64,000 nt of DNA, from positions 434,001-498,000 of the forward strand of contig NZ_CP059733.1 in assembly GCF_000948985.2 (NCBI RefSeq), read 5' to 3'. The position numbers were made by a program, and so were the translations under genes. The notes below the pieces were generated by a model. It saw only the letters and a program-made list of their open reading frames with translations. It was not told where the DNA came from and made no database searches. This stretch comes from Thalassomonas viridans (GTDB taxonomy: Bacteria; Pseudomonadota; Gammaproteobacteria; Enterobacterales; Alteromonadaceae). Positions 1 to 64,000 of the stretch are shown here, in pieces. Every line of letters begins with the position of its first letter. Position 1 is the stretch's first letter.

Positions 1-1388
<1,388 letters not shown>

Positions 1389-1424
1389 TTAGCCCGGCAA
1401 AGCGCACATGATTGAAAACGGGTA

Positions 1425-2441
1425 TTAGTTGGCGATCAGGCGCACCCAGTCGCCTTCGCCCACCTGTAATGCATCGGCCGTAGCCTGGCTGATCACCACC
1501 TGGTCGGCGGTGGCCCGCAACGAAGCAGTCATCTGTACTGCCCTGAACTGCTCAACCTTAGTATTACAGATAATGTAATTGTCCGTGCCGCTGACCTCGC
1601 CGATGATCACCTGGCATTTGCTGCTTTCGCGCACGGATTTGATGGATTCCCGGGTGGCTTCTACCGTAGGGCCGCCGTCGAAGATATCGACATAACCGCG
1701 GCGGGCGAAACCTTCGGCTTCCAGCAGGCGCAGGGCAGGTACGGTTTTGGTGTGTACCTTGTTGATCACCCGCTGGGCTTCTTCGCTGAGCAGGTTGACA
1801 TAAATCGGGTATTTCGGCATTAGCTCGGCGATAAACTCTTTTTTGCCTATGCCGGTCAGGTAATCCGCCGTCGGGAAGTCCAGGGAGAAGAAATGCTCTT
1901 CCAGCCAGTCCCAGAAAGGCGAACGGCCATCGTCATCGGAGACGCCGCGCATTTCGGCGATCACTGTATCGGAAAAACGCTCGGTATGCTCGGCGATAAA
2001 CAGGAAACGGAAACGGGACAGGAAGCGTCCGTTGTTGTTTTTGCGGTAGTCTTCGCCTAAAAATAGCGTACAGATCTCGGAAGCGCCGGTGTAGTCGTTA
2101 CACAGGGCCAGGGTTTCCACCGTGTTGTAAATCCCCAGTTCGCGGGAGCTGTGCACCACCTTGCCCAGGTGATAATGATAGAAGGCGTCATCCAGGCCGA
2201 CAGCCGCTTCGATGCCGCTGGTACCGACGACTCTGCCGGTTTCGGTATCTTCCATCACAAACAGGTACCCTTCATCACCCGGTTGAGTTACTTCTTTGGT
2301 AAAAGATGTTTCGGCACGCGAGATGCGTTTTCTTAATAACTCTTCGTTAACCGGCAGTGATGTAAAACCGTGTCCTGATTCGACAGCTATACGGTGCAGT
2401 GACTCATAATCGCTGTTTTGAATAGGGCGTATAATAATCAT
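1425..2441 (-). CDS. astA: Arginine N-succinyltransferase (AstA)
   Basis: Transfers succinyl from succinyl-CoA to the alpha-amino group of arginine, the committed step of the AST pathway of arginine catabolism. The 338 residues are full length for the family (about 340). The protein starts MIIIRPIQNSDYESLHRIA, the GNAT-like N-terminal strand typical of AstA, and contains the characteristic stretch FLGEDYRKNNNGRFLSRFR around residues 128-146. It lies between astC (66 bp upstream) and astD (63 bp downstream) on the same strand, so co-transcription is likely. No truncation or frameshift is visible. Confidence 0.96.
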   Translation of the reverse strand: MIIIRPIQNSDYESLHRIAVESGHGFTSLPVNEELLRKRISRAETSFTKEVTQPGDEGYLFVMEDTETGRVVGTSGIEAAVGLDDAFYHYHLGKVVHSSRELGIYNTVETLALCNDYTGASEICTLFLGEDYRKNNNGRFLSRFRFLFIAEHTERFSDTVIAEMRGVSDDDGRSPFWDWLEEHFFSLDFPTADYLTGIGKKEFIAELMPKYPIYVNLLSEEAQRVINKVHTKTVPALRLLEAEGFARRGYVDIFDGGPTVEATRESIKSVRESSKCQVIIGEVSGTDNYIICNTKVEQFRAVQMTASLRATADQVVISQATADALQVGEGDWVRLIAN

Positions 2442-2507
2442 AGAATTTTCTCAATCGGTGAAAAGGGCGCTTACCGGCCGTTGCCGGTAAGCGATAAGCA
2501 CGGGCGA

Positions 2508-3725
<1,218 letters not shown>

Positions 3726-3905
3726 TTACTAATCCTCATGTTTACAGAGACTGTTATCTCTTTTGCTATAACAGATAAAAAATAGACGGTTAGTATGTCA
3801 GAATATTGTAATTATGTCTTGTTAAATCTTGCTCTAGCCCTTGATAAACATGGGGTTTGCTGTTTTTATTCAGTTAAGTTGCATAATTATTTTGCCCCGG
3901 TTTGA

Positions 3906-3926
3906 GGCGGAAATATAACTTCCGCC
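3906..3926. other. Perfect inverted repeat between the HDOD gene and astC
   Basis: Seven-base arms GGCGGAA and TTCCGCC enclose a seven-base loop in the 262 bp gap 3726-3987. No T-run follows on either strand, so it is not a convincing intrinsic terminator. It might weakly end HDOD transcripts or act as an operator. The rest of the gap must hold the astC promoter, but no clear -35/-10 pair was found. Confidence 0.35.
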
Positions 3927-3987
3927 CCCGCCTTAACAGCTGCCTAGGATCATGCCGGGACGGGGGCGCTTTCATAATTAATCAAAA

Positions 3988-5133
3988 TTAATTGAAATTT
4001 AATTTTATGTGGTCGATATCGCTTTTTTTCAGCAAACTTATCTCCTGGGGGCTCATGTTCACCGACGTTAACAAGAGTTTGGCTTCATCCTTATCGATCA
4101 GGTCTTCCCTGGCCAGGGAGCGGTAGGCGATATAAGCGCGGGCCTTGGCAACCACTTGCGCTACCGGGGACATTTTCTGCAAATCGTCGCCATAGGCGAG
4201 GTCAAAAACCGGCTCGGTGACTTCCAGGCGGTCAAAACGCATCAGTTCGATCTGCTCGGCGCCGACCTTGCTGCCGTGCTCCGTCATCAGTTGAAGCAGT
4301 AATTCCGGCGATATCTCCGCCTGTACCAGCAAATCATGCAGGCGTTTGTCCCGGTTTTCGTATGCCTGGCGCAATTCGGCGTTGTGCATTTCATTGTGTT
4401 TGCCGAAAAAGCAGGTAACCACAGCAAGATAGCCGATATTCGACAACATGGCGGCGGCAAAAGCACTGTACCAGTCCAGCTTGCCGTGCTCCGCCAGCAC
4501 TTTGGCGGCCAGGGCAACCGACAGGCCGTCATTCCAGAGCTTTCTTTTCATCAGGGGGTAGGGGGCTGTGGTGACCGGCAGCAGGCGTTTGACGATAAAG
4601 GTGGGCACCAGCAGCTTGAGGTTGTCCAGGCCGATATAATTAATGGCCAGGTTGGCATCGCTGACTTTGACATCAGCCCGTTTGCGGTATTGGGGCTTGT
4701 TTACCAGGGTGACGACATCGCTTGCCATCCAGGGCAGCAATTTGATCAGCGGGGTAATACGGTTCATCGAGGCTGCCGGCAGCGACAGGATTTCCAAAAT
4801 GGTGGGGGCGGCGTCTTCCAGGTTAAGAAAATGCCGGTAGAAATGTTCTTTCTGATCGAATTCCGCTGTCACCTGGGTTGTCAGTTTACTGTAAAAGGCC
4901 GACATCACCTGGTCGCGGAAGTGTTTTTCGCCGTGTTCGGCGATAAGCTTTTCCTGTTTGGCCTGTTCTTCGACTTCCAGCAATTCCCGGCGGCTGAAGG
5001 TCTGTTCGCTATGTTGTTTCGGGGTCAAGTCCCCCTGCCCCAGGGCTTTGTTGGCAAATTCTTTACTGATAAATAAGCTTAATGACCTCTGATAGATGTC
5101 GGCCAGGGTTTTGTTATTTTCGAAAATCAACAT
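3988..5133 (-). CDS. HDOD-domain signalling protein
   Basis: The 381-residue protein carries an HDOD domain, a catalytically inactive relative of HD phosphohydrolases found in bacterial signalling proteins. The domain covers about residues 105-300 and includes PTILEILSLPAASM, the central LWNDGLSVALAAKVLAEHG helix and AAMLSNIGYLAVV. The metal-binding HD pair of true phosphohydrolases is not apparent, as expected for HDOD. The N-terminal 100 residues are charged and helical. I place the start at the ATG at 5133 (MLIFENNKTLADIYQR). A longer frame back to a TTG at 5211 adds 26 residues without a ribosome site, although 5133 also lacks a good one. Its position between pabA and astC suggests co-transcription, not a shared pathway. 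Confidence 0.8.
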   Translation of the reverse strand: MLIFENNKTLADIYQRSLSLFISKEFANKALGQGDLTPKQHSEQTFSRRELLEVEEQAKQEKLIAEHGEKHFRDQVMSAFYSKLTTQVTAEFDQKEHFYRHFLNLEDAAPTILEILSLPAASMNRITPLIKLLPWMASDVVTLVNKPQYRKRADVKVSDANLAINYIGLDNLKLLVPTFIVKRLLPVTTAPYPLMKRKLWNDGLSVALAAKVLAEHGKLDWYSAFAAAMLSNIGYLAVVTCFFGKHNEMHNAELRQAYENRDKRLHDLLVQAEISPELLLQLMTEHGSKVGAEQIELMRFDRLEVTEPVFDLAYGDDLQKMSPVAQVVAKARAYIAYRSLAREDLIDKDEAKLLLTSVNMSPQEISLLKKSDIDHIKLNFN

Positions 5134-5227
5134 AGTTAAAGTGCAGTTTGCTATTCCATTAAGGCAAGGTTCTTTATTTCTTGCTGCCAAGGTAACACAA
5201 GTTTTTGTCAAAAAGGAATTGGCCGGC

Positions 5228-5809
5228 TCAATCCTGGTTTAAAAAGTTGTTCAACAGGGCATGGCCCTGCTCGGTTAATACCGACTCGGGATGAAACTGG
5301 ACACTGCTGATGGCCAGGGTTTTATGTTGCAGCGCCATGATTTCGCTTTTGTTGCTTTCGGGGCTGTGGTGCCAGGCACTGACTTCCAGGCATGGCGGCA
5401 AAGTCTGCGGGTTGACGATCAGGGAGTGGTAGCGGGTGACTTCTAAGGGGTTGTTCAAACCTTTAAACAGTCCCCGGTTGTTATGGCTTATTTTACTGGT
5501 TTTGCCATGCATCACCCGGGCTGCTTTTTCCACCTTAGCACCAAAATGCTGGGCAATGCACTGGTGCCCCAGGCAAACCCCCAGCAGAGGGATTTTACCG
5601 CCATAGCGGGCGACGACTTCCAGCGAGATACCGGCATCATCCGGGGTACAGGGGCCCGGAGAGATCACTATATAACGGGGGGCAAGCTCTGCTATCTTGT
5701 TTAGGCCCAGATCATCATTTCGCCTCACCAGCACTTCCTGTCCCAGGGACTGGAAATAATGCACCAGATTGAAGGTAAAGGAATCGTAATTGTCGATCAT
5801 TAACAGCAA
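5228..5809 (-). CDS. pabA: Aminodeoxychorismate / anthranilate synthase glutamine amidotransferase subunit
   Basis: Class I glutamine amidotransferase that supplies ammonia to chorismate-using synthases (PabB for p-aminobenzoate and folate, or TrpE for tryptophan). The 193-residue length is standard. It begins [19 protein letters not shown], has the oxyanion loop [10 protein letters not shown], the nucleophile Cys79 in GVCLGHQ, and the His173/Glu175 pair in FHPES. There is no trp gene nearby, and the conserved neighbourhood pabA-argD/astC is known in other gammaproteobacteria, so pabA is preferred over trpG. Confidence 0.92.
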
Positions 5810-5919
5810 GGGAGTAACCTTTTCATAGCCGGATGGTGAAAATAAAACAGGCTATTCTAATCCGGGGCCGGCAAGATTACACGGACTTTATTGGCTTTTG
5901 CATCGGGGAGGGGAAAGGG

Positions 5920-5954
5920 CCCCGGTACCGGCTGGCCGGCACGGGGCGTTTTTT
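5920..5954 (+). terminator. Strong GC hairpin with a T-run on the plus strand, just past the porin gene
   Basis: The stem runs from CCCCGGTACCGGC to GCCGGCACGGGG (5920-5946) and is followed by six T on the plus strand (5949-5954). The hairpin lies 3' of the porin gene (minus strand) and 5' of pabA. On the minus strand only a weak T-tract follows. It therefore probably ends porin transcripts weakly and blocks plus-strand antisense transcripts from the pabA region. Confidence 0.55.
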
Positions 5955-5970
5955 CATTGCTAAGAAGACA

Positions 5971-7173
5971 TCAGAACTTGGCGGTGACCTGCAGCCAGAG
6001 TTTGTCTGTGTCTGTGGCATGGTCGTCAGCGTCATAGCTGGCAAACTTTAACAGCACCTTGTAGTTCTTATCTATGGCATAGGCGGCCACCAGGTCGATC
6101 TCAGAGCCCCAGTCCCGGCTGCCTTTATCGGCAGAAAAATTATGATAGGTGGCGCTTAACTTGATACCCGAAACTTTAGTTTTTGCCGTGAAATAGATAT
6201 CTTCGATACCGTCTCCCGGGGTTGCCAGGAATTTATCGGCGAAACCCTGGAATTTATGCAGGGTGGCCAAGGGGGTGCTAAAGCCGATGCCGTTATCGCT
6301 GCCCAAAAGTTCATAACCGGCCAGCACTTTCACCGGACCTAAGGTGCTGCCCAGCTCCAGGTTGAAATAATCGGCATCGAAATCGTTGGGGTTGTCGTCA
6401 CGGTCGCTTTGCTGGGCATAGCTGGCATTTGCGATCACAGGGCCGAAGTTACCGTTATATTGCAGGCCGTAGGTGGTGGTGGACTTGGCATAGCTGTATT
6501 CATATTCCAGCAGGTAGGCAAAGGCGCTCAGCTTATGATCTTTGTTGATCTTATACACGGCGTTGGCCAGGTGGAATTCACCGTCGTCGTCTGCGGAGGC
6601 GCCGCGCGGACCGAAGATCTTATTGATGTTATAGACATAACTGTAATCCAGGGAGAAGGCGTCGCTGGCCTGGTAGACCAAACGGTAGCCGTCATAGGTC
6701 TGCTCGTTCTGGCGCCAGCCGACACCGCCGACAAAACGCTGGCCGCTGTGTAGGATGCGCTGGCGGCCGGCGGTAAAGGTGGCCTTATCGCCTTTGTATT
6801 GTATATAGGCCTGGTTGACATCTGTACCTTCGGGATCCGCCACTACCGGATATTTAGTTTCGCCGTTACGGGTGCTGTTATAGTTGTTGACCAGTTCGGT
6901 AACATTGTCTACTTCAACCCCGAGTGAAAAGCCGTTATAGGCGCCGGTTTTTGCCGTGATCCGGCTTTTCAGCGTCAGGGCATTGGCATCTTCTTTGATA
7001 CCGTCCTGATCGACATTTTCAAAGCGGGCGCGGAAATTCAGGTTGACCTTACTGTCTCCCAGGGCTTTTTTGACCCCGTCGGCGACTGGCGACTGACCTG
7101 CAAATGCTGCCGGGGCTGCCAAAACAGCTGCTGCAATTAAAGAAGTGGATAACGTATTTACGAGAGATTTCAT
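5971..7173 (-). CDS. Outer-membrane porin, alginate-export-like family
   Basis: Predicted 16-18-strand beta-barrel, 400 residues from the ATG at 7173. That start is chosen because AAAGGAAT lies just upstream and because it yields a clean signal peptide (MKSLVNTLSTSLIAAAVLAA ending in AFA). The mature part shows family features: R.RFE near the N-terminus, KYPVVADPEGTDVNQAYIQY, GRQRILHSGQRFVGGVGWRQ and a C-terminal aromatic (TAKF) for BAM recognition. The family is annotated after alginate export porins, but many members have no known substrate, so I do not assign one. The promoter region contains two perfect FNR-type sites, suggesting induction at low oxygen. Confidence 0.8.
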   Translation of the reverse strand: MKSLVNTLSTSLIAAAVLAAPAAFAGQSPVADGVKKALGDSKVNLNFRARFENVDQDGIKEDANALTLKSRITAKTGAYNGFSLGVEVDNVTELVNNYNSTRNGETKYPVVADPEGTDVNQAYIQYKGDKATFTAGRQRILHSGQRFVGGVGWRQNEQTYDGYRLVYQASDAFSLDYSYVYNINKIFGPRGASADDDGEFHLANAVYKINKDHKLSAFAYLLEYEYSYAKSTTTYGLQYNGNFGPVIANASYAQQSDRDDNPNDFDADYFNLELGSTLGPVKVLAGYELLGSDNGIGFSTPLATLHKFQGFADKFLATPGDGIEDIYFTAKTKVSGIKLSATYHNFSADKGSRDWGSEIDLVAAYAIDKNYKVLLKFASYDADDHATDTDKLWLQVTAKF

Positions 7174-7290
7174 AGTTATTCCTTTGACATTAGTGTTAAG
7201 AATACTTTTGTACATTAGCTTATTTGCGCTATTGACTGCCTAGTGATTGACTGCAGGCTCCAGGGCCCGGTTTTTATTTTTATGGCCGGC

Positions 7291-7296
7291 ATTTTC
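7291..7296 (-). promoter_or_regulatory. Possible -10 element of the porin promoter
   Basis: The hexamer GAAAAT (minus strand) matches TATAAT at four of six positions. It sits where a -10 box should be if the FNR palindrome at 7318-7331 is centred at -41.5 (predicted start near 7283, leader about 110 nt). Spacing is the main argument; the hexamer alone is weak. Confidence 0.35.
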
Positions 7297-7317
7297 TCAC
7301 GGGCAGGGTAAAACAAG

Positions 7318-7331
7318 TTGATTTAAATCAA
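7318..7331. promoter_or_regulatory. FNR-type binding site 1 upstream of the porin gene
   Basis: TTGATTTAAATCAA is a perfect 14 bp palindrome and an exact match to the FNR/EtrA consensus TTGAT-N4-ATCAA. It is about 150 bp upstream of the porin start codon. FNR senses oxygen through a 4Fe-4S cluster and activates from sites near -41.5. The CRP consensus differs (TGTGA-N6-TCACA), so FNR is the better reading. Confidence 0.75.
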
Positions 7332-7366
7332 GCTGTATCCGGCTGTCTGTTATTTGCGGGAAATAC

Positions 7367-7380
7367 TTGATATATATCAA
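7367..7380. promoter_or_regulatory. FNR-type binding site 2 upstream of the porin gene
   Basis: TTGATATATATCAA is a second perfect 14 bp palindrome fitting TTGAT-N4-ATCAA. Its centre is 49 bp from that of site 1, so it would lie near -90 if site 1 is at -41.5. The remainder of the 7174-7579 gap holds nothing else I can name. Confidence 0.72.
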
Positions 7381-7579
7381 AGATTTCAGTGGAGTAGGCC
7401 AGGTTGAGGCCCGGGTGTATGTCTTGCTGGCTGAACAATATAAACATGATAAGTCCTTTTCGCTTTGTTAATCCTTTGCTTTGCGCCAGCCTGTAGCAGC
7501 CGTGCGGCATGTTATTGTTCCGGGGTCTCCGCTGATGGTGGCAATTGCCGCGGCGGCGGTGTTAACGCAAGGTACCCCG

Positions 7580-8467
7580 TCAGTTAAGGTTAAGCTTAGA
7601 CGATGCTCCCTTGTTTGCCAGTAGTGTCAAGTTAACCTTTTGTCTTTTGTTGACCACCTCGCCGACAATGATCAGGGCCGGCCCGGTAAAGGTGCACCAT
7701 AGCGGCTGTTGGCCGATACTGTCAAGCCGGCTGCAACATACCTGTTGCCCGGCGGTGGTGCCCTGGTCGATAACCGCCATGGGCAGGCGGGGATCCATGC
7801 CGTGGCTTATCAGCTGTCCGGCAATTTCCAAAATGCGGTTTAAACCCATATAAAATACCAGGGTGTCCCGGCTGGCAGCCAGGTTTTGCCAGTCCGGCTG
7901 GTCCGCCGGATCTTTAAAGCGGGCAGTGATAAAACGTACCGACTGGCTGCTGTCGCGTTCGGTGAGCTGTATGCCGCTATAGGCGGCACAGCCGCTGGCG
8001 GCGGTGATGCCGGGGACTATGGCGAAGGGAATGCCATGGTTTGCCAGGGCCCGGGTTTCTTCATGTAAACGGCCGAAGATACTGGGGTCTCCCCCTTTTA
8101 GACGTACCACACGTTTGCCCTGGCGGGCATGTGCTATCAGTTGTTGGCAGATTTTTTCCTGGGGCATGCTGTGGTTGCCGGTCCTTTTACCGACAAAAAC
8201 CGTTTCGGTTTCTGCCGGTAGGCTTGCCAGTATTTCCTTGTTGGCCAGCCAGTCATATAAGACGATATCCGCCTGCTGCAGTAAACGGTAGGCCTTGATC
8301 GTCAGCAGTTCAACATCGCCGGTGCCGGCGCCGATAAGGTAGACGCAGCCCCGGCGTTGTTTGAACCTGGTATGATTTGATAAGCCTCCTTTGGTGAGCT
8401 TGTGCTGTAGCTGATTAACCAAGCTGTTTAAACGCAACCAGCCCTGGCTGAAAAAAACTGAATTCAT
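7580..8467 (-). CDS. cobA: Uroporphyrinogen-III C-methyltransferase (SUMT)
   Basis: Methylates uroporphyrinogen III at C2 and C7 using S-adenosylmethionine to make precorrin-2, the precursor of sirohaem. Sirohaem is the cofactor of the nitrite reductase encoded upstream. The 295-residue protein has the SUMT signature VYLIGAGTGDVELLTIKA near residue 43 and the RLKGGDPSIFGR loop. An unusual 40-residue N-terminal extension precedes the domain. Its ATG overlaps the nasA stop codon (ATGA), which implies translational coupling. No CysG-type oxidase/ferrochelatase domain is fused, so the later sirohaem steps must be encoded elsewhere. Confidence 0.93.
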   Translation of the reverse strand: MNSVFFSQGWLRLNSLVNQLQHKLTKGGLSNHTRFKQRRGCVYLIGAGTGDVELLTIKAYRLLQQADIVLYDWLANKEILASLPAETETVFVGKRTGNHSMPQEKICQQLIAHARQGKRVVRLKGGDPSIFGRLHEETRALANHGIPFAIVPGITAASGCAAYSGIQLTERDSSQSVRFITARFKDPADQPDWQNLAASRDTLVFYMGLNRILEIAGQLISHGMDPRLPMAVIDQGTTAGQQVCCSRLDSIGQQPLWCTFTGPALIIVGEVVNKRQKVNLTLLANKGASSKLNLN

Positions 8468-11238
8468 GTAATGACCTCGTTTGGTTCATCCGACGGGATG
8501 AACTCTTGTACTGTTTCCCGCTCCCCGGCTTCATGCTCCCTGAGCAGGCTGCTGAGCTCGGTTTTGCAGGAGCCGCAGTTGGTGCCGCATTTGAGGGTGG
8601 AGCCCAAGGCCTCAACGCTGCTGATGCCGTTGTTGTTAATGGCATCTACTATGTCCTGTTCATAGACACTGAAGCAGGAGCAGACTTTCCGCCCCCGGTT
8701 TTTCGGGGCTTTGGCCAGCAACAGGGCATTGATCTGTTCGCTGCTGGTTTCCTTGCCTGACAGCAATTCGTTGATCCAGCTGTCATTGAGCCTGATGGGT
8801 TTATCGCTGAGAAAAACAAAGGCGTTAAAGCCTTCATCCCCCAGGGCTATAAACTGGCTGCCGTGTTCGCTCTGGTAACTGAGCCAGCTGTTGCTTACCG
8901 CTTCCTCCCCGGGTGCTCCGGCCCGGATGGCCTGGCTGATATCCAGTTTCAGTTGTTCCGCCAAATCCGTGATTTCCTGTTCGAAATAACCGTGATACAC
9001 AGGGCCCCGTACCCCCTGGTGTTTCACCCAGTGGCAGTCTGCGGGTAAGCCGGCGGTAAAGGGCTCCAGCGGTTGCGGGCTGTAGATCAGTGCATATTGC
9101 CGAATCTGGACTTTTTCCAGCCGTACCGGCGCCTGCTTGAATTCAGGCTGGCCGGAAATGGGGTCCACTATGGCGGCGAATAAGCGGTTGATATTGGCGG
9201 AAGAGGCAAACTCCCGGTTCCAGTGGATAGGCACAAAGAGCTGTTTGGCGGCAACGGCATCCGACAGTTTGGCCTGCAGGTAGGCAGTGCCGCTGTTATT
9301 GCTGATCTTAAGGAGGTCGCCTTCGGTGACGTCCAGGGATTTGGCGTCCTGCGGATTCAGGGTCACTTCCGGGGCCTTGGTATGCTCCGTCAGGATGTTG
9401 GCTTTGCCGGTGCGCGTCATGGTATGCCATTGATCCCGCAGGCGGCCGCTGTTTAAGCTGAAAGGATATTCTTCGCTGCAGGCCAGTTCCGGAGCCGCCG
9501 GCACGATTTCGATAAAGTTGGCTTTGCCGTTGCCGGTAAAGAATTTGCCGTCGCTGAGTACCCGGGCACAACCCTGGGGATATTGGGCGTTAACCGGCCA
9601 CTGGACGGGTTTTAACCTGTCGTACTCTTGCGGGGTCAGGCCGGTGAGTCCGGACAGATCCAGCGCCCGCTCGCCGTTATTGTTAAAGGCGGTGAGCCTG
9701 GCATGTTCGTCAAAGATTTCCGCGGGTCCCCGGTAATCAAAGCCCTGCTTAAAGCCCATGGCTTTTGCCATCCGGGTGATGATCTGCCAGTCATCCAGCG
9801 CTTCTCCCGGAGGTTTTAACAGGCCCCGCTGGCGCGAGATCCTGCGCTCCGAGTTGGTGACTGTGCCGTTTTTCTCCGACCAGGCGGTGGCGGGCAGTTT
9901 GATATCGGCAAAGGCCAAAGTATCGTTGCCGGCGACGCAGTCGGAGACCACGACAAAGTCACATGCCGTCAGGGCCTGTTCGACTTTTGCCCGGTCCGGC
10001 AGGCTGACGGCGGGGTTGGTGGCCATGATCCACACGGCTTTTACCTTGCCTTCCGCCATTTTATCGAACAGCTCGGTGGCGCTATATCCCGGGGAGCCGG
10101 CTATGGTGGGGGATTGCCAGAAGGTTTGCACCAGGTCCCTGTGTTTGGCATTGTCGATATCCATATGCGCCGCCAACAAGCTGGATAGGCCGCCCACTTC
10201 CCGTCCCCCCATGGCATTGGGCTGGCCGGTGATGGAAAAAGGCCCGCTGCCGGCTTTGCCGATTTTTCCGCTGGCCAGGTGGCAGTTGATGATGGCATTG
10301 CATTTATCCACCCCTGAGCTGGACTGGTTGATGCCCATGGAATAGAAACTGATCACACGCTTGTTGCCGATAAACGCCCGGTATAAGCGGGTCAGCAAGG
10401 CTTCGCTGATGCCGCAATAGGCTGCCGTGCGCGTGAGTGTCCAGGGTTTGGCCAGCTCCAGGCAGGCGGCAAAGTTATTGGTAAAGTTGTCTACGTATGC
10501 CTGATCCAGTCCCTGGTTATCCGCCAGGAAGCACAATAAGCCGTTAAATAAGGCGGCGTCCGAGCCGGGTTTTATCGGCAGGTGGCAGTCTGCCAGCTCG
10601 GCGCTGGCGGTGCGCCTGGGATCTATGGCAAAAATCTGCAGCCTGGGATTGACGGACTTGGCCTTTTCCATGCGCTGAAACAGCACGGGGTGGGTCCAGG
10701 CGGCATTGGAACCGATGAGCAGGATAAGATCGGTGTTTTCCAGATCCTGATAACTGCAGGGCACGAGATCTTCACCAAAGGCGCGTTTATAACCGGAAAC
10801 CGCAGACGACATGCACAAACGCGAGTTGGTATCTATATTGGCGCTGCCGATATAGCCTTTCATCAGTTTGTTGGCGACATAATAATCTTCCGTTAACAGC
10901 TGGCCCGAGCCGTAGAAGGCCACGGCATCCGGGCCGTGTTTTTTGATGATTTCACTGAACCTGGCAGCTACCGTATCTATGGCCAGATCCCAGCTTGCCC
11001 GTTCACCATGGATCACCGGGTGCAATAACCGTCCCTGATGGTGGTTGGTGGCCAGTAAGTTTGTTCCCTTTACACATAAACGGCCGAAGTTGGCCGGATG
11101 TTCAGGTGTACCGCTCAGTTTCACCGCCTGGCCCTGCTCGACCTTGATATCTACGCCGCAACCAACGCCGCAATAGGGGCAACTGGTTTGTACACACTGA
11201 CTGTCACTGCTTAGTTTATGTTTAATTAACTCACTCAT
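8464..11238 (-). CDS. nasA: Assimilatory nitrate reductase, catalytic subunit
   Basis: Cytoplasmic molybdenum enzyme that reduces nitrate to nitrite for nitrogen assimilation; 924 residues. N-terminal cysteines C20, C23, C27 and C55 (CPYCGVGC and FGRLCVKG) bind a 4Fe-4S cluster. The molybdopterin-dinucleotide domains follow. A C-terminal BFD-like 2Fe-2S domain (about 849-905) has Cys853 and Cys855, then Cys884, Cys888 and Cys891, as in Klebsiella-type NasA, where it accepts electrons. There is no Tat signal, which separates it from periplasmic NapA. It is the third gene of nirB-nirD-nasA-cobA and is overlapped by cobA. Confidence 0.95.
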   Translation of the reverse strand: MSELIKHKLSSDSQCVQTSCPYCGVGCGVDIKVEQGQAVKLSGTPEHPANFGRLCVKGTNLLATNHHQGRLLHPVIHGERASWDLAIDTVAARFSEIIKKHGPDAVAFYGSGQLLTEDYYVANKLMKGYIGSANIDTNSRLCMSSAVSGYKRAFGEDLVPCSYQDLENTDLILLIGSNAAWTHPVLFQRMEKAKSVNPRLQIFAIDPRRTASAELADCHLPIKPGSDAALFNGLLCFLADNQGLDQAYVDNFTNNFAACLELAKPWTLTRTAAYCGISEALLTRLYRAFIGNKRVISFYSMGINQSSSGVDKCNAIINCHLASGKIGKAGSGPFSITGQPNAMGGREVGGLSSLLAAHMDIDNAKHRDLVQTFWQSPTIAGSPGYSATELFDKMAEGKVKAVWIMATNPAVSLPDRAKVEQALTACDFVVVSDCVAGNDTLAFADIKLPATAWSEKNGTVTNSERRISRQRGLLKPPGEALDDWQIITRMAKAMGFKQGFDYRGPAEIFDEHARLTAFNNNGERALDLSGLTGLTPQEYDRLKPVQWPVNAQYPQGCARVLSDGKFFTGNGKANFIEIVPAAPELACSEEYPFSLNSGRLRDQWHTMTRTGKANILTEHTKAPEVTLNPQDAKSLDVTEGDLLKISNNSGTAYLQAKLSDAVAAKQLFVPIHWNREFASSANINRLFAAIVDPISGQPEFKQAPVRLEKVQIRQYALIYSPQPLEPFTAGLPADCHWVKHQGVRGPVYHGYFEQEITDLAEQLKLDISQAIRAGAPGEEAVSNSWLSYQSEHGSQFIALGDEGFNAFVFLSDKPIRLNDSWINELLSGKETSSEQINALLLAKAPKNRGRKVCSCFSVYEQDIVDAINNNGISSVEALGSTLKCGTNCGSCKTELSSLLREHEAGERETVQEFIPSDEPNEVIT

Positions 11239-11295
11239 CTTTAACCTCTACTGCTGTTAATGAAATGCCTTGTGATCAATCCAACTTATTTCCTG

Positions 11296-11631
11296 TTATG
11301 CCAATATCTGTACCTGTTCGTTTTTGATCCTGGTGGGATAATGGGGCACTGTGACGGCGTCGTCGTCCAGGCAGTGCCCGCTGGTTAATGAAAATCTTTG
11401 CTTGTATAAGGGGGAGGCGACAAAGATCTCCCCCTGTTCGTCACCTGTAATACCCCGGGACAGGACATTGGCCTGCCCTATGGGATCCCAGTTGGCGATG
11501 GAATACACCCGGCGGTTGTCGATTAAAAAAATCGCCACCTGCTCGTCCCGGTTCACCAGGGCGCATACCCCGGCGCCGGTGAGCAAATCGTTTTTATGGC
11601 AGACTGTGTGCCAGCTCTTGTTATTAGCCAT
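11296..11631 (-). CDS. nirD: Nitrite reductase (NADH) small subunit
   Basis: Rieske-like small subunit of the assimilatory NADH-nitrite reductase. The 111 residues are typical for NirD. Motifs such as NRDEQVAIFLIDNRRVYSI, WDPIGQANVLSRG and FVASPLYKQRFSL fit the family. As in other NirD proteins the Rieske cysteine/histidine ligands are absent, so it does not bind a cluster. It begins 10 bp after the nirB stop and is certainly in the same transcript. Confidence 0.95.
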   Translation of the reverse strand: MANNKSWHTVCHKNDLLTGAGVCALVNRDEQVAIFLIDNRRVYSIANWDPIGQANVLSRGITGDEQGEIFVASPLYKQRFSLTSGHCLDDDAVTVPHYPTRIKNEQVQILA

Positions 11632-11641
11632 GGTTCTCCTC

Positions 11642-14236
11642 TCAGACAGGCCGGTTTTCTGTGATGTCTACAGCCGGGATCCGCTCTCCCGGGTGCTTTT
11701 CTTCCGGGCGGGCCGGCCTGATTTGCGCCCGCTCGGTAACAAACTGGACATTGCTGTCGCTTTGGCCGGAATTGACAAACTGGCGGAAACGTTTCACTTT
11801 TTCCGGGTTCTCTATGGTGGTTTTCCATTCGCACTGGTAGCTGGCGACTATGGCCTGCATCTGCGCCTCCAGCTCGTCATTGATGCCCAGGTGATCGTCG
11901 ATGACCACGGACTTGACATATTCCAGGCCGCCTTCGAGGTTTTCCAGCCATACCGAAGTGCGCTGCAGCCTGTCCGCCATGCGCACATAAAACATCAGGT
12001 AGCGGTCGATGTATTGCACTAAGGTTTTATCGTCCAGATCCGTGGCAAAGAGGTCCGCATGCCTGGGTTTCATGCCGCCGTTACCGCTGACATACAGGTT
12101 CCAGCCGTGTTCGGTGGCGATCACCCCGATATCTTTGCTTTGTGCTTCCGCGCATTCCCGGGTACAGCCGGAGACGGCAAATTTCAGCTTATGGGGGGAG
12201 CGCAGCCCCTTGTATCTTTCCTCAAGGAAGATGGCCATCGACATGCTGTCCTGGACCCCGTAACGGCACCAGGTATTGCCGACACAGGATTTCACCGTAC
12301 GCAGGGACTTGCCGTAGGCATGGCCGGTTTCCATGCCGGCGTCGATCAGCCGCTTCCAGATGTCCGGCAGCTGATCTACCCGGGCGCCGAACAAATCGAT
12401 GCGCTGGCCGCCGGTGATCTTGGTATACAGGTTATATTCCTTGGCGACCTGGCCTATCACGATCAGCTTGTCCGGGGTGATCTCCCCCCCGGGGATCCTG
12501 GGCACGACGGAATAGGTGCCGTCTTTTTGCATATTGCCCAAAAAGACGTCATTGGTGTCCTGCAGCGGGATATGGGGGTCTTCCAGGATATAATCATTCC
12601 AGGCGGATGCCAGGATAGAGGCCACGGTCGGTTTGCAGACTTCACAGCCCAGCCCCTGGCCGTGTTTGCTGATCAGCTGTTCGAAGGTTTTGATCTGCTC
12701 GGCTTTAATAATATGGAATAATTCGGTGCGGCTGTAGGCAAAGTGCTGGCAGAGATCTTTTTTCACCTCCACCCCGCGTTTGTCCAGCTCGGCTTCGAAG
12801 ACATTTTTCAGTAAGGCGGAGCAGCCGCCGCAGCCGGTGCTGGCCTTGGTACAGGCGGTAAGCTGTTTGAGTTCGGTATTGCCGTCGTCAATGGCGGTTA
12901 TGATGTCCCCCTTAGTGACATTGTGGCAGGAGCAGATGGTGGCGCTATCCGGCAGGCTGTCGGCGCCCAGGCCGGGTTTTTCCCTCTGCAGGCTCGGCAG
13001 GATCAGGCTTTCCGGCATCTCGGGCAATTCGATGCCGTTAAGGGCGTATTGCAACAGGGTATCGTAATCGCTTGTGTCCCCCACCAGCACGGCGCCGATC
13101 AGGTGTTTGCCGTCGGGGCTGATGACGATCTTTTTATAGGTTTGCGCCACCTGGTTTTCATAGGTGTAACACCTGGCGCCCGGGGTTTTGCCGTGGGCAT
13201 CGCCGATAGAGCCGACATCGACCCCCATCAGCTTGAGCTTAGTGCTCATATCCGCGCCGGTGAACTGTCCGCTTTCGCCGCAGATATGGCCGGCGGCGAC
13301 TTTGGCCATCTTATAGCCGGGGGCCACCAGGCCGAAAATAAAATTATTCCATAAGGCGCATTCCCCTATGGCGTAAATCGCCTTGTCCGAGGTTTGGCAA
13401 TGGTTATCCACCACTATGCCGCCGCGCTCCCCCAGGGCCAGATCAAACTCCCGGGCCAGGTTGTCGTAGGGGCGGATGCCGGCGGAAAACAGGATAAGAT
13501 CGGTTTCCAGGTGGCTGCCGTCGGCAAACTCCATCCTGTGATGGCATTGCTCGCCGTCGGTAATGATCTTGGTGGCTTTTTCGGTATGGACATTCACCCC
13601 GAGATCTTCAATCATGGCCCTGAGCAGCTGGCCGCCGGGTTTGTCCAGCTGGACCCCCATGAGTTGCGGGGCAAATTCCACCACATGGGTTTCCAGTCCC
13701 AGCTGTTTAAGGGCATTGGCCGCTTCCAGCCCCAGCAGACCGCCGCCGACGACAACCCCGACCTTGCTTTGCCGGGCGGCATTTTCGATGGCGGCCAAAT
13801 CTTCCAGGGTGCGGTACACCAGGCAATGTTCCCTGTCATTGCCTTCGATCGGCGGCACGAAAGGGTAAGAGCCGGTGGCCAGGATCAGCTTGTCATAGGA
13901 AAAGCTTTTCCCCCCGCTGGTGGTCACGGTTTTTTCATCTTTGTCCAGGGCAACTACTTTGGCGTCGAGTTCAAAGGCCACGCCAAGCTCACGGTAGTGC
14001 CCGGGAGTGGTTAAGGCGAGGTCTGCCGCGCTTTTACCGGCAAAGTAGCCGGATAAATGCACCCTGTCGTAGGCAAGGCGGGATTCCGCCGACAACACGG
14101 TAATCTCATAGTCTTGCCTCTTGGGCGACTGACAGAGCTGTTCAACAAAGTGATGGCCCACCATGCCATTACCGACCACGACAATTTTCTGTTTGACTGA
14201 GCTTGGTTTTTTGGAAGTGACTACACCTGAATTCAT
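11642..14236 (-). CDS. nirB: Nitrite reductase (NADH) large subunit
   Basis: Reduces nitrite to ammonium with NADH. The 864-residue protein has an N-terminal FAD/NAD(P) oxidoreductase (KIVVVGNGMVGHHF), a central BFD-type 2Fe-2S domain (TICSCHNVTKG ... TGCGGC), and a C-terminal sirohaem/4Fe-4S domain with ligands in SCVGNTWCRYG and SGCTRECAEAQ. The start is placed at the ATG at 14236 (MNSGVVTSKKPSS), which has GAGG upstream. An in-frame codon at 14347 would lie inside the sigma-54 promoter, upstream of the predicted transcription start near 14328, so it cannot be used. It is the first gene of the nirB-nirD-nasA-cobA operon. Confidence 0.95.
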   Translation of the reverse strand: MNSGVVTSKKPSSVKQKIVVVGNGMVGHHFVEQLCQSPKRQDYEITVLSAESRLAYDRVHLSGYFAGKSAADLALTTPGHYRELGVAFELDAKVVALDKDEKTVTTSGGKSFSYDKLILATGSYPFVPPIEGNDREHCLVYRTLEDLAAIENAARQSKVGVVVGGGLLGLEAANALKQLGLETHVVEFAPQLMGVQLDKPGGQLLRAMIEDLGVNVHTEKATKIITDGEQCHHRMEFADGSHLETDLILFSAGIRPYDNLAREFDLALGERGGIVVDNHCQTSDKAIYAIGECALWNNFIFGLVAPGYKMAKVAAGHICGESGQFTGADMSTKLKLMGVDVGSIGDAHGKTPGARCYTYENQVAQTYKKIVISPDGKHLIGAVLVGDTSDYDTLLQYALNGIELPEMPESLILPSLQREKPGLGADSLPDSATICSCHNVTKGDIITAIDDGNTELKQLTACTKASTGCGGCSALLKNVFEAELDKRGVEVKKDLCQHFAYSRTELFHIIKAEQIKTFEQLISKHGQGLGCEVCKPTVASILASAWNDYILEDPHIPLQDTNDVFLGNMQKDGTYSVVPRIPGGEITPDKLIVIGQVAKEYNLYTKITGGQRIDLFGARVDQLPDIWKRLIDAGMETGHAYGKSLRTVKSCVGNTWCRYGVQDSMSMAIFLEERYKGLRSPHKLKFAVSGCTRECAEAQSKDIGVIATEHGWNLYVSGNGGMKPRHADLFATDLDDKTLVQYIDRYLMFYVRMADRLQRTSVWLENLEGGLEYVKSVVIDDHLGINDELEAQMQAIVASYQCEWKTTIENPEKVKRFRQFVNSGQSDSNVQFVTERAQIRPARPEEKHPGERIPAVDITENRPV

Positions 14237-14338
14237 GTGGAACAATCCTCTATCTATAACTATGCGACTAGCATTTCGCGCATCAGATAAAGCACTAACT
14301 GCTTTATAAATGAAATACCGTTTTCCTGCCTGACAGAC

Positions 14339-14354
14339 AGCAAACAAGGTGCCA
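14339..14354 (-). promoter_or_regulatory. Sigma-54 promoter of the nirB operon
   Basis: On the minus strand the sequence reads TGGCACCTTGTTTGCT, an exact match to the -24/-12 consensus TGGCAC-N5-TTGCW, with GG (14353-14352) and GC (14341-14340) ten bases apart. The predicted transcription start is near 14328, giving a leader of about 92 nt to nirB. Sigma-54 promoters need an enhancer protein, and an NtrC-type palindrome lies upstream. Confidence 0.9.
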
Positions 14355-14373
14355 TAGGTTTAAATAACTTATA

Positions 14374-14386
14374 TATCATTGGTTTA
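14374..14386 (+). promoter_or_regulatory. IHF-like site between the NtrC site and the nirB promoter
   Basis: TATCATTGGTTTA matches the IHF consensus WATCAA-N4-TTR with one mismatch (T for A at position 6). It is centred near -52 relative to the predicted nirB start, where a DNA bend would bring the enhancer to the promoter. The transporter promoter at 27.4 kb has a site with the same mismatch in a similar place. Confidence 0.45.
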
Positions 14387-14417
14387 TTGCATTTATGTTC
14401 CCCGGTTTGCCGGGGGG

Positions 14418-14434
14418 TGCACCTTAGTGAGCAA
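14418..14434. promoter_or_regulatory. Secondary, half-conserved NtrC site
   Basis: TGCACCTTAGTGAGCAA has one perfect consensus half (TGCACC) and one poor half. Its centre is 22 bp, about two helical turns, from the strong site at 14440-14456, as expected for a weak site filled cooperatively by a second NtrC dimer. Confidence 0.45.
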
Positions 14435-14439
14435 GCTTA

Positions 14440-14456
14440 TGCACTAGGGAAGTGCA
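14440..14456. promoter_or_regulatory. NtrC enhancer site for the nirB operon
   Basis: TGCACTAGGGAAGTGCA is a perfect-armed palindrome (TGCACT-N5-AGTGCA) with the GCAC-N7-GTGC core of NtrC sites. It is centred near -120 from the predicted nirB start, inside the usual enhancer range. Its presence predicts that the operon is switched on by nitrogen limitation. Confidence 0.82.
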
Positions 14457-14555
14457 ATATTCCGGCTAAATTCGGGCAAGCTTGCGGGTTTGTTATTGAT
14501 TTATGGCAGGGGTCTTCTACATTTAATAACACAAGCAAACCTAGGGACAGGTAAT

Positions 14556-16430
14556 ATGGACTTTTTTGCTAGCCTATTTCAGGACATACTGCTGCCTAAT
14601 GCCACGGGAATCTTTTTCATTTTATTTGCTCTTGCCCTTGCGGCCGTGCTGCTGACCCGGAAAAACATTCGCCTGGGGCTTAAAAGCCTGACAATGCCGC
14701 TAACCGGGTGGCTGCAGGCCAGGGTGCCGCACTTCTTGCCGTTTAAGAAACAGGAGTCTGTCTTTAATAAGGAAATCTGCTCTGTGCTCAACCAGGCCAG
14801 GGGCTTCAGGTTAAAGGGGCAGTTTACCGAAGCCAAGAGTATGTACCAGAAAGTGATCGATAAGGTTGAGATTTACCTGGATGAAGCGGCCGTGGTGTTC
14901 GAACATGAACATGACGATAAGCTGGTGTGTGCCCAGGCATACCTGGATGCCGGCCATGACTGCCAGAACCGGGGGGAATTCAGCCATGCACTGGAGCATT
15001 ACCGCCATTCCCGGGAACTGACGTCGGGGGCGGACGATAAAAGCAAGATCTGCCATGCCTCGGCCACTTCCGCCTCGGCTTTTATCCACCATGTCCAGGG
15101 GGATGACGAATCCGCCCTGCAGGAGTTTAACCAGGCAAGGCAAGTGTTTGAGCAGCTGGACGAGCATTTGGGGGTTGCCGGCACCTATAAGGGACTGGCG
15201 CGGATTTCCTATGTCGCCGGGCACCTCCAGGACGCCTTGTCCTATTATAACAGCGCCTACAGCGAGTATGTGGAAGCAAATGATTCCTTTGGCCAGGCCC
15301 AGGTCAGGTTGGGGATCGGCGGCATCTACCTGGCGCAGGGGCTAACCGAAAGGGCCCAGTACGAATTTGACCAGGCCTATGATATTTTTAAAAGCGACAG
15401 CAACCTGCGCGGCCTGGCCAGCACGATTTTTAATTATGCCCTGCTGGACTTGGACCGGCATAAAGTCGCCACCGCCCTGGGAGAGCTGCAAACGGCGAAT
15501 GTCTTTTTTACCTTTATCGAAAGTAAATTTGAGCAGGCCAATGCCTATTTGCTGCTGGGGCAGTCGCTTATCCAGACCATGAAACTGGATGATGCGGAAG
15601 CGGCGCTGGAGAAGGCCTATAGGCTGTATAAGAAAATGGGGGTCAGCTCGGGACTGGCCCATGTCGATTACAGCCGGGGCAACCTGAAATTAACCGCCAA
15701 TAAGCATACCCTGGCCCGGCAGTATTATACCAAAGCGATAGAAAGGTATCCCAATAACCTCAGCAAGGCCCAGGCGCTGCGCAGCTTAGGCAACAGTTAT
15801 TTTATTACCGGCGATTTCCAGCTGGCGGAGCAGAACTACCGTACCGGGCTGCAAATCTGCATGAATCTCAACAGCCGCAAAGATGAGGCGAAACTGCGGC
15901 GCAGACTGGGTTACCTGGCCATGGTACAGGGGAACTTCGAGGAAGCCGGCATGTTCTTTAACAGTTCGCTGGAAAGTTTAACCGCCGACAACCCGGAAGA
16001 GAAAACGCTGGGGCTCCTGTATAAGGCAATGTTGATTATCGAAAAATGTTACGACATCAGCGAAGAGTTAACGGAAAACCGTAAAACCGCCTTTGAATAC
16101 CATATGCAGTCGGCGGGGGAAGATCATCACCAGGCGCTGCGTTTGTATATCTATGGCCGCTACTACCTGCTTAAGGGCAAACATTTTACCGCCCGGGAAT
16201 GCCTGTTAACCGCGAAAAGCCATTTTGAGCTTAATAACCAGTTGTGCTGGCTATTCCGCTGTTACTATGCCCTGGGGAAAAACGAACTGGAAAGCGGCCT
16301 GATTAACCTGTCAGCCCATACCCGGGAAAATTCCCTGCATTACCTTAGGCCGGGCTACCAGCTTGCCCAGCAGATGCAGTGCCACCGCGCCACCAGTTTG
16401 TTTAAAATATTGATCGAGCAGCTGCGTTAA
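14556..16430 (+). CDS. Membrane-anchored TPR-repeat protein
   Basis: A 624-residue protein with one N-terminal membrane segment (about residues 18-35, ATGIFFILFALALAAVLL) followed by a long array of tetratricopeptide repeats. Typical repeat cores include AQAYLDAGHDCQNRGEFSHALEH.., AGTYKGLARISYVAGHLQDA and QALRSLGNSYFITGDFQLAE, with the G/A-x-x-A spacing of TPR helices. TPR arrays act as protein-binding scaffolds, and no catalytic domain is visible. The ATG at 14556 is preferred (GGGACAGG upstream) over one 22 codons earlier. Its stop codon shares the bases TTAA with that of the convergent AraC gene. The partner is unknown. Confidence 0.8.
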   Translation: MDFFASLFQDILLPNATGIFFILFALALAAVLLTRKNIRLGLKSLTMPLTGWLQARVPHFLPFKKQESVFNKEICSVLNQARGFRLKGQFTEAKSMYQKVIDKVEIYLDEAAVVFEHEHDDKLVCAQAYLDAGHDCQNRGEFSHALEHYRHSRELTSGADDKSKICHASATSASAFIHHVQGDDESALQEFNQARQVFEQLDEHLGVAGTYKGLARISYVAGHLQDALSYYNSAYSEYVEANDSFGQAQVRLGIGGIYLAQGLTERAQYEFDQAYDIFKSDSNLRGLASTIFNYALLDLDRHKVATALGELQTANVFFTFIESKFEQANAYLLLGQSLIQTMKLDDAEAALEKAYRLYKKMGVSSGLAHVDYSRGNLKLTANKHTLARQYYTKAIERYPNNLSKAQALRSLGNSYFITGDFQLAEQNYRTGLQICMNLNSRKDEAKLRRRLGYLAMVQGNFEEAGMFFNSSLESLTADNPEEKTLGLLYKAMLIIEKCYDISEELTENRKTAFEYHMQSAGEDHHQALRLYIYGRYYLLKGKHFTARECLLTAKSHFELNNQLCWLFRCYYALGKNELESGLINLSAHTRENSLHYLRPGYQLAQQMQCHRATSLFKILIEQLR

Positions 16431-17275
16431 CCCGGTTGAAAGCAGTTCTGGTATTGTTTCGGGGTCAGGGCGATGCGTTTTTGAAAGTGGCGGTGAAAAT
16501 GGCTCTGGTCGGCAAAACCGAGTGCGGCGGCGGTTTCGGTAATGCCGGCGCCGCCTGCCAGCAGGCGTTTGGCCTTACCGATCCTTTGATCCAGCTGGAA
16601 GGCATGGGGGCTCTGGCCGTATACCTGTTTAAAGCTGCGGATAAGATGGTAGCGGCTTAAGCCGGCGCAGGCGACAAAGTCGTCCAGGGAAAGGTTGGCG
16701 TCCAGCCGGTCCATGATCAGCTCTTTTACCCGGTTGAGGCGATACAGATCCCGTACCTGTGCTTGCGCCGATATGGTCCCCCTGGCAAAGCGGGGCAGCA
16801 GGTATTCGATTAACCGGCTTTCCAATGCCAAAGGATTGTTTTCCTGCTGTAAATCGCGAAAGAGCTGGTCAAATTGCCGGTAACCGGCCGGATCCGTTCG
16901 ATACATATTGTCAAAAGGGAGATAGTCCTGCCCCCGGGTGACCAGGGTGTCTTGCTGTAGCCGGGCGACCCAGGCGCTGTCCACGAATAACATGCGATAA
17001 CACCAGTTCCCTTTGCTGGGATTGCAGGAATGGGCATCCCCCGGATTCATGCTTACGCTGGCGCCGGCACTAAGCCGGCCTTTGTGGCGCATATTATGGT
17101 AATCGGCGACGCCGTTGTCGATCACGCCAAACGAGAATTCGTCATGGGAGTGGGTATGGTAACAGGCGCTTGAACGGTCAGCCCTGCGCAGGGTGACATA
17201 AGGCAATACCCGGGACTCTTGGTAAAAAAGTCCCGTTTTTTTTGCCGGAGGTTGCTTGTCGTTTATTCTGGGCAT
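16427..17275 (-). CDS. AraC-family transcriptional regulator
   Basis: The 282-residue protein has an N-terminal cupin sensor domain (SHDEFSFGVIDNG ... SMNPGDAHSCNP, about residues 45-90). A C-terminal AraC DNA-binding domain with two helix-turn-helix motifs follows (LSLDDFVACAGLSRYHLIRS and TETAAALGFADQSHFHRHF, about 190-280). The arrangement resembles AraC-type regulators that sit beside LysE/RhtB exporters and respond to an amino acid. The exporter gene ends 29 bp upstream on the same strand, so the two probably form a unit. Confidence 0.88.
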   Translation of the reverse strand: MPRINDKQPPAKKTGLFYQESRVLPYVTLRRADRSSACYHTHSHDEFSFGVIDNGVADYHNMRHKGRLSAGASVSMNPGDAHSCNPSKGNWCYRMLFVDSAWVARLQQDTLVTRGQDYLPFDNMYRTDPAGYRQFDQLFRDLQQENNPLALESRLIEYLLPRFARGTISAQAQVRDLYRLNRVKELIMDRLDANLSLDDFVACAGLSRYHLIRSFKQVYGQSPHAFQLDQRIGKAKRLLAGGAGITETAAALGFADQSHFHRHFQKRIALTPKQYQNCFQPG

Positions 17276-17304
17276 TTGTGCTTCAGCTCTCTTTCATCTG
17301 TGAC

Positions 17305-17901
17305 TTAGCGGAAAATGTTGAAAACCGTTGCTGCCAGCAATAAACCCGCGGCACGGTTAAACATAACCTGATGCCGGGTATCCGACAAGTATTTCCGTAT
17401 CAAGCCGCCGGCGGCTGCCCAGGCGGCGACAGAGAAAAAACACACCAGGCAGGAAATGACGCAGAAGGCGAGCAGGTAGGCGCCGCTTTTCGGGCCGTTG
17501 CCGACAAAGAGGCTGCAGCCGGAAAGGGCAACCAGCCAGGCTTTGGGATTCAGTCCCTGGGCGAGCATGCCGGCAAGCAAACCCGGGGGACGGGCAGGCC
17601 GGTCTGCCGCCCCGGCTTGTGCCGGCGCGGTCGCCAGCTTATATGCCATATAAAGTAAAAAACCTGCCCCCAGGTATTGCATCAGGGAAAAAATGCCGGG
17701 CACGGCTTTAAGTATGGCCAGCAGTCCCGAGCCGGCTAACAGGACAATCAAGGTATATGCCAGGCTTGCCCCCGTGATATGGGGTAAGGTCTGCCTGAAA
17801 CCGAAAGCGGCGCCGCTGCCGGTGGCTATGATATTTACCGGTCCGGGAGAGATGGCGCCGCTGAGGGCGAAGATAAACATAGAAAGCAAGATGGAAGCCA
17901 T
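17305..17901 (-). CDS. LysE/RhtB-family amino-acid exporter
   Basis: Six-helix inner-membrane exporter, 198 residues from the ATG at 17901. The N-terminal signature LSGAISPGPVNIIATGSGAAFG is the LysE family's first-helix motif. Further hydrophobic segments follow near 36-58, 62-84, 108-130, 138-165 and 175-197. Two earlier in-frame starts (17922 and 17976) only add a polar leader, so the start is uncertain by up to 25 residues. The family exports amino acids such as lysine, threonine or homoserine; the substrate cannot be read from sequence. It is paired with the AraC-type gene just downstream. Confidence 0.82.
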   Translation of the reverse strand: MASILLSMFIFALSGAISPGPVNIIATGSGAAFGFRQTLPHITGASLAYTLIVLLAGSGLLAILKAVPGIFSLMQYLGAGFLLYMAYKLATAPAQAGAADRPARPPGLLAGMLAQGLNPKAWLVALSGCSLFVGNGPKSGAYLLAFCVISCLVCFFSVAAWAAAGGLIRKYLSDTRHQVMFNRAAGLLLAATVFNIFR

Positions 17902-18089
17902 AAGCCTGGTGCCTCGGGTCATAAAAACTTCAGGATAAAATCTCCCGGACGGGAAATATTGAACAAAATTGCGCACCGGAAAAATAAGTTGCCGATCCCG
18001 GATAAAAGAACACCATAATTAAGGATGTCCGGATTAAACCTTTTAAAGTGGGCATAAGGGCTCCTCTGAAGCTAAGGTACAGAGTAAAT

Positions 18090-18851
18090 ATGGATAAAAA
18101 TAACCGCTTTTATCTGGCCTTACTGTTCTGGTTTTGCAGTGCTTTTGCCATCGCCGGGGCACAGGAGCCCTTGAGGGTGGTAACCGAGCATTTGCCCCCT
18201 TACCAGATTGTCAGCGATAACCGCCTGGTGGCGGGTACTTCCTATTTATTAATGAAAGAGGTATTGAAGCGTGCAGGTTATCCGGTGCAAATAGAGGTTT
18301 TGCCCTGGGCACGGGCCTACCAGACGGCATTGGCGGTGAAGAATGTGGTGATTTTTTCCATGACCCGCAGCCGGGAGCGTGAAGCGCTTTTTCACTGGAT
18401 TGGCGAGCTCAGGACGCTTAACTATACCTTTTATTCCGTCAAAGGCAATATTGATGTCCGGATGAACTCGATCGAGCAGGCATTGCACTATACCGTGGTG
18501 GCGGCCAGGAACAGCGTTGAAGCGGACATTTTACAGCAACAGGGCTTTAAACACGGGAAAAACCTGATTTTAACCGCCGGTTATCTCCAGGCCTGGCAAC
18601 TTTTGCTGCAAGGACATGCCGATATCACCTATGCCAATGAATTGATCGGCGACAGCATACATACCAGTTTAGGTAAAGAATTTCCCTCCTTTGTTAAGCA
18701 GCCGTATGCCGGCATGCAACCTGTACTTTATGTGGCGGCAAATAAAACAACCGATGCCGAGATCATCAATCGTTTGTCCAGGGCGCTGCTGGCGGTAAAA
18801 AAAGACGGCACCTTCGATAAGATCCTAAGCAGGCAACTGCATATCCCCTAA
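18090..18851 (+). CDS. Periplasmic solute-binding-like protein (SBP_bac_3 type)
   Basis: A 253-residue protein with a signal peptide (MDKNNRFYLALLFWFCSAFA, cleaved after AGA) and a type 3 amino-acid-binding fold. The N-terminal lobe starts EPLRVVTEHLPPYQIVSDN and the hinge includes RSREREALFHWIGEL. No ABC permease or ATPase is adjacent, which is common for the stand-alone members abundant in Alteromonadales. They may act in sensing or have lost transport. The ATG at 18090 is preferred over a frame extended 14 codons upstream because the signal peptide starts there. The ligand is unknown. Confidence 0.78.
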   Translation: MDKNNRFYLALLFWFCSAFAIAGAQEPLRVVTEHLPPYQIVSDNRLVAGTSYLLMKEVLKRAGYPVQIEVLPWARAYQTALAVKNVVIFSMTRSREREALFHWIGELRTLNYTFYSVKGNIDVRMNSIEQALHYTVVAARNSVEADILQQQGFKHGKNLILTAGYLQAWQLLLQGHADITYANELIGDSIHTSLGKEFPSFVKQPYAGMQPVLYVAANKTTDAEIINRLSRALLAVKKDGTFDKILSRQLHIP

Positions 18852-19173
18852 TAATTCTTGTAGCTTATGCTGATGGCGGCACCGCTGTTATCGTTTTTTT
18901 GTCTGATAAGCTTTAGCCCGGATTTGTGATATTTCTCCTGTCTTTACTAAACTTAAGGCTGACAGCAGCTGTTAACTCATTTTTCTAAACGGGCAAGGTA
19001 TAAGTGCCTTGTTGGGGCTGATTCACTTCTGAACTATTAAGGCAGGTATGTCTATGTTTTCTTACAATAATTAAAAACAAAATATATTAAATGGATTCGT
19101 ATGAATATCCTGTAAAGTCATGCGCTTTCATTATGGTGCGCTGAAATTCAGATTAAGTATTACCGAGGTAAGT
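18852..19173. other. Intergenic region before the molybdenum hydroxylase operon
   Basis: These 322 bp must hold the promoter of the hydroxylase operon. I see only a weak inverted repeat (CAAGG near 18995 with CCTTG 8 nt later) and an AT-rich stretch around 19060-19095. No sigma-54 or FNR consensus was found. Confidence 0.4.
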
Positions 19174-22020
19174 ATGAATTCTTTTAGTTCTTCCCGGCGG
19201 ACCTTTATCAAGCGTTGCGTTATCGGCGGCATAACCGTTTATTCCGCCCCCTTGCTCTGGAAAACCGGCAATAGCCAGGCGGCGGGTTTATCCCGGGAGT
19301 TAACGGCGCAGTTTAAAGGCAGCAACAAACTGAACTTCCGTATGGACGGCATTGCCAAGGTGACGGGAGAAAAAATTTATGGCCGGGATTACCGCGCCAA
19401 AGACATGCCGGGATGGCCGGAGCAACAGGGCCATGCCTATATCGTCCGTTTGGATGATGCCGGCCATGTCTATCAGGGCTTAGACCTGAGCATGCTGCCG
19501 GTGCTGGCAAAACCCAGCCAAGTGATCACCGCCAAAGAGCTGGCGCGCGACGGGGTGAACTTACCGCCATTTTTCGGCAGCGATATGTTATTGCCCGTCG
19601 GACAAACCGCCCATTACCTCGGGCATGCGGTGGCTATCCTGCTGTTTGATAACTTTGCCGCCTTTAAACAGGCGAAAAACCTGCTGCAGTTCAATAAGCA
19701 AGTGATACGTTATGGCGAAAAAACCGCCTTTGTTTCCGAGACTAGAGACCCCTACACCAGCTGGCGCATTATCCGCGAACAGGGGGAAGGCGGCCCGTCG
19801 GCACAGGATAAATACAGCCCGTTGCAGGACGGTATCTTCTTCCCTAACTATAAGGCCCACAGGCCGGAGTGGCCGGAAATCATGGACCAGCAGGGCAGTG
19901 TTTCCGAGCGGGGCATGTATTACGCCGGCCGCATCAATGAAGACCTTTCCCGGGGTCATGAAGACTGGCAGGTGCTGGAAAGGGAATACCGCACCCAGAT
20001 CGTAGATCCCATGATGATGGAGCCGGAAGCTTTTAACGGCTGGTTTGATGAAAAAGAAGGTACTTTCCATACGGTGATCACCTCGCAGTCGCCGCAGGAT
20101 TACCAGGAGCAGGCGGTGCATATGCTTAATCACGGCCCGCTGGCGGGCAAAGTGAAAAACCTGGTGGTGCATTCCCCTTTTATCGGCGGCGGTTTCGGCG
20201 CCAAAGACCATTCCATTTTCCCCTATTACGGTTTAGTGGCGGCCATGTATGCCGGCAAGCCTATGCGCCTGGCCAACGACAGGTTTGAACAGTTCCAGGC
20301 CGGGTTGAAGCGACATCCCTTTACCATGAAAAACCGCCTGGCGGTGGACAAAAAGACCCTGAAAATACAGGCCCTGACCGCAGATATGACGGTTGACGGT
20401 GGCGGCCGGGTGAATTTTACCGGCTCGGTGACTATGGTGGGGGCGACGGCGCTGCAAAGCATTTATTATATTCCCCGCAACGATATCAAGGCGACCGCCT
20501 ATGCGTCCCGCAACCCCGACTGCGGTTCCATGCGCGGCTACGGTACCCTGCAGTCCATGTCGGCGATGGAATCCATGATGAATGAAATGGCCGGCGACCT
20601 TAAGGTTGATGCCATAGAGCTGCGCAAGGCCAATGTCATGGAATCCGGACAACGCAATACCCAGGGGGCGATCCCCAATGGCGCCCTGCGTTACCGGGAA
20701 ATGCTGGAGATGGCGCAGCAACACCCTATCTGGCTGGAGCGCTCCGCGAAAAAAGCGGCTTTTGAAGCGGCCAACCCCGGGAAAAAGTACGGGGTAGGTT
20801 TTGGCATCACCACTAAGGATTACGGCACCGGGGCGGCGGCACCGAGTGCGGCGGTGCGCCTGTCTATAACCGGGAAAATTGAAGTGGACGTCTGTTTTAT
20901 GGAGATGGGCACAGGCACGCAAAGCTCGCAGGCCGTGGTGGTGAAAGACAAACTCGGGGTGATCGCCGATAAGGTGACGGTGGCGGAAGTGGACGCCTGG
21001 CAGGCGATGCAGCAGATCCAGACCCATAGTCCCTATTTGATCAGCCAGCAGCAACAGGATGAAATGGCAAAAAATCCCCGCTGGACCCCGGTGATCGGCA
21101 TGGCCTCGGCGGCGTCCATGTCATCTTATTATCAAACCCATGCCACTAAGGCCGCAGCCGAGGTGATTTTCCGTCACGGTATCTGGCCGGCGGCCGTGGC
21201 TATCTGGAGTGAAAAATATTTTAACGGCGCCATGGCCCCCAGCAATTTAAATGACCCCGGCGCCGCCCGCTGGGTTGACGGCAAACTTACCGCCCTGGGT
21301 TACCCGCCGCTGGCTATTGAAATACTGGCGCAACGTGTCCATGACATGGGACTGGTGACCGGCGCTATGGTGCATGCCTTTAACCGTTGGGCCTGGACCG
21401 AAGCCACCTTTGACATCCTGGGCCAGGAAGTGAATCTGGAAGTGGACGGACTGGCGCTCCAATACGGTGACGGGGCAGGCGGGCAGTTAAAAGCCGCTAT
21501 GAACTCCACAGGCTACCATCTGCTGGATCGCACCAGTGTCCGCTACCCGGAAACGGCGTTAAACAATGCCATGGTGACCTACTATGCGCCCTGTGCGGCT
21601 ATGGTGGAGATCGCCGTCAATGAAGGCAATGGCGAGGTGGAGATCTTAAACTCCCATACCTGGCTCGAAGCCGGCAAGGTGATAGTCGAAGAACTGGTGG
21701 AAGGGCAAATACAAGGGGGATTGGCCATGGGGGTCGGCCATGCCCTGTATGAAGAAATTCCGCTGTTTGAAGACGGCGCCGGTAACGGTACCTGGAACCT
21801 GAACCGTTATAAGGTGCCTCTGGCCAACCAGGTGGGGGTGTGGAGCCAGCAACATACCATTTTGCCGCCGCTTTCCGATACCGACCCCAGCAAAGGCATA
21901 GGGGAAGTGGTGATGATTTCCATCGTGCCTGCCCTGGTTGAGGCGGTATATCAGGCAACTTCTGTTCGTTTTTACGATCTTCCTATGACAGCACAAAAAA
22001 TTAAGGGGGCGATTTCATGA
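19174..22020 (+). CDS. Periplasmic molybdenum hydroxylase, molybdopterin subunit (xanthine dehydrogenase family)
   Basis: Large catalytic subunit of 948 residues, similar to isoquinoline 1-oxidoreductase and aldehyde-dehydrogenase type enzymes. It hydroxylates an N-heterocycle or aldehyde using water and passes electrons on. A Tat signal (SRRTFIKRCVIGG, residues 7-19) shows export in folded form. Cofactor-region motifs include FIGGGFGAKDH, MRGYGTLQSMSAMES, EMGTGTQSSQ and, near the end, KGIGEVVM, which holds the conserved active-site glutamate region. The ATG at 19174 has GAGGT upstream; an in-frame codon 18 residues earlier does not. The protein is about 200 residues longer than IorB. There is no FAD subunit gene; electrons probably go through the next two gene products. 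Confidence 0.85.
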   Translation: MNSFSSSRRTFIKRCVIGGITVYSAPLLWKTGNSQAAGLSRELTAQFKGSNKLNFRMDGIAKVTGEKIYGRDYRAKDMPGWPEQQGHAYIVRLDDAGHVYQGLDLSMLPVLAKPSQVITAKELARDGVNLPPFFGSDMLLPVGQTAHYLGHAVAILLFDNFAAFKQAKNLLQFNKQVIRYGEKTAFVSETRDPYTSWRIIREQGEGGPSAQDKYSPLQDGIFFPNYKAHRPEWPEIMDQQGSVSERGMYYAGRINEDLSRGHEDWQVLEREYRTQIVDPMMMEPEAFNGWFDEKEGTFHTVITSQSPQDYQEQAVHMLNHGPLAGKVKNLVVHSPFIGGGFGAKDHSIFPYYGLVAAMYAGKPMRLANDRFEQFQAGLKRHPFTMKNRLAVDKKTLKIQALTADMTVDGGGRVNFTGSVTMVGATALQSIYYIPRNDIKATAYASRNPDCGSMRGYGTLQSMSAMESMMNEMAGDLKVDAIELRKANVMESGQRNTQGAIPNGALRYREMLEMAQQHPIWLERSAKKAAFEAANPGKKYGVGFGITTKDYGTGAAAPSAAVRLSITGKIEVDVCFMEMGTGTQSSQAVVVKDKLGVIADKVTVAEVDAWQAMQQIQTHSPYLISQQQQDEMAKNPRWTPVIGMASAASMSSYYQTHATKAAAEVIFRHGIWPAAVAIWSEKYFNGAMAPSNLNDPGAARWVDGKLTALGYPPLAIEILAQRVHDMGLVTGAMVHAFNRWAWTEATFDILGQEVNLEVDGLALQYGDGAGGQLKAAMNSTGYHLLDRTSVRYPETALNNAMVTYYAPCAAMVEIAVNEGNGEVEILNSHTWLEAGKVIVEELVEGQIQGGLAMGVGHALYEEIPLFEDGAGNGTWNLNRYKVPLANQVGVWSQQHTILPPLSDTDPSKGIGEVVMISIVPALVEAVYQATSVRFYDLPMTAQKIKGAIS

Positions 22021-22550
22021 GCCGGCATATTCAAATGACAGTCAACGGGCAGCAGGTGGGTCCGGTAGAGGTGCCGGAAGGGCTGAAAATGATTGAATTT
22101 CTGCATGAATACCTGAACCTGACCGGAACCAAATTCGGCTGCGGCGTCGGTGTCTGCCACGCCTGTACCGTGATTGTCGAAGGCAAGAACGGCGTCAGCG
22201 AAGTGGTCAGGAGCTGTATCAGCGGCGTCGAGCGTTTTGCCGGAAAAAAAGTGCGCACCATTGAGGGGCATGCCAAACGCAATGAAGCGGGGGAAATCAC
22301 CGAGTTGTCGCCGGTGCAAATGGCCTTTCTGGAGCATTTTTCTTTTCAGTGCGGCTGGTGTACCTCAGGTTTTGTTAATGAAACTACGGCGCTGATGGAA
22401 AGGCTGGCAAAAAATCCCGTGGCGGTATCGGATGTGGAACAGGTGGTTGAAGAGGCGCTGAAGGAGCATATTTGCCGCTGTACCGGGTATGTAAAGTACT
22501 ACCAGGGAGTCAAAGCGCTGATCTTAAATACCAGGGGGCTGACGTACTGA
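22017..22550 (+). CDS. 2Fe-2S subunit of the molybdenum hydroxylase
   Basis: A 177-residue small subunit with two 2Fe-2S clusters. The N-terminal plant-ferredoxin type cluster has ligands in KFGCGVGVCHACTV and VRSC. The C-terminal helical cluster is in FQCGWCTSGF and HICRCTGY. It overlaps the catalytic subunit gene by four bases (ATGA) and shares one base with the cytochrome gene (TGATG), so all three are translationally coupled. It lacks its own export signal and should be carried through Tat by the large subunit. Confidence 0.93.
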   Translation: MSRHIQMTVNGQQVGPVEVPEGLKMIEFLHEYLNLTGTKFGCGVGVCHACTVIVEGKNGVSEVVRSCISGVERFAGKKVRTIEGHAKRNEAGEITELSPVQMAFLEHFSFQCGWCTSGFVNETTALMERLAKNPVAVSDVEQVVEEALKEHICRCTGYVKYYQGVKALILNTRGLTY

Positions 22551-23809
22551 TGAAAGCAACAAACATATCCAGGTGCCGCCGTTTCTTCCGGCGGCTGCAA
22601 ACCGCTCTGATGGCGTTTTTTTTACTGGCGGGCATAAGTCAGATCCAGGCGGCACAAGATCAGGAGACTTTAATCAAACAGGGCAAATACCTGGCGGAAA
22701 TCGGCGATTGTGTCGCCTGCCACACCCCGCAGGGAGGGCGTGAATTAAGCGGCGGTTTGCCGTTTGAAACCCCGTTTGGCATCGTCTATTCCACCAACAT
22801 CACCTCGGATAAGGAAACCGGCATAGGGCATTACAGCTATCGGGACTTTTACCGGGCCATGCATGAGGGCATCAGTCCTGACGGCAACCTGTACCCGGCC
22901 ATGCCTTACACTTCCTATCACCTGCTGACAGAGCAGGATACCCGGGCCCTGTACGCGTATTTTATGAATACCAAGCCCGTCAGGCAGGAAAACAAGGCAA
23001 GCGAGATAGGTTTTCCCTTTAATATCCGTATGGGGTTAAAGGCATGGAACCTGATGAACCATAAGGACGGTGAGTTTACCCCAGACCCGGCCAAGAGCGA
23101 CAGCTGGAACCGGGGCAGTTACCTGGTTAATGTGCTGGGGCATTGCGGCGAATGCCATACCCCGAGAGATGCGACTTTTGCCATGCGGCCGGAGGCACAT
23201 TTTCAGGGGGCGGTGCTGGATACTTTCGAGGCGTCCGATATCACGCCGCAGGAGTTAAACCGCCAGAACTGGACCCATGAAGATCTCAGGCAGCTGTTTA
23301 CCCGGGGGTATTCCCGCAAGGGCACGGTATTCGGTGGCATGTATCCCGTGGTTTACCACAGTTACAGCCATCTGACCGAACAGGATATGCGCGCCGTGAC
23401 CAGCTATCTGCTGGATAACGAAGCGGATATTGCCGAGCAGCCGCTGACGTTTAACGGCCACGATAAACAGGCCCCCGGCTACAACCTTTATATGGGCTAT
23501 TGTGCCGGCTGTCACGGGCAGGACGGTGAAGGACGTCCCCATGTTGCCCCGGCGTTAGCCGGCAATGCCACCTTAGATCGCAGCAGCGCCTTTAATGCCG
23601 TGTCTTTGTTGCTTAACGGTATCGTCAGCCAGCACTATAACAGCACCACCAGTTTTTATGCCATGCCGGCATATGCAGACAAGTTCGATGACAGGCAATT
23701 AACGGATCTGGTGAACTATATGCGCACCACCTGGACCAGCCAGAAAGCCGACATCAGGCTGTCTGCGGTAGCGGAGATACGCATTAACATGAAGCAGTCG
23801 CTGCATTAA
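22550..23809 (+). CDS. Tri-haem cytochrome c, electron acceptor of the molybdenum hydroxylase
   Basis: A 419-residue exported cytochrome with three CxxCH haem sites, in GDCVACHTP, GHCGECHTP and GYCAGCHGQ. This is the layout of the membrane cytochrome subunits of alcohol and aldehyde dehydrogenases of acetic acid bacteria. The N-terminus has a basic region (RCRRFFRRLQ) and a hydrophobic helix that serves as signal or anchor. The start at 22550 overlaps the previous stop; the frame stays open 26 codons further upstream but only inside the preceding gene. It probably hands electrons to quinone or to a terminal oxidase. Confidence 0.9.
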   Translation: MKATNISRCRRFFRRLQTALMAFFLLAGISQIQAAQDQETLIKQGKYLAEIGDCVACHTPQGGRELSGGLPFETPFGIVYSTNITSDKETGIGHYSYRDFYRAMHEGISPDGNLYPAMPYTSYHLLTEQDTRALYAYFMNTKPVRQENKASEIGFPFNIRMGLKAWNLMNHKDGEFTPDPAKSDSWNRGSYLVNVLGHCGECHTPRDATFAMRPEAHFQGAVLDTFEASDITPQELNRQNWTHEDLRQLFTRGYSRKGTVFGGMYPVVYHSYSHLTEQDMRAVTSYLLDNEADIAEQPLTFNGHDKQAPGYNLYMGYCAGCHGQDGEGRPHVAPALAGNATLDRSSAFNAVSLLLNGIVSQHYNSTTSFYAMPAYADKFDDRQLTDLVNYMRTTWTSQKADIRLSAVAEIRINMKQSLH

Positions 23810-23824
23810 TTGCCCGCGGGATCT

Positions 23825-23862
23825 AAAAAGTCCTGATATGTACCTGCATATCAGGGCTTTTT
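23825..23862. terminator. Bidirectional intrinsic terminator between convergent genes
   Basis: Arms CCTGATATG and CATATCAGG (23832-23840 and 23847-23855) are flanked by five A on the left and five T on the right. The hairpin therefore has a U-tract in both directions. It ends the hydroxylase operon on the plus strand and the kinase gene on the minus strand. Confidence 0.88.
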
Positions 23863-23888
23863 ATTGGTTAGCAGGAAAATGTCCGGGC

Positions 23889-25664
23889 TTAGGTAAATAA
23901 AGCGATTAAAAAGGCAATAAAGAGGAGCAGGGATACGCCTTTCCAGAACTTTACCGGATGGCGGCGGATAAACGGCAGCCGCTGATAGCGGTCGACGGTA
24001 CTGGTATTGGGTTTATTCAGATCGGCATAAAGCTCGGAGAATGCCTGGTAGCGCATATCGGGATCCGGCTCGGTCGCGCGTTTCAGCACCACATCCAGCC
24101 AGGCGGGCAACTCGGGCCTGAAGGCCCGTATGCTGCGGTATTGCCAGCGGGAGTAATCCTTAAAGGTGATGTCCGTCCTGGTCATAGGCTTAAAGGGCAG
24201 TTCCGCGCACAGCAGTTCGTAACAAATGACCCCGAGGGCAAAAAGATCGCTGCGGTAATCGGTGCGCATATGCAACAAGGTTTCCGGGGCAATATAATTT
24301 AACGATCCTTGGGGCACGGTTTCCGACAGGCTTTGCTGGTTTTCATCTAATGAGGCGACAAAAACGGCGCCGTAGTCGATGAGTTTTACCTGACCGTATA
24401 AGTCGATCATTATGTTGTCGGGCTTTAAGTCCCTGTGCACCAGTTCCAGCCGCTGAAAAGCCCGCAGGGCGGAAATCACCTGGTTGATGATATCCCGGAC
24501 CTGGGCTATGGTGGGACCGGGGTTGTCATAGATCCACTGGCTTAAGGTTTGCCCTTCTATGTATTCGCACAACAGGTAGGTAAATTTACTCTTGCTGCGC
24601 CGGCGTTCTATTTTCATGACATTGTCATGCTTGATGCGCTCGCCGACCCAGGATTCGCGCATAAATCCCTGCAGGTAAATGGCGTCATCCGCCAGGTTGG
24701 CTGAAGGGGCTTTCAATACCAGGGGATCCGGCCAGTCGATATGTTCCACCAGGTACAGGTGGGAGCGGGTACTGGCATGGATCACCTTGCGTACCAGGAA
24801 GTCATCCAGCCTCATGCCCGGGTGTAATGCCGGCGGCAGCACCTGGTTAAGTATATCCCTTTCTATTTCATCGAGTTTTCTTTGCGGCACGTCATTGACA
24901 TGAACCAGCAGGCAACTGACGTTATCGTCGCTGCCGACACTGATGGCATGTTCGACGATTCTTTTGCTGATATGCTCCAGTTCGGCATTTTCCGGCTCCG
25001 GGGATACCGTGCTTAAATGGGCGCGGAGGGCCTTGGCGGATAAGAAGTCATGAATGCCGTCGCAGGTTAACATGTAGATGTCCCCGGCCTGGAGGTCAAC
25101 GGTATGGACATCCACCTGCAACCGGCTTTCTGCGCCCAGGGCCCGGGTCAGTATTACCTGTTGTCCCCCCTGTTTGCGGTTGTGATCCCGGGTGATGGCT
25201 TCTATCTGGGTATCCCTGAACCTGCTGATCCGGGTGTCGCCGACATGGAAAACATAGCCGGTTGCCGATTTCAGTATCAGGGCGGAAAAAGTGGTCAGCC
25301 ATTGCTGCTGCGGATAATGGACATCCAGCACCCCCTGCTGGGAATACAGCCACTGGTTCAAGCCGGTAATCACCTTAGAAGCCGAGTGCTGCGTGGACCA
25401 GGTGGGCGGGGTGGCGTAATATTCGCTGATAAACTGGGTGGTGGCCAGCTGCGCGGCTTCGGCGGCCTTGCTGGCACTGGACACCCCGTCGGCTATGGTG
25501 GCCACTATGCCCTTGATCATTTGTTCGTTTTCATTTGGGGTCAGCGCGGCAAAGGCATCCTGGTTGACGGCTTTTTTGCCGGCACAGGAATAGCCGCCAT
25601 AACACACCTGCAGTCCGGCAAATGTGCTTACTTCCTTGGTGAATGTGGTATTAGCGATATTCAT
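23889..25664 (-). CDS. PP2C phosphatase - Ser/Thr protein kinase fusion, membrane-anchored
   Basis: A 591-residue protein. The N-terminal PP2C-type phosphatase (about 15-255) has metal-binding aspartates in IADGVSS, LTCDGIHDF and SDDNVS. A Hanks-type kinase domain follows (about 285-550), with the ATP lysine in VLKAPS, catalytic loop VHRDLKPDNIM and LIDYGA in place of the usual DFG. A C-terminal membrane helix follows (VSLLLFIAFLIALF). It lies downstream of the nitrate transporter gene on the same strand. A kinase/phosphatase gene next to nirB and the nitrate transporter is also known in Pseudomonas aeruginosa (PA1782, recalled), so a role in nitrate assimilation is likely but unproven. Confidence 0.9.
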   Translation of the reverse strand: MNIANTTFTKEVSTFAGLQVCYGGYSCAGKKAVNQDAFAALTPNENEQMIKGIVATIADGVSSASKAAEAAQLATTQFISEYYATPPTWSTQHSASKVITGLNQWLYSQQGVLDVHYPQQQWLTTFSALILKSATGYVFHVGDTRISRFRDTQIEAITRDHNRKQGGQQVILTRALGAESRLQVDVHTVDLQAGDIYMLTCDGIHDFLSAKALRAHLSTVSPEPENAELEHISKRIVEHAISVGSDDNVSCLLVHVNDVPQRKLDEIERDILNQVLPPALHPGMRLDDFLVRKVIHASTRSHLYLVEHIDWPDPLVLKAPSANLADDAIYLQGFMRESWVGERIKHDNVMKIERRRSKSKFTYLLCEYIEGQTLSQWIYDNPGPTIAQVRDIINQVISALRAFQRLELVHRDLKPDNIMIDLYGQVKLIDYGAVFVASLDENQQSLSETVPQGSLNYIAPETLLHMRTDYRSDLFALGVICYELLCAELPFKPMTRTDITFKDYSRWQYRSIRAFRPELPAWLDVVLKRATEPDPDMRYQAFSELYADLNKPNTSTVDRYQRLPFIRRHPVKFWKGVSLLLFIAFLIALFT

Positions 25665-25710
25665 AACTGCCGATACTCATTTTGGTTGTTACTACCCGTC
25701 CTATAACCAT

Positions 25711-25748
25711 ACTACTTCAAGACGCAAGTATTTGCTTCTTGAAGTAGT
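25711..25748. other. Long perfect hairpin between transporter and kinase genes
   Basis: Twelve-base arms ACTACTTCAAGA and TCTTGAAGTAGT pair perfectly. A further GCAA/TTGC pairing inside leaves a GTAT loop. Five T follow on the plus strand (25748-25752) but none on the minus strand, where both flanking genes lie. In the sense direction it is more likely an mRNA-stability or polarity element than a terminator. On the plus strand it could stop antisense transcription. Confidence 0.7.
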
Positions 25749-25857
25749 TTTTATCGGCAAAAAAGATCAAGCGATAGCTGAAATATTATTTTCCCTTCGT
25801 TTGTACGCCTGCGGCAACAGTATCTGGCTCTTCCTTAAGCCCTGCTGCCGGGAAAGC

Positions 25858-27327
25858 CTAGGAAACATTGATCAGTTCTATGCTGCCGTCTTCGCGTACT
25901 TCGGTGATAGTGCCGCTCGGCTCTTCCATAAACAATAAGGCGGTAAAGCCCAGCACCGCAGTGCCGGCAATCACCAGGAAGAAGGTCTGGTAGCTCACCA
26001 TAGACAGGACGGTTAAATAGACCACGGCGCCGACATTGCCGTATGCCCCCGTCATGCCGGCGATCTGTCCGGTCAAGCGGCGCTTGATCAGGGGCACGGC
26101 AGCGAATACCGCCCCTTCGCCTGCCTGGACAAAGAAGGAGCAGGCCATGGCGGCAATCACGGCCACAAACAGCGGCCAGGTATTGTCTATGGCGGACATG
26201 GCCAGGTAACCCAGGGCCAGCCCGGCTGTGAGGATCAATAAGGTTTTCTTGCGGCCGAACTTATCGCTGATCCAGCCGCCGCCGGGACGGGACATTAAAT
26301 TCATAAAGGCGTACAGGGAGGCCAGTAAGCCGGCATACACCATGTCCAGGCTGAATACTTCGGAGAAGAACAGCGGCAGCATGGAAACCACCGCCAGCTC
26401 GGAGCCGAAGGTGGCGAAATAGAGCACGTTCAGCACCAGCACCTGTTTGAACTTATAACGGTGGGCTTCCGGTACTTCTTCCTGAAAGACCTGGCGGTTG
26501 ACCTTGTAGGTTTGCTTGATTTCCAGCAGGTATAAAAGCACCAGGCAGGCATAGGCGATATAGGCGCCGTTTTCCGACAGCAGTTGGACGCCGGCGGGAG
26601 AAAGTTTCCAGGTCAGTAATACCAGGGCGGCATACATAGGCAGTTTCGCCACCAGGAGTAAAAAGAAATCTCCTTTACTGGTGACTTCCATGGCACCGGT
26701 TTGCTTAGGTTTAAAATAGGTTGAACCTTTGGGAGTGTCGCTGACATTGAAATACCAAATAAAGCTAAAGGCCAGACTGAGCAGGCCACTCAGGCCTACG
26801 GCATAACGCCAGCCGTCGTCGCCGCCGAAAAACAGGGCGATGGCAGGTAGGGACATGGCCGCCGCCGCCGAACCGAAGTTGCCCCAGCCGCCATAGATGC
26901 CTTCGGCGGTGCCCAGTTCGTTGGCGGGAAACCACTCGCTGACCATGCGGATACCAATAACGAAACCGGCGCCGATAAAGCCCAGTAAAAAGCGGGCAAT
27001 GGCGGCCTGTTCAAAGCTGTCTGCCATGGCAAACATAAAGCAGGGAATACTGCAGATCCCCAGCAACAGGCTGTAGGTGAGGCGGGGGCCGTATTTGTCG
27101 GTGAGCATGCCGATAATGACCCGGGCGGGTATGGTCAGGGCAACATTGAGGATGAGCAGTGTTTTCACTTCACTGGCAGTCAATCCCAAACTGGTTCCTA
27201 TGACCGCCAGCAGCGGGGCATGGTTGAACCAGACAACAAAGGTAATGAAAAAGGCGATCCAACTCAGGTGCAAAACTTTCATTTTGCCGGTGAAGGACCA
27301 AATCTTAATGCCATCTTGAGTACTCAT
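25858..27327 (-). CDS. Nitrate/nitrite transporter, MFS (NarK/NasA type)
   Basis: A 489-residue major facilitator with 12 predicted helices, of the nitrate/nitrite porter family. Visible family features are [10 protein letters not shown] in helix 1, [19 protein letters not shown] at the loop 2-3 motif and [19 protein letters not shown] near helix 5, with an arginine at the position used for nitrate binding. A second-half motif is [17 protein letters not shown]. The ATG at 27327 is chosen because AAGGAG lies 8 nt upstream; an in-frame codon at 27348 has none. It has its own sigma-54/NtrC promoter and probably imports nitrate for NasA/NirBD. Confidence 0.92.
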
Positions 27328-27412
27328 CAAAACACTCCTTAATTTCAATCAATCAGCCCTGTGTTTGATACCCGGGGGATAACACAGAACGGTTTAGTCT
27401 CAAACAGAAGGG

Positions 27413-27428
27413 AGCAATCGCGGTGCCA
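27413..27428 (-). promoter_or_regulatory. Sigma-54 promoter of the nitrate transporter gene
   Basis: The minus strand reads TGGCACCGCGATTGCT, again an exact TGGCAC-N5-TTGCW match with ten bases between GG (27427-27426) and GC (27415-27414). Transcription should start near 27402, 75 nt before the start codon. It matches the nirB promoter at every conserved position. Confidence 0.9.
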
Positions 27429-27455
27429 GGCCATAGGTTTTTTTATTGTCTTATT

Positions 27456-27468
27456 AATCATGCTGTTA
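27456..27468 (+). promoter_or_regulatory. IHF-like site upstream of the transporter promoter
   Basis: AATCATGCTGTTA fits WATCAA-N4-TTR with a single mismatch, the same T-for-A change as at the nirB promoter. It is centred near -60, between enhancer and promoter. Confidence 0.45.
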
Positions 27469-27500
27469 ACTTTATCCCTTTCCCGCCAGCCGGGCTGGTT

Positions 27501-27537
27501 TGCACTAAAACTGGTGGCGGCGCACGAATTAAGTGCA
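27501..27537. promoter_or_regulatory. NtrC enhancer region of the transporter gene
   Basis: CGCACGAATTAAGTGCA (27521-27537) has the GCAC-N7-GTGC NtrC core and is centred near -127. A second element starting TGCACT (27501-27518, then GGTGG with an off-by-one spacing) is centred near -107, about two helical turns closer. This reproduces the two-site layout upstream of nirB. The region also lies upstream of the divergent glutamine-synthetase-like gene, for which no sigma-54 promoter was found. Confidence 0.72.
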
Positions 27538-27733
27538 GGCGGTGGGCAGCCTTGAAGATGTGGCCGAGCCGGGAATAAGCGCATATTGGTTTTGTTAATT
27601 ACCGGTTTTGCGACTATTTTTTAGATAGGACAGGTTTTAAGCTTTTCTGTTTGTTTTCCTTAAAGAAAAACATGCCGCTACACGGCCGTTGTTGTTTTTG
27701 CATAACAATAATTAACCTCAAGGGTCTACAGCT

Positions 27734-29113
27734 ATGATCAAACCCAGAGATGTCCGCAGCGTCAGTGATGCCAAACAGCTGGTGGAGGCACGCAAGTCAA
27801 CTTATGTCAAAGTGGGATTGTTTGATATTGACGGAGTGATGCGCGGCAAGTATATGAGCAAGGAGAAGTTTTTTTCCGCGCTTGAACATGGTTTTGCCTT
27901 TTGTGATGTCGTGCTCGGCTGGGATAGCCAGGATCAGCTTTATGAGAATACTGGGGTGAAATATACCGGCTGGCATACCGGTTATCCGGACGCGCCGGTG
28001 AGGATTTTACCCGAAACCTGCCGGGAGCTGCCGTTCGAAGAGAATACCCTGCTGTTTCTGTGCGAATTTAAGGAACCGACCGCCGGCATCTGTCCCAGGA
28101 ATGTCCTTAACCGGGTGTTGGCGAAGGCGGATGAAATGGGGCTGGAGGCCCAGGCCGCTTTTGAATATGAATTCTTCCTGTTCAACGAAACCCCGGATTC
28201 CGTCCGCGTCAAGGATTATAAAAATCTAACCCCCTTTACTCCGGGGTTTTTCGGTTATTCCATGCTGCGTAACTCCACCTTTGCCGAGTTATATCATGAG
28301 CTGCTGCAACTGGCGCAGGACATGGATTTTCCCATCGAAGGTCTGCATACCGAAACCGGCCCCGGGGTGCTGGAAGCGGCGATCAGCGTAGACAGCGCCG
28401 GGGCGGCGGCAGACAAGGCCGCCCTGTTTAAAACCTTTACCAAAGTCTGGGCACAAAGGCGGCAGTTGATGGCCACCTTTATGGCGAAATGGTCCAATGA
28501 TTATCCGGGACAATCCGGGCATATCCACCTTTCCCTGAAGGATAAGAAATCCGGGCGCAGCCTTTTTTATGATGCGCAGCAGCCCATGACCATGAGCCGG
28601 CTGCAGGGACATTTTATCGCCGGTTTGCAGCAATTGCTGCCGGAATTTATGGCCATGTATGCCCCCACCATCAATGCCTATTCCCGGGTGATCCCGGGTT
28701 ACTGGGCGCCGACCCATGCCACCTGGGGTTGTGAAAACCGTACCACAGCCCTGCGTTTGATCCCCGGCAGTGAAAAATCCCAGCGGGTGGAATTCCGTCT
28801 CGGCTCGGCGGACGCCAATCCCTACCTGGCCCTGGCGGCGGCGCTGGCCGCCGGTTTATACGGCATCACCGAGAAACTGGCGCCGGGAGAGATGACCACA
28901 GGCAATGCTTACCAGCAGGAGCTGCCGCCGGCCTTGAAACTGCCGGACAACCTGGGAGATGCTTCGCGGCGCTTTGGCGGCTCGCAAGTGGCAAGGGAAT
29001 ATTTCGGAGCCGGGTTTGTCGAGCATTTCAGCGCGACCCGCGACTGGGAGGTGCAGGAGTTTCGCAAGCACATCACCGACTGGGAGCTGGCGCGTTATTT
29101 CGAAATCATTTAG
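27734..29113 (+). CDS. Glutamine-synthetase-like gamma-glutamyl-amine ligase
   Basis: A 459-residue protein of the glutamine synthetase superfamily (beta-grasp and catalytic domains). Motifs include the metal-binding EYEFFLFNE, the glutamate-binding ETGPGVLEAAIS and SGQSGHIHLSLKD regions, WGCENRTTALRLIP and VEFRLGSADANPYLA. The version NRTTALR replaces the NRSA..RIP of true nitrogen-assimilating GlnA. It resembles PuuA-like enzymes that join glutamate to an amine instead of ammonia. It is followed at short spacing by aldehyde dehydrogenase, iron alcohol dehydrogenase and glutamine amidotransferase genes, which fits gamma-glutamyl amine metabolism. The amine is unknown; an amino alcohol such as ethanolamine is my inference. 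Confidence 0.85.
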   Translation: MIKPRDVRSVSDAKQLVEARKSTYVKVGLFDIDGVMRGKYMSKEKFFSALEHGFAFCDVVLGWDSQDQLYENTGVKYTGWHTGYPDAPVRILPETCRELPFEENTLLFLCEFKEPTAGICPRNVLNRVLAKADEMGLEAQAAFEYEFFLFNETPDSVRVKDYKNLTPFTPGFFGYSMLRNSTFAELYHELLQLAQDMDFPIEGLHTETGPGVLEAAISVDSAGAAADKAALFKTFTKVWAQRRQLMATFMAKWSNDYPGQSGHIHLSLKDKKSGRSLFYDAQQPMTMSRLQGHFIAGLQQLLPEFMAMYAPTINAYSRVIPGYWAPTHATWGCENRTTALRLIPGSEKSQRVEFRLGSADANPYLALAAALAAGLYGITEKLAPGEMTTGNAYQQELPPALKLPDNLGDASRRFGGSQVAREYFGAGFVEHFSATRDWEVQEFRKHITDWELARYFEII

Positions 29114-29143
29114 CGATACGGGGATTAAGGGCGGGAGATCTTT

Positions 29144-30559
29144 ATGGACAGACAGCTGGCAAGCATTTCACCCGTAGACGGCCGCGTCTATGTCAGCCGG
29201 GCATATGCTAAAGAGCATGAGGCAGAGCAGGCCCTGAGCCTGGCCGCCAAAGCGCAAAAAGCCTGGTCAAAAACCTCGGTTGCGGAGCGGGTGGCCCTGT
29301 GTGAAAAAATGCTGGCGGCCTTTAGCGGCCAAAAAGAGCAAATGGTCAAAGAGCTGTGCTGGATGATGGGACGGCCGGTCCGTTATGGCGCCGGGGAAAT
29401 CCGGGGGGTCGAACAAAGGGCCCGCTATATGATGAGCATTGCCGGGCAGGCGCTGGCGCCTGTTTGCCTGGATGACGAGCAGGGGATGCAGCGCTTCATT
29501 AAGCGCCAGCCCCTGGGAGTCGTGTTTGTGATCGCTCCCTGGAATTACCCCTACCTGACGGCGGTCAACAGCATAGTCCCGGCGATCCTGGCCGGCAACA
29601 GCGTGATTTTGAAACATTCGGCACAAACCCCTTTATGCGCCGAACATTTCCACCGGGCTTTTGCACAGGCGGGTTTGCCCGATGGGGTTTTTCAGTATCT
29701 GCACCTGACGCACACAGATACGCAAAAACTGCTCAGGCAAGGAAACATCCACCAGGTGTGCTTTACCGGCTCGGTTGGTGGCGGGCATATGGTCGAGCAG
29801 GCGCTGGCGGGGCGTTTTATTGGCGCCAGTTTAGAGCTGGGGGGCAAAGACCCGGCTTATGTGCGCCCCGATGCCGATCTGGACGTCGCGGTTGCAACCG
29901 CAGTTGACGGCGCTTATTTTAATTCCGGGCAGTCATGCTGCGCCATCGAAAGAATTTATGTGCATGAAGATATTTATGACGCCTTTGTCGGGCAGGCGGT
30001 GGCGCTGGTTAAGCAGTACCGGCTGGGGCGTCCGGACGATGCCGGCACCACTATCGGGCCTATGGTCCGGGGGGAAGCGGCGGATTTTGTCCGCGGGCAA
30101 ATCTCCCGGGCACTTGAACAGGGGGCCGTTGCCCATATCCACCCGGAGGACGGCCTGGATCCCCTGGGGCTTGATAAACCCGGCAGCCCCTATCTAACCC
30201 CGCAGCTGTTAACTGAAGTAGATCATACTATGTCCCTGATGAAAGAAGAGTCTTTCGGTCCCGTGGTGGGGATCCAGAAAGTCGGCAGCGACGAGCAGGC
30301 CCTGGGTTTGATGAATGACAGCGAGTTTGGCCTGACGGCGGCGATTTTTACCCGGGATCTGGCCCGGGGCATTCGGTTAGGGGAACAGATTGAAACCGGA
30401 ACCTTTTTTATCAACCGTTGCGACTATCTGGATCCGGCGCTGGCCTGGACCGGGGTTAAGCACTCCGGACGGGGCTGCAGTTTATCCCGGCTGGGTTTTG
30501 ATGCCCTAACCCGGCCAAAATCTTTTTTGATCAATCCGGGGGAAGACGGATGCTTTTGA
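29144..30559 (+). CDS. NAD(P)-dependent aldehyde dehydrogenase
   Basis: A 471-residue aldehyde dehydrogenase. Motifs are the NAD-binding VIAPWNYPYLTAVNSIVPA, FTGSVGGG, the general-base glutamate in LELGGKDPAY (about residue 231), the nucleophile in FNSGQSCCAIER (Cys265 or Cys266) and EESFGPVVGI. It starts 30 bp after the synthetase-like gene and precedes an iron alcohol dehydrogenase gene, so it would oxidise the aldehyde made by that enzyme. If the pathway inference is right, the substrate is a gamma-glutamyl amino-aldehyde and the product a gamma-glutamyl amino acid. By sequence alone only the superfamily is certain. Confidence 0.92.
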   Translation: MDRQLASISPVDGRVYVSRAYAKEHEAEQALSLAAKAQKAWSKTSVAERVALCEKMLAAFSGQKEQMVKELCWMMGRPVRYGAGEIRGVEQRARYMMSIAGQALAPVCLDDEQGMQRFIKRQPLGVVFVIAPWNYPYLTAVNSIVPAILAGNSVILKHSAQTPLCAEHFHRAFAQAGLPDGVFQYLHLTHTDTQKLLRQGNIHQVCFTGSVGGGHMVEQALAGRFIGASLELGGKDPAYVRPDADLDVAVATAVDGAYFNSGQSCCAIERIYVHEDIYDAFVGQAVALVKQYRLGRPDDAGTTIGPMVRGEAADFVRGQISRALEQGAVAHIHPEDGLDPLGLDKPGSPYLTPQLLTEVDHTMSLMKEESFGPVVGIQKVGSDEQALGLMNDSEFGLTAAIFTRDLARGIRLGEQIETGTFFINRCDYLDPALAWTGVKHSGRGCSLSRLGFDALTRPKSFLINPGEDGCF

Positions 30560-30611
30560 AAAATTTTCCCTTGTTCACCCCTTTGTTTAGCCATTATACC
30601 GGGAGTTATCT

Positions 30612-31781
30612 GTGACAGAGCCAATATTATCCGGCAGCTGGAACTACCCCAGCCAGATCAGGGCGGGGGCGGGCCAGCTAAGTATACTGCCCCAAAGCTG
30701 CAAGGCGTTAAACATGCAAAAACCTTTGCTGGTTACCGATCCCGGGCTGGCGGCCTTGCCTGTGGTGGCTGAGGCCCTGGAGCTGTGCCGGGATGCCGGG
30801 CTGGCGTGCGGCTTATTCAGCGCCGTTGAGGGCAACCCCAAGGGGGAAAACATCAGCAAGGGGGTGGCAGCCTTTCATGGCGGGCAACATGACGGGGTGA
30901 TTGCTTTGGGTGGCGGCTCTGCCCTGGACGCCGGTAAAGCCGTGGCCTTTATGAGCGGACAAAACCGCTCCCTGTGGGCATTTGAAGATATCGGCGACAA
31001 CTGGCGTCAGGCCGACGAAGCGGCAATAGCCCCTGTGGTGGCGGTGCCAACCACGGCGGGTACCGGCTCTGAGGTCGGCCGGGCCGCGGTGATCACGGAC
31101 AGCGCAGCCCGGGTAAAGCGTATTATCTTTCATCCGAAAATGCTGCCGCAAATCGTGATCCTGGATCCCGAGCTCACCGTTGGATTGCCGCCGCATATCA
31201 CGGCGGCAACCGGTATGGATGCCTTGTCCCATAATATCGAAGCCCTTTGTTCCCCCTTTTATCACCCTATGGCGGAGGGAATCGCGCTTGAGGGTATCAG
31301 GTTGGTCAAAGAAAATTTAGTGGAGGCGGTGACCAGGGGAGACAATTTAACGGCGCGCCTGCACATGCTGGTGGCGTCGAGTATGGGCGCCACGGCTTTT
31401 CAAAAAGGCCTGGGGGCCATGCACGCGCTGGCCCATCCGCTGGGGGCCCTTTATGATGCGCACCATGGAACTTTAAACGCTGTCCTTATGCCCTATGTGC
31501 TTAAAGCCAATCAGGCGGCCATCGAAGATAAAATCCGGCGGGTGTCGGCGTATATAGGCTTGGCAGACGCCAGTTTCAGCGGTTTTCTCAACTGGATATT
31601 AGTCCTGCGCGGGGAAATCGGTATCGCCGCTAAGTTAAGCGAGTTAGGTATAGATGACAGTGAAGCCGGAAAAATAGGCGAGATGGCCTGTGCCGATCCC
31701 AGCGCCGGAGGCAACCCGGTGGCTTTTACCCCCAGGCAATATACGGAAATTTTCCTGCGTGCCTTACACGGTGAATTGTGA
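30612..31781 (+). CDS. Iron-containing alcohol dehydrogenase
   Basis: Group III metal-dependent alcohol dehydrogenase of 389 residues. NAD(P) binding is shown by ALGGGSALDAGKAVA and the PTTAGTGSEVGRAAVI loop. Metal ligands fall in ATGMDALSHNIEALCSP and in the GAMHALAHPLGALYDAHHG histidine segment. It lies 52 bp downstream of the aldehyde dehydrogenase gene and its stop is close to the amidotransferase gene, consistent with a four-gene operon. An alcohol dehydrogenase is not needed for putrescine degradation but is needed if the amine also carries a hydroxyl group, which is the main clue to an amino-alcohol substrate. Confidence 0.92.
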   Translation: MTEPILSGSWNYPSQIRAGAGQLSILPQSCKALNMQKPLLVTDPGLAALPVVAEALELCRDAGLACGLFSAVEGNPKGENISKGVAAFHGGQHDGVIALGGGSALDAGKAVAFMSGQNRSLWAFEDIGDNWRQADEAAIAPVVAVPTTAGTGSEVGRAAVITDSAARVKRIIFHPKMLPQIVILDPELTVGLPPHITAATGMDALSHNIEALCSPFYHPMAEGIALEGIRLVKENLVEAVTRGDNLTARLHMLVASSMGATAFQKGLGAMHALAHPLGALYDAHHGTLNAVLMPYVLKANQAAIEDKIRRVSAYIGLADASFSGFLNWILVLRGEIGIAAKLSELGIDDSEAGKIGEMACADPSAGGNPVAFTPRQYTEIFLRALHGEL

Positions 31782-31810
31782 CGGTGGCGGACTCAGATAA
31801 GGAAACAGGC

Positions 31811-32512
31811 ATGAAGCTGGGTTTGTTATTATGCGATGATGTGATGGCGCCCCTGCAGGCGGAGTTTGGCGGTTACGGGCAGATGTTTACCCGGTTATTG
31901 CGGCAGGTATGTCCGGAGCTGGTGCTGACTGTCTATGATGTCCGCCAGGGAGAGTTTCCGCAAAACCCGGATGAAAACCTGGGGTATCTTACCAGCGGCA
32001 GCGCCTGCGGGGTAAATGACGATTTGCCCTGGCTGGCGGATCTGGAGGCTTTTATCCTCTTGCTGGCCTCACGGCAGAAAAAACTGGCGGGCATTTGTTT
32101 TGGCCATCAGTTACTGGCAAAAGTGCTGGGGGGAAAAGTCGAACCTTCGCCGCGGGGCTGGGGCATAGGGGTGTCTTTTAACGATATCTGCACGGACAGG
32201 TCCTGGATGGTGCCGGCCGGGGAGGCGATAGATCTGGTGGCCTGCCACCAGGACCAGGTGAGCCGGCTGCCTCCGGGGGCACAAGTGCTGGCGGCCAGCC
32301 GCTTTTGTCCCTTTTATATGGTGCAGTTTGCCGGGCATTTACTGGGGGTACAGGGACATCCCGAATTTCCCAAAGCCTATGTGGCGGCCCTGATGGCAAA
32401 GCGCCGGGACAGTATCCCGGCCCACAGGATCAGGGAAGGACTGGCTTCCCTGAATGCCCAGGTCGATGATTTGCGCTTTGCCCGCTGGCTGATAAATTTT
32501 TTCCGCAGCTGA
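31811..32512 (+). CDS. Class I glutamine amidotransferase-like gamma-glutamyl hydrolase
   Basis: A 233-residue stand-alone class I glutamine amidotransferase domain, GMP-synthase-like. The nucleophile Cys96 is in AGICFGHQL, and His183 and Glu185 of GHPEF complete the triad. The ATG at 31811 is preferred because AAGGAA lies just upstream; an upstream GTG at 31778 overlaps the previous stop codon but has no ribosome site. With no synthase partner fused or adjacent, hydrolysis of a gamma-glutamyl compound, as done by PuuD in the putrescine pathway, is the most economical role. That role is inferred from context. Confidence 0.82.
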   Translation: MKLGLLLCDDVMAPLQAEFGGYGQMFTRLLRQVCPELVLTVYDVRQGEFPQNPDENLGYLTSGSACGVNDDLPWLADLEAFILLLASRQKKLAGICFGHQLLAKVLGGKVEPSPRGWGIGVSFNDICTDRSWMVPAGEAIDLVACHQDQVSRLPPGAQVLAASRFCPFYMVQFAGHLLGVQGHPEFPKAYVAALMAKRRDSIPAHRIREGLASLNAQVDDLRFARWLINFFRS

Positions 32513-32526
32513 TGACGGCTGCCGTG

Positions 32527-33159
32527 TTAAAAAACTTCGCCAATAAGAATGTCCATATCGATAGTGCCGATCTGGGTCTGCTCCAGTCCTTTTATTTCCA
32601 GGGTTAACTCCCGGCAATCGCCCTGGGTGACTAAAGTGTTGTCAACAAGCAGATTCAGGCTGCGATAGGTGTTATAGGGATTGCCGACGATAAAACCGTA
32701 AGAATCTACGCTGTTTTTAATCGCCGTGACCTGCTGTGCAGTCAGCAAAGCATTGCGGTTATCCATATCTGTCCCTATGGCGATATTGCTGCAGTAGGCA
32801 TTCATTTCAACGATAAAGCGGAACTGATCCGAAGGGTTGACTGTGGTATAGGTGCAGTCCGGCGGGTTGCCGGCGCCGATCAGAAAATATCCGCCGGGCT
32901 GGGGATATAATTTATGGCATTCAAAGCCGGGATCAAGAGCGCCGTGACCGGTAATCCTGGCGTCGATGTCGAAGATCAGTTGCTGGCCATGATCCCCGGA
33001 TACCGGGATGCGGGCGGTATAGACAGAGCCGCTGCGGCTAAATGCCTGTTTCGTGATGCTGTGCTTGCTTCCGGCGATGTAAATGACGTCGTCAAAAGCC
33101 TGGAGTTCGGCGGCGAATAATATAAGCAAAAGGCTGCTTATTAATACTTTGATGTTCAT
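32527..33159 (-). CDS. Secreted protein of unknown function
   Basis: A 210-residue protein with a clear signal peptide (MNIKVLISSLLLILFAAELQ, cut after QA). I do not recognise the family. The mature part has four cysteines, in FECHKLY, PPDCTYT, AYCSNIA and GDCRELT, which could form two disulphides in the periplasm. It looks beta-rich (alternating hydrophobics such as QLIFDIDARITG and LTLEIKGL). The ATG at 33159 is preceded by AAAGGAT; an in-frame codon 13 residues earlier has no ribosome site. It ends 14 bp from the convergent amidotransferase gene, with no terminator visible between them. Confidence 0.65.
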   Translation of the reverse strand: MNIKVLISSLLLILFAAELQAFDDVIYIAGSKHSITKQAFSRSGSVYTARIPVSGDHGQQLIFDIDARITGHGALDPGFECHKLYPQPGGYFLIGAGNPPDCTYTTVNPSDQFRFIVEMNAYCSNIAIGTDMDNRNALLTAQQVTAIKNSVDSYGFIVGNPYNTYRSLNLLVDNTLVTQGDCRELTLEIKGLEQTQIGTIDMDILIGEVF

Positions 33160-33508
33160 ATAAATCCTTTTATGAAAATTAATTTTGGCATTATTCAACT
33201 GAGTGAATAATACTTGATGTTAAAGAATACTGATTATTTAATCAACATGTTGTTAACAAAAATAAAACAATAAGCCTGCCGGTTTGAGTATTGGCGGCTG
33301 CAGCAAAGAGATGTGCTGATCTCAGGGGAGGCCGGAAAATCTTCCCGTAAAAAGCAGCATTTTGCCCGGGTAAGTGCTGATATATTTGAATTATTCTGGC
33401 GATATGTTGTCTATAACTTTTACAGATATCCGGGTTGAAAACTAGAATTATTCAGTTTTTTATTCTATCGTTATGAAAAAAATAGTGTTTTATCTAAGGG
33501 AATAGATT
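33160..33508. other. AT-rich intergenic region with divergent promoters
   Basis: This stretch separates the secreted-protein gene from the small plus-strand genes. It is clearly richer in A and T than the surroundings. It contains a CAACATGTTG palindrome near 33243 and a TTGTTAACAA palindrome next to it. No consensus promoter could be fixed. Confidence 0.4.
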
Positions 33509-33649
33509 ATGCATTTACCTGTCAAATTCGTTATAAGAAGTTTGTTTTACAATCCACCCCATATGACTCGCCTTTTTTTATATGGCTCATTAAAAGTGAT
33601 AGTTTTGAATGGCCTTACTGGCTTAACACGGAATTTTACGAGTATATAA
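33509..33649 (+). CDS. Possible 46-residue leader peptide or small protein
   Basis: An ATG at 33509 is preceded by AAGGGAAT at good spacing and opens a 46-codon frame (MHLPVKFVIRSLFYNPPHMT...). The frame ends in TAA at 33647-33649, directly against the ATG of the next gene. The peptide is basic and hydrophobic, with no known family. The next gene has no ribosome site of its own, so this frame may drive it by coupled translation. It could still be a chance frame. Confidence 0.4.
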   Translation: MHLPVKFVIRSLFYNPPHMTRLFLYGSLKVIVLNGLTGLTRNFTSI

Positions 33650-33910
33650 ATGAATATTTTCAGAAAAATCTCATCGAGTATCCACCGTAAATTGCGCCCG
33701 GTTGAGAGCCATGCCATCTGGCAGCAGCTAAACCTGGCACAGAAATTTGCTGTCAGATCTTTAGCCGAATGTGATTATGAGTTGTGTTTTATCCGAACCA
33801 TTGCCGGTAACCGTCTGGTGGTCATGATTTGCGGGGAAAATTTCGCTACGATTGACAGTGAAGGTGAAATTGATATGCACCCGGATATTAAATTACGATA
33901 CTCACTCTAA
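33650..33910 (+). CDS. Small conserved-looking protein of unknown function
   Basis: An 86-residue protein with no recognised domain. It starts MNIFRKISSSIHRKLRPVE, a basic amphipathic helix, and then has a probable small beta domain (DYELCFIRTIAGNRLVVMICGENFATIDSEGEI). Only a weak ACGAG precedes the ATG, and the upstream frame stops directly at it. A strong terminator hairpin follows 38 bp after the stop codon, which supports a real transcribed gene. Confidence 0.55.
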   Translation: MNIFRKISSSIHRKLRPVESHAIWQQLNLAQKFAVRSLAECDYELCFIRTIAGNRLVVMICGENFATIDSEGEIDMHPDIKLRYSL

Positions 33911-33947
33911 AGCCTGGTTTGGATTAACGGACCGCCAGCAGGATTTC

Positions 33948-33976
33948 AAGCCGCTTTTGCTTTAAAAGCGGCTTTT
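33948..33976 (+). terminator. Intrinsic terminator after the 86-residue gene
   Basis: Eleven-base arms AAGCCGCTTTT and AAAAGCGGCTT pair perfectly around a five-base loop, and the right arm runs into TTTT. The U-tract is short but usable. Confidence 0.78.
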
Positions 33977-34111
33977 AAACATCTGTTGATTCCTCTCTTC
34001 TATTGCCTGCGCCACGGCCATCCCATCAAGCAAAACCCTATGAAATGCACCATACTAATAGGGAACCAGACCGGAAGGAAAATTTTCAGATCGGGCATTA
34101 AGGGGCTTGTT

Positions 34112-34318
34112 ATGATCCATGAACTGAAACGTGCGAATCAGGAGTGTCCGCATTGCGGTCATTATCAACAGCTGGCGCTGGGGTTGGAAACCGCGGATGC
34201 CAGCAATTATCTGGAGTGCCCGGTTTGCTGCCGTAATATTCACTCGCCGATGGAAATCAATGAATATTTGCAGCAGGTACAGATGTTTTTCGACGATGAG
34301 TCCGGGCAGGTGCTTTAA
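34112..34318 (+). CDS. CPXCG-motif cysteine-rich zinc-ribbon protein
   Basis: A 68-residue protein with two CxxC pairs, CPHCGHYQ (residues 10-13) and CPVCCRN, giving a predicted zinc ribbon. The sequence MIHELKRANQECPHCGHYQ and the acidic C-terminal tail match the small CPXCG family common in gammaproteobacteria. Its function is unknown. The ATG at 34112 is the family-consistent start; a longer frame from 33986 adds 42 unrelated residues. Its stop shares TTAA with the stop of the convergent pxpC gene. Confidence 0.82.
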   Translation: MIHELKRANQECPHCGHYQQLALGLETADASNYLECPVCCRNIHSPMEINEYLQQVQMFFDDESGQVL

Positions 34319-35367
34319 CCCGGGGCATGTGCCGGCCTAAACTGGCTGCTGTCGCTGTTGAGCCTTTGCCGGTAAAACTCTGCCAATTGCTGCCGGGCCT
34401 GTTCCAGGGACACCGGGATAAAACGTAGCGATTCTCCCGGGCGCTTCTGGCTTAACCTGAACAGGTCGGTTTGCATCACGGCGCCAATCACGGGATAACC
34501 TCCTATGGTTTGCCGCTCTTTCATCAGTACTATCGGCCGCCGGAAATCCGGGAGCTGGATACTGCCAAAGGCGACCGCCCGTGACAGGCCGGTGGGTAAA
34601 GTGATGTCAGGGGAGCCGCCCGGGTTTTCCTGTGGCAGGGCGGCATGTTTTGAGGTCAGCCTGTAGCCCATGCGGTTACTGTCCCTGTCTATGGTATATT
34701 CAGCGTCGAGAAAGCGCTGTTGAAGCTTGCTATCCAGGGAAAACCATAACTTATGCGGGATAAACCTTGCCGTTAATACTCCGTCCGGATAAAAGTTAGC
34801 ATAAGCCTTTTTTCTTTGCTGCTGTTTTGGCGCTTGCCCGGCACCCGGGTTAAAACAAAACGGTGTCAGGGGAATATCACAGCCTGCGCTAATTTCTTTT
34901 TGTGCAGCAGCCAGGTTGCGCTCATTCAGGGTTTGTGCCCGGCTGCCAAGCCATAAAGGAGCATCAATACCGCCGTAGACCGCCAGGTAGTTGTGCAAAC
35001 CGGATGTCGGCAGGGAAAAAGCTAAGGTATCGCCGGCTGCCAGCTGCAGAACCTGCCAGTTGGACACCGGCTGTTCATTCAGGTAAATCCGGCAATCGGC
35101 GCCCGTAACGGCAAGCGTGCAGTGGCATTCTGCCCTTAATACCAGCTGGCCTAAAGTGATTTCCAGTGCCGCGGCATTGGCTTCATTGCCCAATAGCTGG
35201 TTTGCCGTCAAATAGGCGTGTTCATCGGCGGCACCACCGCCGCTAAAACCCAGGTGCTGGCTGCCGGGACGGCCGAGATCCTGTATCGAACATAAGCCCC
35301 CGGATTTGAGAATTGTGAGGGTATTTTGCCGGCCGGTTTCGCCCGGCACCGGGATAAAAGTCTGCAT
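34315..35367 (-). CDS. pxpC: 5-oxoprolinase subunit C (biotin-dependent carboxyltransferase fold)
   Basis: A 350-residue KipA/PxpC-type protein and part of the ATP-dependent 5-oxoprolinase PxpABC, which opens pyroglutamate to glutamate. Diagnostic stretches are ILKSGGLCSIQDLGRPG near the N-terminus, GFSGGGAADEHAYLTANQLLGN and GSIQLPDFRRPIVLMKERQTIGGYPVIG near residues 270-300. It overlaps the pxpB stop by one base (TAATG). The 5-oxoproline substrate forms spontaneously from glutamine and glutamate. Confidence 0.93.
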   Translation of the reverse strand: MQTFIPVPGETGRQNTLTILKSGGLCSIQDLGRPGSQHLGFSGGGAADEHAYLTANQLLGNEANAAALEITLGQLVLRAECHCTLAVTGADCRIYLNEQPVSNWQVLQLAAGDTLAFSLPTSGLHNYLAVYGGIDAPLWLGSRAQTLNERNLAAAQKEISAGCDIPLTPFCFNPGAGQAPKQQQRKKAYANFYPDGVLTARFIPHKLWFSLDSKLQQRFLDAEYTIDRDSNRMGYRLTSKHAALPQENPGGSPDITLPTGLSRAVAFGSIQLPDFRRPIVLMKERQTIGGYPVIGAVMQTDLFRLSQKRPGESLRFIPVSLEQARQQLAEFYRQRLNSDSSQFRPAHAPG

Positions 35368-36095
35368 TATTTTCCCTCCGGCACCAGATCCCCCGACATG
35401 GCTGTAAAGGTGTCGGCGTTTATGGCTTTAAAGCGGACCAGCTGACCCGGGGTGATCAGCGGCTGAAATTCCTGTGCCGTAACTGTATACATGGCGGCAG
35501 GGGTTTGTCCCAGGATATGCCAGCCCCCCGGACTGGCATTGGGATAGACAGCGGTCTGCCGGCCTGCGATGGCGACAGCCCCTTTGGGTACACTTGCCCT
35601 GGGAACGGCCCTGCGCGGCAGCTGCAGCCGGGAGGGCAAAGAGCCCAGGTAGCAAAATCCCGGGGTAAAGCCCAGGGCATAGGCACGGTAAACCGGCTCC
35701 TGGTGCAGTGCTATCACCTGCTCCGGGCTCAGAGAAGTTTGCTTTGCCACATGGGGGAGATCCCAGCCCGCCTGTCCGCCATAATAGACAGGAATTTCCA
35801 GTATTGTGCCTTCAGTCCCGCCCATCCCGGTTTCCCGGGTTTGTTTTGTCACTTGTCTCAGTTGTTCTGTGAATTTTTCCAGAGAAATAAGCTGAAAATG
35901 GTAATACACCATTAAGCTGTTATAGCTGGCGACCGTATCAATCACCAGGCCGGCGAATTGCCGGTGGATGGCATCCCGGCATGCGATGATATGCCTGTGC
36001 TGCTTCGGGCATATTTTTTCCTGCCAGGTCAGTAGCAGGGCATTTTCGCTGACGGCTTCCAGCGAAACCTCCTGCTTTAAATCCGTTTGCGTCAT
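35367..36095 (-). CDS. pxpB: 5-oxoprolinase subunit B
   Basis: A 242-residue KipI/PxpB-type protein (allophanate hydrolase subunit 1 fold), with the family signatures YGGQAGWDLPHVAKQTSLS, YALGFTPGFCYLG and PNASPGGWHILGQTP. It overlaps pxpA by four bases (ATGA) and pxpC by one. It works as a complex with PxpC and PxpA; the KipI name comes from a Bacillus kinase inhibitor role that need not apply here. Confidence 0.93.
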   Translation of the reverse strand: MTQTDLKQEVSLEAVSENALLLTWQEKICPKQHRHIIACRDAIHRQFAGLVIDTVASYNSLMVYYHFQLISLEKFTEQLRQVTKQTRETGMGGTEGTILEIPVYYGGQAGWDLPHVAKQTSLSPEQVIALHQEPVYRAYALGFTPGFCYLGSLPSRLQLPRRAVPRASVPKGAVAIAGRQTAVYPNASPGGWHILGQTPAAMYTVTAQEFQPLITPGQLVRFKAINADTFTAMSGDLVPEGK

Positions 36096-36820
36096 GCGAG
36101 TACTTGGCTTAGCTGGCGCACCAGATCCGGGGCCGCCGGATTATCGCCGTGTATACATAAAGTATCCACCTGCAAAGGCAGGGGTTTTTCATTGATGCTC
36201 AGCAGTTGCCCGTGTTGTTTTAAATGGCGGCAACGGGCCACTACCTGCTCGCTGCTGTGGAGCACGGCATTGGCTTCGCTGCGGGGCACCAGCAGGCCGG
36301 AATCCAGATAATGGCGGTCGGCAAAGGCTTCGAACCACAAACCTATGCCGTATTGCCCGGCGATTTGCTGATAAGGGGCCGGCTCTGGCAAAGCCTGCAC
36401 CATTAACGGCAGGGCAGGATCTATTTGCTGTATGGCCCGGCAGATACAGGCAAAGAGTGCCGGGTTTTTCATCATGTCGTTATACAGGGCGCCGTGGGGT
36501 TTGACATAACTTACCCGGGTATTCTGGCTTTGGCAGATGGCCTGCAATGCCCCGAGCTGGTAGTGGAGGATGGCTATCAGTTCATCGTCGGGATAAGACA
36601 TGGAACGCCGGCCAAAACCGAGTAAGTCGGGATAACCGGGGTGTGCGCCTATGGTGACCTGGTGTTTTTGCGCCAGCTGCACGGTTTTCAACATGGTCAG
36701 GGGATCCGAGGCATGGAAGCCGCAGGCGATATTGGCCAGATCTATATAAGGCATGATGGCCTCATCATTGCCATTTTGCCATAAGCCGAAGCTTTCCCCG
36801 AGATCGCAGTTTAATTTCAT
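36092..36820 (-). CDS. pxpA: 5-oxoprolinase subunit A (LamB/YcsF family)
   Basis: A 242-residue LamB/YcsF protein, starting MKLNCDLGESFGLWQNG, with the metal-region motifs IACGFHASDP, GAHPGYPDLLGFGRR, KPHGALYND and the C-terminal LCIHGDNPAA. The start at 36820 is fixed by its ATGA overlap with the preceding DCC-family gene and by the conserved family N-terminus; the frame stays open further upstream only inside that gene. Confidence 0.94.
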   Translation of the reverse strand: MKLNCDLGESFGLWQNGNDEAIMPYIDLANIACGFHASDPLTMLKTVQLAQKHQVTIGAHPGYPDLLGFGRRSMSYPDDELIAILHYQLGALQAICQSQNTRVSYVKPHGALYNDMMKNPALFACICRAIQQIDPALPLMVQALPEPAPYQQIAGQYGIGLWFEAFADRHYLDSGLLVPRSEANAVLHSSEQVVARCRHLKQHGQLLSINEKPLPLQVDTLCIHGDNPAAPDLVRQLSQVLA

Positions 36821-37194
36821 TTCAGTCGTCCGCTTGCCGTTAATCTTTTGTTCACCCGGTAATGATAATACCTTGCCAGTGGCGCCTTGATAAAAGGGAC
36901 GGCGATCAACCAGGCCAGCGGTTTTAACCACCAGATATGGCCGAGCAGTAAAATATAGGCGTCTAATTCTTTAACGACTTTTTTGCCGCCCACTATCAGA
37001 TGCAACTCCGTCATGGCCGCCAGTTCGCTGATGGCAAACTGCTGTAATACCTCCTGGTGACTGTTGATATCCAGCCACAAGATAACGTCGTCTCTGCGTC
37101 CCGCCAGCTTCTGGTAGTGTTGCCTGTCCTTGATGCAGGTGGGACATATACCGTCGTACAACACCACTATCGGGTACTGTGATAAATCTGACAT
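36817..37194 (-). CDS. DCC-family thiol-disulphide oxidoreductase-like protein
   Basis: A 125-residue DUF393/DCC protein. The defining motif is YDGICPTCIKDRQHY at residues 13-27, with a CxxC pair as in thioredoxin-like proteins. A C-terminal hydrophobic stretch (HIWWLKPLAWLIAVPFIKAP) is typical and may attach it to the membrane. It overlaps pxpA by four bases, so it belongs to the pxpABC transcript; a link to 5-oxoproline use is not known. It starts 44 bp after the MOSC-fusion gene. Confidence 0.85.
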   Translation of the reverse strand: MSDLSQYPIVVLYDGICPTCIKDRQHYQKLAGRRDDVILWLDINSHQEVLQQFAISELAAMTELHLIVGGKKVVKELDAYILLLGHIWWLKPLAWLIAVPFIKAPLARYYHYRVNKRLTASGRLK

Positions 37195-37238
37195 ATCTCC
37201 CTCCTGTTGCTTTAAATCGCCGGGGCGCTCATTTACCG

Positions 37239-39170
37239 TTAGCCCTGGCTGATCACTATATCTGTTGTGGGAATGCAGCTGCAGGCCAGTATATATCCCT
37301 GCTTTTTTTCATTGTCGGTGAGGCCGTCGCTGGCCAGCTGCTCCACTTCCCCGCTTTCCAGTTTTACCTTGCAGCTGCCGCACATGCCGCCGCGGCAGGA
37401 ATAAGGTAAAATCAAACCGGCGGCCTCTCCCTGATCCAGCAGAGGTTCGCTGTTATTGCCGGTTACCTGTTTGTCCCAGGAATCAAACAGTATGCTGACT
37501 TTCTTTGGGGTTTTGGGCTTGTTTGCCTGTTCCGGGCTTGTCTGTCCTGATTGCTCCTGTACGGGTTTTTTAGGCGCGCCAAAGCTTTCAAAATGGTAGG
37601 CGCTTTCCGGCAAACCTAACGACAACAGCAGCTGTTTGGCATTGTCCCTGAAAGCCGCCGGACCGCAAACAAAGACCTGCCGTTGGGCAAGATCCGGGAT
37701 TTTCGCCAGCATCCGGCTGTTCAGGTGCCCCTGGTAATCTGTCCACTGGGGGGAGGCGGAACGGGTCAGGGTATAACTGACCCGGCAGTTGCCGTGGTGC
37801 AGGGCCAGGGCGGCCACCTCTTCCCTGGCGATCAGGTCCTGTTCGCTGCGGGCGCTGTGGAAAAAGACCACGTCGTTATCCAGTGCCTGATCTGTCATGG
37901 CTTTGAGCATAGACAACATAGGGGTAATACCGCTGCCGGCGGAGAGCAATAGTACCTTGGAAATATCGGCGCTGTTGATATGAAACTTACCCGCCGGCGT
38001 CCGGGCATTTAAGGTATCGCCCACCCGGAACTCATCATGCAGGTAATTGGAAACTAGGCCGCCGGGAACGCGTTTTACCGTGATCATCAGACTGCCGCTT
38101 CTGGTTGGTGAAGACGACAGGGTGTAGGTGGCATTGACCTTTTTTCCGGCCAGGTTCAGGGTGAGCGGCAGGTGCTGGCCCGCCTGGTAACGGATGTCAC
38201 TGGCCTTTCCCTGCTCCGGGGTCAGGATAAAGCTTTTGACATCATGGGTTTCCCGGATAATTTTCCGGCATACCAGGGGGAAATCCTGCCGTTTGTCTGC
38301 CTGGCTTGGCTCAGCCGGAACTGTGGCCGGTTCGCTTTTTACCTTGCCTGCGATGAACACAGGGGCGTCGTGGCGCTCCAGTACCCTGATTTCATCATTC
38401 ACAGATACCTGTCCCTGGTTTAGCGGCACCAGGTTATAACCAAAGGCGACATCACCGTTTTCCAGCCGGCGGTAGCCCTTCAGGGTATTTAAAGGCTCCA
38501 TTTGTGGGTGTTTAATGCCGGTTTTCGGATCTACCGTGGTGAAAATGCAGCGGGTACAAGGCTTGGGCAAATCAAATTCCACCTCGCCGATGCGGATGCG
38601 CGACCAGGTATCTTCGGCAAAGGCCTCGCAGTTGTCTATGATCAGGTTGGGGCGGAAATTCGCCATGGTAAAAGGCTCCGGCGTGCGCCGGTTAAGGTCT
38701 TGCAGGGAAGCCCGGGAAATCATCATCAGGGGATAACCGTCGGCAAAGGCCACTTGCTCTGTCCTGCGCTTAACCGCCCGTCTGGAATCTTCACCGAAAT
38801 AATATAGCCGGCAGCTTTTTCCCAGATATTGGCTGAACCAGAGATCATATGCGTTATGGCAATGTAAGGCGGAAATATTGTTTTTCCAGACGGTGACCTG
38901 GCGGTAGTCTTGGGAAAAGTCCTGGTAGCGGATCGTCAGCGGCGGCATGCCGGGGGCGGTTAAGATAAAGCCGGAGGCGGTGATATTGGCCCGGATCAGG
39001 CAAATTTTGGCATCTGTGCGGCCGGTAAGGAACTGGCCGTTTTCCCGGCTCAGGACAAAGCGCCGGTCAAAGGAAAGGCCGAGCTCATCGATCCAGCTCG
39101 TGGACAGGCTGATACCAGCACTGGATTTTATTGGATAGACCCGAATCGCCTGTAGGCTTGCTGCTGACAC
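37239..39170 (-). CDS. MOSC - ferredoxin reductase - 2Fe-2S ferredoxin fusion protein
   Basis: A 643-residue three-part protein. Residues 1-265 are a MOSC domain with its N-terminal beta-barrel (LQAIRVYPIKSSAGISL; KPCTRCIFTTVDPKTG holds the cysteine that binds molybdenum cofactor). Residues 290-540 are an FAD/NAD(P) reductase (TYTLSSSPTR, LLSAGSGITPMLSML, VFVCGPAAF). Residues 560-643 are a plant-type ferredoxin with Cys592, Cys597, Cys600 and Cys630. It resembles YcbX with its electron source built in. YcbX and related mARC enzymes reduce N-hydroxylated compounds, so this could be a self-sufficient NAD(P)H-driven version. No sequence break is seen between the parts. Confidence 0.88.
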   Translation of the reverse strand: MSAASLQAIRVYPIKSSAGISLSTSWIDELGLSFDRRFVLSRENGQFLTGRTDAKICLIRANITASGFILTAPGMPPLTIRYQDFSQDYRQVTVWKNNISALHCHNAYDLWFSQYLGKSCRLYYFGEDSRRAVKRRTEQVAFADGYPLMMISRASLQDLNRRTPEPFTMANFRPNLIIDNCEAFAEDTWSRIRIGEVEFDLPKPCTRCIFTTVDPKTGIKHPQMEPLNTLKGYRRLENGDVAFGYNLVPLNQGQVSVNDEIRVLERHDAPVFIAGKVKSEPATVPAEPSQADKRQDFPLVCRKIIRETHDVKSFILTPEQGKASDIRYQAGQHLPLTLNLAGKKVNATYTLSSSPTRSGSLMITVKRVPGGLVSNYLHDEFRVGDTLNARTPAGKFHINSADISKVLLLSAGSGITPMLSMLKAMTDQALDNDVVFFHSARSEQDLIAREEVAALALHHGNCRVSYTLTRSASPQWTDYQGHLNSRMLAKIPDLAQRQVFVCGPAAFRDNAKQLLLSLGLPESAYHFESFGAPKKPVQEQSGQTSPEQANKPKTPKKVSILFDSWDKQVTGNNSEPLLDQGEAAGLILPYSCRGGMCGSCKVKLESGEVEQLASDGLTDNEKKQGYILACSCIPTTDIVISQG

Positions 39171-39370
39171 TTGTTGATCCTTTTATTGTCTGATATCTCT
39201 TGATCTTGATGAAGTTAGCGCCAGATTGCAACAAAAAACCTCAGGTAAGGGCAAGGGGAAAATGGTGTTTTTGTATAAGAAATTGTCCGAGTAAGGTATA
39301 TTGGCAGGCCTGAGATTTGATTATCTGACAACGTAAAAGAAAAATCTTTATTTATCATACTGGTAGTACT

Positions 39371-40747
39371 ATGCATCTTCATATTTTAGGTATTTGCGGC
39401 ACTTTTATGGGTGGCATCGCCGCCATCGCCAAGCAGTTGGGTTTCAGGGTGTCCGGTTGTGACGCCAATGTTTACCCCCCCATGAGTACCCAGCTTGAGC
39501 AACTGGGCATCGAATTAAAGCAGGGGTATTTGCCCGGGCATTTGCAGGATGAGCCGGATCTGGTCATAGTCGGCAATGCCATGAGCCGGGGCAACCCTAT
39601 GGTGGAATATATCCTGGACCGCAATATCCCCTACACCTCGGGCCCCCAGTGGCTGCTGGATAATGTTTTAAAAGAGCGCTGGGTACTGGCGGTTTCCGGC
39701 ACCCACGGCAAGACGACTACCAGCAGCATGCTGACCTGGATCTTGGAGTATGCCCATATGTCGCCGGGTTACCTGATCGGCGGCGTACCGCAGAATTTTT
39801 CCAGCTCGGCGCGCCTGGGGGAGTCGCCGTTTTTTGTGATTGAAGCGGATGAATACGATACCGCATTTTTCGACAAGCGCTCTAAGTTTGTCCACTACCG
39901 GCCGCGCACCTTAGTGATCAATAATATGGAATTTGATCATGCCGATATCTTTACTGATCTTGCCGATATCCAGCGCCAGTTCCATCACCTGATCCGTATG
40001 GTGCCCGCCAACGGCCTGATCCTGTCGCCGCAGTCGGAGCAGGCGGTTGCCGATACCCTGGCGATGGGCTGCTGGACACCGACGGAATTTAGCGTTAAAG
40101 ACAGCGACAACAGGCAGGGCTGGCATGCGGAAAAACTGGCGGCGGACGGCAGCGAGTTTATCGTCCGCTTTTATGACGACCAGGGGCAGGGGGAAATACA
40201 GGGCACGGTCAAATGGGATCTTATCGGCGACTTTAATATCGACAATGCCCTGATGGCGATTGCCGCCGCCCGCCATGCCGGCGTGCCCGCCAAGGTTGCC
40301 ATAGAGGCGCTGGGAGAATTTATCAATACCAAACGACGCCTGGAGCTCAGGGGCACGGTCAAGGATATCCGGGTGTATGACGACTTTGCCCACCATCCCA
40401 CCGCCATTGCCAAAACCCTGGATGGCCTGCGTGCCCATGTCGGCAACCGGCGCATCCTGGCGGTATTAGAGCCGAGATCCAATACTATGAAACGCGGCGT
40501 GCATAAAGACTTGCTGGCTTCTTCTTTGATCAAGGCGGATGAAATTTTTATCCTGCAGTCAGAGCAGGTGATGTGGTCGGCCAATGAACTGGCCTTTAGT
40601 GAGCAGCAAAGCTGCCGGGTGGCGACGGAAGTGGACCGCCTGGTGGAGCTGGTGGCCAGGCAGGCCCGACCGGGGGATGTAGTGCTGGTGATGAGTAACG
40701 GCGGTTTCGGCGGTTTTCACGACAAATTGCTGCAGGCGCTGGCATGA
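39371..40747 (+). CDS. mpl: UDP-N-acetylmuramate:tripeptide ligase (Mpl)
   Basis: Murein-recycling ligase that joins L-Ala-gamma-D-Glu-meso-DAP to UDP-MurNAc. The 458-residue length is right. It starts MHLHILGICGTFMGGIAAIA, has the ATP loop VSGTHGKTTTSSML (about 113-126), EADEYDTAFFDKRSKFVHY and the late YDDFAHHPTAIAKTL, all specific for Mpl as opposed to MurC. It sits just upstream of ubiX on the same strand (40 bp), an arrangement known in related bacteria. Confidence 0.96.
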   Translation: MHLHILGICGTFMGGIAAIAKQLGFRVSGCDANVYPPMSTQLEQLGIELKQGYLPGHLQDEPDLVIVGNAMSRGNPMVEYILDRNIPYTSGPQWLLDNVLKERWVLAVSGTHGKTTTSSMLTWILEYAHMSPGYLIGGVPQNFSSSARLGESPFFVIEADEYDTAFFDKRSKFVHYRPRTLVINNMEFDHADIFTDLADIQRQFHHLIRMVPANGLILSPQSEQAVADTLAMGCWTPTEFSVKDSDNRQGWHAEKLAADGSEFIVRFYDDQGQGEIQGTVKWDLIGDFNIDNALMAIAAARHAGVPAKVAIEALGEFINTKRRLELRGTVKDIRVYDDFAHHPTAIAKTLDGLRAHVGNRRILAVLEPRSNTMKRGVHKDLLASSLIKADEIFILQSEQVMWSANELAFSEQQSCRVATEVDRLVELVARQARPGDVVLVMSNGGFGGFHDKLLQALA

Positions 40748-40787
40748 TCTCTTATCCTTTAGTTATTAACCAGCGGGGCCTTTTCTA

Positions 40788-41408
40788 GTGTCTTCATTTG
40801 CAAAAAAAATTACCCTGGCGATCACGGGGGCATCCGGCTCGGCTTATGCCCTGCGCCTGATTGAATGCCTGGTGGCGGCCAACTATCAGATTTACCTTTT
40901 GTGCTCCAGTGCCGCCCGGGTGGTCCTGGATACCGAAGTGGGGGTAAAACTGCCGGCGGCGCCCGAAGCGGCTTCCCGGTTTTTAACGGAGAAGTTTTCC
41001 GCCAAAGACGGGCAAATCACGGTTTTTGGCAAAGAGCAGTGGTTTTCCCCGGTGGCGTCCGGTTCGGCGGCGCCAAAAACCATGGTGGTGTGTCCCTGTT
41101 CAACCGGCACCCTGGCGGCCATCAGTACCGGCATGAGCGATAATTTGATCGAGCGGGCGGCGGATGTGGTGATCAAGGAAAGGGGGCAGCTGATTTTAGT
41201 GCTCAGGGAAACGCCGTTTTCCACCATACATCTGCAGAATATGCTGTCCTTATCCCAGCAAGGGGTGACTATTATGCCGGCGGCGCCGGGGTTTTATCAT
41301 AACCCCGAATCCATCAATGACTTAATTGATTTTATGGTGGGGCGGATTCTGGATCACCTGAATATCGAGCAAAGCATTATGCCGCGCTGGGGTTACCAAA
41401 AAAGCTAG
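40788..41408 (+). CDS. ubiX: Flavin prenyltransferase (UbiX)
   Basis: Makes prenylated FMN, the cofactor of the UbiD decarboxylase in ubiquinone biosynthesis. The 206-residue protein has [19 protein letters not shown] at the flavin site, [31 protein letters not shown] and [17 protein letters not shown]. The start codon is GTG at 40788 with a GGGG upstream. It follows mpl. Confidence 0.95.
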
Positions 41409-41455
41409 GTATCGGGCGCCACACGCAAGTGACGCGTTTCTTCCCGCCTTTATCA

Positions 41456-41488
41456 GGCTGCCAAGATTTGTATACAATTTTGGCGGCC
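41456..41488 (+). terminator. Stem-loop after ubiX
   Basis: Thirteen-base arms (41456-41468 and 41476-41488), with the core GCCAAGATT paired to AATTTTGGC, enclose a seven-base loop. The stem has two G-U pairs. No T-run follows, so it may slow or process transcripts without ending them fully. Confidence 0.45.
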
Positions 41489-41597
41489 TGCCGGAACACT
41501 TTTAGTAGGTTATTGAATCAATTTTATTTATAGTAGCTAAAAACAATAATTAGCCCCGCTATTTCAGCGCTATAAAACGATAACAAGTGATTTAATT

Positions 41598-44500
41598 ATG
41601 CCGACAATAACCTCCAAACTGTCCATGCTGACCCTTTCGGTGGCCATGGCCTTTTCTGCTGCACCGGCGCTTGCCGGTGAAACCTTAGATAAGAAACAGG
41701 ATAAAAAACAAGACGAAGCCAGCTGGTCCGTCAATGAGCCGCAGGGGATCTTCACCACCGCCGCCATAGACGTTACCCAGGGCACCTGGATGAACATAGA
41801 TCTCAGCCCGGACGGCAAAACCTTAGTGTTTGATCTGCTTGGCGACATCTATACCATGCCGGTCACCGGCGGTGAAGCCACGCCGCTGATGACAGACATT
41901 GCCTGGCAGATGCAGCCGAGATTCAGCCCCGACGGCCGGTATATCGCTTTTACCTCGGATGAAGACGGCGGCGATAACCTGTGGCTCATGAACCGTGACG
42001 GCAGCAATGCCAAAGCCGTGTCAAAGGAAAGCTTCCGGCTGTTAAACAGCCCCGCCTGGTCTCCGGACGGCAACTTTTTAGTGGGCCGTAAGCATTACAC
42101 CAGCGGCCGCTCCCTGGGGGCGGGTGAAGTCTGGATGTACCATAAAACCGGCGGCGAAGGGGTGATGCTGACCAAGCGTCCCAATGACCAGAAAGATCTC
42201 GGTGAGCCGGCCTTTTCCCATGACGGCAAATATATCTATTTCTCCCAGGACGCCACCCCGGGCAAAACTTTCCACTACAGCAAGGACTCGGAAAAAGGCA
42301 TCTATAAAATCAAACGCCTGGAGCTGGAAACCGGCGAGATCAAAGTGATCCTCTCGGGTAAAGGCGGCGCTATCCGCCCGACGCCGTCTCCCGACGGCCG
42401 CTACCTGGCGTATGTCAGCCGCGACGACTTCCAGTCCAACCTGTATCTCTATGACCTGAAAAACGGTGAAGAAACCCTGGTGTATGAAGGGCTGGAGCGG
42501 GATATGCAGGAAACCTGGGCCATTCACGGCGTCTATCCGACCATGGCCTGGACCCCGGACAACAAAGGCATTATTTTCTGGGCCGGCGGCAAGATCAACC
42601 GCCTGGATCTGGCCAGCAAAAAAGCCGAGGTCATCAACTTCCATGTCAAGACCGAGAAAAAAATCCAGACGGCGCTGCGTTTCCAGCAGGACGTTAACCC
42701 GGATTACTTCGACGTTAAAATGCTGCGGGACGTGCAGGTTTCCCCCGACGGCCGTAGTGTGATTTTTGAAGCCATGGGGCATATCTACCGCCGCAGCCTG
42801 CCGGACGGCAAACCTAAACGCCTGACCAAACAAAAAGATCATTTTGAATTTAATCCCAGTTTTTCCCGCGACGGTAAAAAAGTGGTTTATGTCAGCTGGG
42901 ACGATGAAAAGCAGGGGCAGGTGCGTGTAGTTTCCGCCCGCGGCGGCAAAGGCAAGGCGATACTGGATGAGCCGGGTAACTATGTCGAACCCAGCTTTTC
43001 TCCCGACGGTAAAAGGGTGGTCTTTAGAAAAGTTTCCGGTGGTTATATCACTCCGAAAAAATGGGGCTTGAACCCTGGAATCTACTCGGTGTCCAGCAAA
43101 GGCGGCGAGATGAAGCTGGTGACGGAAGACGGCGTACGGCCGCACTTTGGCGACCGTAATGACCGTGTCTACGTGTTGCGCCATAATGAAATTCCACAAC
43201 TGGCAAGAGTTGATCTCGACGGCCAGCACGATCAAACCCTTTATCAGGGCAAGTTTGCTACCGAATACAAGGTGTCCCCCGACGGCAAATACCTGGCGTT
43301 CGCCGAGCGCTTTAAAGTGTTCGTCACTCCGCTGGTGGAGCGCGGCGAAGTGATAGATATAGGTCCCGGAGCGAAAAACCTGCCGGTTAAGCAGTTGTCG
43401 GTACGTGCCGGTGAAGGCATCAACTGGCATAAGGGCTCGGAGGAAATCTACTGGAGCTTAGGGGCGGACCTGTACCAGGCGGAGCTTGACGGTTTGTTCT
43501 CTGTGACCACCGAAGAAGAGAAAAGCGCCGGCAAAGATAAGGATGATAAAGCGAAAGACGCCGCGGTAACGCCGAAAAATACCTACCTGGGCTTTAAGCA
43601 AAAAACCGATAAACCTTCCGGCCAGGTTGCCTTTGTCGGCGGCAAGGTGATCACTATGGAAGGAGAGCAGGTGATCGAAAACGGGGTGGTGCTGGTTGAA
43701 GGCAATAAGATCACTGCCGTGGGCTCGCAGGGCGAGATTTCCGTGCCGCGAGGCGCCAAAGTGATCGACATCAGCGGTAAAACCCTGATGCCGGGACTTA
43801 TCGATGCCCATGCCCACGGGCCGCAAGGCAATAATGAGCTGATCCCGGAGCAAAACTGGTCTAACTATGCAGAACTGGCCTTAGGGGTGACCACTATCCA
43901 CAATCCGTCTTACGATACCAGCGAGTTTTTTGCCGCCAGCGAAATGCAGAAAAGCGGCCAGATAGTAGCGCCGCGCCTGTATTCAACCGGTACCATTTTA
44001 TACGGCGCCACCGCGGCCGGCTATACCGCCCATGTGGATAAGCTGGACGATGCCAAGTTCCATGTCGAGCGCCTGAAAAAAGCCGGCGCCTTCAGCGTCA
44101 AAAGTTATAACCAGCCGCGCCGGGACCAGAGGCAGCAGTTTATCCAGGCGGCCCGCGAGCTGGAAATGATGGTGGTGCCGGAAGGCGGCTCGCTGTTGCA
44201 GCACAACTTAACTATGGTGGTGGACGGCCATACCACGCTGGAACACTCTATTCCTACCGCCAACATCTATGACGATGTCAGGCAGCTTTGGTCCCATTCG
44301 GAAATGGCTTATACCCCGACCTTAGGGGTGGCTTATGGCGGTATCTGGGGTGAGCACTACTGGTATGATACTACGGACGTCTGGCGTCATCCGCGCCTGA
44401 GTAAGTATGTGCCGAGTGAGATACTCGATGCCCGCTCTATGCGCCGTACCAAGGCGCCGCACCATCACTACAACCATATCAATGTTGCCAGCGTGGCCAA

Positions 44501-44852
44501 GGAGCTGCAGGAGCTCGGTATTCAGGTGAATTCAGGCGGCCACGGCCAGCGGGAAGGTTTGGCGATGCACTGGGAAATGTGGATGATGGCGCAGGGAGGC
44601 ATGACGCCGCTGCAGGCGATCCGTACCGCGACCATCGCACCTGCGATCTCCCTGGGACTGGACAGCCAGCTGGGCTCGCTTAAAGCGGGTAAACTTGCCG
44701 ATATGATAGTGGTGGACGGCGATGTCGCCAAGGATATCCGTCTCAGCGACAAGATCAGCTATACCATGATCAACGGGCGTTTATACGATGCCGATACCAT
44801 GAACGAGATCGGCAACTACGACAACGAAAGGGCGAAATTCTATTTCGAATAA
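41598..44852 (+). CDS. Exported beta-propeller / amidohydrolase fusion
   Basis: A 1084-residue protein with a signal peptide (SMLTLSVAMAFSAAPALA, cleaved near residue 26). Residues 60-600 form TolB/PD40-type propeller repeats, recognised by recurring F/W-SPDG motifs such as RFSPDGRYIAF, AWSPDGNFLV and SFSPDGKRVVF. Residues 680-1070 are an amidohydrolase, with metal-binding His738 and His740 in GLIDAHAHG, DGHTTLEHSIPTA, SGGHGQREGLAMHWEM and the closing LGSLKAGKLADMIVVDGD. The fusion is common in marine gammaproteobacteria and probably acts on peptide-like substrates in the periplasm; the substrate is unknown. Its transcript ends at a strong terminator 25 bp downstream. Confidence 0.87.
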   Translation: MPTITSKLSMLTLSVAMAFSAAPALAGETLDKKQDKKQDEASWSVNEPQGIFTTAAIDVTQGTWMNIDLSPDGKTLVFDLLGDIYTMPVTGGEATPLMTDIAWQMQPRFSPDGRYIAFTSDEDGGDNLWLMNRDGSNAKAVSKESFRLLNSPAWSPDGNFLVGRKHYTSGRSLGAGEVWMYHKTGGEGVMLTKRPNDQKDLGEPAFSHDGKYIYFSQDATPGKTFHYSKDSEKGIYKIKRLELETGEIKVILSGKGGAIRPTPSPDGRYLAYVSRDDFQSNLYLYDLKNGEETLVYEGLERDMQETWAIHGVYPTMAWTPDNKGIIFWAGGKINRLDLASKKAEVINFHVKTEKKIQTALRFQQDVNPDYFDVKMLRDVQVSPDGRSVIFEAMGHIYRRSLPDGKPKRLTKQKDHFEFNPSFSRDGKKVVYVSWDDEKQGQVRVVSARGGKGKAILDEPGNYVEPSFSPDGKRVVFRKVSGGYITPKKWGLNPGIYSVSSKGGEMKLVTEDGVRPHFGDRNDRVYVLRHNEIPQLARVDLDGQHDQTLYQGKFATEYKVSPDGKYLAFAERFKVFVTPLVERGEVIDIGPGAKNLPVKQLSVRAGEGINWHKGSEEIYWSLGADLYQAELDGLFSVTTEEEKSAGKDKDDKAKDAAVTPKNTYLGFKQKTDKPSGQVAFVGGKVITMEGEQVIENGVVLVEGNKITAVGSQGEISVPRGAKVIDISGKTLMPGLIDAHAHGPQGNNELIPEQNWSNYAELALGVTTIHNPSYDTSEFFAASEMQKSGQIVAPRLYSTGTILYGATAAGYTAHVDKLDDAKFHVERLKKAGAFSVKSYNQPRRDQRQQFIQAARELEMMVVPEGGSLLQHNLTMVVDGHTTLEHSIPTANIYDDVRQLWSHSEMAYTPTLGVAYGGIWGEHYWYDTTDVWRHPRLSKYVPSEILDARSMRRTKAPHHHYNHINVASVAKELQELGIQVNSGGHGQREGLAMHWEMWMMAQGGMTPLQAIRTATIAPAISLGLDSQLGSLKAGKLADMIVVDGDVAKDIRLSDKISYTMINGRLYDADTMNEIGNYDNERAKFYFE

Positions 44853-44876
44853 CAGACCTTTGAGTTGTTAAGTTCA

Positions 44877-44907
44877 GGCCCCGGCATAGTGCGGGGCCTT
44901 TTATTTT
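44877..44907 (+). terminator. Intrinsic terminator after the amidohydrolase gene
   Basis: Perfect arms GGCCCCG and CGGGGCC enclose an eight-base loop and are followed by TTTTATTTT. It lies only 17 bp before the next gene, so the acetyltransferase genes need read-through or a promoter inside this element. Confidence 0.9.
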
Positions 44908-44923
44908 CAGGAGTATTGAACAA

Positions 44924-45460
44924 GTGGACCAGGTGATTATTGAAACCTCCAGGTTAATCTTAAGGCCTTTTTACCGGGAAGATGCTGGTAAGGTACAGGC
45001 ATTGGCGGGGGACAAGCGGGTCTCGGAAACCACTTTGCATATTCCCCATCCATACCTCGACGGCATGGCTGAGCAGTGGATAGCAGGCCATCCGGCTTGC
45101 TGGCAGCAAAAAACGGCGGTGATTTATGCCATTACCGGCAAGACCGGCGGCTCCCTGATGGGGACCGTTTCTCTGGTGGATATTCAGGGAGATCAAGCCG
45201 AGCTGGGCTATTGGCTGGGCATAGATTATTGGGGCCAAGGTTATTGTACGGAAGCGGCAAAAGCCCTGGCGGATTTTGCTTTTTCTGAGCTGGGCATAAA
45301 TAGCCTGATCGCCGATCATCTCTCCGAAAATCCGGCATCCGGCAAGGTGATGGAAAAGATAGGTATGCAGTACCAGCATAACAGCCAAAAGCTCGATCGC
45401 CACAACCGGCTGGCGGAGGTCAAAGTTTACCGGCTGGAGAAAGTCCGGGGGACGTTTTGA
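44924..45460 (+). CDS. GNAT acetyltransferase, RimJ/RimL-like
   Basis: A 178-residue protein starting at GTG (44924) with CAGGAG ten bases upstream. It opens IIETSRLILRPFYREDA, the RimJ/RimL-type N-terminus, and has the acetyl-CoA loop region ELGYWLGIDYWGQGYCTEAAKAL and NPASGKVMEKIGM. Family members acetylate ribosomal protein N-termini or small molecules; the substrate here is unknown. Its stop overlaps the TTG start of the next gene, also a GNAT gene. Confidence 0.87.
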   Translation: MDQVIIETSRLILRPFYREDAGKVQALAGDKRVSETTLHIPHPYLDGMAEQWIAGHPACWQQKTAVIYAITGKTGGSLMGTVSLVDIQGDQAELGYWLGIDYWGQGYCTEAAKALADFAFSELGINSLIADHLSENPASGKVMEKIGMQYQHNSQKLDRHNRLAEVKVYRLEKVRGTF

Positions 45461-45927
45461 CCATTAACATCAGAAATTATCATCCCGGCGATGCCCGGGC
45501 GCTTACCGATATTTTTTACACTAGCATTCATCAGGTTGCCTGTCAGTATTATACGCAGGCGGAGATAAATCAGTGGGCGCCCCTGCCTATAGATTATCCG
45601 TACTGGCAAACCAGGTTTGACCGGATGATGCCTTATGTAGCCGAATTAGATAACCGGGTGGTGGGTTTTATGACCCTGGCGGAGAGTGGCTTGATTGACC
45701 TTGCCTATAGTCATCCCGACTATCAGAAAAAAGGTATAGCCACGGCATTACACCTGTATCTGGAAAAACAGGCCCGGCAGCAGGGGATTAAATCGTTAAC
45801 GGTAAATGCTTCCTATCTTGCCAGACCTTTTTTTGCCAAGCAGGGCTTCCGTGTACTGGTAAAAAATGAAATTCCCCGCAATGGCGAGGTGCTGATTAAC
45901 TGGTCGATGGAAAAACATCTGGTGTAA
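45457..45927 (+). CDS. GNAT acetyltransferase
   Basis: A 156-residue GNAT protein starting at a TTG that overlaps the previous stop (TTGA). It begins MTINIRNYHPGDARALTDIF and has the acetyl-CoA-binding SHPDYQKKGIATALHLYLEK and ASYLARPFFAKQGFRVLVKN, resembling YafP/elaA-like acetyltransferases. It is coupled to the first GNAT gene. Confidence 0.85.
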   Translation: MTINIRNYHPGDARALTDIFYTSIHQVACQYYTQAEINQWAPLPIDYPYWQTRFDRMMPYVAELDNRVVGFMTLAESGLIDLAYSHPDYQKKGIATALHLYLEKQARQQGIKSLTVNASYLARPFFAKQGFRVLVKNEIPRNGEVLINWSMEKHLV

Positions 45928-46128
45928 GCCGGGTAGCCGTTCAGATATCATTTTAGTTTGCATTAATCCGGCCTGGAATTAAGCGTATTTTTGCACTTTG
46001 GCATTTTACTAATATCCGGCAAATGTTATATTTTTTATTGTGTCTACAAGGGCGGCAGAATATCTTGTTTTGCTGCTGCTATTATTAAGTGCAATGAACT
46101 GCCAGCCATTAATGTATTAGGATTTTAC

Positions 46129-47235
46129 ATGCCGATCTTTTCCACAAAAAGTACCGAACAAAGACTCACTGATACCGCAGCGTATATCGATCAGCGTAAC
46201 CCGCAAGCGGGCTCAAAGGTTTTTCAGTGGGGCATTAATGCCACCACCCATGAAATGAGGCGGATCGGGGAAAAAATGCATATAGGTAACAGCGGCACCT
46301 CGACCGAGCGCCGCTATCGCCGGGCGATTATTATGATGCGTGCCGGGGTGATGCGGCATGAGATCAGAAAAGTCGTTTCTGAAGTGAGTGCCATTAACTC
46401 AGGACAATTACAGACCCGCTTCAGCCAGGTGTTACTGCAATGCGCCGCTTATGTGCCGCCGCCTATTCCGACAGCGCTGGATATTATGGCCAGTGAAAAA
46501 GATGCCAAGGTTGAGCTTGAGCAGGCGCGGCGTTTAAAACCCTTGTTAAGAGGGATACAAAATAGCAGGAGGAACCTGCCGCACGAAATTTATGCACCCT
46601 ACCATGATACTCAGGACGGTGCTACCCACCATACTATTGAATATATCCGCTATAACCTGACCGCAGATTTATATAAGAAGGCGATATCGCATGGTAAGTC
46701 CCTGGCGTCCCTGGACGGCGGCGGTGAATTATTTATTGTCGGTCATGGCCACCTGGGACGCGGCATAGGTAGCCATAATGGCAAGCTGGGTGCCACTGAG
46801 CTTGCCAGGCAATTGCGGGCCGACGGTTTAGATCGTAATCCGGGCCAGCCTATTGTGATCTATTTATTTTCCTGTTGGGGAGCCACCCATGCCCGCAGGG
46901 CCTGGGGCGGCCTGGGTAAGCGCGAACCTTATGCCCGGCGTTTTGCCCGGGCATTGAACGAGCAAGGGTTCAGAAACCATAAGGTGGTAGGTTTTGCCGG
47001 TTCGGTGATCAGTGAAAACCTGACGCAGGATTATATTCATAAACCCGATGTGACCAATAGCGGGAATATCAGTTTAGGCATGGACGGCATGTATAATATC
47101 TATGAGGTACGCAACGGTAACTTTAACCGTACCCATGGCGAAGACTGGACCACTAAGGCCAAACCCAACAGCCATTCGTTTAAATTCTGGAAGGGGTGGT
47201 CAAACTTTACGGTGAGAAAACGCGGTGGCGGTTAA
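46129..47235 (+). CDS. Protein with a C80-like (MARTX CPD-type) cysteine protease fold, unknown role
   Basis: A 368-residue protein of no named family. Residues about 198-295 read like the self-cutting cysteine protease domain of MARTX toxins (peptidase family C80, clan CD). A hydrophobic strand ends in His206 (ELFIVGHGH). Next come GATELARQLRADGL and a second strand ending in Cys249 (IVIYLFSCWGATH), then YARRFARALNEQGF. His and Cys have the order and spacing of a catalytic dyad. Residues 1-195 are basic and helical and unrecognised. There is no signal peptide and no RTX repeat. The ATG at 46129 (MPIFSTKSTEQRL) is preferred; a frame open from 45991 adds 46 residues. It could be a secreted effector or an internal regulated protease. 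Confidence 0.6.
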   Translation: MPIFSTKSTEQRLTDTAAYIDQRNPQAGSKVFQWGINATTHEMRRIGEKMHIGNSGTSTERRYRRAIIMMRAGVMRHEIRKVVSEVSAINSGQLQTRFSQVLLQCAAYVPPPIPTALDIMASEKDAKVELEQARRLKPLLRGIQNSRRNLPHEIYAPYHDTQDGATHHTIEYIRYNLTADLYKKAISHGKSLASLDGGGELFIVGHGHLGRGIGSHNGKLGATELARQLRADGLDRNPGQPIVIYLFSCWGATHARRAWGGLGKREPYARRFARALNEQGFRNHKVVGFAGSVISENLTQDYIHKPDVTNSGNISLGMDGMYNIYEVRNGNFNRTHGEDWTTKAKPNSHSFKFWKGWSNFTVRKRGGG

Positions 47236-47312
47236 TCCTTATACAATAGCAGTTTCGGGCAAGCTTTATGCTAAGCTTGCCCTATATTGATTGATTAACT
47301 GACGGGAAGATA

Positions 47313-47474
47313 ATGAAAAAAACAATATTGGCACTGAGTGCTTCTTTAATGCTGGCGGCCTGTGCGCCGGAAGTGGGCAGTGAAAAATGGTGTGCCCGGA
47401 TGAAAGAAAAACCTAAAGGTGACTGGACCGCCACCGAAGCCAAAGATTACGCCAAGCATTGTTTATTTAAATAA
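47313..47474 (+). CDS. Small DUF3012-type lipoprotein
   Basis: A 53-residue protein translated directly from the sequence. It has a lipoprotein signal (MKKTILALSASLMLAACAPE) with lipobox LAAC at residues 15-18. The short mature part has Cys27 in KWCARM and Cys50 in KHCLFK. Length and the CARMKEKPKGDWTATEAKDYAKHC pattern fit the DUF3012 lipoprotein family, function unknown. A GGGAAGA ribosome site precedes the ATG. Confidence 0.82.
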   Translation: MKKTILALSASLMLAACAPEVGSEKWCARMKEKPKGDWTATEAKDYAKHCLFK

Positions 47475-47540
47475 TGGTTAAGGTTTGATCAACAGCCCGT
47501 TCGGGTCTCCGGCCCTTTGCCTGAGCGGGTTTTCACAATT

Positions 47541-47633
47541 CTATTCACAAGGTTATCCCTATTGTCCACAGGCTTATGCACTTTTTGTCAGGCTGGTCAC
47601 AAGATATTCCGGGATTTATACACCTTATCCACA
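47541..47633 (+). other. Cluster of five DnaA-box-like 9-mers
   Basis: All five are on the same strand and match TTATNCACA with zero or one mismatch: CTATTCACA (47541-47549), TTGTCCACA (47562-47570), TTATGCACT (47574-47582), TTATACACC (47616-47624) and TTATCCACA (47625-47633, perfect). They fill most of the non-coding gap between the lipoprotein gene and the 3' end of lysR. By simple base odds about 0.04 such matches would be expected on one strand in 93 bp. The layout recalls DnaA-titrating or DnaA-reactivating sites. Confidence 0.6.
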
Positions 47634-47649
47634 GCTTAGTTCTGCTTTA

Positions 47650-48564
47650 CTAACGCAGATCGATTCTTTTTTCTTCCTTAAGGAAGTATTCCTTAAGGAA
47701 ATCTATCAATAACCTGAGCTTTTTGGCGTCCGCGCCGCCGGGAGGATAAACCCCGTACACATGAATATCCGGCGGCCGGTAATCCGGCAATACCTGTTCC
47801 AGGGCGCCGCTTTGGATCCTCGGCAGGGCGTCGTAAAGGGGAATACGTCCCAGGCCGTGGCCGCCTTCGACAAAGGCGGTTCTTGCCGCGGCATTGTTGG
47901 TGCTGATCTTGCCTTTGATTTTGATGCTGTCGCTTTTGCTGCCCTTGCTCAGGGTGAGTACACCTGAGGTCAGTTTATAAACCACCCACAGGTGCCGTTC
48001 CAGCTCCGCCGGCGTAGCGGGGCGGCCGTGTTTTCTTAAATACTCTCTCGAGCCGCAAAGGCAGGTGGCCAGGGTGGATAGTTTGGTTGCCTGCAGTCCC
48101 GAGTCGGCCAGCGGGGCGCCGCGGATCGCCAGGTCTATGCCTTCCTGGATAATATTGACCACTTCATCGGTTAGCATCACATCCAGTTCTATTTTCGGGT
48201 ATAGGGTTTTAAAGTCATTCAGGGCCGGCACTATGGTTTGCAGGCCGATATTCACCGGGCAGGTGATCTTAAGCAGCCCTTCGGGCTCCTGCTTGAAGTT
48301 TTCCATTTGCTGGTTGGCGGTCCGGGCCTGCTCGGCTATGGTGCGGCAGCGGTAATAATACTGCTGCCCGGCTTCGGTCATGGTGAAGCTGCGGGTGGAG
48401 CGGTTGAGCAATTTCAGTCCCAGGGAGGCTTCGAGTTTTTTGATGTGATAACTCACCACGGCCCGCGACAAATCTAAGTGCTTGGCTGCGGCGCTTAAGC
48501 TGCCCTGTTCGATCACCTGGGCAAATACCACCATGCTTTTTAACTGCTCAAACGAGACGTTCAC
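47650..48564 (-). CDS. LysR-family transcriptional regulator
   Basis: A 304-residue LysR-type regulator. The start is GTG at 48564, with GGAAAGGAAA upstream. The N-terminal helix-turn-helix is in VIEQGSLSAAAKHLDLSRAVVSYHIKKLE (about 17-45). The effector-binding domain follows from residue 90. It is divergent from the DJ-1-like gene and the YqhD-like gene, which it probably controls. Its last codons contain two tandem copies of the palindrome TTCCTTAAGGAA (47674-47685 and 47689-47700), which encode a repeated FLKE. Confidence 0.9.
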   Translation of the reverse strand: MNVSFEQLKSMVVFAQVIEQGSLSAAAKHLDLSRAVVSYHIKKLEASLGLKLLNRSTRSFTMTEAGQQYYYRCRTIAEQARTANQQMENFKQEPEGLLKITCPVNIGLQTIVPALNDFKTLYPKIELDVMLTDEVVNIIQEGIDLAIRGAPLADSGLQATKLSTLATCLCGSREYLRKHGRPATPAELERHLWVVYKLTSGVLTLSKGSKSDSIKIKGKISTNNAAARTAFVEGGHGLGRIPLYDALPRIQSGALEQVLPDYRPPDIHVYGVYPPGGADAKKLRLLIDFLKEYFLKEEKRIDLR

Positions 48565-48625
48565 TTTCCTTTCCGGGACTGTCGGCTATGTGCCGTTATG
48601 TTATCAAGTTTACCGGTGAAGCTCT

Positions 48626-48648
48626 ATTGTAAAAATAATTGAAACAAT
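48626..48648. promoter_or_regulatory. Possible LysR operator in the divergent promoter region
   Basis: ATTGT and ACAAT arms are separated by 13 A/T-rich bases, forming an interrupted palindrome of 23 bp. LysR sites typically have a T-N11-A core inside such dyads. It lies 61 bp upstream of lysR and 112 bp upstream of the DJ-1-like gene. Confidence 0.4.
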
Positions 48649-48760
48649 GAAGTTGATTTTGTCTGCATTGTTAGAATATGAGTAAAGGCGTAAGCTAGCC
48701 TTATTCGAGGGCGGTGCAACTGCTGCCGGTTATTTTCCAAATTAATGAAAGAGAAAGCGT

Positions 48761-49450
48761 ATGACCTTAGCCGATAAAAAAGTATTGATCGTTTTAACCT
48801 CACATGACCAGCTGGGTGACACCGGCGAGAAAACCGGTTTCTGGCTGGAAGAGTTTGCCGCTCCCTATTATGTGTTGCTGGATGCCGGGGTGAACATCAC
48901 TTTGGCTTCTCCCGCCGGCGGCCAGCCTCCTATAGACGGCAAAAGTGAACTGGCTGATTTTCAAACCGACGCCACCCGGCGCTTTAATTCGGATGTTAAG
49001 GCGCAGCAAGTGCTGGCAAACACGGTAAAATTATCCGGGGTTAGTGCCGGCGACTATGATGCGATATTCTATCCCGGCGGCCATGGCCCTTTATGGGATC
49101 TGGTGGATAACCGGGATTCCCTGGCGCTGATCAGCGAGTTGCTCCGCCGTCAAAAGCCGGTGGCAACTGTATGTCATGCCAGCGCGGCGTTATTGAATGT
49201 TAAAGATGACAACGGGGATTTTTATATCCGGGGCAAGTCGGTAACCGGTTTCTCCAACTCGGAAGAAGAAGCGGTGCAGCTAACGCATGTTGTGCCTTAT
49301 CTGCTTGAAGATGAATTAAAGGCAAGGGGCGGCGATTACCAGAAGGTGGATGACTGGGCGCCTTTTGTGGTGCAGGACGGTGTGCTTATCAGCGGGCAGA
49401 ACCCGGCATCGTCGGAAATGGTGGCGCAGGCGGTATTAAAAAGCCTGTAA
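48761..49450 (+). CDS. DJ-1/PfpI-family protein, HchA-like
   Basis: A 229-residue member of the DJ-1/PfpI superfamily. The nucleophile elbow is in VATVCHASAALL (Cys about 140), and the acidic residue lies in TGFWLEEFAAPYY (Glu about 29), as in Hsp31/HchA-type glyoxalases. Such proteins detoxify methylglyoxal or repair glycated molecules. A conserved GFSNSEEEAVQLTHVVPYLLEDEL region is typical of the group. It is followed 70 bp later by an aldehyde-reducing alcohol dehydrogenase gene and preceded by a divergent LysR gene. This suggests a reactive-aldehyde response unit. Confidence 0.85.
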   Translation: MTLADKKVLIVLTSHDQLGDTGEKTGFWLEEFAAPYYVLLDAGVNITLASPAGGQPPIDGKSELADFQTDATRRFNSDVKAQQVLANTVKLSGVSAGDYDAIFYPGGHGPLWDLVDNRDSLALISELLRRQKPVATVCHASAALLNVKDDNGDFYIRGKSVTGFSNSEEEAVQLTHVVPYLLEDELKARGGDYQKVDDWAPFVVQDGVLISGQNPASSEMVAQAVLKSL

Positions 49451-49520
49451 TATCCGCCCGGACAAGAAAATAAAGAGCTCCTAAGAAAATAAAGCGAATA
49501 ACGAATAAGGTAAAACACAG

Positions 49521-50678
49521 ATGTTGAATTTTAGTTTGTATAACCCCACCCGCATCCATTTCGGCCAGGGACAAATCGAACAAATTAGCCGGGAAATTCC
49601 CGCCGATGCAAAAGTTCTGGTGACTTATGGCGGCGGCTCCATTAAAAGCAACGGCGTTTATGAGCAGGTCAGCGCAGCGCTGAAAAATCATCAATGGCTG
49701 GAGTTTGCCGGCATAGAACCCAACCCGGGTTACGATACCCTGATGCGGGCACAGGATTTGATTGAAGCCCATAACATTGATTACCTGCTGGCGGTCGGCG
49801 GCGGCTCTGTGGTGGACGGCACTAAGTTTATTGCCGCGGCGGCTTTATATGAAGGGGACGACCCCTGGAATATCCTGGCCAAAGGACAGGAGGTTACCCG
49901 GGCATTGCCCTTAGGGGCGGTGTTGACCCTGCCGGCCACAGGTTCAGAGTCCAACGGCAATTCTGTGGTGACCCGGGACGGCAGCAAGCTGGCGTTTTCC
50001 AGTCCGCTGGTACGGCCCTTGTTTGCCGTGCTGGATCCCCAGGTCAGCCTGAGCCTGTCCGAGCGCCAAATCAGCAACGGCGTGGTTGATGCTTTTGTCC
50101 ATATTATCGAGCAGTACCTGACCTATCCGGTTGATGCCAAGGTACAGGACAGGTTTGCCGAAGGCCTGTTGTTGACCCTGATTGAAGAAGGCCCTAAAGC
50201 CTTGACCGAGCAGGGAAAAAGCGACCTTAAGGTGCGCGGCAACCTGATGTGGAGCGCTACCCAGGCCCTGAACGGCCTGCTCGGCGCCGGGGTGCCCCAG
50301 GACTGGGCAACCCATATGATAGGCCATGAACTCACAGGTGCTTACGGCATAGATCACGCGCGAACCTTGTCTATCGTGCTGCCGGCGGTGATGAAGGTGT
50401 GCCGGCAAAGCAAACGTGAGAAGTTACTGCAATATGCCGGGCGGGTATGGCAGCTGAACGAGGGAGACGAAGAGCAAAGAATCGATGAAGCGATACGGTT
50501 AACGGAAGCATTTTTTGTCGAAATGGCGGTGCCTGTACGCCTTGGCGAAGTGGATTTAGGGGCGGCGGAAGTCGAGTATTTGCTGACTAAACTGGAACAA
50601 CACGGCATGTCGGCACTGGGGGAAAACGGCGATGTCGATTTGGCGGTGAGCCGCAAGATCCTGACCGCGGCCCTGTAG
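49521..50678 (+). CDS. yqhD: YqhD-like iron-containing alcohol dehydrogenase
   Basis: A 385-residue group III alcohol dehydrogenase of the YqhD/butanol dehydrogenase type, which uses NADPH to reduce short aldehydes. It starts MLNFSLYNPTRIHFGQGQI, has VTYGGGSIKSNGVYEQV and LAVGGGSVVDGTKFIA for cofactor binding, TLPATGSESNGNSVVTR, and metal ligands in NGVVDAFVHIIEQY and DWATHMIGHELTGAYGIDHA. It is distinct from the alcohol dehydrogenase at 30.6 kb. The neighbours support a role in removing toxic aldehydes. Confidence 0.88.
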   Translation: MLNFSLYNPTRIHFGQGQIEQISREIPADAKVLVTYGGGSIKSNGVYEQVSAALKNHQWLEFAGIEPNPGYDTLMRAQDLIEAHNIDYLLAVGGGSVVDGTKFIAAAALYEGDDPWNILAKGQEVTRALPLGAVLTLPATGSESNGNSVVTRDGSKLAFSSPLVRPLFAVLDPQVSLSLSERQISNGVVDAFVHIIEQYLTYPVDAKVQDRFAEGLLLTLIEEGPKALTEQGKSDLKVRGNLMWSATQALNGLLGAGVPQDWATHMIGHELTGAYGIDHARTLSIVLPAVMKVCRQSKREKLLQYAGRVWQLNEGDEEQRIDEAIRLTEAFFVEMAVPVRLGEVDLGAAEVEYLLTKLEQHGMSALGENGDVDLAVSRKILTAAL

Positions 50679-50688
50679 TTTAAATAAC

Positions 50689-50727
50689 GGCCTTCCTGGC
50701 GCCGGGATTTCCGGCGTCAAGAAGGCC
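50689..50727 (+). terminator. Long hairpin after the YqhD-like gene
   Basis: Arms GGCCTTC and GAAGGCC enclose an inner stem (TGGCGCCGG with CCGGCGTCA) and a five-base loop, giving about 17 pairs with one mismatch. No T-run follows. It may act with Rho or protect the mRNA 3' end. Confidence 0.55.
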
Positions 50728-50954
50728 GCGATATTGACTTAGCCCGCGCTATGTCTTTTTATATTCTCTATTGTTACTTTCCCCGTTAATGAAGGTCCGG
50801 CAAAAGTACGGACAAATCTTGCGCCGTTAAACTCCGGCAGGTAAAAAAACAGTCAAAACAAAATTCTTGTCCTACACTAAAAATAATCAGCTGCGTTGGT
50901 GATCAGCAGAACCCGGAAATTCAGCCTGATAAGGTTTTATCTAAGGAGGAGATA

Positions 50955-51311
50955 ATGTCAGATAACGCAATACTGATAGTGGATGACAGCCGCCTCGCCC
51001 GTATGGTGATCAAACGATACACCCTGTCCGTACATCCCAACTGGAATGTGATCGAAGCCAGTAACGGTGAAGAAGCCCTGGCGAAAAGCCAGGACCAAAA
51101 TATTACCTGGATGACCATAGATTATAATATGCCGGGCATGGACGGCCTGACCCTGATTGAAAAACTCAGACAACGCTTTCCCAAAGCCGAAATTGCCCTG
51201 ATCACCGCCAACATCCAGAATAATGTCAAAGTGCAGGCAAGCGAACTGGCGGTTGATTTTATCCAGAAGCCGGTTACCAAAGAAAAGATCCGTGCCTATA
51301 TTGAGAGGTAG
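50955..51311 (+). CDS. CheY-like single-domain response regulator
   Basis: A 118-residue receiver domain with all phosphorylation residues: Asp10 and Asp11 (LIVDDSRL), the acceptor Asp56 (TIDYNMPGMDG), Thr84 (LITAN) and Lys105 (QKPVT). A strong AAGGAGGAG ribosome site precedes the ATG. It has no output domain, so it must act by protein contact. It is 6 bp upstream of a CheC-like phosphatase gene, which could remove its phosphate. Confidence 0.93.
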   Translation: MSDNAILIVDDSRLARMVIKRYTLSVHPNWNVIEASNGEEALAKSQDQNITWMTIDYNMPGMDGLTLIEKLRQRFPKAEIALITANIQNNVKVQASELAVDFIQKPVTKEKIRAYIER

Positions 51312-51317
51312 CGGCAG

Positions 51318-51938
51318 ATGCTCGAATTAACTGAGTTTCAACAAGATGCTGTCGCTGAATTGCTCAATATAGGGGTGGGACAAGCGGCGGCTTCCCTGAG
51401 TGAAATGGTCAATCAGCAGGTAGATTTATCTATCCCCAGTGTTGAGATCATGTTGCGCCAGCTTGCGGTAGAGCATATCCGCGATACCGTGGGCAATGAG
51501 ATCACCGCGGTGAAGGAAACTTTTAAAGGCAGGTTTTGGGGAGACGCCTTCCTGTTATTTCCCGAATCCCAAAGCCTGGAGCTGGTCAGGGCCTTGCTCC
51601 GGGAAGATGGCCTGCCCCTGGATATGTTGTCCGAAATGGAGCAGGAAGCGCTGACGGAAGTCGGTAATATTATTCTTAATGCCTGCCTGGGCAGCATGGC
51701 GAATATTTTTGAGCATAATTTTCACTGTGATTTGCCCCGTTATACCCAGGGCTCCTGTGATGTGATTTTTAACCGCAATCTGGCCACTGCCCAGTCAGCC
51801 GAAGCGGTTTTGCTGTTGCGGATGGACTTTTCCCTGCAAAGCAACAATATCAGCGGTCTGTTAACCCTGATGATGGATGTTGAATCCATGCAGGTGCTGA
51901 CGGAGCTTATCAACACAACTTTTGGCATGGCGGACTGA
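51318..51938 (+). CDS. CheC-like aspartyl-phosphate phosphatase
   Basis: A 206-residue CheC/CheX-family protein. It contains two copies of the E-x-x-N phosphatase helix: AELLNIGVGQAAASLSEM (about residues 13-30) and TEVGNIILNACLGSMAN (about 113-129). Such proteins dephosphorylate CheY-type receivers. It is sandwiched between a receiver gene and a cyclic-di-GMP gene, so it probably tunes that pathway, not classical chemotaxis. Confidence 0.85.
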   Translation: MLELTEFQQDAVAELLNIGVGQAAASLSEMVNQQVDLSIPSVEIMLRQLAVEHIRDTVGNEITAVKETFKGRFWGDAFLLFPESQSLELVRALLREDGLPLDMLSEMEQEALTEVGNIILNACLGSMANIFEHNFHCDLPRYTQGSCDVIFNRNLATAQSAEAVLLLRMDFSLQSNNISGLLTLMMDVESMQVLTELINTTFGMAD

Positions 51939-51948
51939 GTCTTTCGAT

Positions 51949-54126
51949 ATGGATATCCGGCAACAAACTCAACTTGACCTGGTAGCGCAAAATCTCGCTG
52001 ATGCGGACTTTGATCTGGAAAAACTCGCTTGCGATGTCATCGATAAAAGCGATATCGGCATCCTTATTCTCGACCGGGAGAAAAAAATTGTTTGCTGGAA
52101 CAACTGGATGGCCCAGATGTCGGGCGTCGAGGGAGAGAAGGCCGCCGGAAAGAGCCTTACCGAGCTGTTTGCCGGCTTTAGCAATATCCGCCTGCAGCAG
52201 GCCATAGACGACGCCCTGAGCCGGGGCATGTCCTCGGTGTTGTCGCAAAAATTTAATCCCCATAGCCTGCCCCTATATAAATCTCCCGAAGACCGCAAGA
52301 AAAAACAACTGATGTCGCAAATGATCATGGTAAAACCTATCCAGAAAGGCGGCAGTTACAGCCTGGTGCAGGTGATAGATGTCAGCCCTGCCAGCACCCG
52401 GGATAAAATGTTGCGTAACCAGGCGGATGAATATAAACACCAGGAGCTGCATACCCGGGCCATTTTGTCTTCTATCGCCGACGCCGTTATTACTATGGAT
52501 GTTGCAGGGCGGGTGGATTATATGAATATTGTCGCGGAACAACTGACCGGCTGGCAGTTTCAGCAGGCGGCGGGTCAGCCCTGGGCTAATGTTCTCAATG
52601 TGACCGATAAAAAAGAGGCGCTGGTGCTGGAGCCGGTGCGTTACTGTTTGAAACAGGGCCTGGCGCCGGATCTCAGTGAACATGAGCTGGAGCTGCGGCC
52701 GAAAAACGGCTGCAAGCTGGCCATTGAATTGTCCATGGCGCCTATTTGCGATCAAAACAGCCAGACTTTGGGGGTGGTGGCCACATTCCGGGATGTCACC
52801 GATGCACGTCAGCTGGCGCAGCAAATCAGCTGGCAGGCGTCCCACGATACCCTGACGGGCTTGCTTAACCGCCGGGCTTTTGATGATAAACTGACGGAAG
52901 TCGTGGAAAATATCCGCCATCAGAAGACTAGCCATGCCTTGCTTTATTTAGATTTGGACAGGTTTAAAATCGTTAACGACACTTGCGGTCATGTGGCGGG
53001 GGATGAACTGCTCAAGCAGGTTTCCCAGTTGCTGGCCAGCAATATCCGCGGCAATGATCTGCTGGCCAGGCTGGGGGGAGACGAGTTCGGCATTCAGCTG
53101 CTCGACTGTCCGCCGGAGGCGGCATTAAACATTGCCAATATGATCCGTGTTGCCGTACAGCAATTCCGTTTTAGCTGGGGCGAGAAAATTTTTAATATAG
53201 GCGTCAGTATCGGGCTGCTGGAAATCACCCCGAAATGCAAAAGCACTCAGGACATTCTCAGTAAAGCCGATGCCGCCTGTTATACGGCAAAGAAAGGCGG
53301 ACGGGATCAGGTACATTTTTACCGTCCGCAAAACAGCGAAGCTGCCTACCACCAGGGGGAAATGGAGTGGTTTACCCGGATCCAGCGGGCCCTGGATGAA
53401 GACCGCTTTACCTTATATGCGCAAAAAATCCTGCCTTTGCAGAGCGGCAATAGTCCGCATTTCGAAGTCCTGATAAGGATGTTTGACTGTGAAAGCGAGC
53501 TGATCTTACCCGGCGTATTTATTCCGGCGGCGGAGCGTTTCGGCCTGATGCCGAAAATAGACCAGTGGGTGATTTCCCGGGTCTTTAAGTTGATCGCCAA
53601 TGAGCGGCAACGCCTGATCGGCCAGGATTATCGCTTTGCCATCAATTTGTCCGCCAGTACCTTAAGCGATAAAGAAACCCTGATCTTTATTAACGACCAG
53701 CTGGAGTTATTTGACATCCCCTCCGGCATGATCAGCTTCGAGATTACGGAAACCGCCGCCATTTCCAATTTATCATCTGCCCGGCATTTTATCAGCAAGC
53801 TGCAACGCTCGGGATGCAGGCTGTCGCTGGATGATTTTGGCAGCGGCCTGTCGTCTTTTGCTTATTTAAAAAACCTGCCGGTAGATTTCCTGAAAATCGA
53901 TGGCCTGTTTGTGAAAAACATGGCAAATGATGCCATAGATAAGGCCATGGTAAAATCCATCAATGAAATCGGCCATGTGATGGAGTTAAAGACCATAGCC
54001 GAATTTGTTGAAAATGAAGATATCATTAGCTGCCTGAAAGAAATTGGCGTCGATTACGCCCAGGGCTATGGTATCGCCCCGCCTCAGCCGCTGACAGATG
54101 AAAACGGCCTGTTGTTGTTAAACTGA
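51949..54126 (+). CDS. PAS - GGDEF - EAL cyclic-di-GMP signalling protein
   Basis: A 725-residue protein. Two N-terminal PAS-type sensor regions (about 25-140 and 160-285) include DIGILILDREKKIVCWN and DAVITMDVAGRVDYMN. They are followed by a GGDEF domain with an intact LGGDEFG (376-380), so diguanylate cyclase activity is plausible, and an EAL domain (about 480-720). In the EAL domain the signature is EVLIR (506-508 EVL), but FEITET, LDDFGSG and FLKIDGLFV are kept, so phosphodiesterase activity is possible. The ATG at 51949 is chosen; an earlier TTG lies inside the previous gene. It is the last gene of the receiver/CheC unit. Confidence 0.92.
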   Translation: MDIRQQTQLDLVAQNLADADFDLEKLACDVIDKSDIGILILDREKKIVCWNNWMAQMSGVEGEKAAGKSLTELFAGFSNIRLQQAIDDALSRGMSSVLSQKFNPHSLPLYKSPEDRKKKQLMSQMIMVKPIQKGGSYSLVQVIDVSPASTRDKMLRNQADEYKHQELHTRAILSSIADAVITMDVAGRVDYMNIVAEQLTGWQFQQAAGQPWANVLNVTDKKEALVLEPVRYCLKQGLAPDLSEHELELRPKNGCKLAIELSMAPICDQNSQTLGVVATFRDVTDARQLAQQISWQASHDTLTGLLNRRAFDDKLTEVVENIRHQKTSHALLYLDLDRFKIVNDTCGHVAGDELLKQVSQLLASNIRGNDLLARLGGDEFGIQLLDCPPEAALNIANMIRVAVQQFRFSWGEKIFNIGVSIGLLEITPKCKSTQDILSKADAACYTAKKGGRDQVHFYRPQNSEAAYHQGEMEWFTRIQRALDEDRFTLYAQKILPLQSGNSPHFEVLIRMFDCESELILPGVFIPAAERFGLMPKIDQWVISRVFKLIANERQRLIGQDYRFAINLSASTLSDKETLIFINDQLELFDIPSGMISFEITETAAISNLSSARHFISKLQRSGCRLSLDDFGSGLSSFAYLKNLPVDFLKIDGLFVKNMANDAIDKAMVKSINEIGHVMELKTIAEFVENEDIISCLKEIGVDYAQGYGIAPPQPLTDENGLLLLN

Positions 54127-54306
54127 TAATTCTCCCTTTAATCCCCGCAATCTGGCGTCGCAGAGCTTTGCCGGTATTTAATAACCCCGAGTTCAGGTTG
54201 AACAATAATTGTCTGAAAAATAGCCGTTTCAGGCTGGCAATAAGGCTTGGCTAAGCGTTATTATGCATACTTGTAGATTGAGCAAAAAATAAAAGGAAGG
54301 CATAGG

Positions 54307-54630
54307 ATGAGAGTGATCACCGCACTGGCAGCACTGGGCCTGCTACTGTTAAGCAGCCCCGGTAGCGCGAAACAAGTGGAAGTGGAAATCTATAAAATGC
54401 AGTTTATCCCGCAGCAGGTGGTGATAGCCCCCGGGGATACGGTAATCTGGCGCAATAAGGAAAAAAGGCAATACCATAACGTCTGGTTCAAGCAGTTCAC
54501 CCAAGAGGAGCCGGATTACTTTTTTCCCGGCGAAACTTTTGAGCAGCATTTTGATAAAGCCGGCACCTACCCTTATGTTTGTGGCCCGCATCCGAAAATG
54601 ACAGGTACGGTGATTGTTAAAGCCGGTTAA
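54307..54630 (+). CDS. Exported cupredoxin (plastocyanin-like)
   Basis: A 107-residue type I copper protein with a signal peptide (RVITALAALGLLLLSSPGSA, cut near 21). The copper ligands are His57 in QYHNVW, then Cys92, His95 and Met98 in VCGPHPKM, the order seen in plastocyanin and amicyanin. It probably carries electrons in the periplasm; the partner is not visible in the window. AAAGGAAGG precedes the ATG. Confidence 0.88.
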   Translation: MRVITALAALGLLLLSSPGSAKQVEVEIYKMQFIPQQVVIAPGDTVIWRNKEKRQYHNVWFKQFTQEEPDYFFPGETFEQHFDKAGTYPYVCGPHPKMTGTVIVKAG

Positions 54631-55046
54631 AGCCGTGATCGCATGGTTTGGTTTTAGTGCATTCGATCTTCTCCCAGGTTCATAACTTAGGAGAATGATA
54701 TAAAACTGAAAAACTGGCTTTTGATCTTTCCTTACTGAATGCGGATGAAAAATTTGGCGAATCGACGCTACAGGCGATATTTTGAAAATATTGGCGGCTA
54801 TTTTTGTTACTAAATTAGCTGGCAGGCAATTTAATCGTGCACAAGCTAACAGCCGGCTGTCGAATTAAGTCTTGCTGCCCGCTAACGGGAGTGTTGATGG
54901 GGATCTATTGACGACCTTGCGCACAAACTTGCTTATGGCCTTTTTATTGCGCTGGCTATCACAGTGAAGGCTTTAGTATACTAGCCCCATCAAATACCTG
55001 ACCCGGCTTAACATCCATAAGCCCGAAGTAATTACCCGGAGTGCCA
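54631..55046. other. Intergenic region before rluF
   Basis: The 416 bp contain no frame that looks protein-coding. A TATACT hexamer near 54979 could serve as a -10 element for rluF, with only a poor -35 (TGGCTA) 18 bp upstream. Nothing else could be named. Confidence 0.35.
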
Positions 55047-56054
55047 GTGAGCAGCAATGAAAAACGCCTGAATAAATTTATCAGTGAATCGGGCTTTTGC
55101 TCCCGAAGGGAAGCGGACAAGCTGATTGAACAAAACCAGGTAACCATCAACGGCAAACATCCGGAGCTGGGCACTAAGGTATTGCCCGGCGATACTGTGG
55201 AAGTGGACGGCAAACAAATCAATGCTAGCCCGGAGAATAAATCTGACCGCATCTATATTGCCTATAACAAACCTATAGGTATTACCTGTACCACGGAGCG
55301 CCATGTCAGAGGCAATATTATCGATGCCATCCGCCATAAAGAACGTATCTTTCCTATCGGGCGCCTGGATAAGCCCTCGGAAGGACTGATTTTTCTTACC
55401 AGTGACGGCGATATCGTCAACAAGATCTTGCGGGCGGAAAACGCCCACGACAAGGAATATGTGGTTACTGTGGACAAACCTATCAGCGAACGTTTTATCG
55501 AGCGCATGTCAAAAGGAGTGCCTATTCTTGGCACTATTACCCAGCCGTGCCAGGTGAAAATGCAAAGCCGTTTTGTGTTTAGGATCATTTTGACCCAGGG
55601 ACTGAACCGCCAAATCAGGCGCATGTGTGAATACCTGGGGTATGAAGTGAAAAAGCTGAAACGTACCCGGATCATGAATGTCACCCTGGACAAGCTTAAA
55701 CCCGGTCAGTGGCGGGATTTGACCGCGCAGGAGATGGCAGAAATCAATGCCGCCGTGGCCGGTTCCAGTAAAACCGCGGTAAATACCGCTTTGCCTAAAG
55801 AGCATAGTCAGACGAAGGCAGAGGGCAAAGCTCAGGTTAAGCCTAAGGCTAAAGACAAGGGACAGGATAAAGACCAGGGGGAGCATAAAAAAGATTTTCG
55901 CCGGGACGATAACAGGGACGGACAAAGAGACGGCAAATCCAGGCAGACGGGTAAAGACAAGCCAAAAGGTAAGGGCCTGGTGAAAATCGTTAATACCCGG
56001 AAAAAACCTTCGGCTGATACCCTGACTTTAAAACGTCCGGCAAAGTCGAAATAG
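55047..56054 (+). CDS. rluF: 23S rRNA pseudouridine synthase (RluF) with a lysine-rich tail
   Basis: A 335-residue protein. An S4 RNA-binding domain (RLNKFISESGFCSRREADKL) is followed by the RsuA-type catalytic domain, with the catalytic aspartate in FPIGRLDKPSEGLIF, then NAHDKEYVVTVDKP and GLNRQIRRMCEYLGY. It modifies 23S rRNA (U2604 in E. coli). After about residue 235 comes a 100-residue tail rich in K, D, G and Q, probably disordered and RNA-binding. The start is set to GTG at 55047 because GGAG lies five bases before it; for the in-frame GTG at 55041 the same GGAG would overlap the start codon. Confidence 0.9.
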   Translation: MSSNEKRLNKFISESGFCSRREADKLIEQNQVTINGKHPELGTKVLPGDTVEVDGKQINASPENKSDRIYIAYNKPIGITCTTERHVRGNIIDAIRHKERIFPIGRLDKPSEGLIFLTSDGDIVNKILRAENAHDKEYVVTVDKPISERFIERMSKGVPILGTITQPCQVKMQSRFVFRIILTQGLNRQIRRMCEYLGYEVKKLKRTRIMNVTLDKLKPGQWRDLTAQEMAEINAAVAGSSKTAVNTALPKEHSQTKAEGKAQVKPKAKDKGQDKDQGEHKKDFRRDDNRDGQRDGKSRQTGKDKPKGKGLVKIVNTRKKPSADTLTLKRPAKSK

Positions 56055-56106
56055 ACCTATTGTTATCTCCCGTCGTGGTTTCTTGTTTGTAACAAGCTTT
56101 TGATAA

Positions 56107-56143
56107 AAATACCCCGTTCCGAATACGGCTGAACGGGGTATTT
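56107..56143. terminator. Bidirectional terminator between rluF and the 83-residue gene
   Basis: Thirteen-base arms (56107-56119 and 56131-56143) with the core ACCCCGTTC paired to GAACGGGGT are perfect around an 11-base loop. Flanking A- and T-rich ends serve both strands. It separates two convergent genes. Confidence 0.85.
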
Positions 56144-56160
56144 AGTTCAGAGCTGTAAAG

Positions 56161-56412
56161 CTAGTCTCTCAGTTTGTGATGCAGCTCCTCTATTCTGTCC
56201 CTGAATTCCATTACCCTGACTTTTAACCAATAGCTGTGGTGGCCCAGGCCGTCGCCGCAGGCTTCGTCGATGCAGGCGGGATCCCTGACGATAGCGCTAA
56301 AGGCGTCGCAGAGAAAGGCGCATTGTTCGCTGAACTTGTTGAAGTCATCGCACAGCGCTAGGGCTTGGCTGGCCAGCTCTTTTTCGTGGTTGCCGTTATT
56401 AGAATCTGACAT
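56161..56412 (-). CDS. Small cysteine-rich helical protein, unknown function
   Basis: An 83-residue acidic protein of no family I recognise. It is largely helical (KELASQALALCDDFNKFSEQCAFLCDAF and a C-terminal VMEFRDRIEELHHKLRD). It has five cysteines, at about residues 21, 31, 35, 48 and 52 (CDDF, QCAFLC, ACIDEAC), then GLGHHSYW; metal binding is possible. GCAGGAGGTCATC gives a near-perfect ribosome site. It lies 427 bp downstream of the tubulin-like gene on the same strand, separated by that gene's terminator, and overlaps a possible 47-codon frame just upstream. Confidence 0.65.
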   Translation of the reverse strand: MSDSNNGNHEKELASQALALCDDFNKFSEQCAFLCDAFSAIVRDPACIDEACGDGLGHHSYWLKVRVMEFRDRIEELHHKLRD

Positions 56413-56542
56413 GATGACCTCCTGCGGTGCTTAGGAACAGGTTAGGGGTTTTCGAGGAAGGGGCGCAGTGGTGTCTGCGTATCTTTAGTGTTAAAAAAAC
56501 TTTAGCCGAGTGAAACTCTGGCATATCATAAATGTTAGCCAT
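56399..56542 (-). CDS. Possible 47-residue small protein with a perfect ribosome site
   Basis: The minus strand carries AGGAGG eight bases before an ATG at 56542. It opens a 47-codon frame (MANIYDMPEFHSAKVFLTLK...) that ends in TAA at 56399-56401, overlapping the start of the 83-residue gene in another frame. The ribosome site is among the strongest in the window, which argues for real translation. The C-terminal half (KIRRHHCAPSSKTPNLFLST) looks less protein-like. It may be a small protein or a coupling leader. Confidence 0.42.
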   Translation of the reverse strand: MANIYDMPEFHSAKVFLTLKIRRHHCAPSSKTPNLFLSTAGGHHVRF

Positions 56543-56780
56543 AATTGATACCTCCTAAGGTTAGTATCGGTTTTGGTTAGCTGTCTCCGGGTGGTTCGAG
56601 CACTCGGGGGCAGCGCTGTTGTTTTTCAGTGCATAGCTTTGTGTTGGCAAATACCTCGCTTGGTTTGCTGTTGGTGTATTAGGCATAGTATATGAGGTTG
56701 GATAAATCAACAGAAAGAGGTGTTACTTTTTGCCGGGTGGTGTGAGCGGCAGGCAGTGTTATATCCCGGGTTAATATTTA

Positions 56781-56809
56781 GAAATAAAGAGGCCGGCATA
56801 AGCCGGCCT
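56781..56809 (-). terminator. Intrinsic terminator of the tubulin-like gene
   Basis: Eight-base GC-rich arms AGGCCGGC and GCCGGCCT around a four-base loop, followed on the minus strand by CTTTATTTC. It lies about 30 bp after the stop codon. Confidence 0.83.
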
Positions 56810-56838
56810 GTCTGTGTTTCAGGTTTTTCTGCCCCGGA

Positions 56839-59124
56839 CTAGTCGTCCTCTTTGATGTCTTCCTTTTTGCTCTTTTTTGGCTTGGCGGGTTTAGTTTCCG
56901 ACAGAGCTTCAGAAAAACTGAAATTATCATTAAGGGAGATAATCTTGGTTTTGCTGATTTTATGGCGGTAGATTTCCCGCAGGTAGTGGATGGATTTTTT
57001 CACGCAGTCCAGGGTCAGGCGGATATCATTGATGGAGGTGAATTTCTTGCTGTCCTGGATCAGCTCACGGTATTTCTTCTCGTACATGGGCTTGATGGCG
57101 TACCAGTTGGTATCCAGGATCTTGGCCGGATTCTCATTTTCCACCAGCATGGCTTCAAGCTTACTTTCGTTAAATACCGGGGCGCGGATAAAGTCGATAA
57201 TGGCCTTGTCCAGCGAGTCGTCGAACCTGTGATCGTCCTTGGCAAAACAGCGTTTGATATAGGCGACTATCAGGGTTAAAAAGTCATCGCTTAGACACGG
57301 GCTTTTCGCTATCAGGGTGGTCAGGGACAGGTTGGCGGAAGCGCCTATCACTAACGCATAACGTTTTAACGTGGTATTGGGGAACAGGCTGTTAAGGTGC
57401 ATTTTCAGCTTGTTCAGGTCCATATAGGAAAGCTTATAGTCTTTCGGGAGGGAAATAATGGATACCACGGAAGAACAGTTTTTAAAGAAATGCAGGTCTG
57501 CCAGGTGTTTGGCGTTATAGTTGGATTCCTTGTACTGGCGCAGCGCCTCCCGGTAACGCTCGGATTCCACCGGCAGTAAACTTACCCCTTCTATCGCCTG
57601 GGTCTGCCTGTTGTAGTGGGGCAGGTCGATGGAGCGGTAGAAGAGATCGTCGATATCCAGCATCAGCTGTTCGCCGTTGCCGAGTTTCAGTTTGCCTTCG
57701 CCACCCTGGCTGCCGTCGCCGACCACAGATTCGGCATAAGCGATGGCTACCGGCCCCGCCAGGCTCATAAAGAGGTCGTTGGCATCCAGGCGTATGGTTT
57801 CGCCGATGTCGATACCGGCGCGGCGGAAGTAGTTTTCGTCGTAGTCGGTAGTCACTGCCTGGGCGGTGAGGATATTAAAGATCTGCTGGCTGATGTACTG
57901 GTTGGCGTGTTTTTCCATGGCGTTGACATCTATGTGCTGGATACCGCCGTCGGAGTCGTTTTGTTCGGCGTAGCGCATGATGTCGTTGGAGATCAGCATC
58001 ATGGAATTCCAGGGCCGGATGCGGCGCATGACGTTTTCCGAGGTGCTGTCTTCGTTGTCCATGTTGTAGGAGAAATTCCATTCCTCCGACAGGTATTTAC
58101 ACAGCAGGCGCCCGGCATTGATATGCAGGGCTTCCGACATTTCCACCCCCTGGTCGGTAATATTGGGCAGGATACAGATGCCGCTGGTGAATATAGGCTC
58201 GAACACAAAAGACTGGTTCTGGCTTACCAGCTCTTTTTCCGGGCGGATATCAAAGGTTTTGCTCATATAGGAGTATTGCTGGGCCAGGCCGAATTCCGAA
58301 GCCATGCCCGAGCCGGTGCCGCCGCCGGCGCTGAAAATATAAAAGTACAGCCGCGACTGGTTGGCCTTGATGCCGCAGGAGTCGATGAGATAAGAGTGAA
58401 TGAATTTCCAGTCGGAGTTGCTGAAATGTTCGGTATCCTTGTTGAGGATAATTTTTGCCAGGTATTGGCCTAATATCGGGGCGTTACCTGCGCCGCCGGC
58501 ATGCACTTCCGACAGATCCATGATTTTCAGCTTGTTGTATTCCCGCAGAAAGTCGTTGTCTATGCCTTTGGACGAGAAACGGATGCGGCCTTCGATATCC
58601 TTGTCCAGGTCTCCCAGCATCACCAGGGGTTCGATTAAAAATACCGGTTTGACGATTTTCTTTTGCTGGAGTTTTAAACTGCGCTGGATCCATTTTACCG
58701 GCCGCGCCTCTTTTTCCTTAACCTGTTTTTGTTCGTGGTTAAATTCGGTCAGGTAAAAGTTGCGGGCGTTATGTACCAGGGAGGCAACATCCAGGGCGAT
58801 GTTGGAGCCGCAGCGGCCGAGGCCGATCAGGCACACGGAAGGAAAGTTGGGCAGTTTGCGCTCGCTTTCTTCCTGGTTGTGTTCGCTGGGGTAAACTTCG
58901 CTTCTGAGGACATCGAGGTTTTTCAGGATGCGCGACAGATCTTTTTCAGTGAAATACATATAAGGCGTGTTGCTGTGTTTATCCTTAAGTATTAGCTCAC
59001 TTTGCGGTTCTTTGACAATTACGTCAAAATCGTCACTGGCCTCAACCACAGGTTCGGGTGTCGGTTTTACCCTGCCTGCACGTTGGGGACCAAGCGGACG
59101 AGTCTGAGACTTCTTTGACTGCAT
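56839..59124 (-). CDS. Tubulin/FtsZ-superfamily GTPase-like protein (Tubulin_2 type)
   Basis: A 761-residue protein with the hallmarks of the tubulin/FtsZ GTP-binding domain but far longer than FtsZ. After a basic, proline-containing N-terminus (1-90), VCLIGLGRCGSNIALDVASL (97-116) is the first nucleotide loop. LSEVHAGGAGNAPILGQYLA (204-223) is a second glycine-rich loop. FYIFSAGGGTGSGMASEFG (261-279) contains the tubulin signature GGGTGSG at 267-273. The T7 catalytic loop could not be placed with confidence. The C-terminal 350 residues are unique, and the tail is lysine-rich. It fits the FtsZ-like families described in Proteobacteria by Makarova and Koonin, thought to act in membrane remodelling. 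It appears monocistronic, with an extended -10 promoter and its own terminator. Confidence 0.82.
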   Translation of the reverse strand: MQSKKSQTRPLGPQRAGRVKPTPEPVVEASDDFDVIVKEPQSELILKDKHSNTPYMYFTEKDLSRILKNLDVLRSEVYPSEHNQEESERKLPNFPSVCLIGLGRCGSNIALDVASLVHNARNFYLTEFNHEQKQVKEKEARPVKWIQRSLKLQQKKIVKPVFLIEPLVMLGDLDKDIEGRIRFSSKGIDNDFLREYNKLKIMDLSEVHAGGAGNAPILGQYLAKIILNKDTEHFSNSDWKFIHSYLIDSCGIKANQSRLYFYIFSAGGGTGSGMASEFGLAQQYSYMSKTFDIRPEKELVSQNQSFVFEPIFTSGICILPNITDQGVEMSEALHINAGRLLCKYLSEEWNFSYNMDNEDSTSENVMRRIRPWNSMMLISNDIMRYAEQNDSDGGIQHIDVNAMEKHANQYISQQIFNILTAQAVTTDYDENYFRRAGIDIGETIRLDANDLFMSLAGPVAIAYAESVVGDGSQGGEGKLKLGNGEQLMLDIDDLFYRSIDLPHYNRQTQAIEGVSLLPVESERYREALRQYKESNYNAKHLADLHFFKNCSSVVSIISLPKDYKLSYMDLNKLKMHLNSLFPNTTLKRYALVIGASANLSLTTLIAKSPCLSDDFLTLIVAYIKRCFAKDDHRFDDSLDKAIIDFIRAPVFNESKLEAMLVENENPAKILDTNWYAIKPMYEKKYRELIQDSKKFTSINDIRLTLDCVKKSIHYLREIYRHKISKTKIISLNDNFSFSEALSETKPAKPKKSKKEDIKEDD

Positions 59125-59141
59125 TTTATCTCTCCAGGTAG

Positions 59142-59150
59142 ATTATACCA
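59142..59150 (-). promoter_or_regulatory. Extended -10 promoter of the tubulin-like gene
   Basis: The minus strand reads TGGTATAAT, a perfect extended -10 (TG-N-TATAAT), so a -35 is not essential; upstream only a poor ATTTTG is seen. Transcription would start near 59135, leaving a leader of about 11 nt that includes the GGAGAG ribosome site. Confidence 0.65.
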
Positions 59151-59495
59151 AGCCGATAACCGCACAAAATCTGCTGAATGTAGATATACCAGATGTACAG
59201 AAAATCCGTTTATCCCCGGGCGTTAAAGCCGGGTTTTGTACATAAAATAAATCAGTTTGGTATTCATTAACGCCAAATTATTTATACCTAATATAGGCCA
59301 AAAAGAAATCAAAAACTATGGTTAAATTATAATTCGGCGGCAATTGCTGACGGAGATCACGTTTTTTAACTATTTGTTGTAGCAGTATTTATTTTTGCCT
59401 GCCTTGATTGTAAGCGGGCTATGCCCGCCCGCCGCTCCCGTTTGCCGGCGCCTGCCGTTTGGCGGGTGTTTACGGTGAAGTTTTTGTGAATGAAG
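59151..59495. other. Intergenic region with two inverted repeats
   Basis: It holds a CCCGG...CCGGG repeat near 59216-59236 and a GCGGGC-TAT-GCCCGC hairpin near 59413-59427, plus a long AT-rich stretch between them. No coding frame is convincing. Confidence 0.4.
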
Positions 59496-59517
59496 GGCCG
59501 GTTTTGTTGCTCCGGCC
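59496..59517 (-). terminator. Weak hairpin after the spermidine-synthase-like gene
   Basis: Arms GGCCGG and CCGGCC enclose a ten-base loop 10 bp beyond the stop codon. The minus-strand tail (CTTCATTC) has few T residues, so termination is probably partial. Confidence 0.45.
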
Positions 59518-59526
59518 ACAAGCTTG

Positions 59527-60429
59527 TCAGTCTATGTTCAGCAGGTTGGCCGGTGAGTATTGATCTGTTAATACCCGGGTATCTTCCGGCCAGTCTTTTT
59601 CTTGCGAAGCTTGGGTCATCAGGGCAAAAATGACTTTGATGTTGACGCCGTAAGGTTTCAGGCGTTTGTCGAGATCGTCCAGGCGCCGGCTCAGGATTTT
59701 CATGTCTGGCAAAGGCTGCTTGGCGGTGAGAATAATGCGGTTTTCATTGACGCTGTTCCTGACATTAAAGTAATCGCCGAACACATCATAATAAGTGGCT
59801 GACTCATAGGCATATAAACCGCTGTTGGAAAAGGTATTGGAGGTTAATACGCCGTTATCGCTGAGCAGTTGCTTTGCTTCCTGCAGAAACTCCCGGGTCA
59901 GCAGGTGTTCGGGAATATATTCGCCGTTAAAGGCATCCAGGATGATCCAGTCGTATTGTTGTTTTTTCATCAGCGCCCGTTTGATAAACAGGCGGCCGTC
60001 CTGGTCTATGGCGGTGACGCGCTCGTTTTCGAAAAAGCCGAAATATTCGCGGGCAACCTTGATCACCGCGGGATCTATTTCGACATTATCGATACGGGCA
60101 TCCGGGTAGAGCTGGTGCAGGGTATTGGACATGGTGCCGCCGCCCAGGCCGACAATCAGGATACGCTCCGGCTGACTGTTGAGTATCAGGCCGGAAAACA
60201 GCAGCTTGGTATAGTTGAATACCAGCTGTTGCGGCTGGCTTTTATAAAGGCAGCTCTGGTTGGATTTTTTCTGTTTAACGTTAAACCTCAGGCAGCGTAA
60301 ATCCCCCTTGTCTTCCACCATGATATTGCGGTACAGGGAACGTTCGCTGTGGACAATTTCGGCCTTGCCCGGCCAAGGCGTGCCGGCACCAAGCAGTAGC
60401 AATAAAGCGGGTAAAACAGATTTAAACAT
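59527..60429 (-). CDS. Spermidine-synthase-like aminopropyl/methyltransferase-fold protein, exported or anchored
   Basis: A 300-residue protein with an N-terminal hydrophobic signal (MFKSVLPALLLLLGAG), then a spermidine-synthase Rossmann fold. ERILIVGLGGGTMSNTLHQL is the nucleotide loop, DNVEIDPAVIKVAREYFGF binds the methionine part of decarboxylated SAM, and WIILDAFNGEYIPEHLLT holds the catalytic aspartate position. The ATG at 60429 has AGGAAG upstream. It overlaps the stop of the membrane-protein gene before it by 8 bp. In many bacteria these two parts form one fused membrane protein. Whether it makes a polyamine is unknown. Confidence 0.8.
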   Translation of the reverse strand: MFKSVLPALLLLLGAGTPWPGKAEIVHSERSLYRNIMVEDKGDLRCLRFNVKQKKSNQSCLYKSQPQQLVFNYTKLLFSGLILNSQPERILIVGLGGGTMSNTLHQLYPDARIDNVEIDPAVIKVAREYFGFFENERVTAIDQDGRLFIKRALMKKQQYDWIILDAFNGEYIPEHLLTREFLQEAKQLLSDNGVLTSNTFSNSGLYAYESATYYDVFGDYFNVRNSVNENRIILTAKQPLPDMKILSRRLDDLDKRLKPYGVNIKVIFALMTQASQEKDWPEDTRVLTDQYSPANLLNID

Positions 60430-61069
60430 GGCGGGCTTCCTGATCTTTAACGGGCATGGCGGTATTTTTTGTGACCTTGTCGGCGAAAATGGCAATAAGC
60501 CCCAGCAGCGACAGCAGGAAACTGAAAGTGAAAATAATCTGGTTGACCTCCATATAGAGCACCAGGTAAAACGAGGTGATAATAGTGCCCAGGGCGCTGC
60601 CCAGGGTGGAGACAAAGTATAAGACCCCCGCCACCTGGCCGCTTTCGTTTTTATTTTTTACCAGCAGGCGCACCGAGTAAGGGGATAACATGCCGAGGAT
60701 CACTGTGGGTATGAAAAACAACGCGCTGGCGGCCATCAGCGAGCCGTAGCGGCTGTCTTCTATTTTCAGGAAAATGGCCTGCATAATGTCATTGGCATAC
60801 AGGGCAATAGGTAAAATAAAGATGCCGCCGAGGACAAAGATGGTGCCGAAGCGTTTCAGGGAGGCGGCGCGGGTGGATAACTTGCCGCCGAGCAGGTACC
60901 CGAAAGACAGGCTCACCATAAACACGGTAATGATGCTGCCCCAGATATGTATGCTGCTGCCGAAAAAGGGCGCCAGGATGCGTCCCCCCAAAAGTTCAAT
61001 GCCCATAATGGAGAAGCCACTACAAAAGGCCAGGCTGTAGATCAGGGGATTTTGCCAACGGGTAAACAT
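60422..61069 (-). CDS. Multi-helix membrane partner of the spermidine-synthase-like protein
   Basis: A 215-residue inner-membrane protein with six predicted helices. It matches the MFS-like N-terminal half of fused spermidine synthase-type membrane proteins. Signatures are SGFSIMGIELLGGRILAPFFGSS, FGYLLGGKLSTR, FIPTVILGMLSPYSVRLL and AGVLYFVSTLGSALGTIITSFYL. The usual fusion is split here into two overlapping genes. The membrane part may import or bind the polyamine-like substrate. Confidence 0.82.
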   Translation of the reverse strand: MFTRWQNPLIYSLAFCSGFSIMGIELLGGRILAPFFGSSIHIWGSIITVFMVSLSFGYLLGGKLSTRAASLKRFGTIFVLGGIFILPIALYANDIMQAIFLKIEDSRYGSLMAASALFFIPTVILGMLSPYSVRLLVKNKNESGQVAGVLYFVSTLGSALGTIITSFYLVLYMEVNQIIFTFSFLLSLLGLIAIFADKVTKNTAMPVKDQEARHV

Positions 61070-61199
61070 ATTCAGATCCTGTTACGGTTTGCATCACACA
61101 AGTGGTGATAATTTCAACTTAAGGTTTTATCCTACCGGATCTGCTGCAAGATAAAAATGTTTCTTTTTTAAGGAGATAAACAAGAAGATAAATAGGGAG

Positions 61200-61242
61200 G
61201 CAGGCAGGTTAGCCCTCCCTGGAGGAAGGCAAACCTGCCTGC
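61200..61242 (-). terminator. Long hairpin after uvrA
   Basis: Eleven-base perfect arms GCAGGCAGGTT and AACCTGCCTGC enclose a second stem (CCTCC with GGAGG). The structure begins 8 bp after the uvrA stop codon. The following minus-strand bases (CTCCCTATTTATC) give only a modest U-tract. Confidence 0.6.
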
Positions 61243-61249
61243 TTATCGG

Positions 61250-64000
<2,751 letters not shown>

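Follow-up and report, generated by a model that had tools for sequence, protein, structure and literature searches.

A lone tubulin-like gene of Thalassomonas viridans most likely encodes an FtsZl2 protein and appears to have passed between bacterial lineages

The 64,000-nucleotide stretch of DNA from the marine bacterium Thalassomonas viridans analysed here (the window) carries, at 56839..59124 on the minus strand, a single open frame with an ATG start that encodes a protein of 761 amino acids. We assign this protein with high confidence to FtsZl2, a family named by Makarova and Koonin in 2010, on its match to the published family description. We regard it as most likely an FtsZl2 protein rather than a new kind of protein. 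Its gene, of the FtsZl2 type, lies at C1:490842-493124 in a host genome of 7.95 Mb in two contigs. Two FtsZ-like families were described by these authors, the type protein of FtsZl2 being PFL_1302 of Pseudomonas fluorescens Pf-5 (PMC2875224), and a link to them that had been suggested in an earlier, sequence-only reading of the window is borne out by the fit to the FtsZl2 description. We consider it moderately probable that this FtsZl2 member is of tubulin ancestry, binds GTP and most likely forms head-to-tail protofilaments, working as a scaffold or cargo-positioning filament that is self-contained and non-cytokinetic.

Three glycine-rich loops follow one another along the protein in the tubulin order, as had been read from the letters alone: a T1-like loop GLGRCGSN (residues 101-108; 58801..58824, minus strand), a T3-like loop HAGGAGNAP (residues 208-216; 58477..58503, minus strand), which hhalign pairs with GAGANP of FtsZ, and the T4 signature GGGTGSG (residues 267-273; 58306..58326, minus strand). 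The first lies in the stretch matched by PF00091 (residues 97-135) and the last in that matched by PF13809 (residues 211-283). Both profiles score the 761-aa protein far below their curated cut-offs (14.1 bits against 33 for PF00091 and 12.5 bits against 27 for PF13809). A six-frame search of the whole genome with PF00091 at E<=10 returned just two matches, the canonical ftsZ with 175.4 bits and the 761-aa frame with 9.4 bits (E 3.93); the corresponding search with PF13809 gave no match at E<=0.01. Among 40 homologs, which are related sequences and not independent trials, PF00091 matched all at E<=1, with a best E of 9.1e-4, and PF13809 matched 37 (best 1.2e-3). When the family was compared by hhalign with 20 FtsZ-type proteins (18 canonical and two paralogs), the T1 segment and the T3-T4 segment each outscored all 40 column shuffles. 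In an alignment of 351 sequences, residues 92-345 exceeded 60 of 60 shuffles, narrowly (25.1 versus a shuffle maximum of 24.1), and the full-length probability against FtsZ-type proteins was just 2.5%. The great uniformity of the FtsZl2-type homologs (Neff <2) weakens hhalign comparison as a method here. Every one of the 18 counted T1, T3 and T4 residues is retained in 347 to 351 of the 351 homologs, with G210, G211, G213 and N214 of the T3-like loop present in all of them. These results support the view that the N-terminal nucleotide-binding part is tubulin-like and that the protein is, as had been proposed, a divergent member of the tubulin/FtsZ superfamily.

Beyond this N-terminal part the tubulin fold is a candidate, drawn from by-eye reading and from the published HHpred match of PFL_1302 to PF00091 (E 0.0033; PMC2875224). 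By eye we placed, all on the minus strand, a candidate T6 loop LISNDIMRY (residues 377-385; 57970..57996), a candidate core helix H7 (residues 399-424; 57853..57930) in which A407 and N408 occur in 351/351 homologs, a candidate T7 loop RLDANDL (residues 445-451; 57772..57792), recognised by comparison with NVDFADV of FtsZ, and a candidate tubulin-type C-terminal domain (residues 546-612; 57289..57489). R445, D447 and D450 of the T7 candidate are found in all 351 homologs; a point against the filament reading is that the residue ahead of the presumed catalytic Asp is Arg, versus Asn in FtsZ. Eight columns of the T6 candidate are aligned by hhalign with SLITIPN of FtsZ, yet 35 of 60 shuffles did as well or better. 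Set against the 20 FtsZ-type proteins, the T6-H8 and C-terminal-domain segments were not above chance (25 and 17 of 40 shuffles, respectively, attained the score); with 351 homologs the score was attained by 35 and 30 of 60 shuffles, and restricting the comparison to the matching FtsZ pieces gave 17 and 11 of 60. The longer stretch 365-615 fared no differently with 351 homologs (48 of 60 shuffles), and removal of the inserts gave PF00091 scores of 14.7-18.0 bits, no real improvement on a scrambled-order control (15.6 bits).

The C-terminal half had been thought unique to this protein and turned out to be common to the homologs, 55 of the 80 positions of residues 541-620 being conserved at 98% or more. 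A C-terminal extension (residues 621-735; 56920..57264, minus strand) has 44 of 115 positions at that level. Pfam gave no match anywhere in the C-terminal region (the T7 candidate ends at residue 451 of 761). The tails, residues 1-56 and 736-761, have zero positions conserved at 98% in the homolog alignment. A comparison of motifs among the tails brought out DDFDVIVK in the variable N-terminal tail (residues 31-38; 59011..59034, minus strand); DDFDIIVK-like motifs, a pattern picked after inspection of the tails, occur in 95 of 306 N-terminal tails, spread over part of the lineages, versus 0.2% of shuffled tails. That this might be a docking motif is a guess.

Profile comparison thus backs the N-terminal nucleotide loops only. 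A possible but unlikely reading is that the protein, though of tubulin ancestry, has lost the ability to polymerise and works, through its inserts and C-terminal extension, as a GTP-binding switch or scaffold. This reading would suit the length of that extension and the size of the inserts, the T1-to-T4 spacing being 166 residues versus about 86 in FtsZ of the same genome, an insertion of the kind described for FtsZl2. It sits poorly with the presence of D447, D450 and other T7-like residues in 351/351 homologs, though 77 of the 125 positions of residues 346-470 are conserved at 98% or more anyway, and with the 2010 report, which gives T1, T4, T6, T7 and H7 as conserved in FtsZl2 and predicts filaments (PMC2875224).

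The 761-aa gene is under purifying selection, with dN/dS of 0.029-0.035 against three same-genus species and, over residues 57-464, dN of 0.005-0.011 with dS of ~0.5; on account of this low dN/dS we count it as a real, functioning gene. It is not an orphan: hundreds of homologs exist, with 645 proteins matching at E<=1e-3 (the best 120 of which were listed) and at least 594 candidate stretches in GTDB genomes, at least 546 of them encoding relatives, from which the best 80 of 546 were kept. Genera among the matches listed include Thalassomonas, Colwellia, Thalassotalea, Rheinheimera, Alishewanella, Alkalimonas, Paraglaciecola, Cellvibrio and Pseudomonas; the named loci in the best 80 of 546 relatives belong to Gammaproteobacteria, and the genome samples were drawn within Pseudomonadota only. 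Homolog identity is 60-97%, a very low divergence, and homologs named as P. fluorescens share 89-92% identity with the one from P. gingeri. Of 98 sampled relatives, with the window's own genome counted, 18 were flagged and 15 carry an intact copy. Not counted as intact were G072 (E 9.6e-4), in which the match runs across an iscS-like gene, G066, with a degenerate copy, and G035, with a copy split over two frames. Matches were found in 2/369 genomes of a class sample, 5/299 of a phylum sample, 29/295 of the window's order (two being remnants), 16/293 of the order of G572 and 130/199 of the genus of G572 (including one partial and one split copy); these samples overlap and count the window's own genome wherever it was drawn. 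We take the genus of G572 to be Pseudomonas because a protein in that genus is identical to the P. gingeri homolog. Since the gene is absent or decayed in many relatives, it is evidently dispensable there.

The gene has a history that departs from that of canonical FtsZ. Using 25 carriers, each with its own FtsZ, we compared identities of the two proteins: over 72 pairs formed by 12 Alteromonadaceae-type and six Pseudomonas-type genomes the mean identity is 73.2% for FtsZl2 and 62.3% for FtsZ, and for the 15 pairs inside the Pseudomonas type the values are 83.4% for FtsZl2 versus 90.3% for FtsZ. The FtsZl2 tree places Cellvibrio among Paraglaciecola, Rheinheimera, Alkalimonas and Arsukibacterium (98/96), pairs G584 with G090 (100/100) and puts Marinifaba with Thalassomonas (98/93). 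The FtsZ tree, with G092 omitted, unites ten genomes that lie outside the window's order in one clade (100/100), and FtsZl2 rejects this clade in an AU test that left out the long-branch G092 (p 3.9e-44), the clade having already been noticed in an earlier FtsZ tree. A second AU test, on the FtsZ grouping of Thalassomonas with Colwellia and Thalassotalea, gave a marginal result (p 0.0475). Decay can be seen directly in G066, where only degenerate pieces are left between the same flanking genes as in G090, and in G1291, which holds remnants of the gene. The gene seems to have been transferred between bacterial lineages on its own, without a general partner and, as judged from these comparisons, it is one that moves over evolutionary time and is nearly unchanged where it is kept.

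The trees also bear on whether the protein could be a Z-ring accessory that co-assembles with canonical FtsZ, or tunes it, under some condition. Such a role, which we rate as distinctly unlikely, would draw on the T1 and T4 loops that the two proteins have in common and on the canonical ftsZ found above the Pfam cut-off in 25/25 carriers examined; this co-occurrence says little, because canonical FtsZ is nearly universal. The same 25/25 count makes a role other than cytokinesis likely, as the sequence-only reading had suggested. A Z-ring accessory is further disfavoured by the conflict between the FtsZl2 and FtsZ trees, by the lack of the gene in most sampled relatives and by its position far from the division cluster: the canonical ftsZ is at C1:819938, ~327 kb away, which upholds the description of the 761-residue frame as a lone gene outside that cluster.

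In the window the gene is flanked by a rluF-like gene (55041-56054) and an 83-aa frame without a Pfam match (56161-56412) on one side, and by a spermine-synthase-like gene (59527-60615) and uvrA (61250-63997) on the other; no vWA, GTPase or OmpA-type operon is present among these window neighbours. No neighbour proved general among 118 loci, which fall into 28 context groups. One neighbour census used 74 of 80 loci, the gene having been missed by the ORF picker in the other 6. uvrA, electron-transfer-flavoprotein-like genes (named by eye) and a MHYT-GGDEF-EAL gene recurred only within lineages, and all were rejected as general operon partners. Genes resembling rluF occur in 26 of the best 80 of 546 loci; they converge on the gene in Thalassomonas/Colwellia loci and share its strand in Rheinheimera-type loci. 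In Colwellia a 631-aa gene, acyl-CoA synthetase-like by eye, adjoins. The gene had also been credited with its own promoter and terminator. A terminator-like stem of 8 pairs is indeed present at 56790..56809 (minus strand, and found on both strands) and a ribosome-binding site GGAGAG lies at 59130..59135 (minus strand). The promoter, TGGTATAAT at 59142..59150 (minus strand), is a doubtful extended -10: its hexamer, TATAAT in the window, reads TATCAT in two of the three same-genus species when compared by eye, the stretch just upstream being conserved among these sisters, and a promoter scan did not list TGGTATAAT and gave no more sites than expected (3 versus 4.0). No RNA element in the window reached the gathering score.

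A patchy distribution, transfer and decay would also suit a horizontally transferred protein of defence or conflict, an idea that we find highly improbable given that PADLOC returned no match, that plasmid, phage and viral collections held none at the limits used, that the scanned neighbours are housekeeping or signalling genes with no defence gene among them, and that divergence is so low (60-97% identity).

One recurrent signal in the neighbourhood concerns c-di-GMP. At the discovery loci GGDEF/EAL genes make up 19 of the 323 rank 1-2 genes versus 3 of 524 beyond rank 3, and at 34 validation loci (one of which, L194, escaped the motif filter, and another, L196, lies on a contig equal in length to that of discovery locus L023) 7 of 126 versus 0 of 175 (p 0.002). 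Six of these seven validation cases are in the genus of G584 and one is in that of G572, both genera belonging to the discovery set, and the new lineages of the validation set have no GGDEF/EAL gene within two genes. After dereplication to 28 contexts from 118 loci, a post hoc test as it includes the discovery loci, GGDEF/EAL accounts for 6 of 94 immediate neighbour families versus 3 of 364 distant ones (p 0.003), and for 7 of 177 within two genes (p 0.017). GGDEF is a common domain, with 13-74 matches per genome in 16 genomes. The proteins concerned are varied: MHYT-GGDEF-EAL and NMT1-GGDEF proteins are encoded near the gene in Pseudomonas loci, and an ammonium-transporter-PAS-GGDEF-EAL protein is encoded in 7 of 10 loci of the genus of G584, after the gene in four and before it in three, with the same flanking genes. 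GGDEF/EAL genes also occur near it in G133 (rank +2), G077, one Alkalimonas and one Paraglaciecola. The excess beside the gene is suggestive, a weak and post hoc lead, and we hold a c-di-GMP link as a hypothesis because it was noticed in these data and its validation hits fall only in discovery genera. Carried to its end, it would make FtsZl2 a lone cytoskeletal filament, spread in Gammaproteobacteria and regulated in its assembly or cargo by diguanylate cyclases and phosphodiesterases. These enzymes, with varied sensor domains (MHYT, ammonium transporter, NMT1, PAS/GAF, TPR), would have settled beside the gene repeatedly; as a complete proposal this is very unlikely.

For the self-contained FtsZl2 filament that we favour, a simple sequence of events can be envisaged. 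GTP would be bound by the T1 and T4 loops, from which GTP binding is deduced, and its hydrolysis would be coupled to assembly through the T7-like RLDANDL identified by eye, with subunits predicted to stack head to tail as protofilaments. Both tails, variable in sequence, may be adaptors to a partner or to the membrane. Because no other gene travels with the FtsZl2 gene and it spread alone, the protein is predicted to work with core cell components, which would serve as its partners. Highly conserved, matched in 130/199 genomes of a Pseudomonas-type genus that is easy to work with in the laboratory, and dispensable in many relatives, FtsZl2 offers a cheap and direct test case for how bacteria use extra tubulins. 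New here are the breadth of its distribution, strong evidence of lone-gene transfer, the many relatives without the gene and the weak c-di-GMP lead. A literature search by titles and the opening parts of abstracts, run on a collection with few subscription journals or preprints, found no experimental study of FtsZl2; the string ftszl2 occurs three times in PMC7327170, and the one matching passage of PMC10058229 is not on FtsZl2.

Among known systems, TubZ and PhuZ are tubulins of plasmids and phages, bacterial members of the tubulin superfamily with no division role. They are phage- or plasmid-borne, whereas the 761-aa protein has no match in the phage, plasmid and viral-contig collections at the limits used, and we rejected a phage or plasmid tubulin on that ground. 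Two PHROGs matches of unassigned function (E 0.017 and 0.036) were taken as chance, as were, among solved structures, AbTIR over residues 264-410 in a single-protein search (E 0.028) and four matches in a profile search (E 1.3-1.9), none of them tubulin-like. FtsZl1/Tubulin_2 (PF13809), a group set aside as divergent FtsZ-like proteins in PMC9871819, shares with the 761-aa protein a divergent T4 region and a weak PF13809 match; it is described with a coiled coil and differs in its operons with vWA, GTPase or OmpA-type genes (PMC2875224), which were not seen for the 761-aa gene. The canonical FtsZ of the same genome has T1, T3 and T4 in the same order, and in comparison with it the 761-aa protein is about twice as long, encoded outside the division cluster and far under the PF00091 cut-off, and reading by eye did not reveal the C-terminal peptide DIPAFLRKQAD of FtsZ in it. 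A PF00091 search of six Pseudomonas-type genomes at E<=10 returns only FtsZ and homologs of the 761-aa protein, bar one chance-level row in G572. Agreement is closest with FtsZl2, described as proteobacterial, with a GGGTG(S/T)G loop, T1-T4 inserts, no associated genes and a C-terminal region of ~300 amino acids, mixed alpha/beta, without known relatives or coiled coil (PMC2875224). No differing feature emerged in this comparison, which was made with the family description; lineage-to-lineage transfer, as proposed here, is not among the FtsZl2 points in the parts of PMC2875224 consulted. The 761-aa protein likewise has the GGGTG(S/T)G and T1 loops with T1-T4 inserts, and the length of its C-terminal region, in which Pfam saw nothing, would fit; its gene likewise has no general gene partner, coexists with canonical FtsZ and occurs in Pseudomonas.

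Among loci in which the FtsZ-like 2 (FtsZl2) gene has a neighbour encoding the c-di-GMP domains GGDEF and EAL, the same ammonium-transporter-GGDEF-EAL gene adjoins FtsZl2 at L154, L165 and L169-L173, all belonging to a single genus. It lies after FtsZl2 in four of these loci and before it in the other three, with the same flanking genes in both placements. At a further locus, L153, a gene for a 640-aa protein (5004-6923, minus strand) without a Pfam match sits between FtsZl2 and a PAS-GAF-GGDEF-EAL gene, and all three share one strand.

In two relatives FtsZl2 does not form a single intact frame. In genome G035 it comprises two plus-strand frames with a 4-base overlap (L160:8703-9737 and 9734-11251), matching residues 28-278 and 236-740 of the window protein, respectively; either the gene itself is split or the assembly contains an error at this point. 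Genome G066 retains degenerate pieces (L159:10193-12608, minus strand), flanked by the same genes as the intact FtsZl2 of G090 (L156).

Two genomes of the window's family, G010 and G050, encode canonical FtsZ together with an additional, shorter FtsZ paralog (L133:1354-2025, 224 aa, and L134:952-2037, 362 aa; both minus strand), these short paralogs scoring 141-143 bits against PF00091.

Elsewhere in the window, all on the minus strand, single proteins combine a PP2C phosphatase-type domain with a protein kinase domain (23889-25664) and MOSC domains with an FAD/NAD/2Fe-2S oxidoreductase (37239-39170), and adjacent molybdopterin oxidoreductase and nitrite/sulphite reductase-type genes (8464-14347) probably serve nitrate assimilation.
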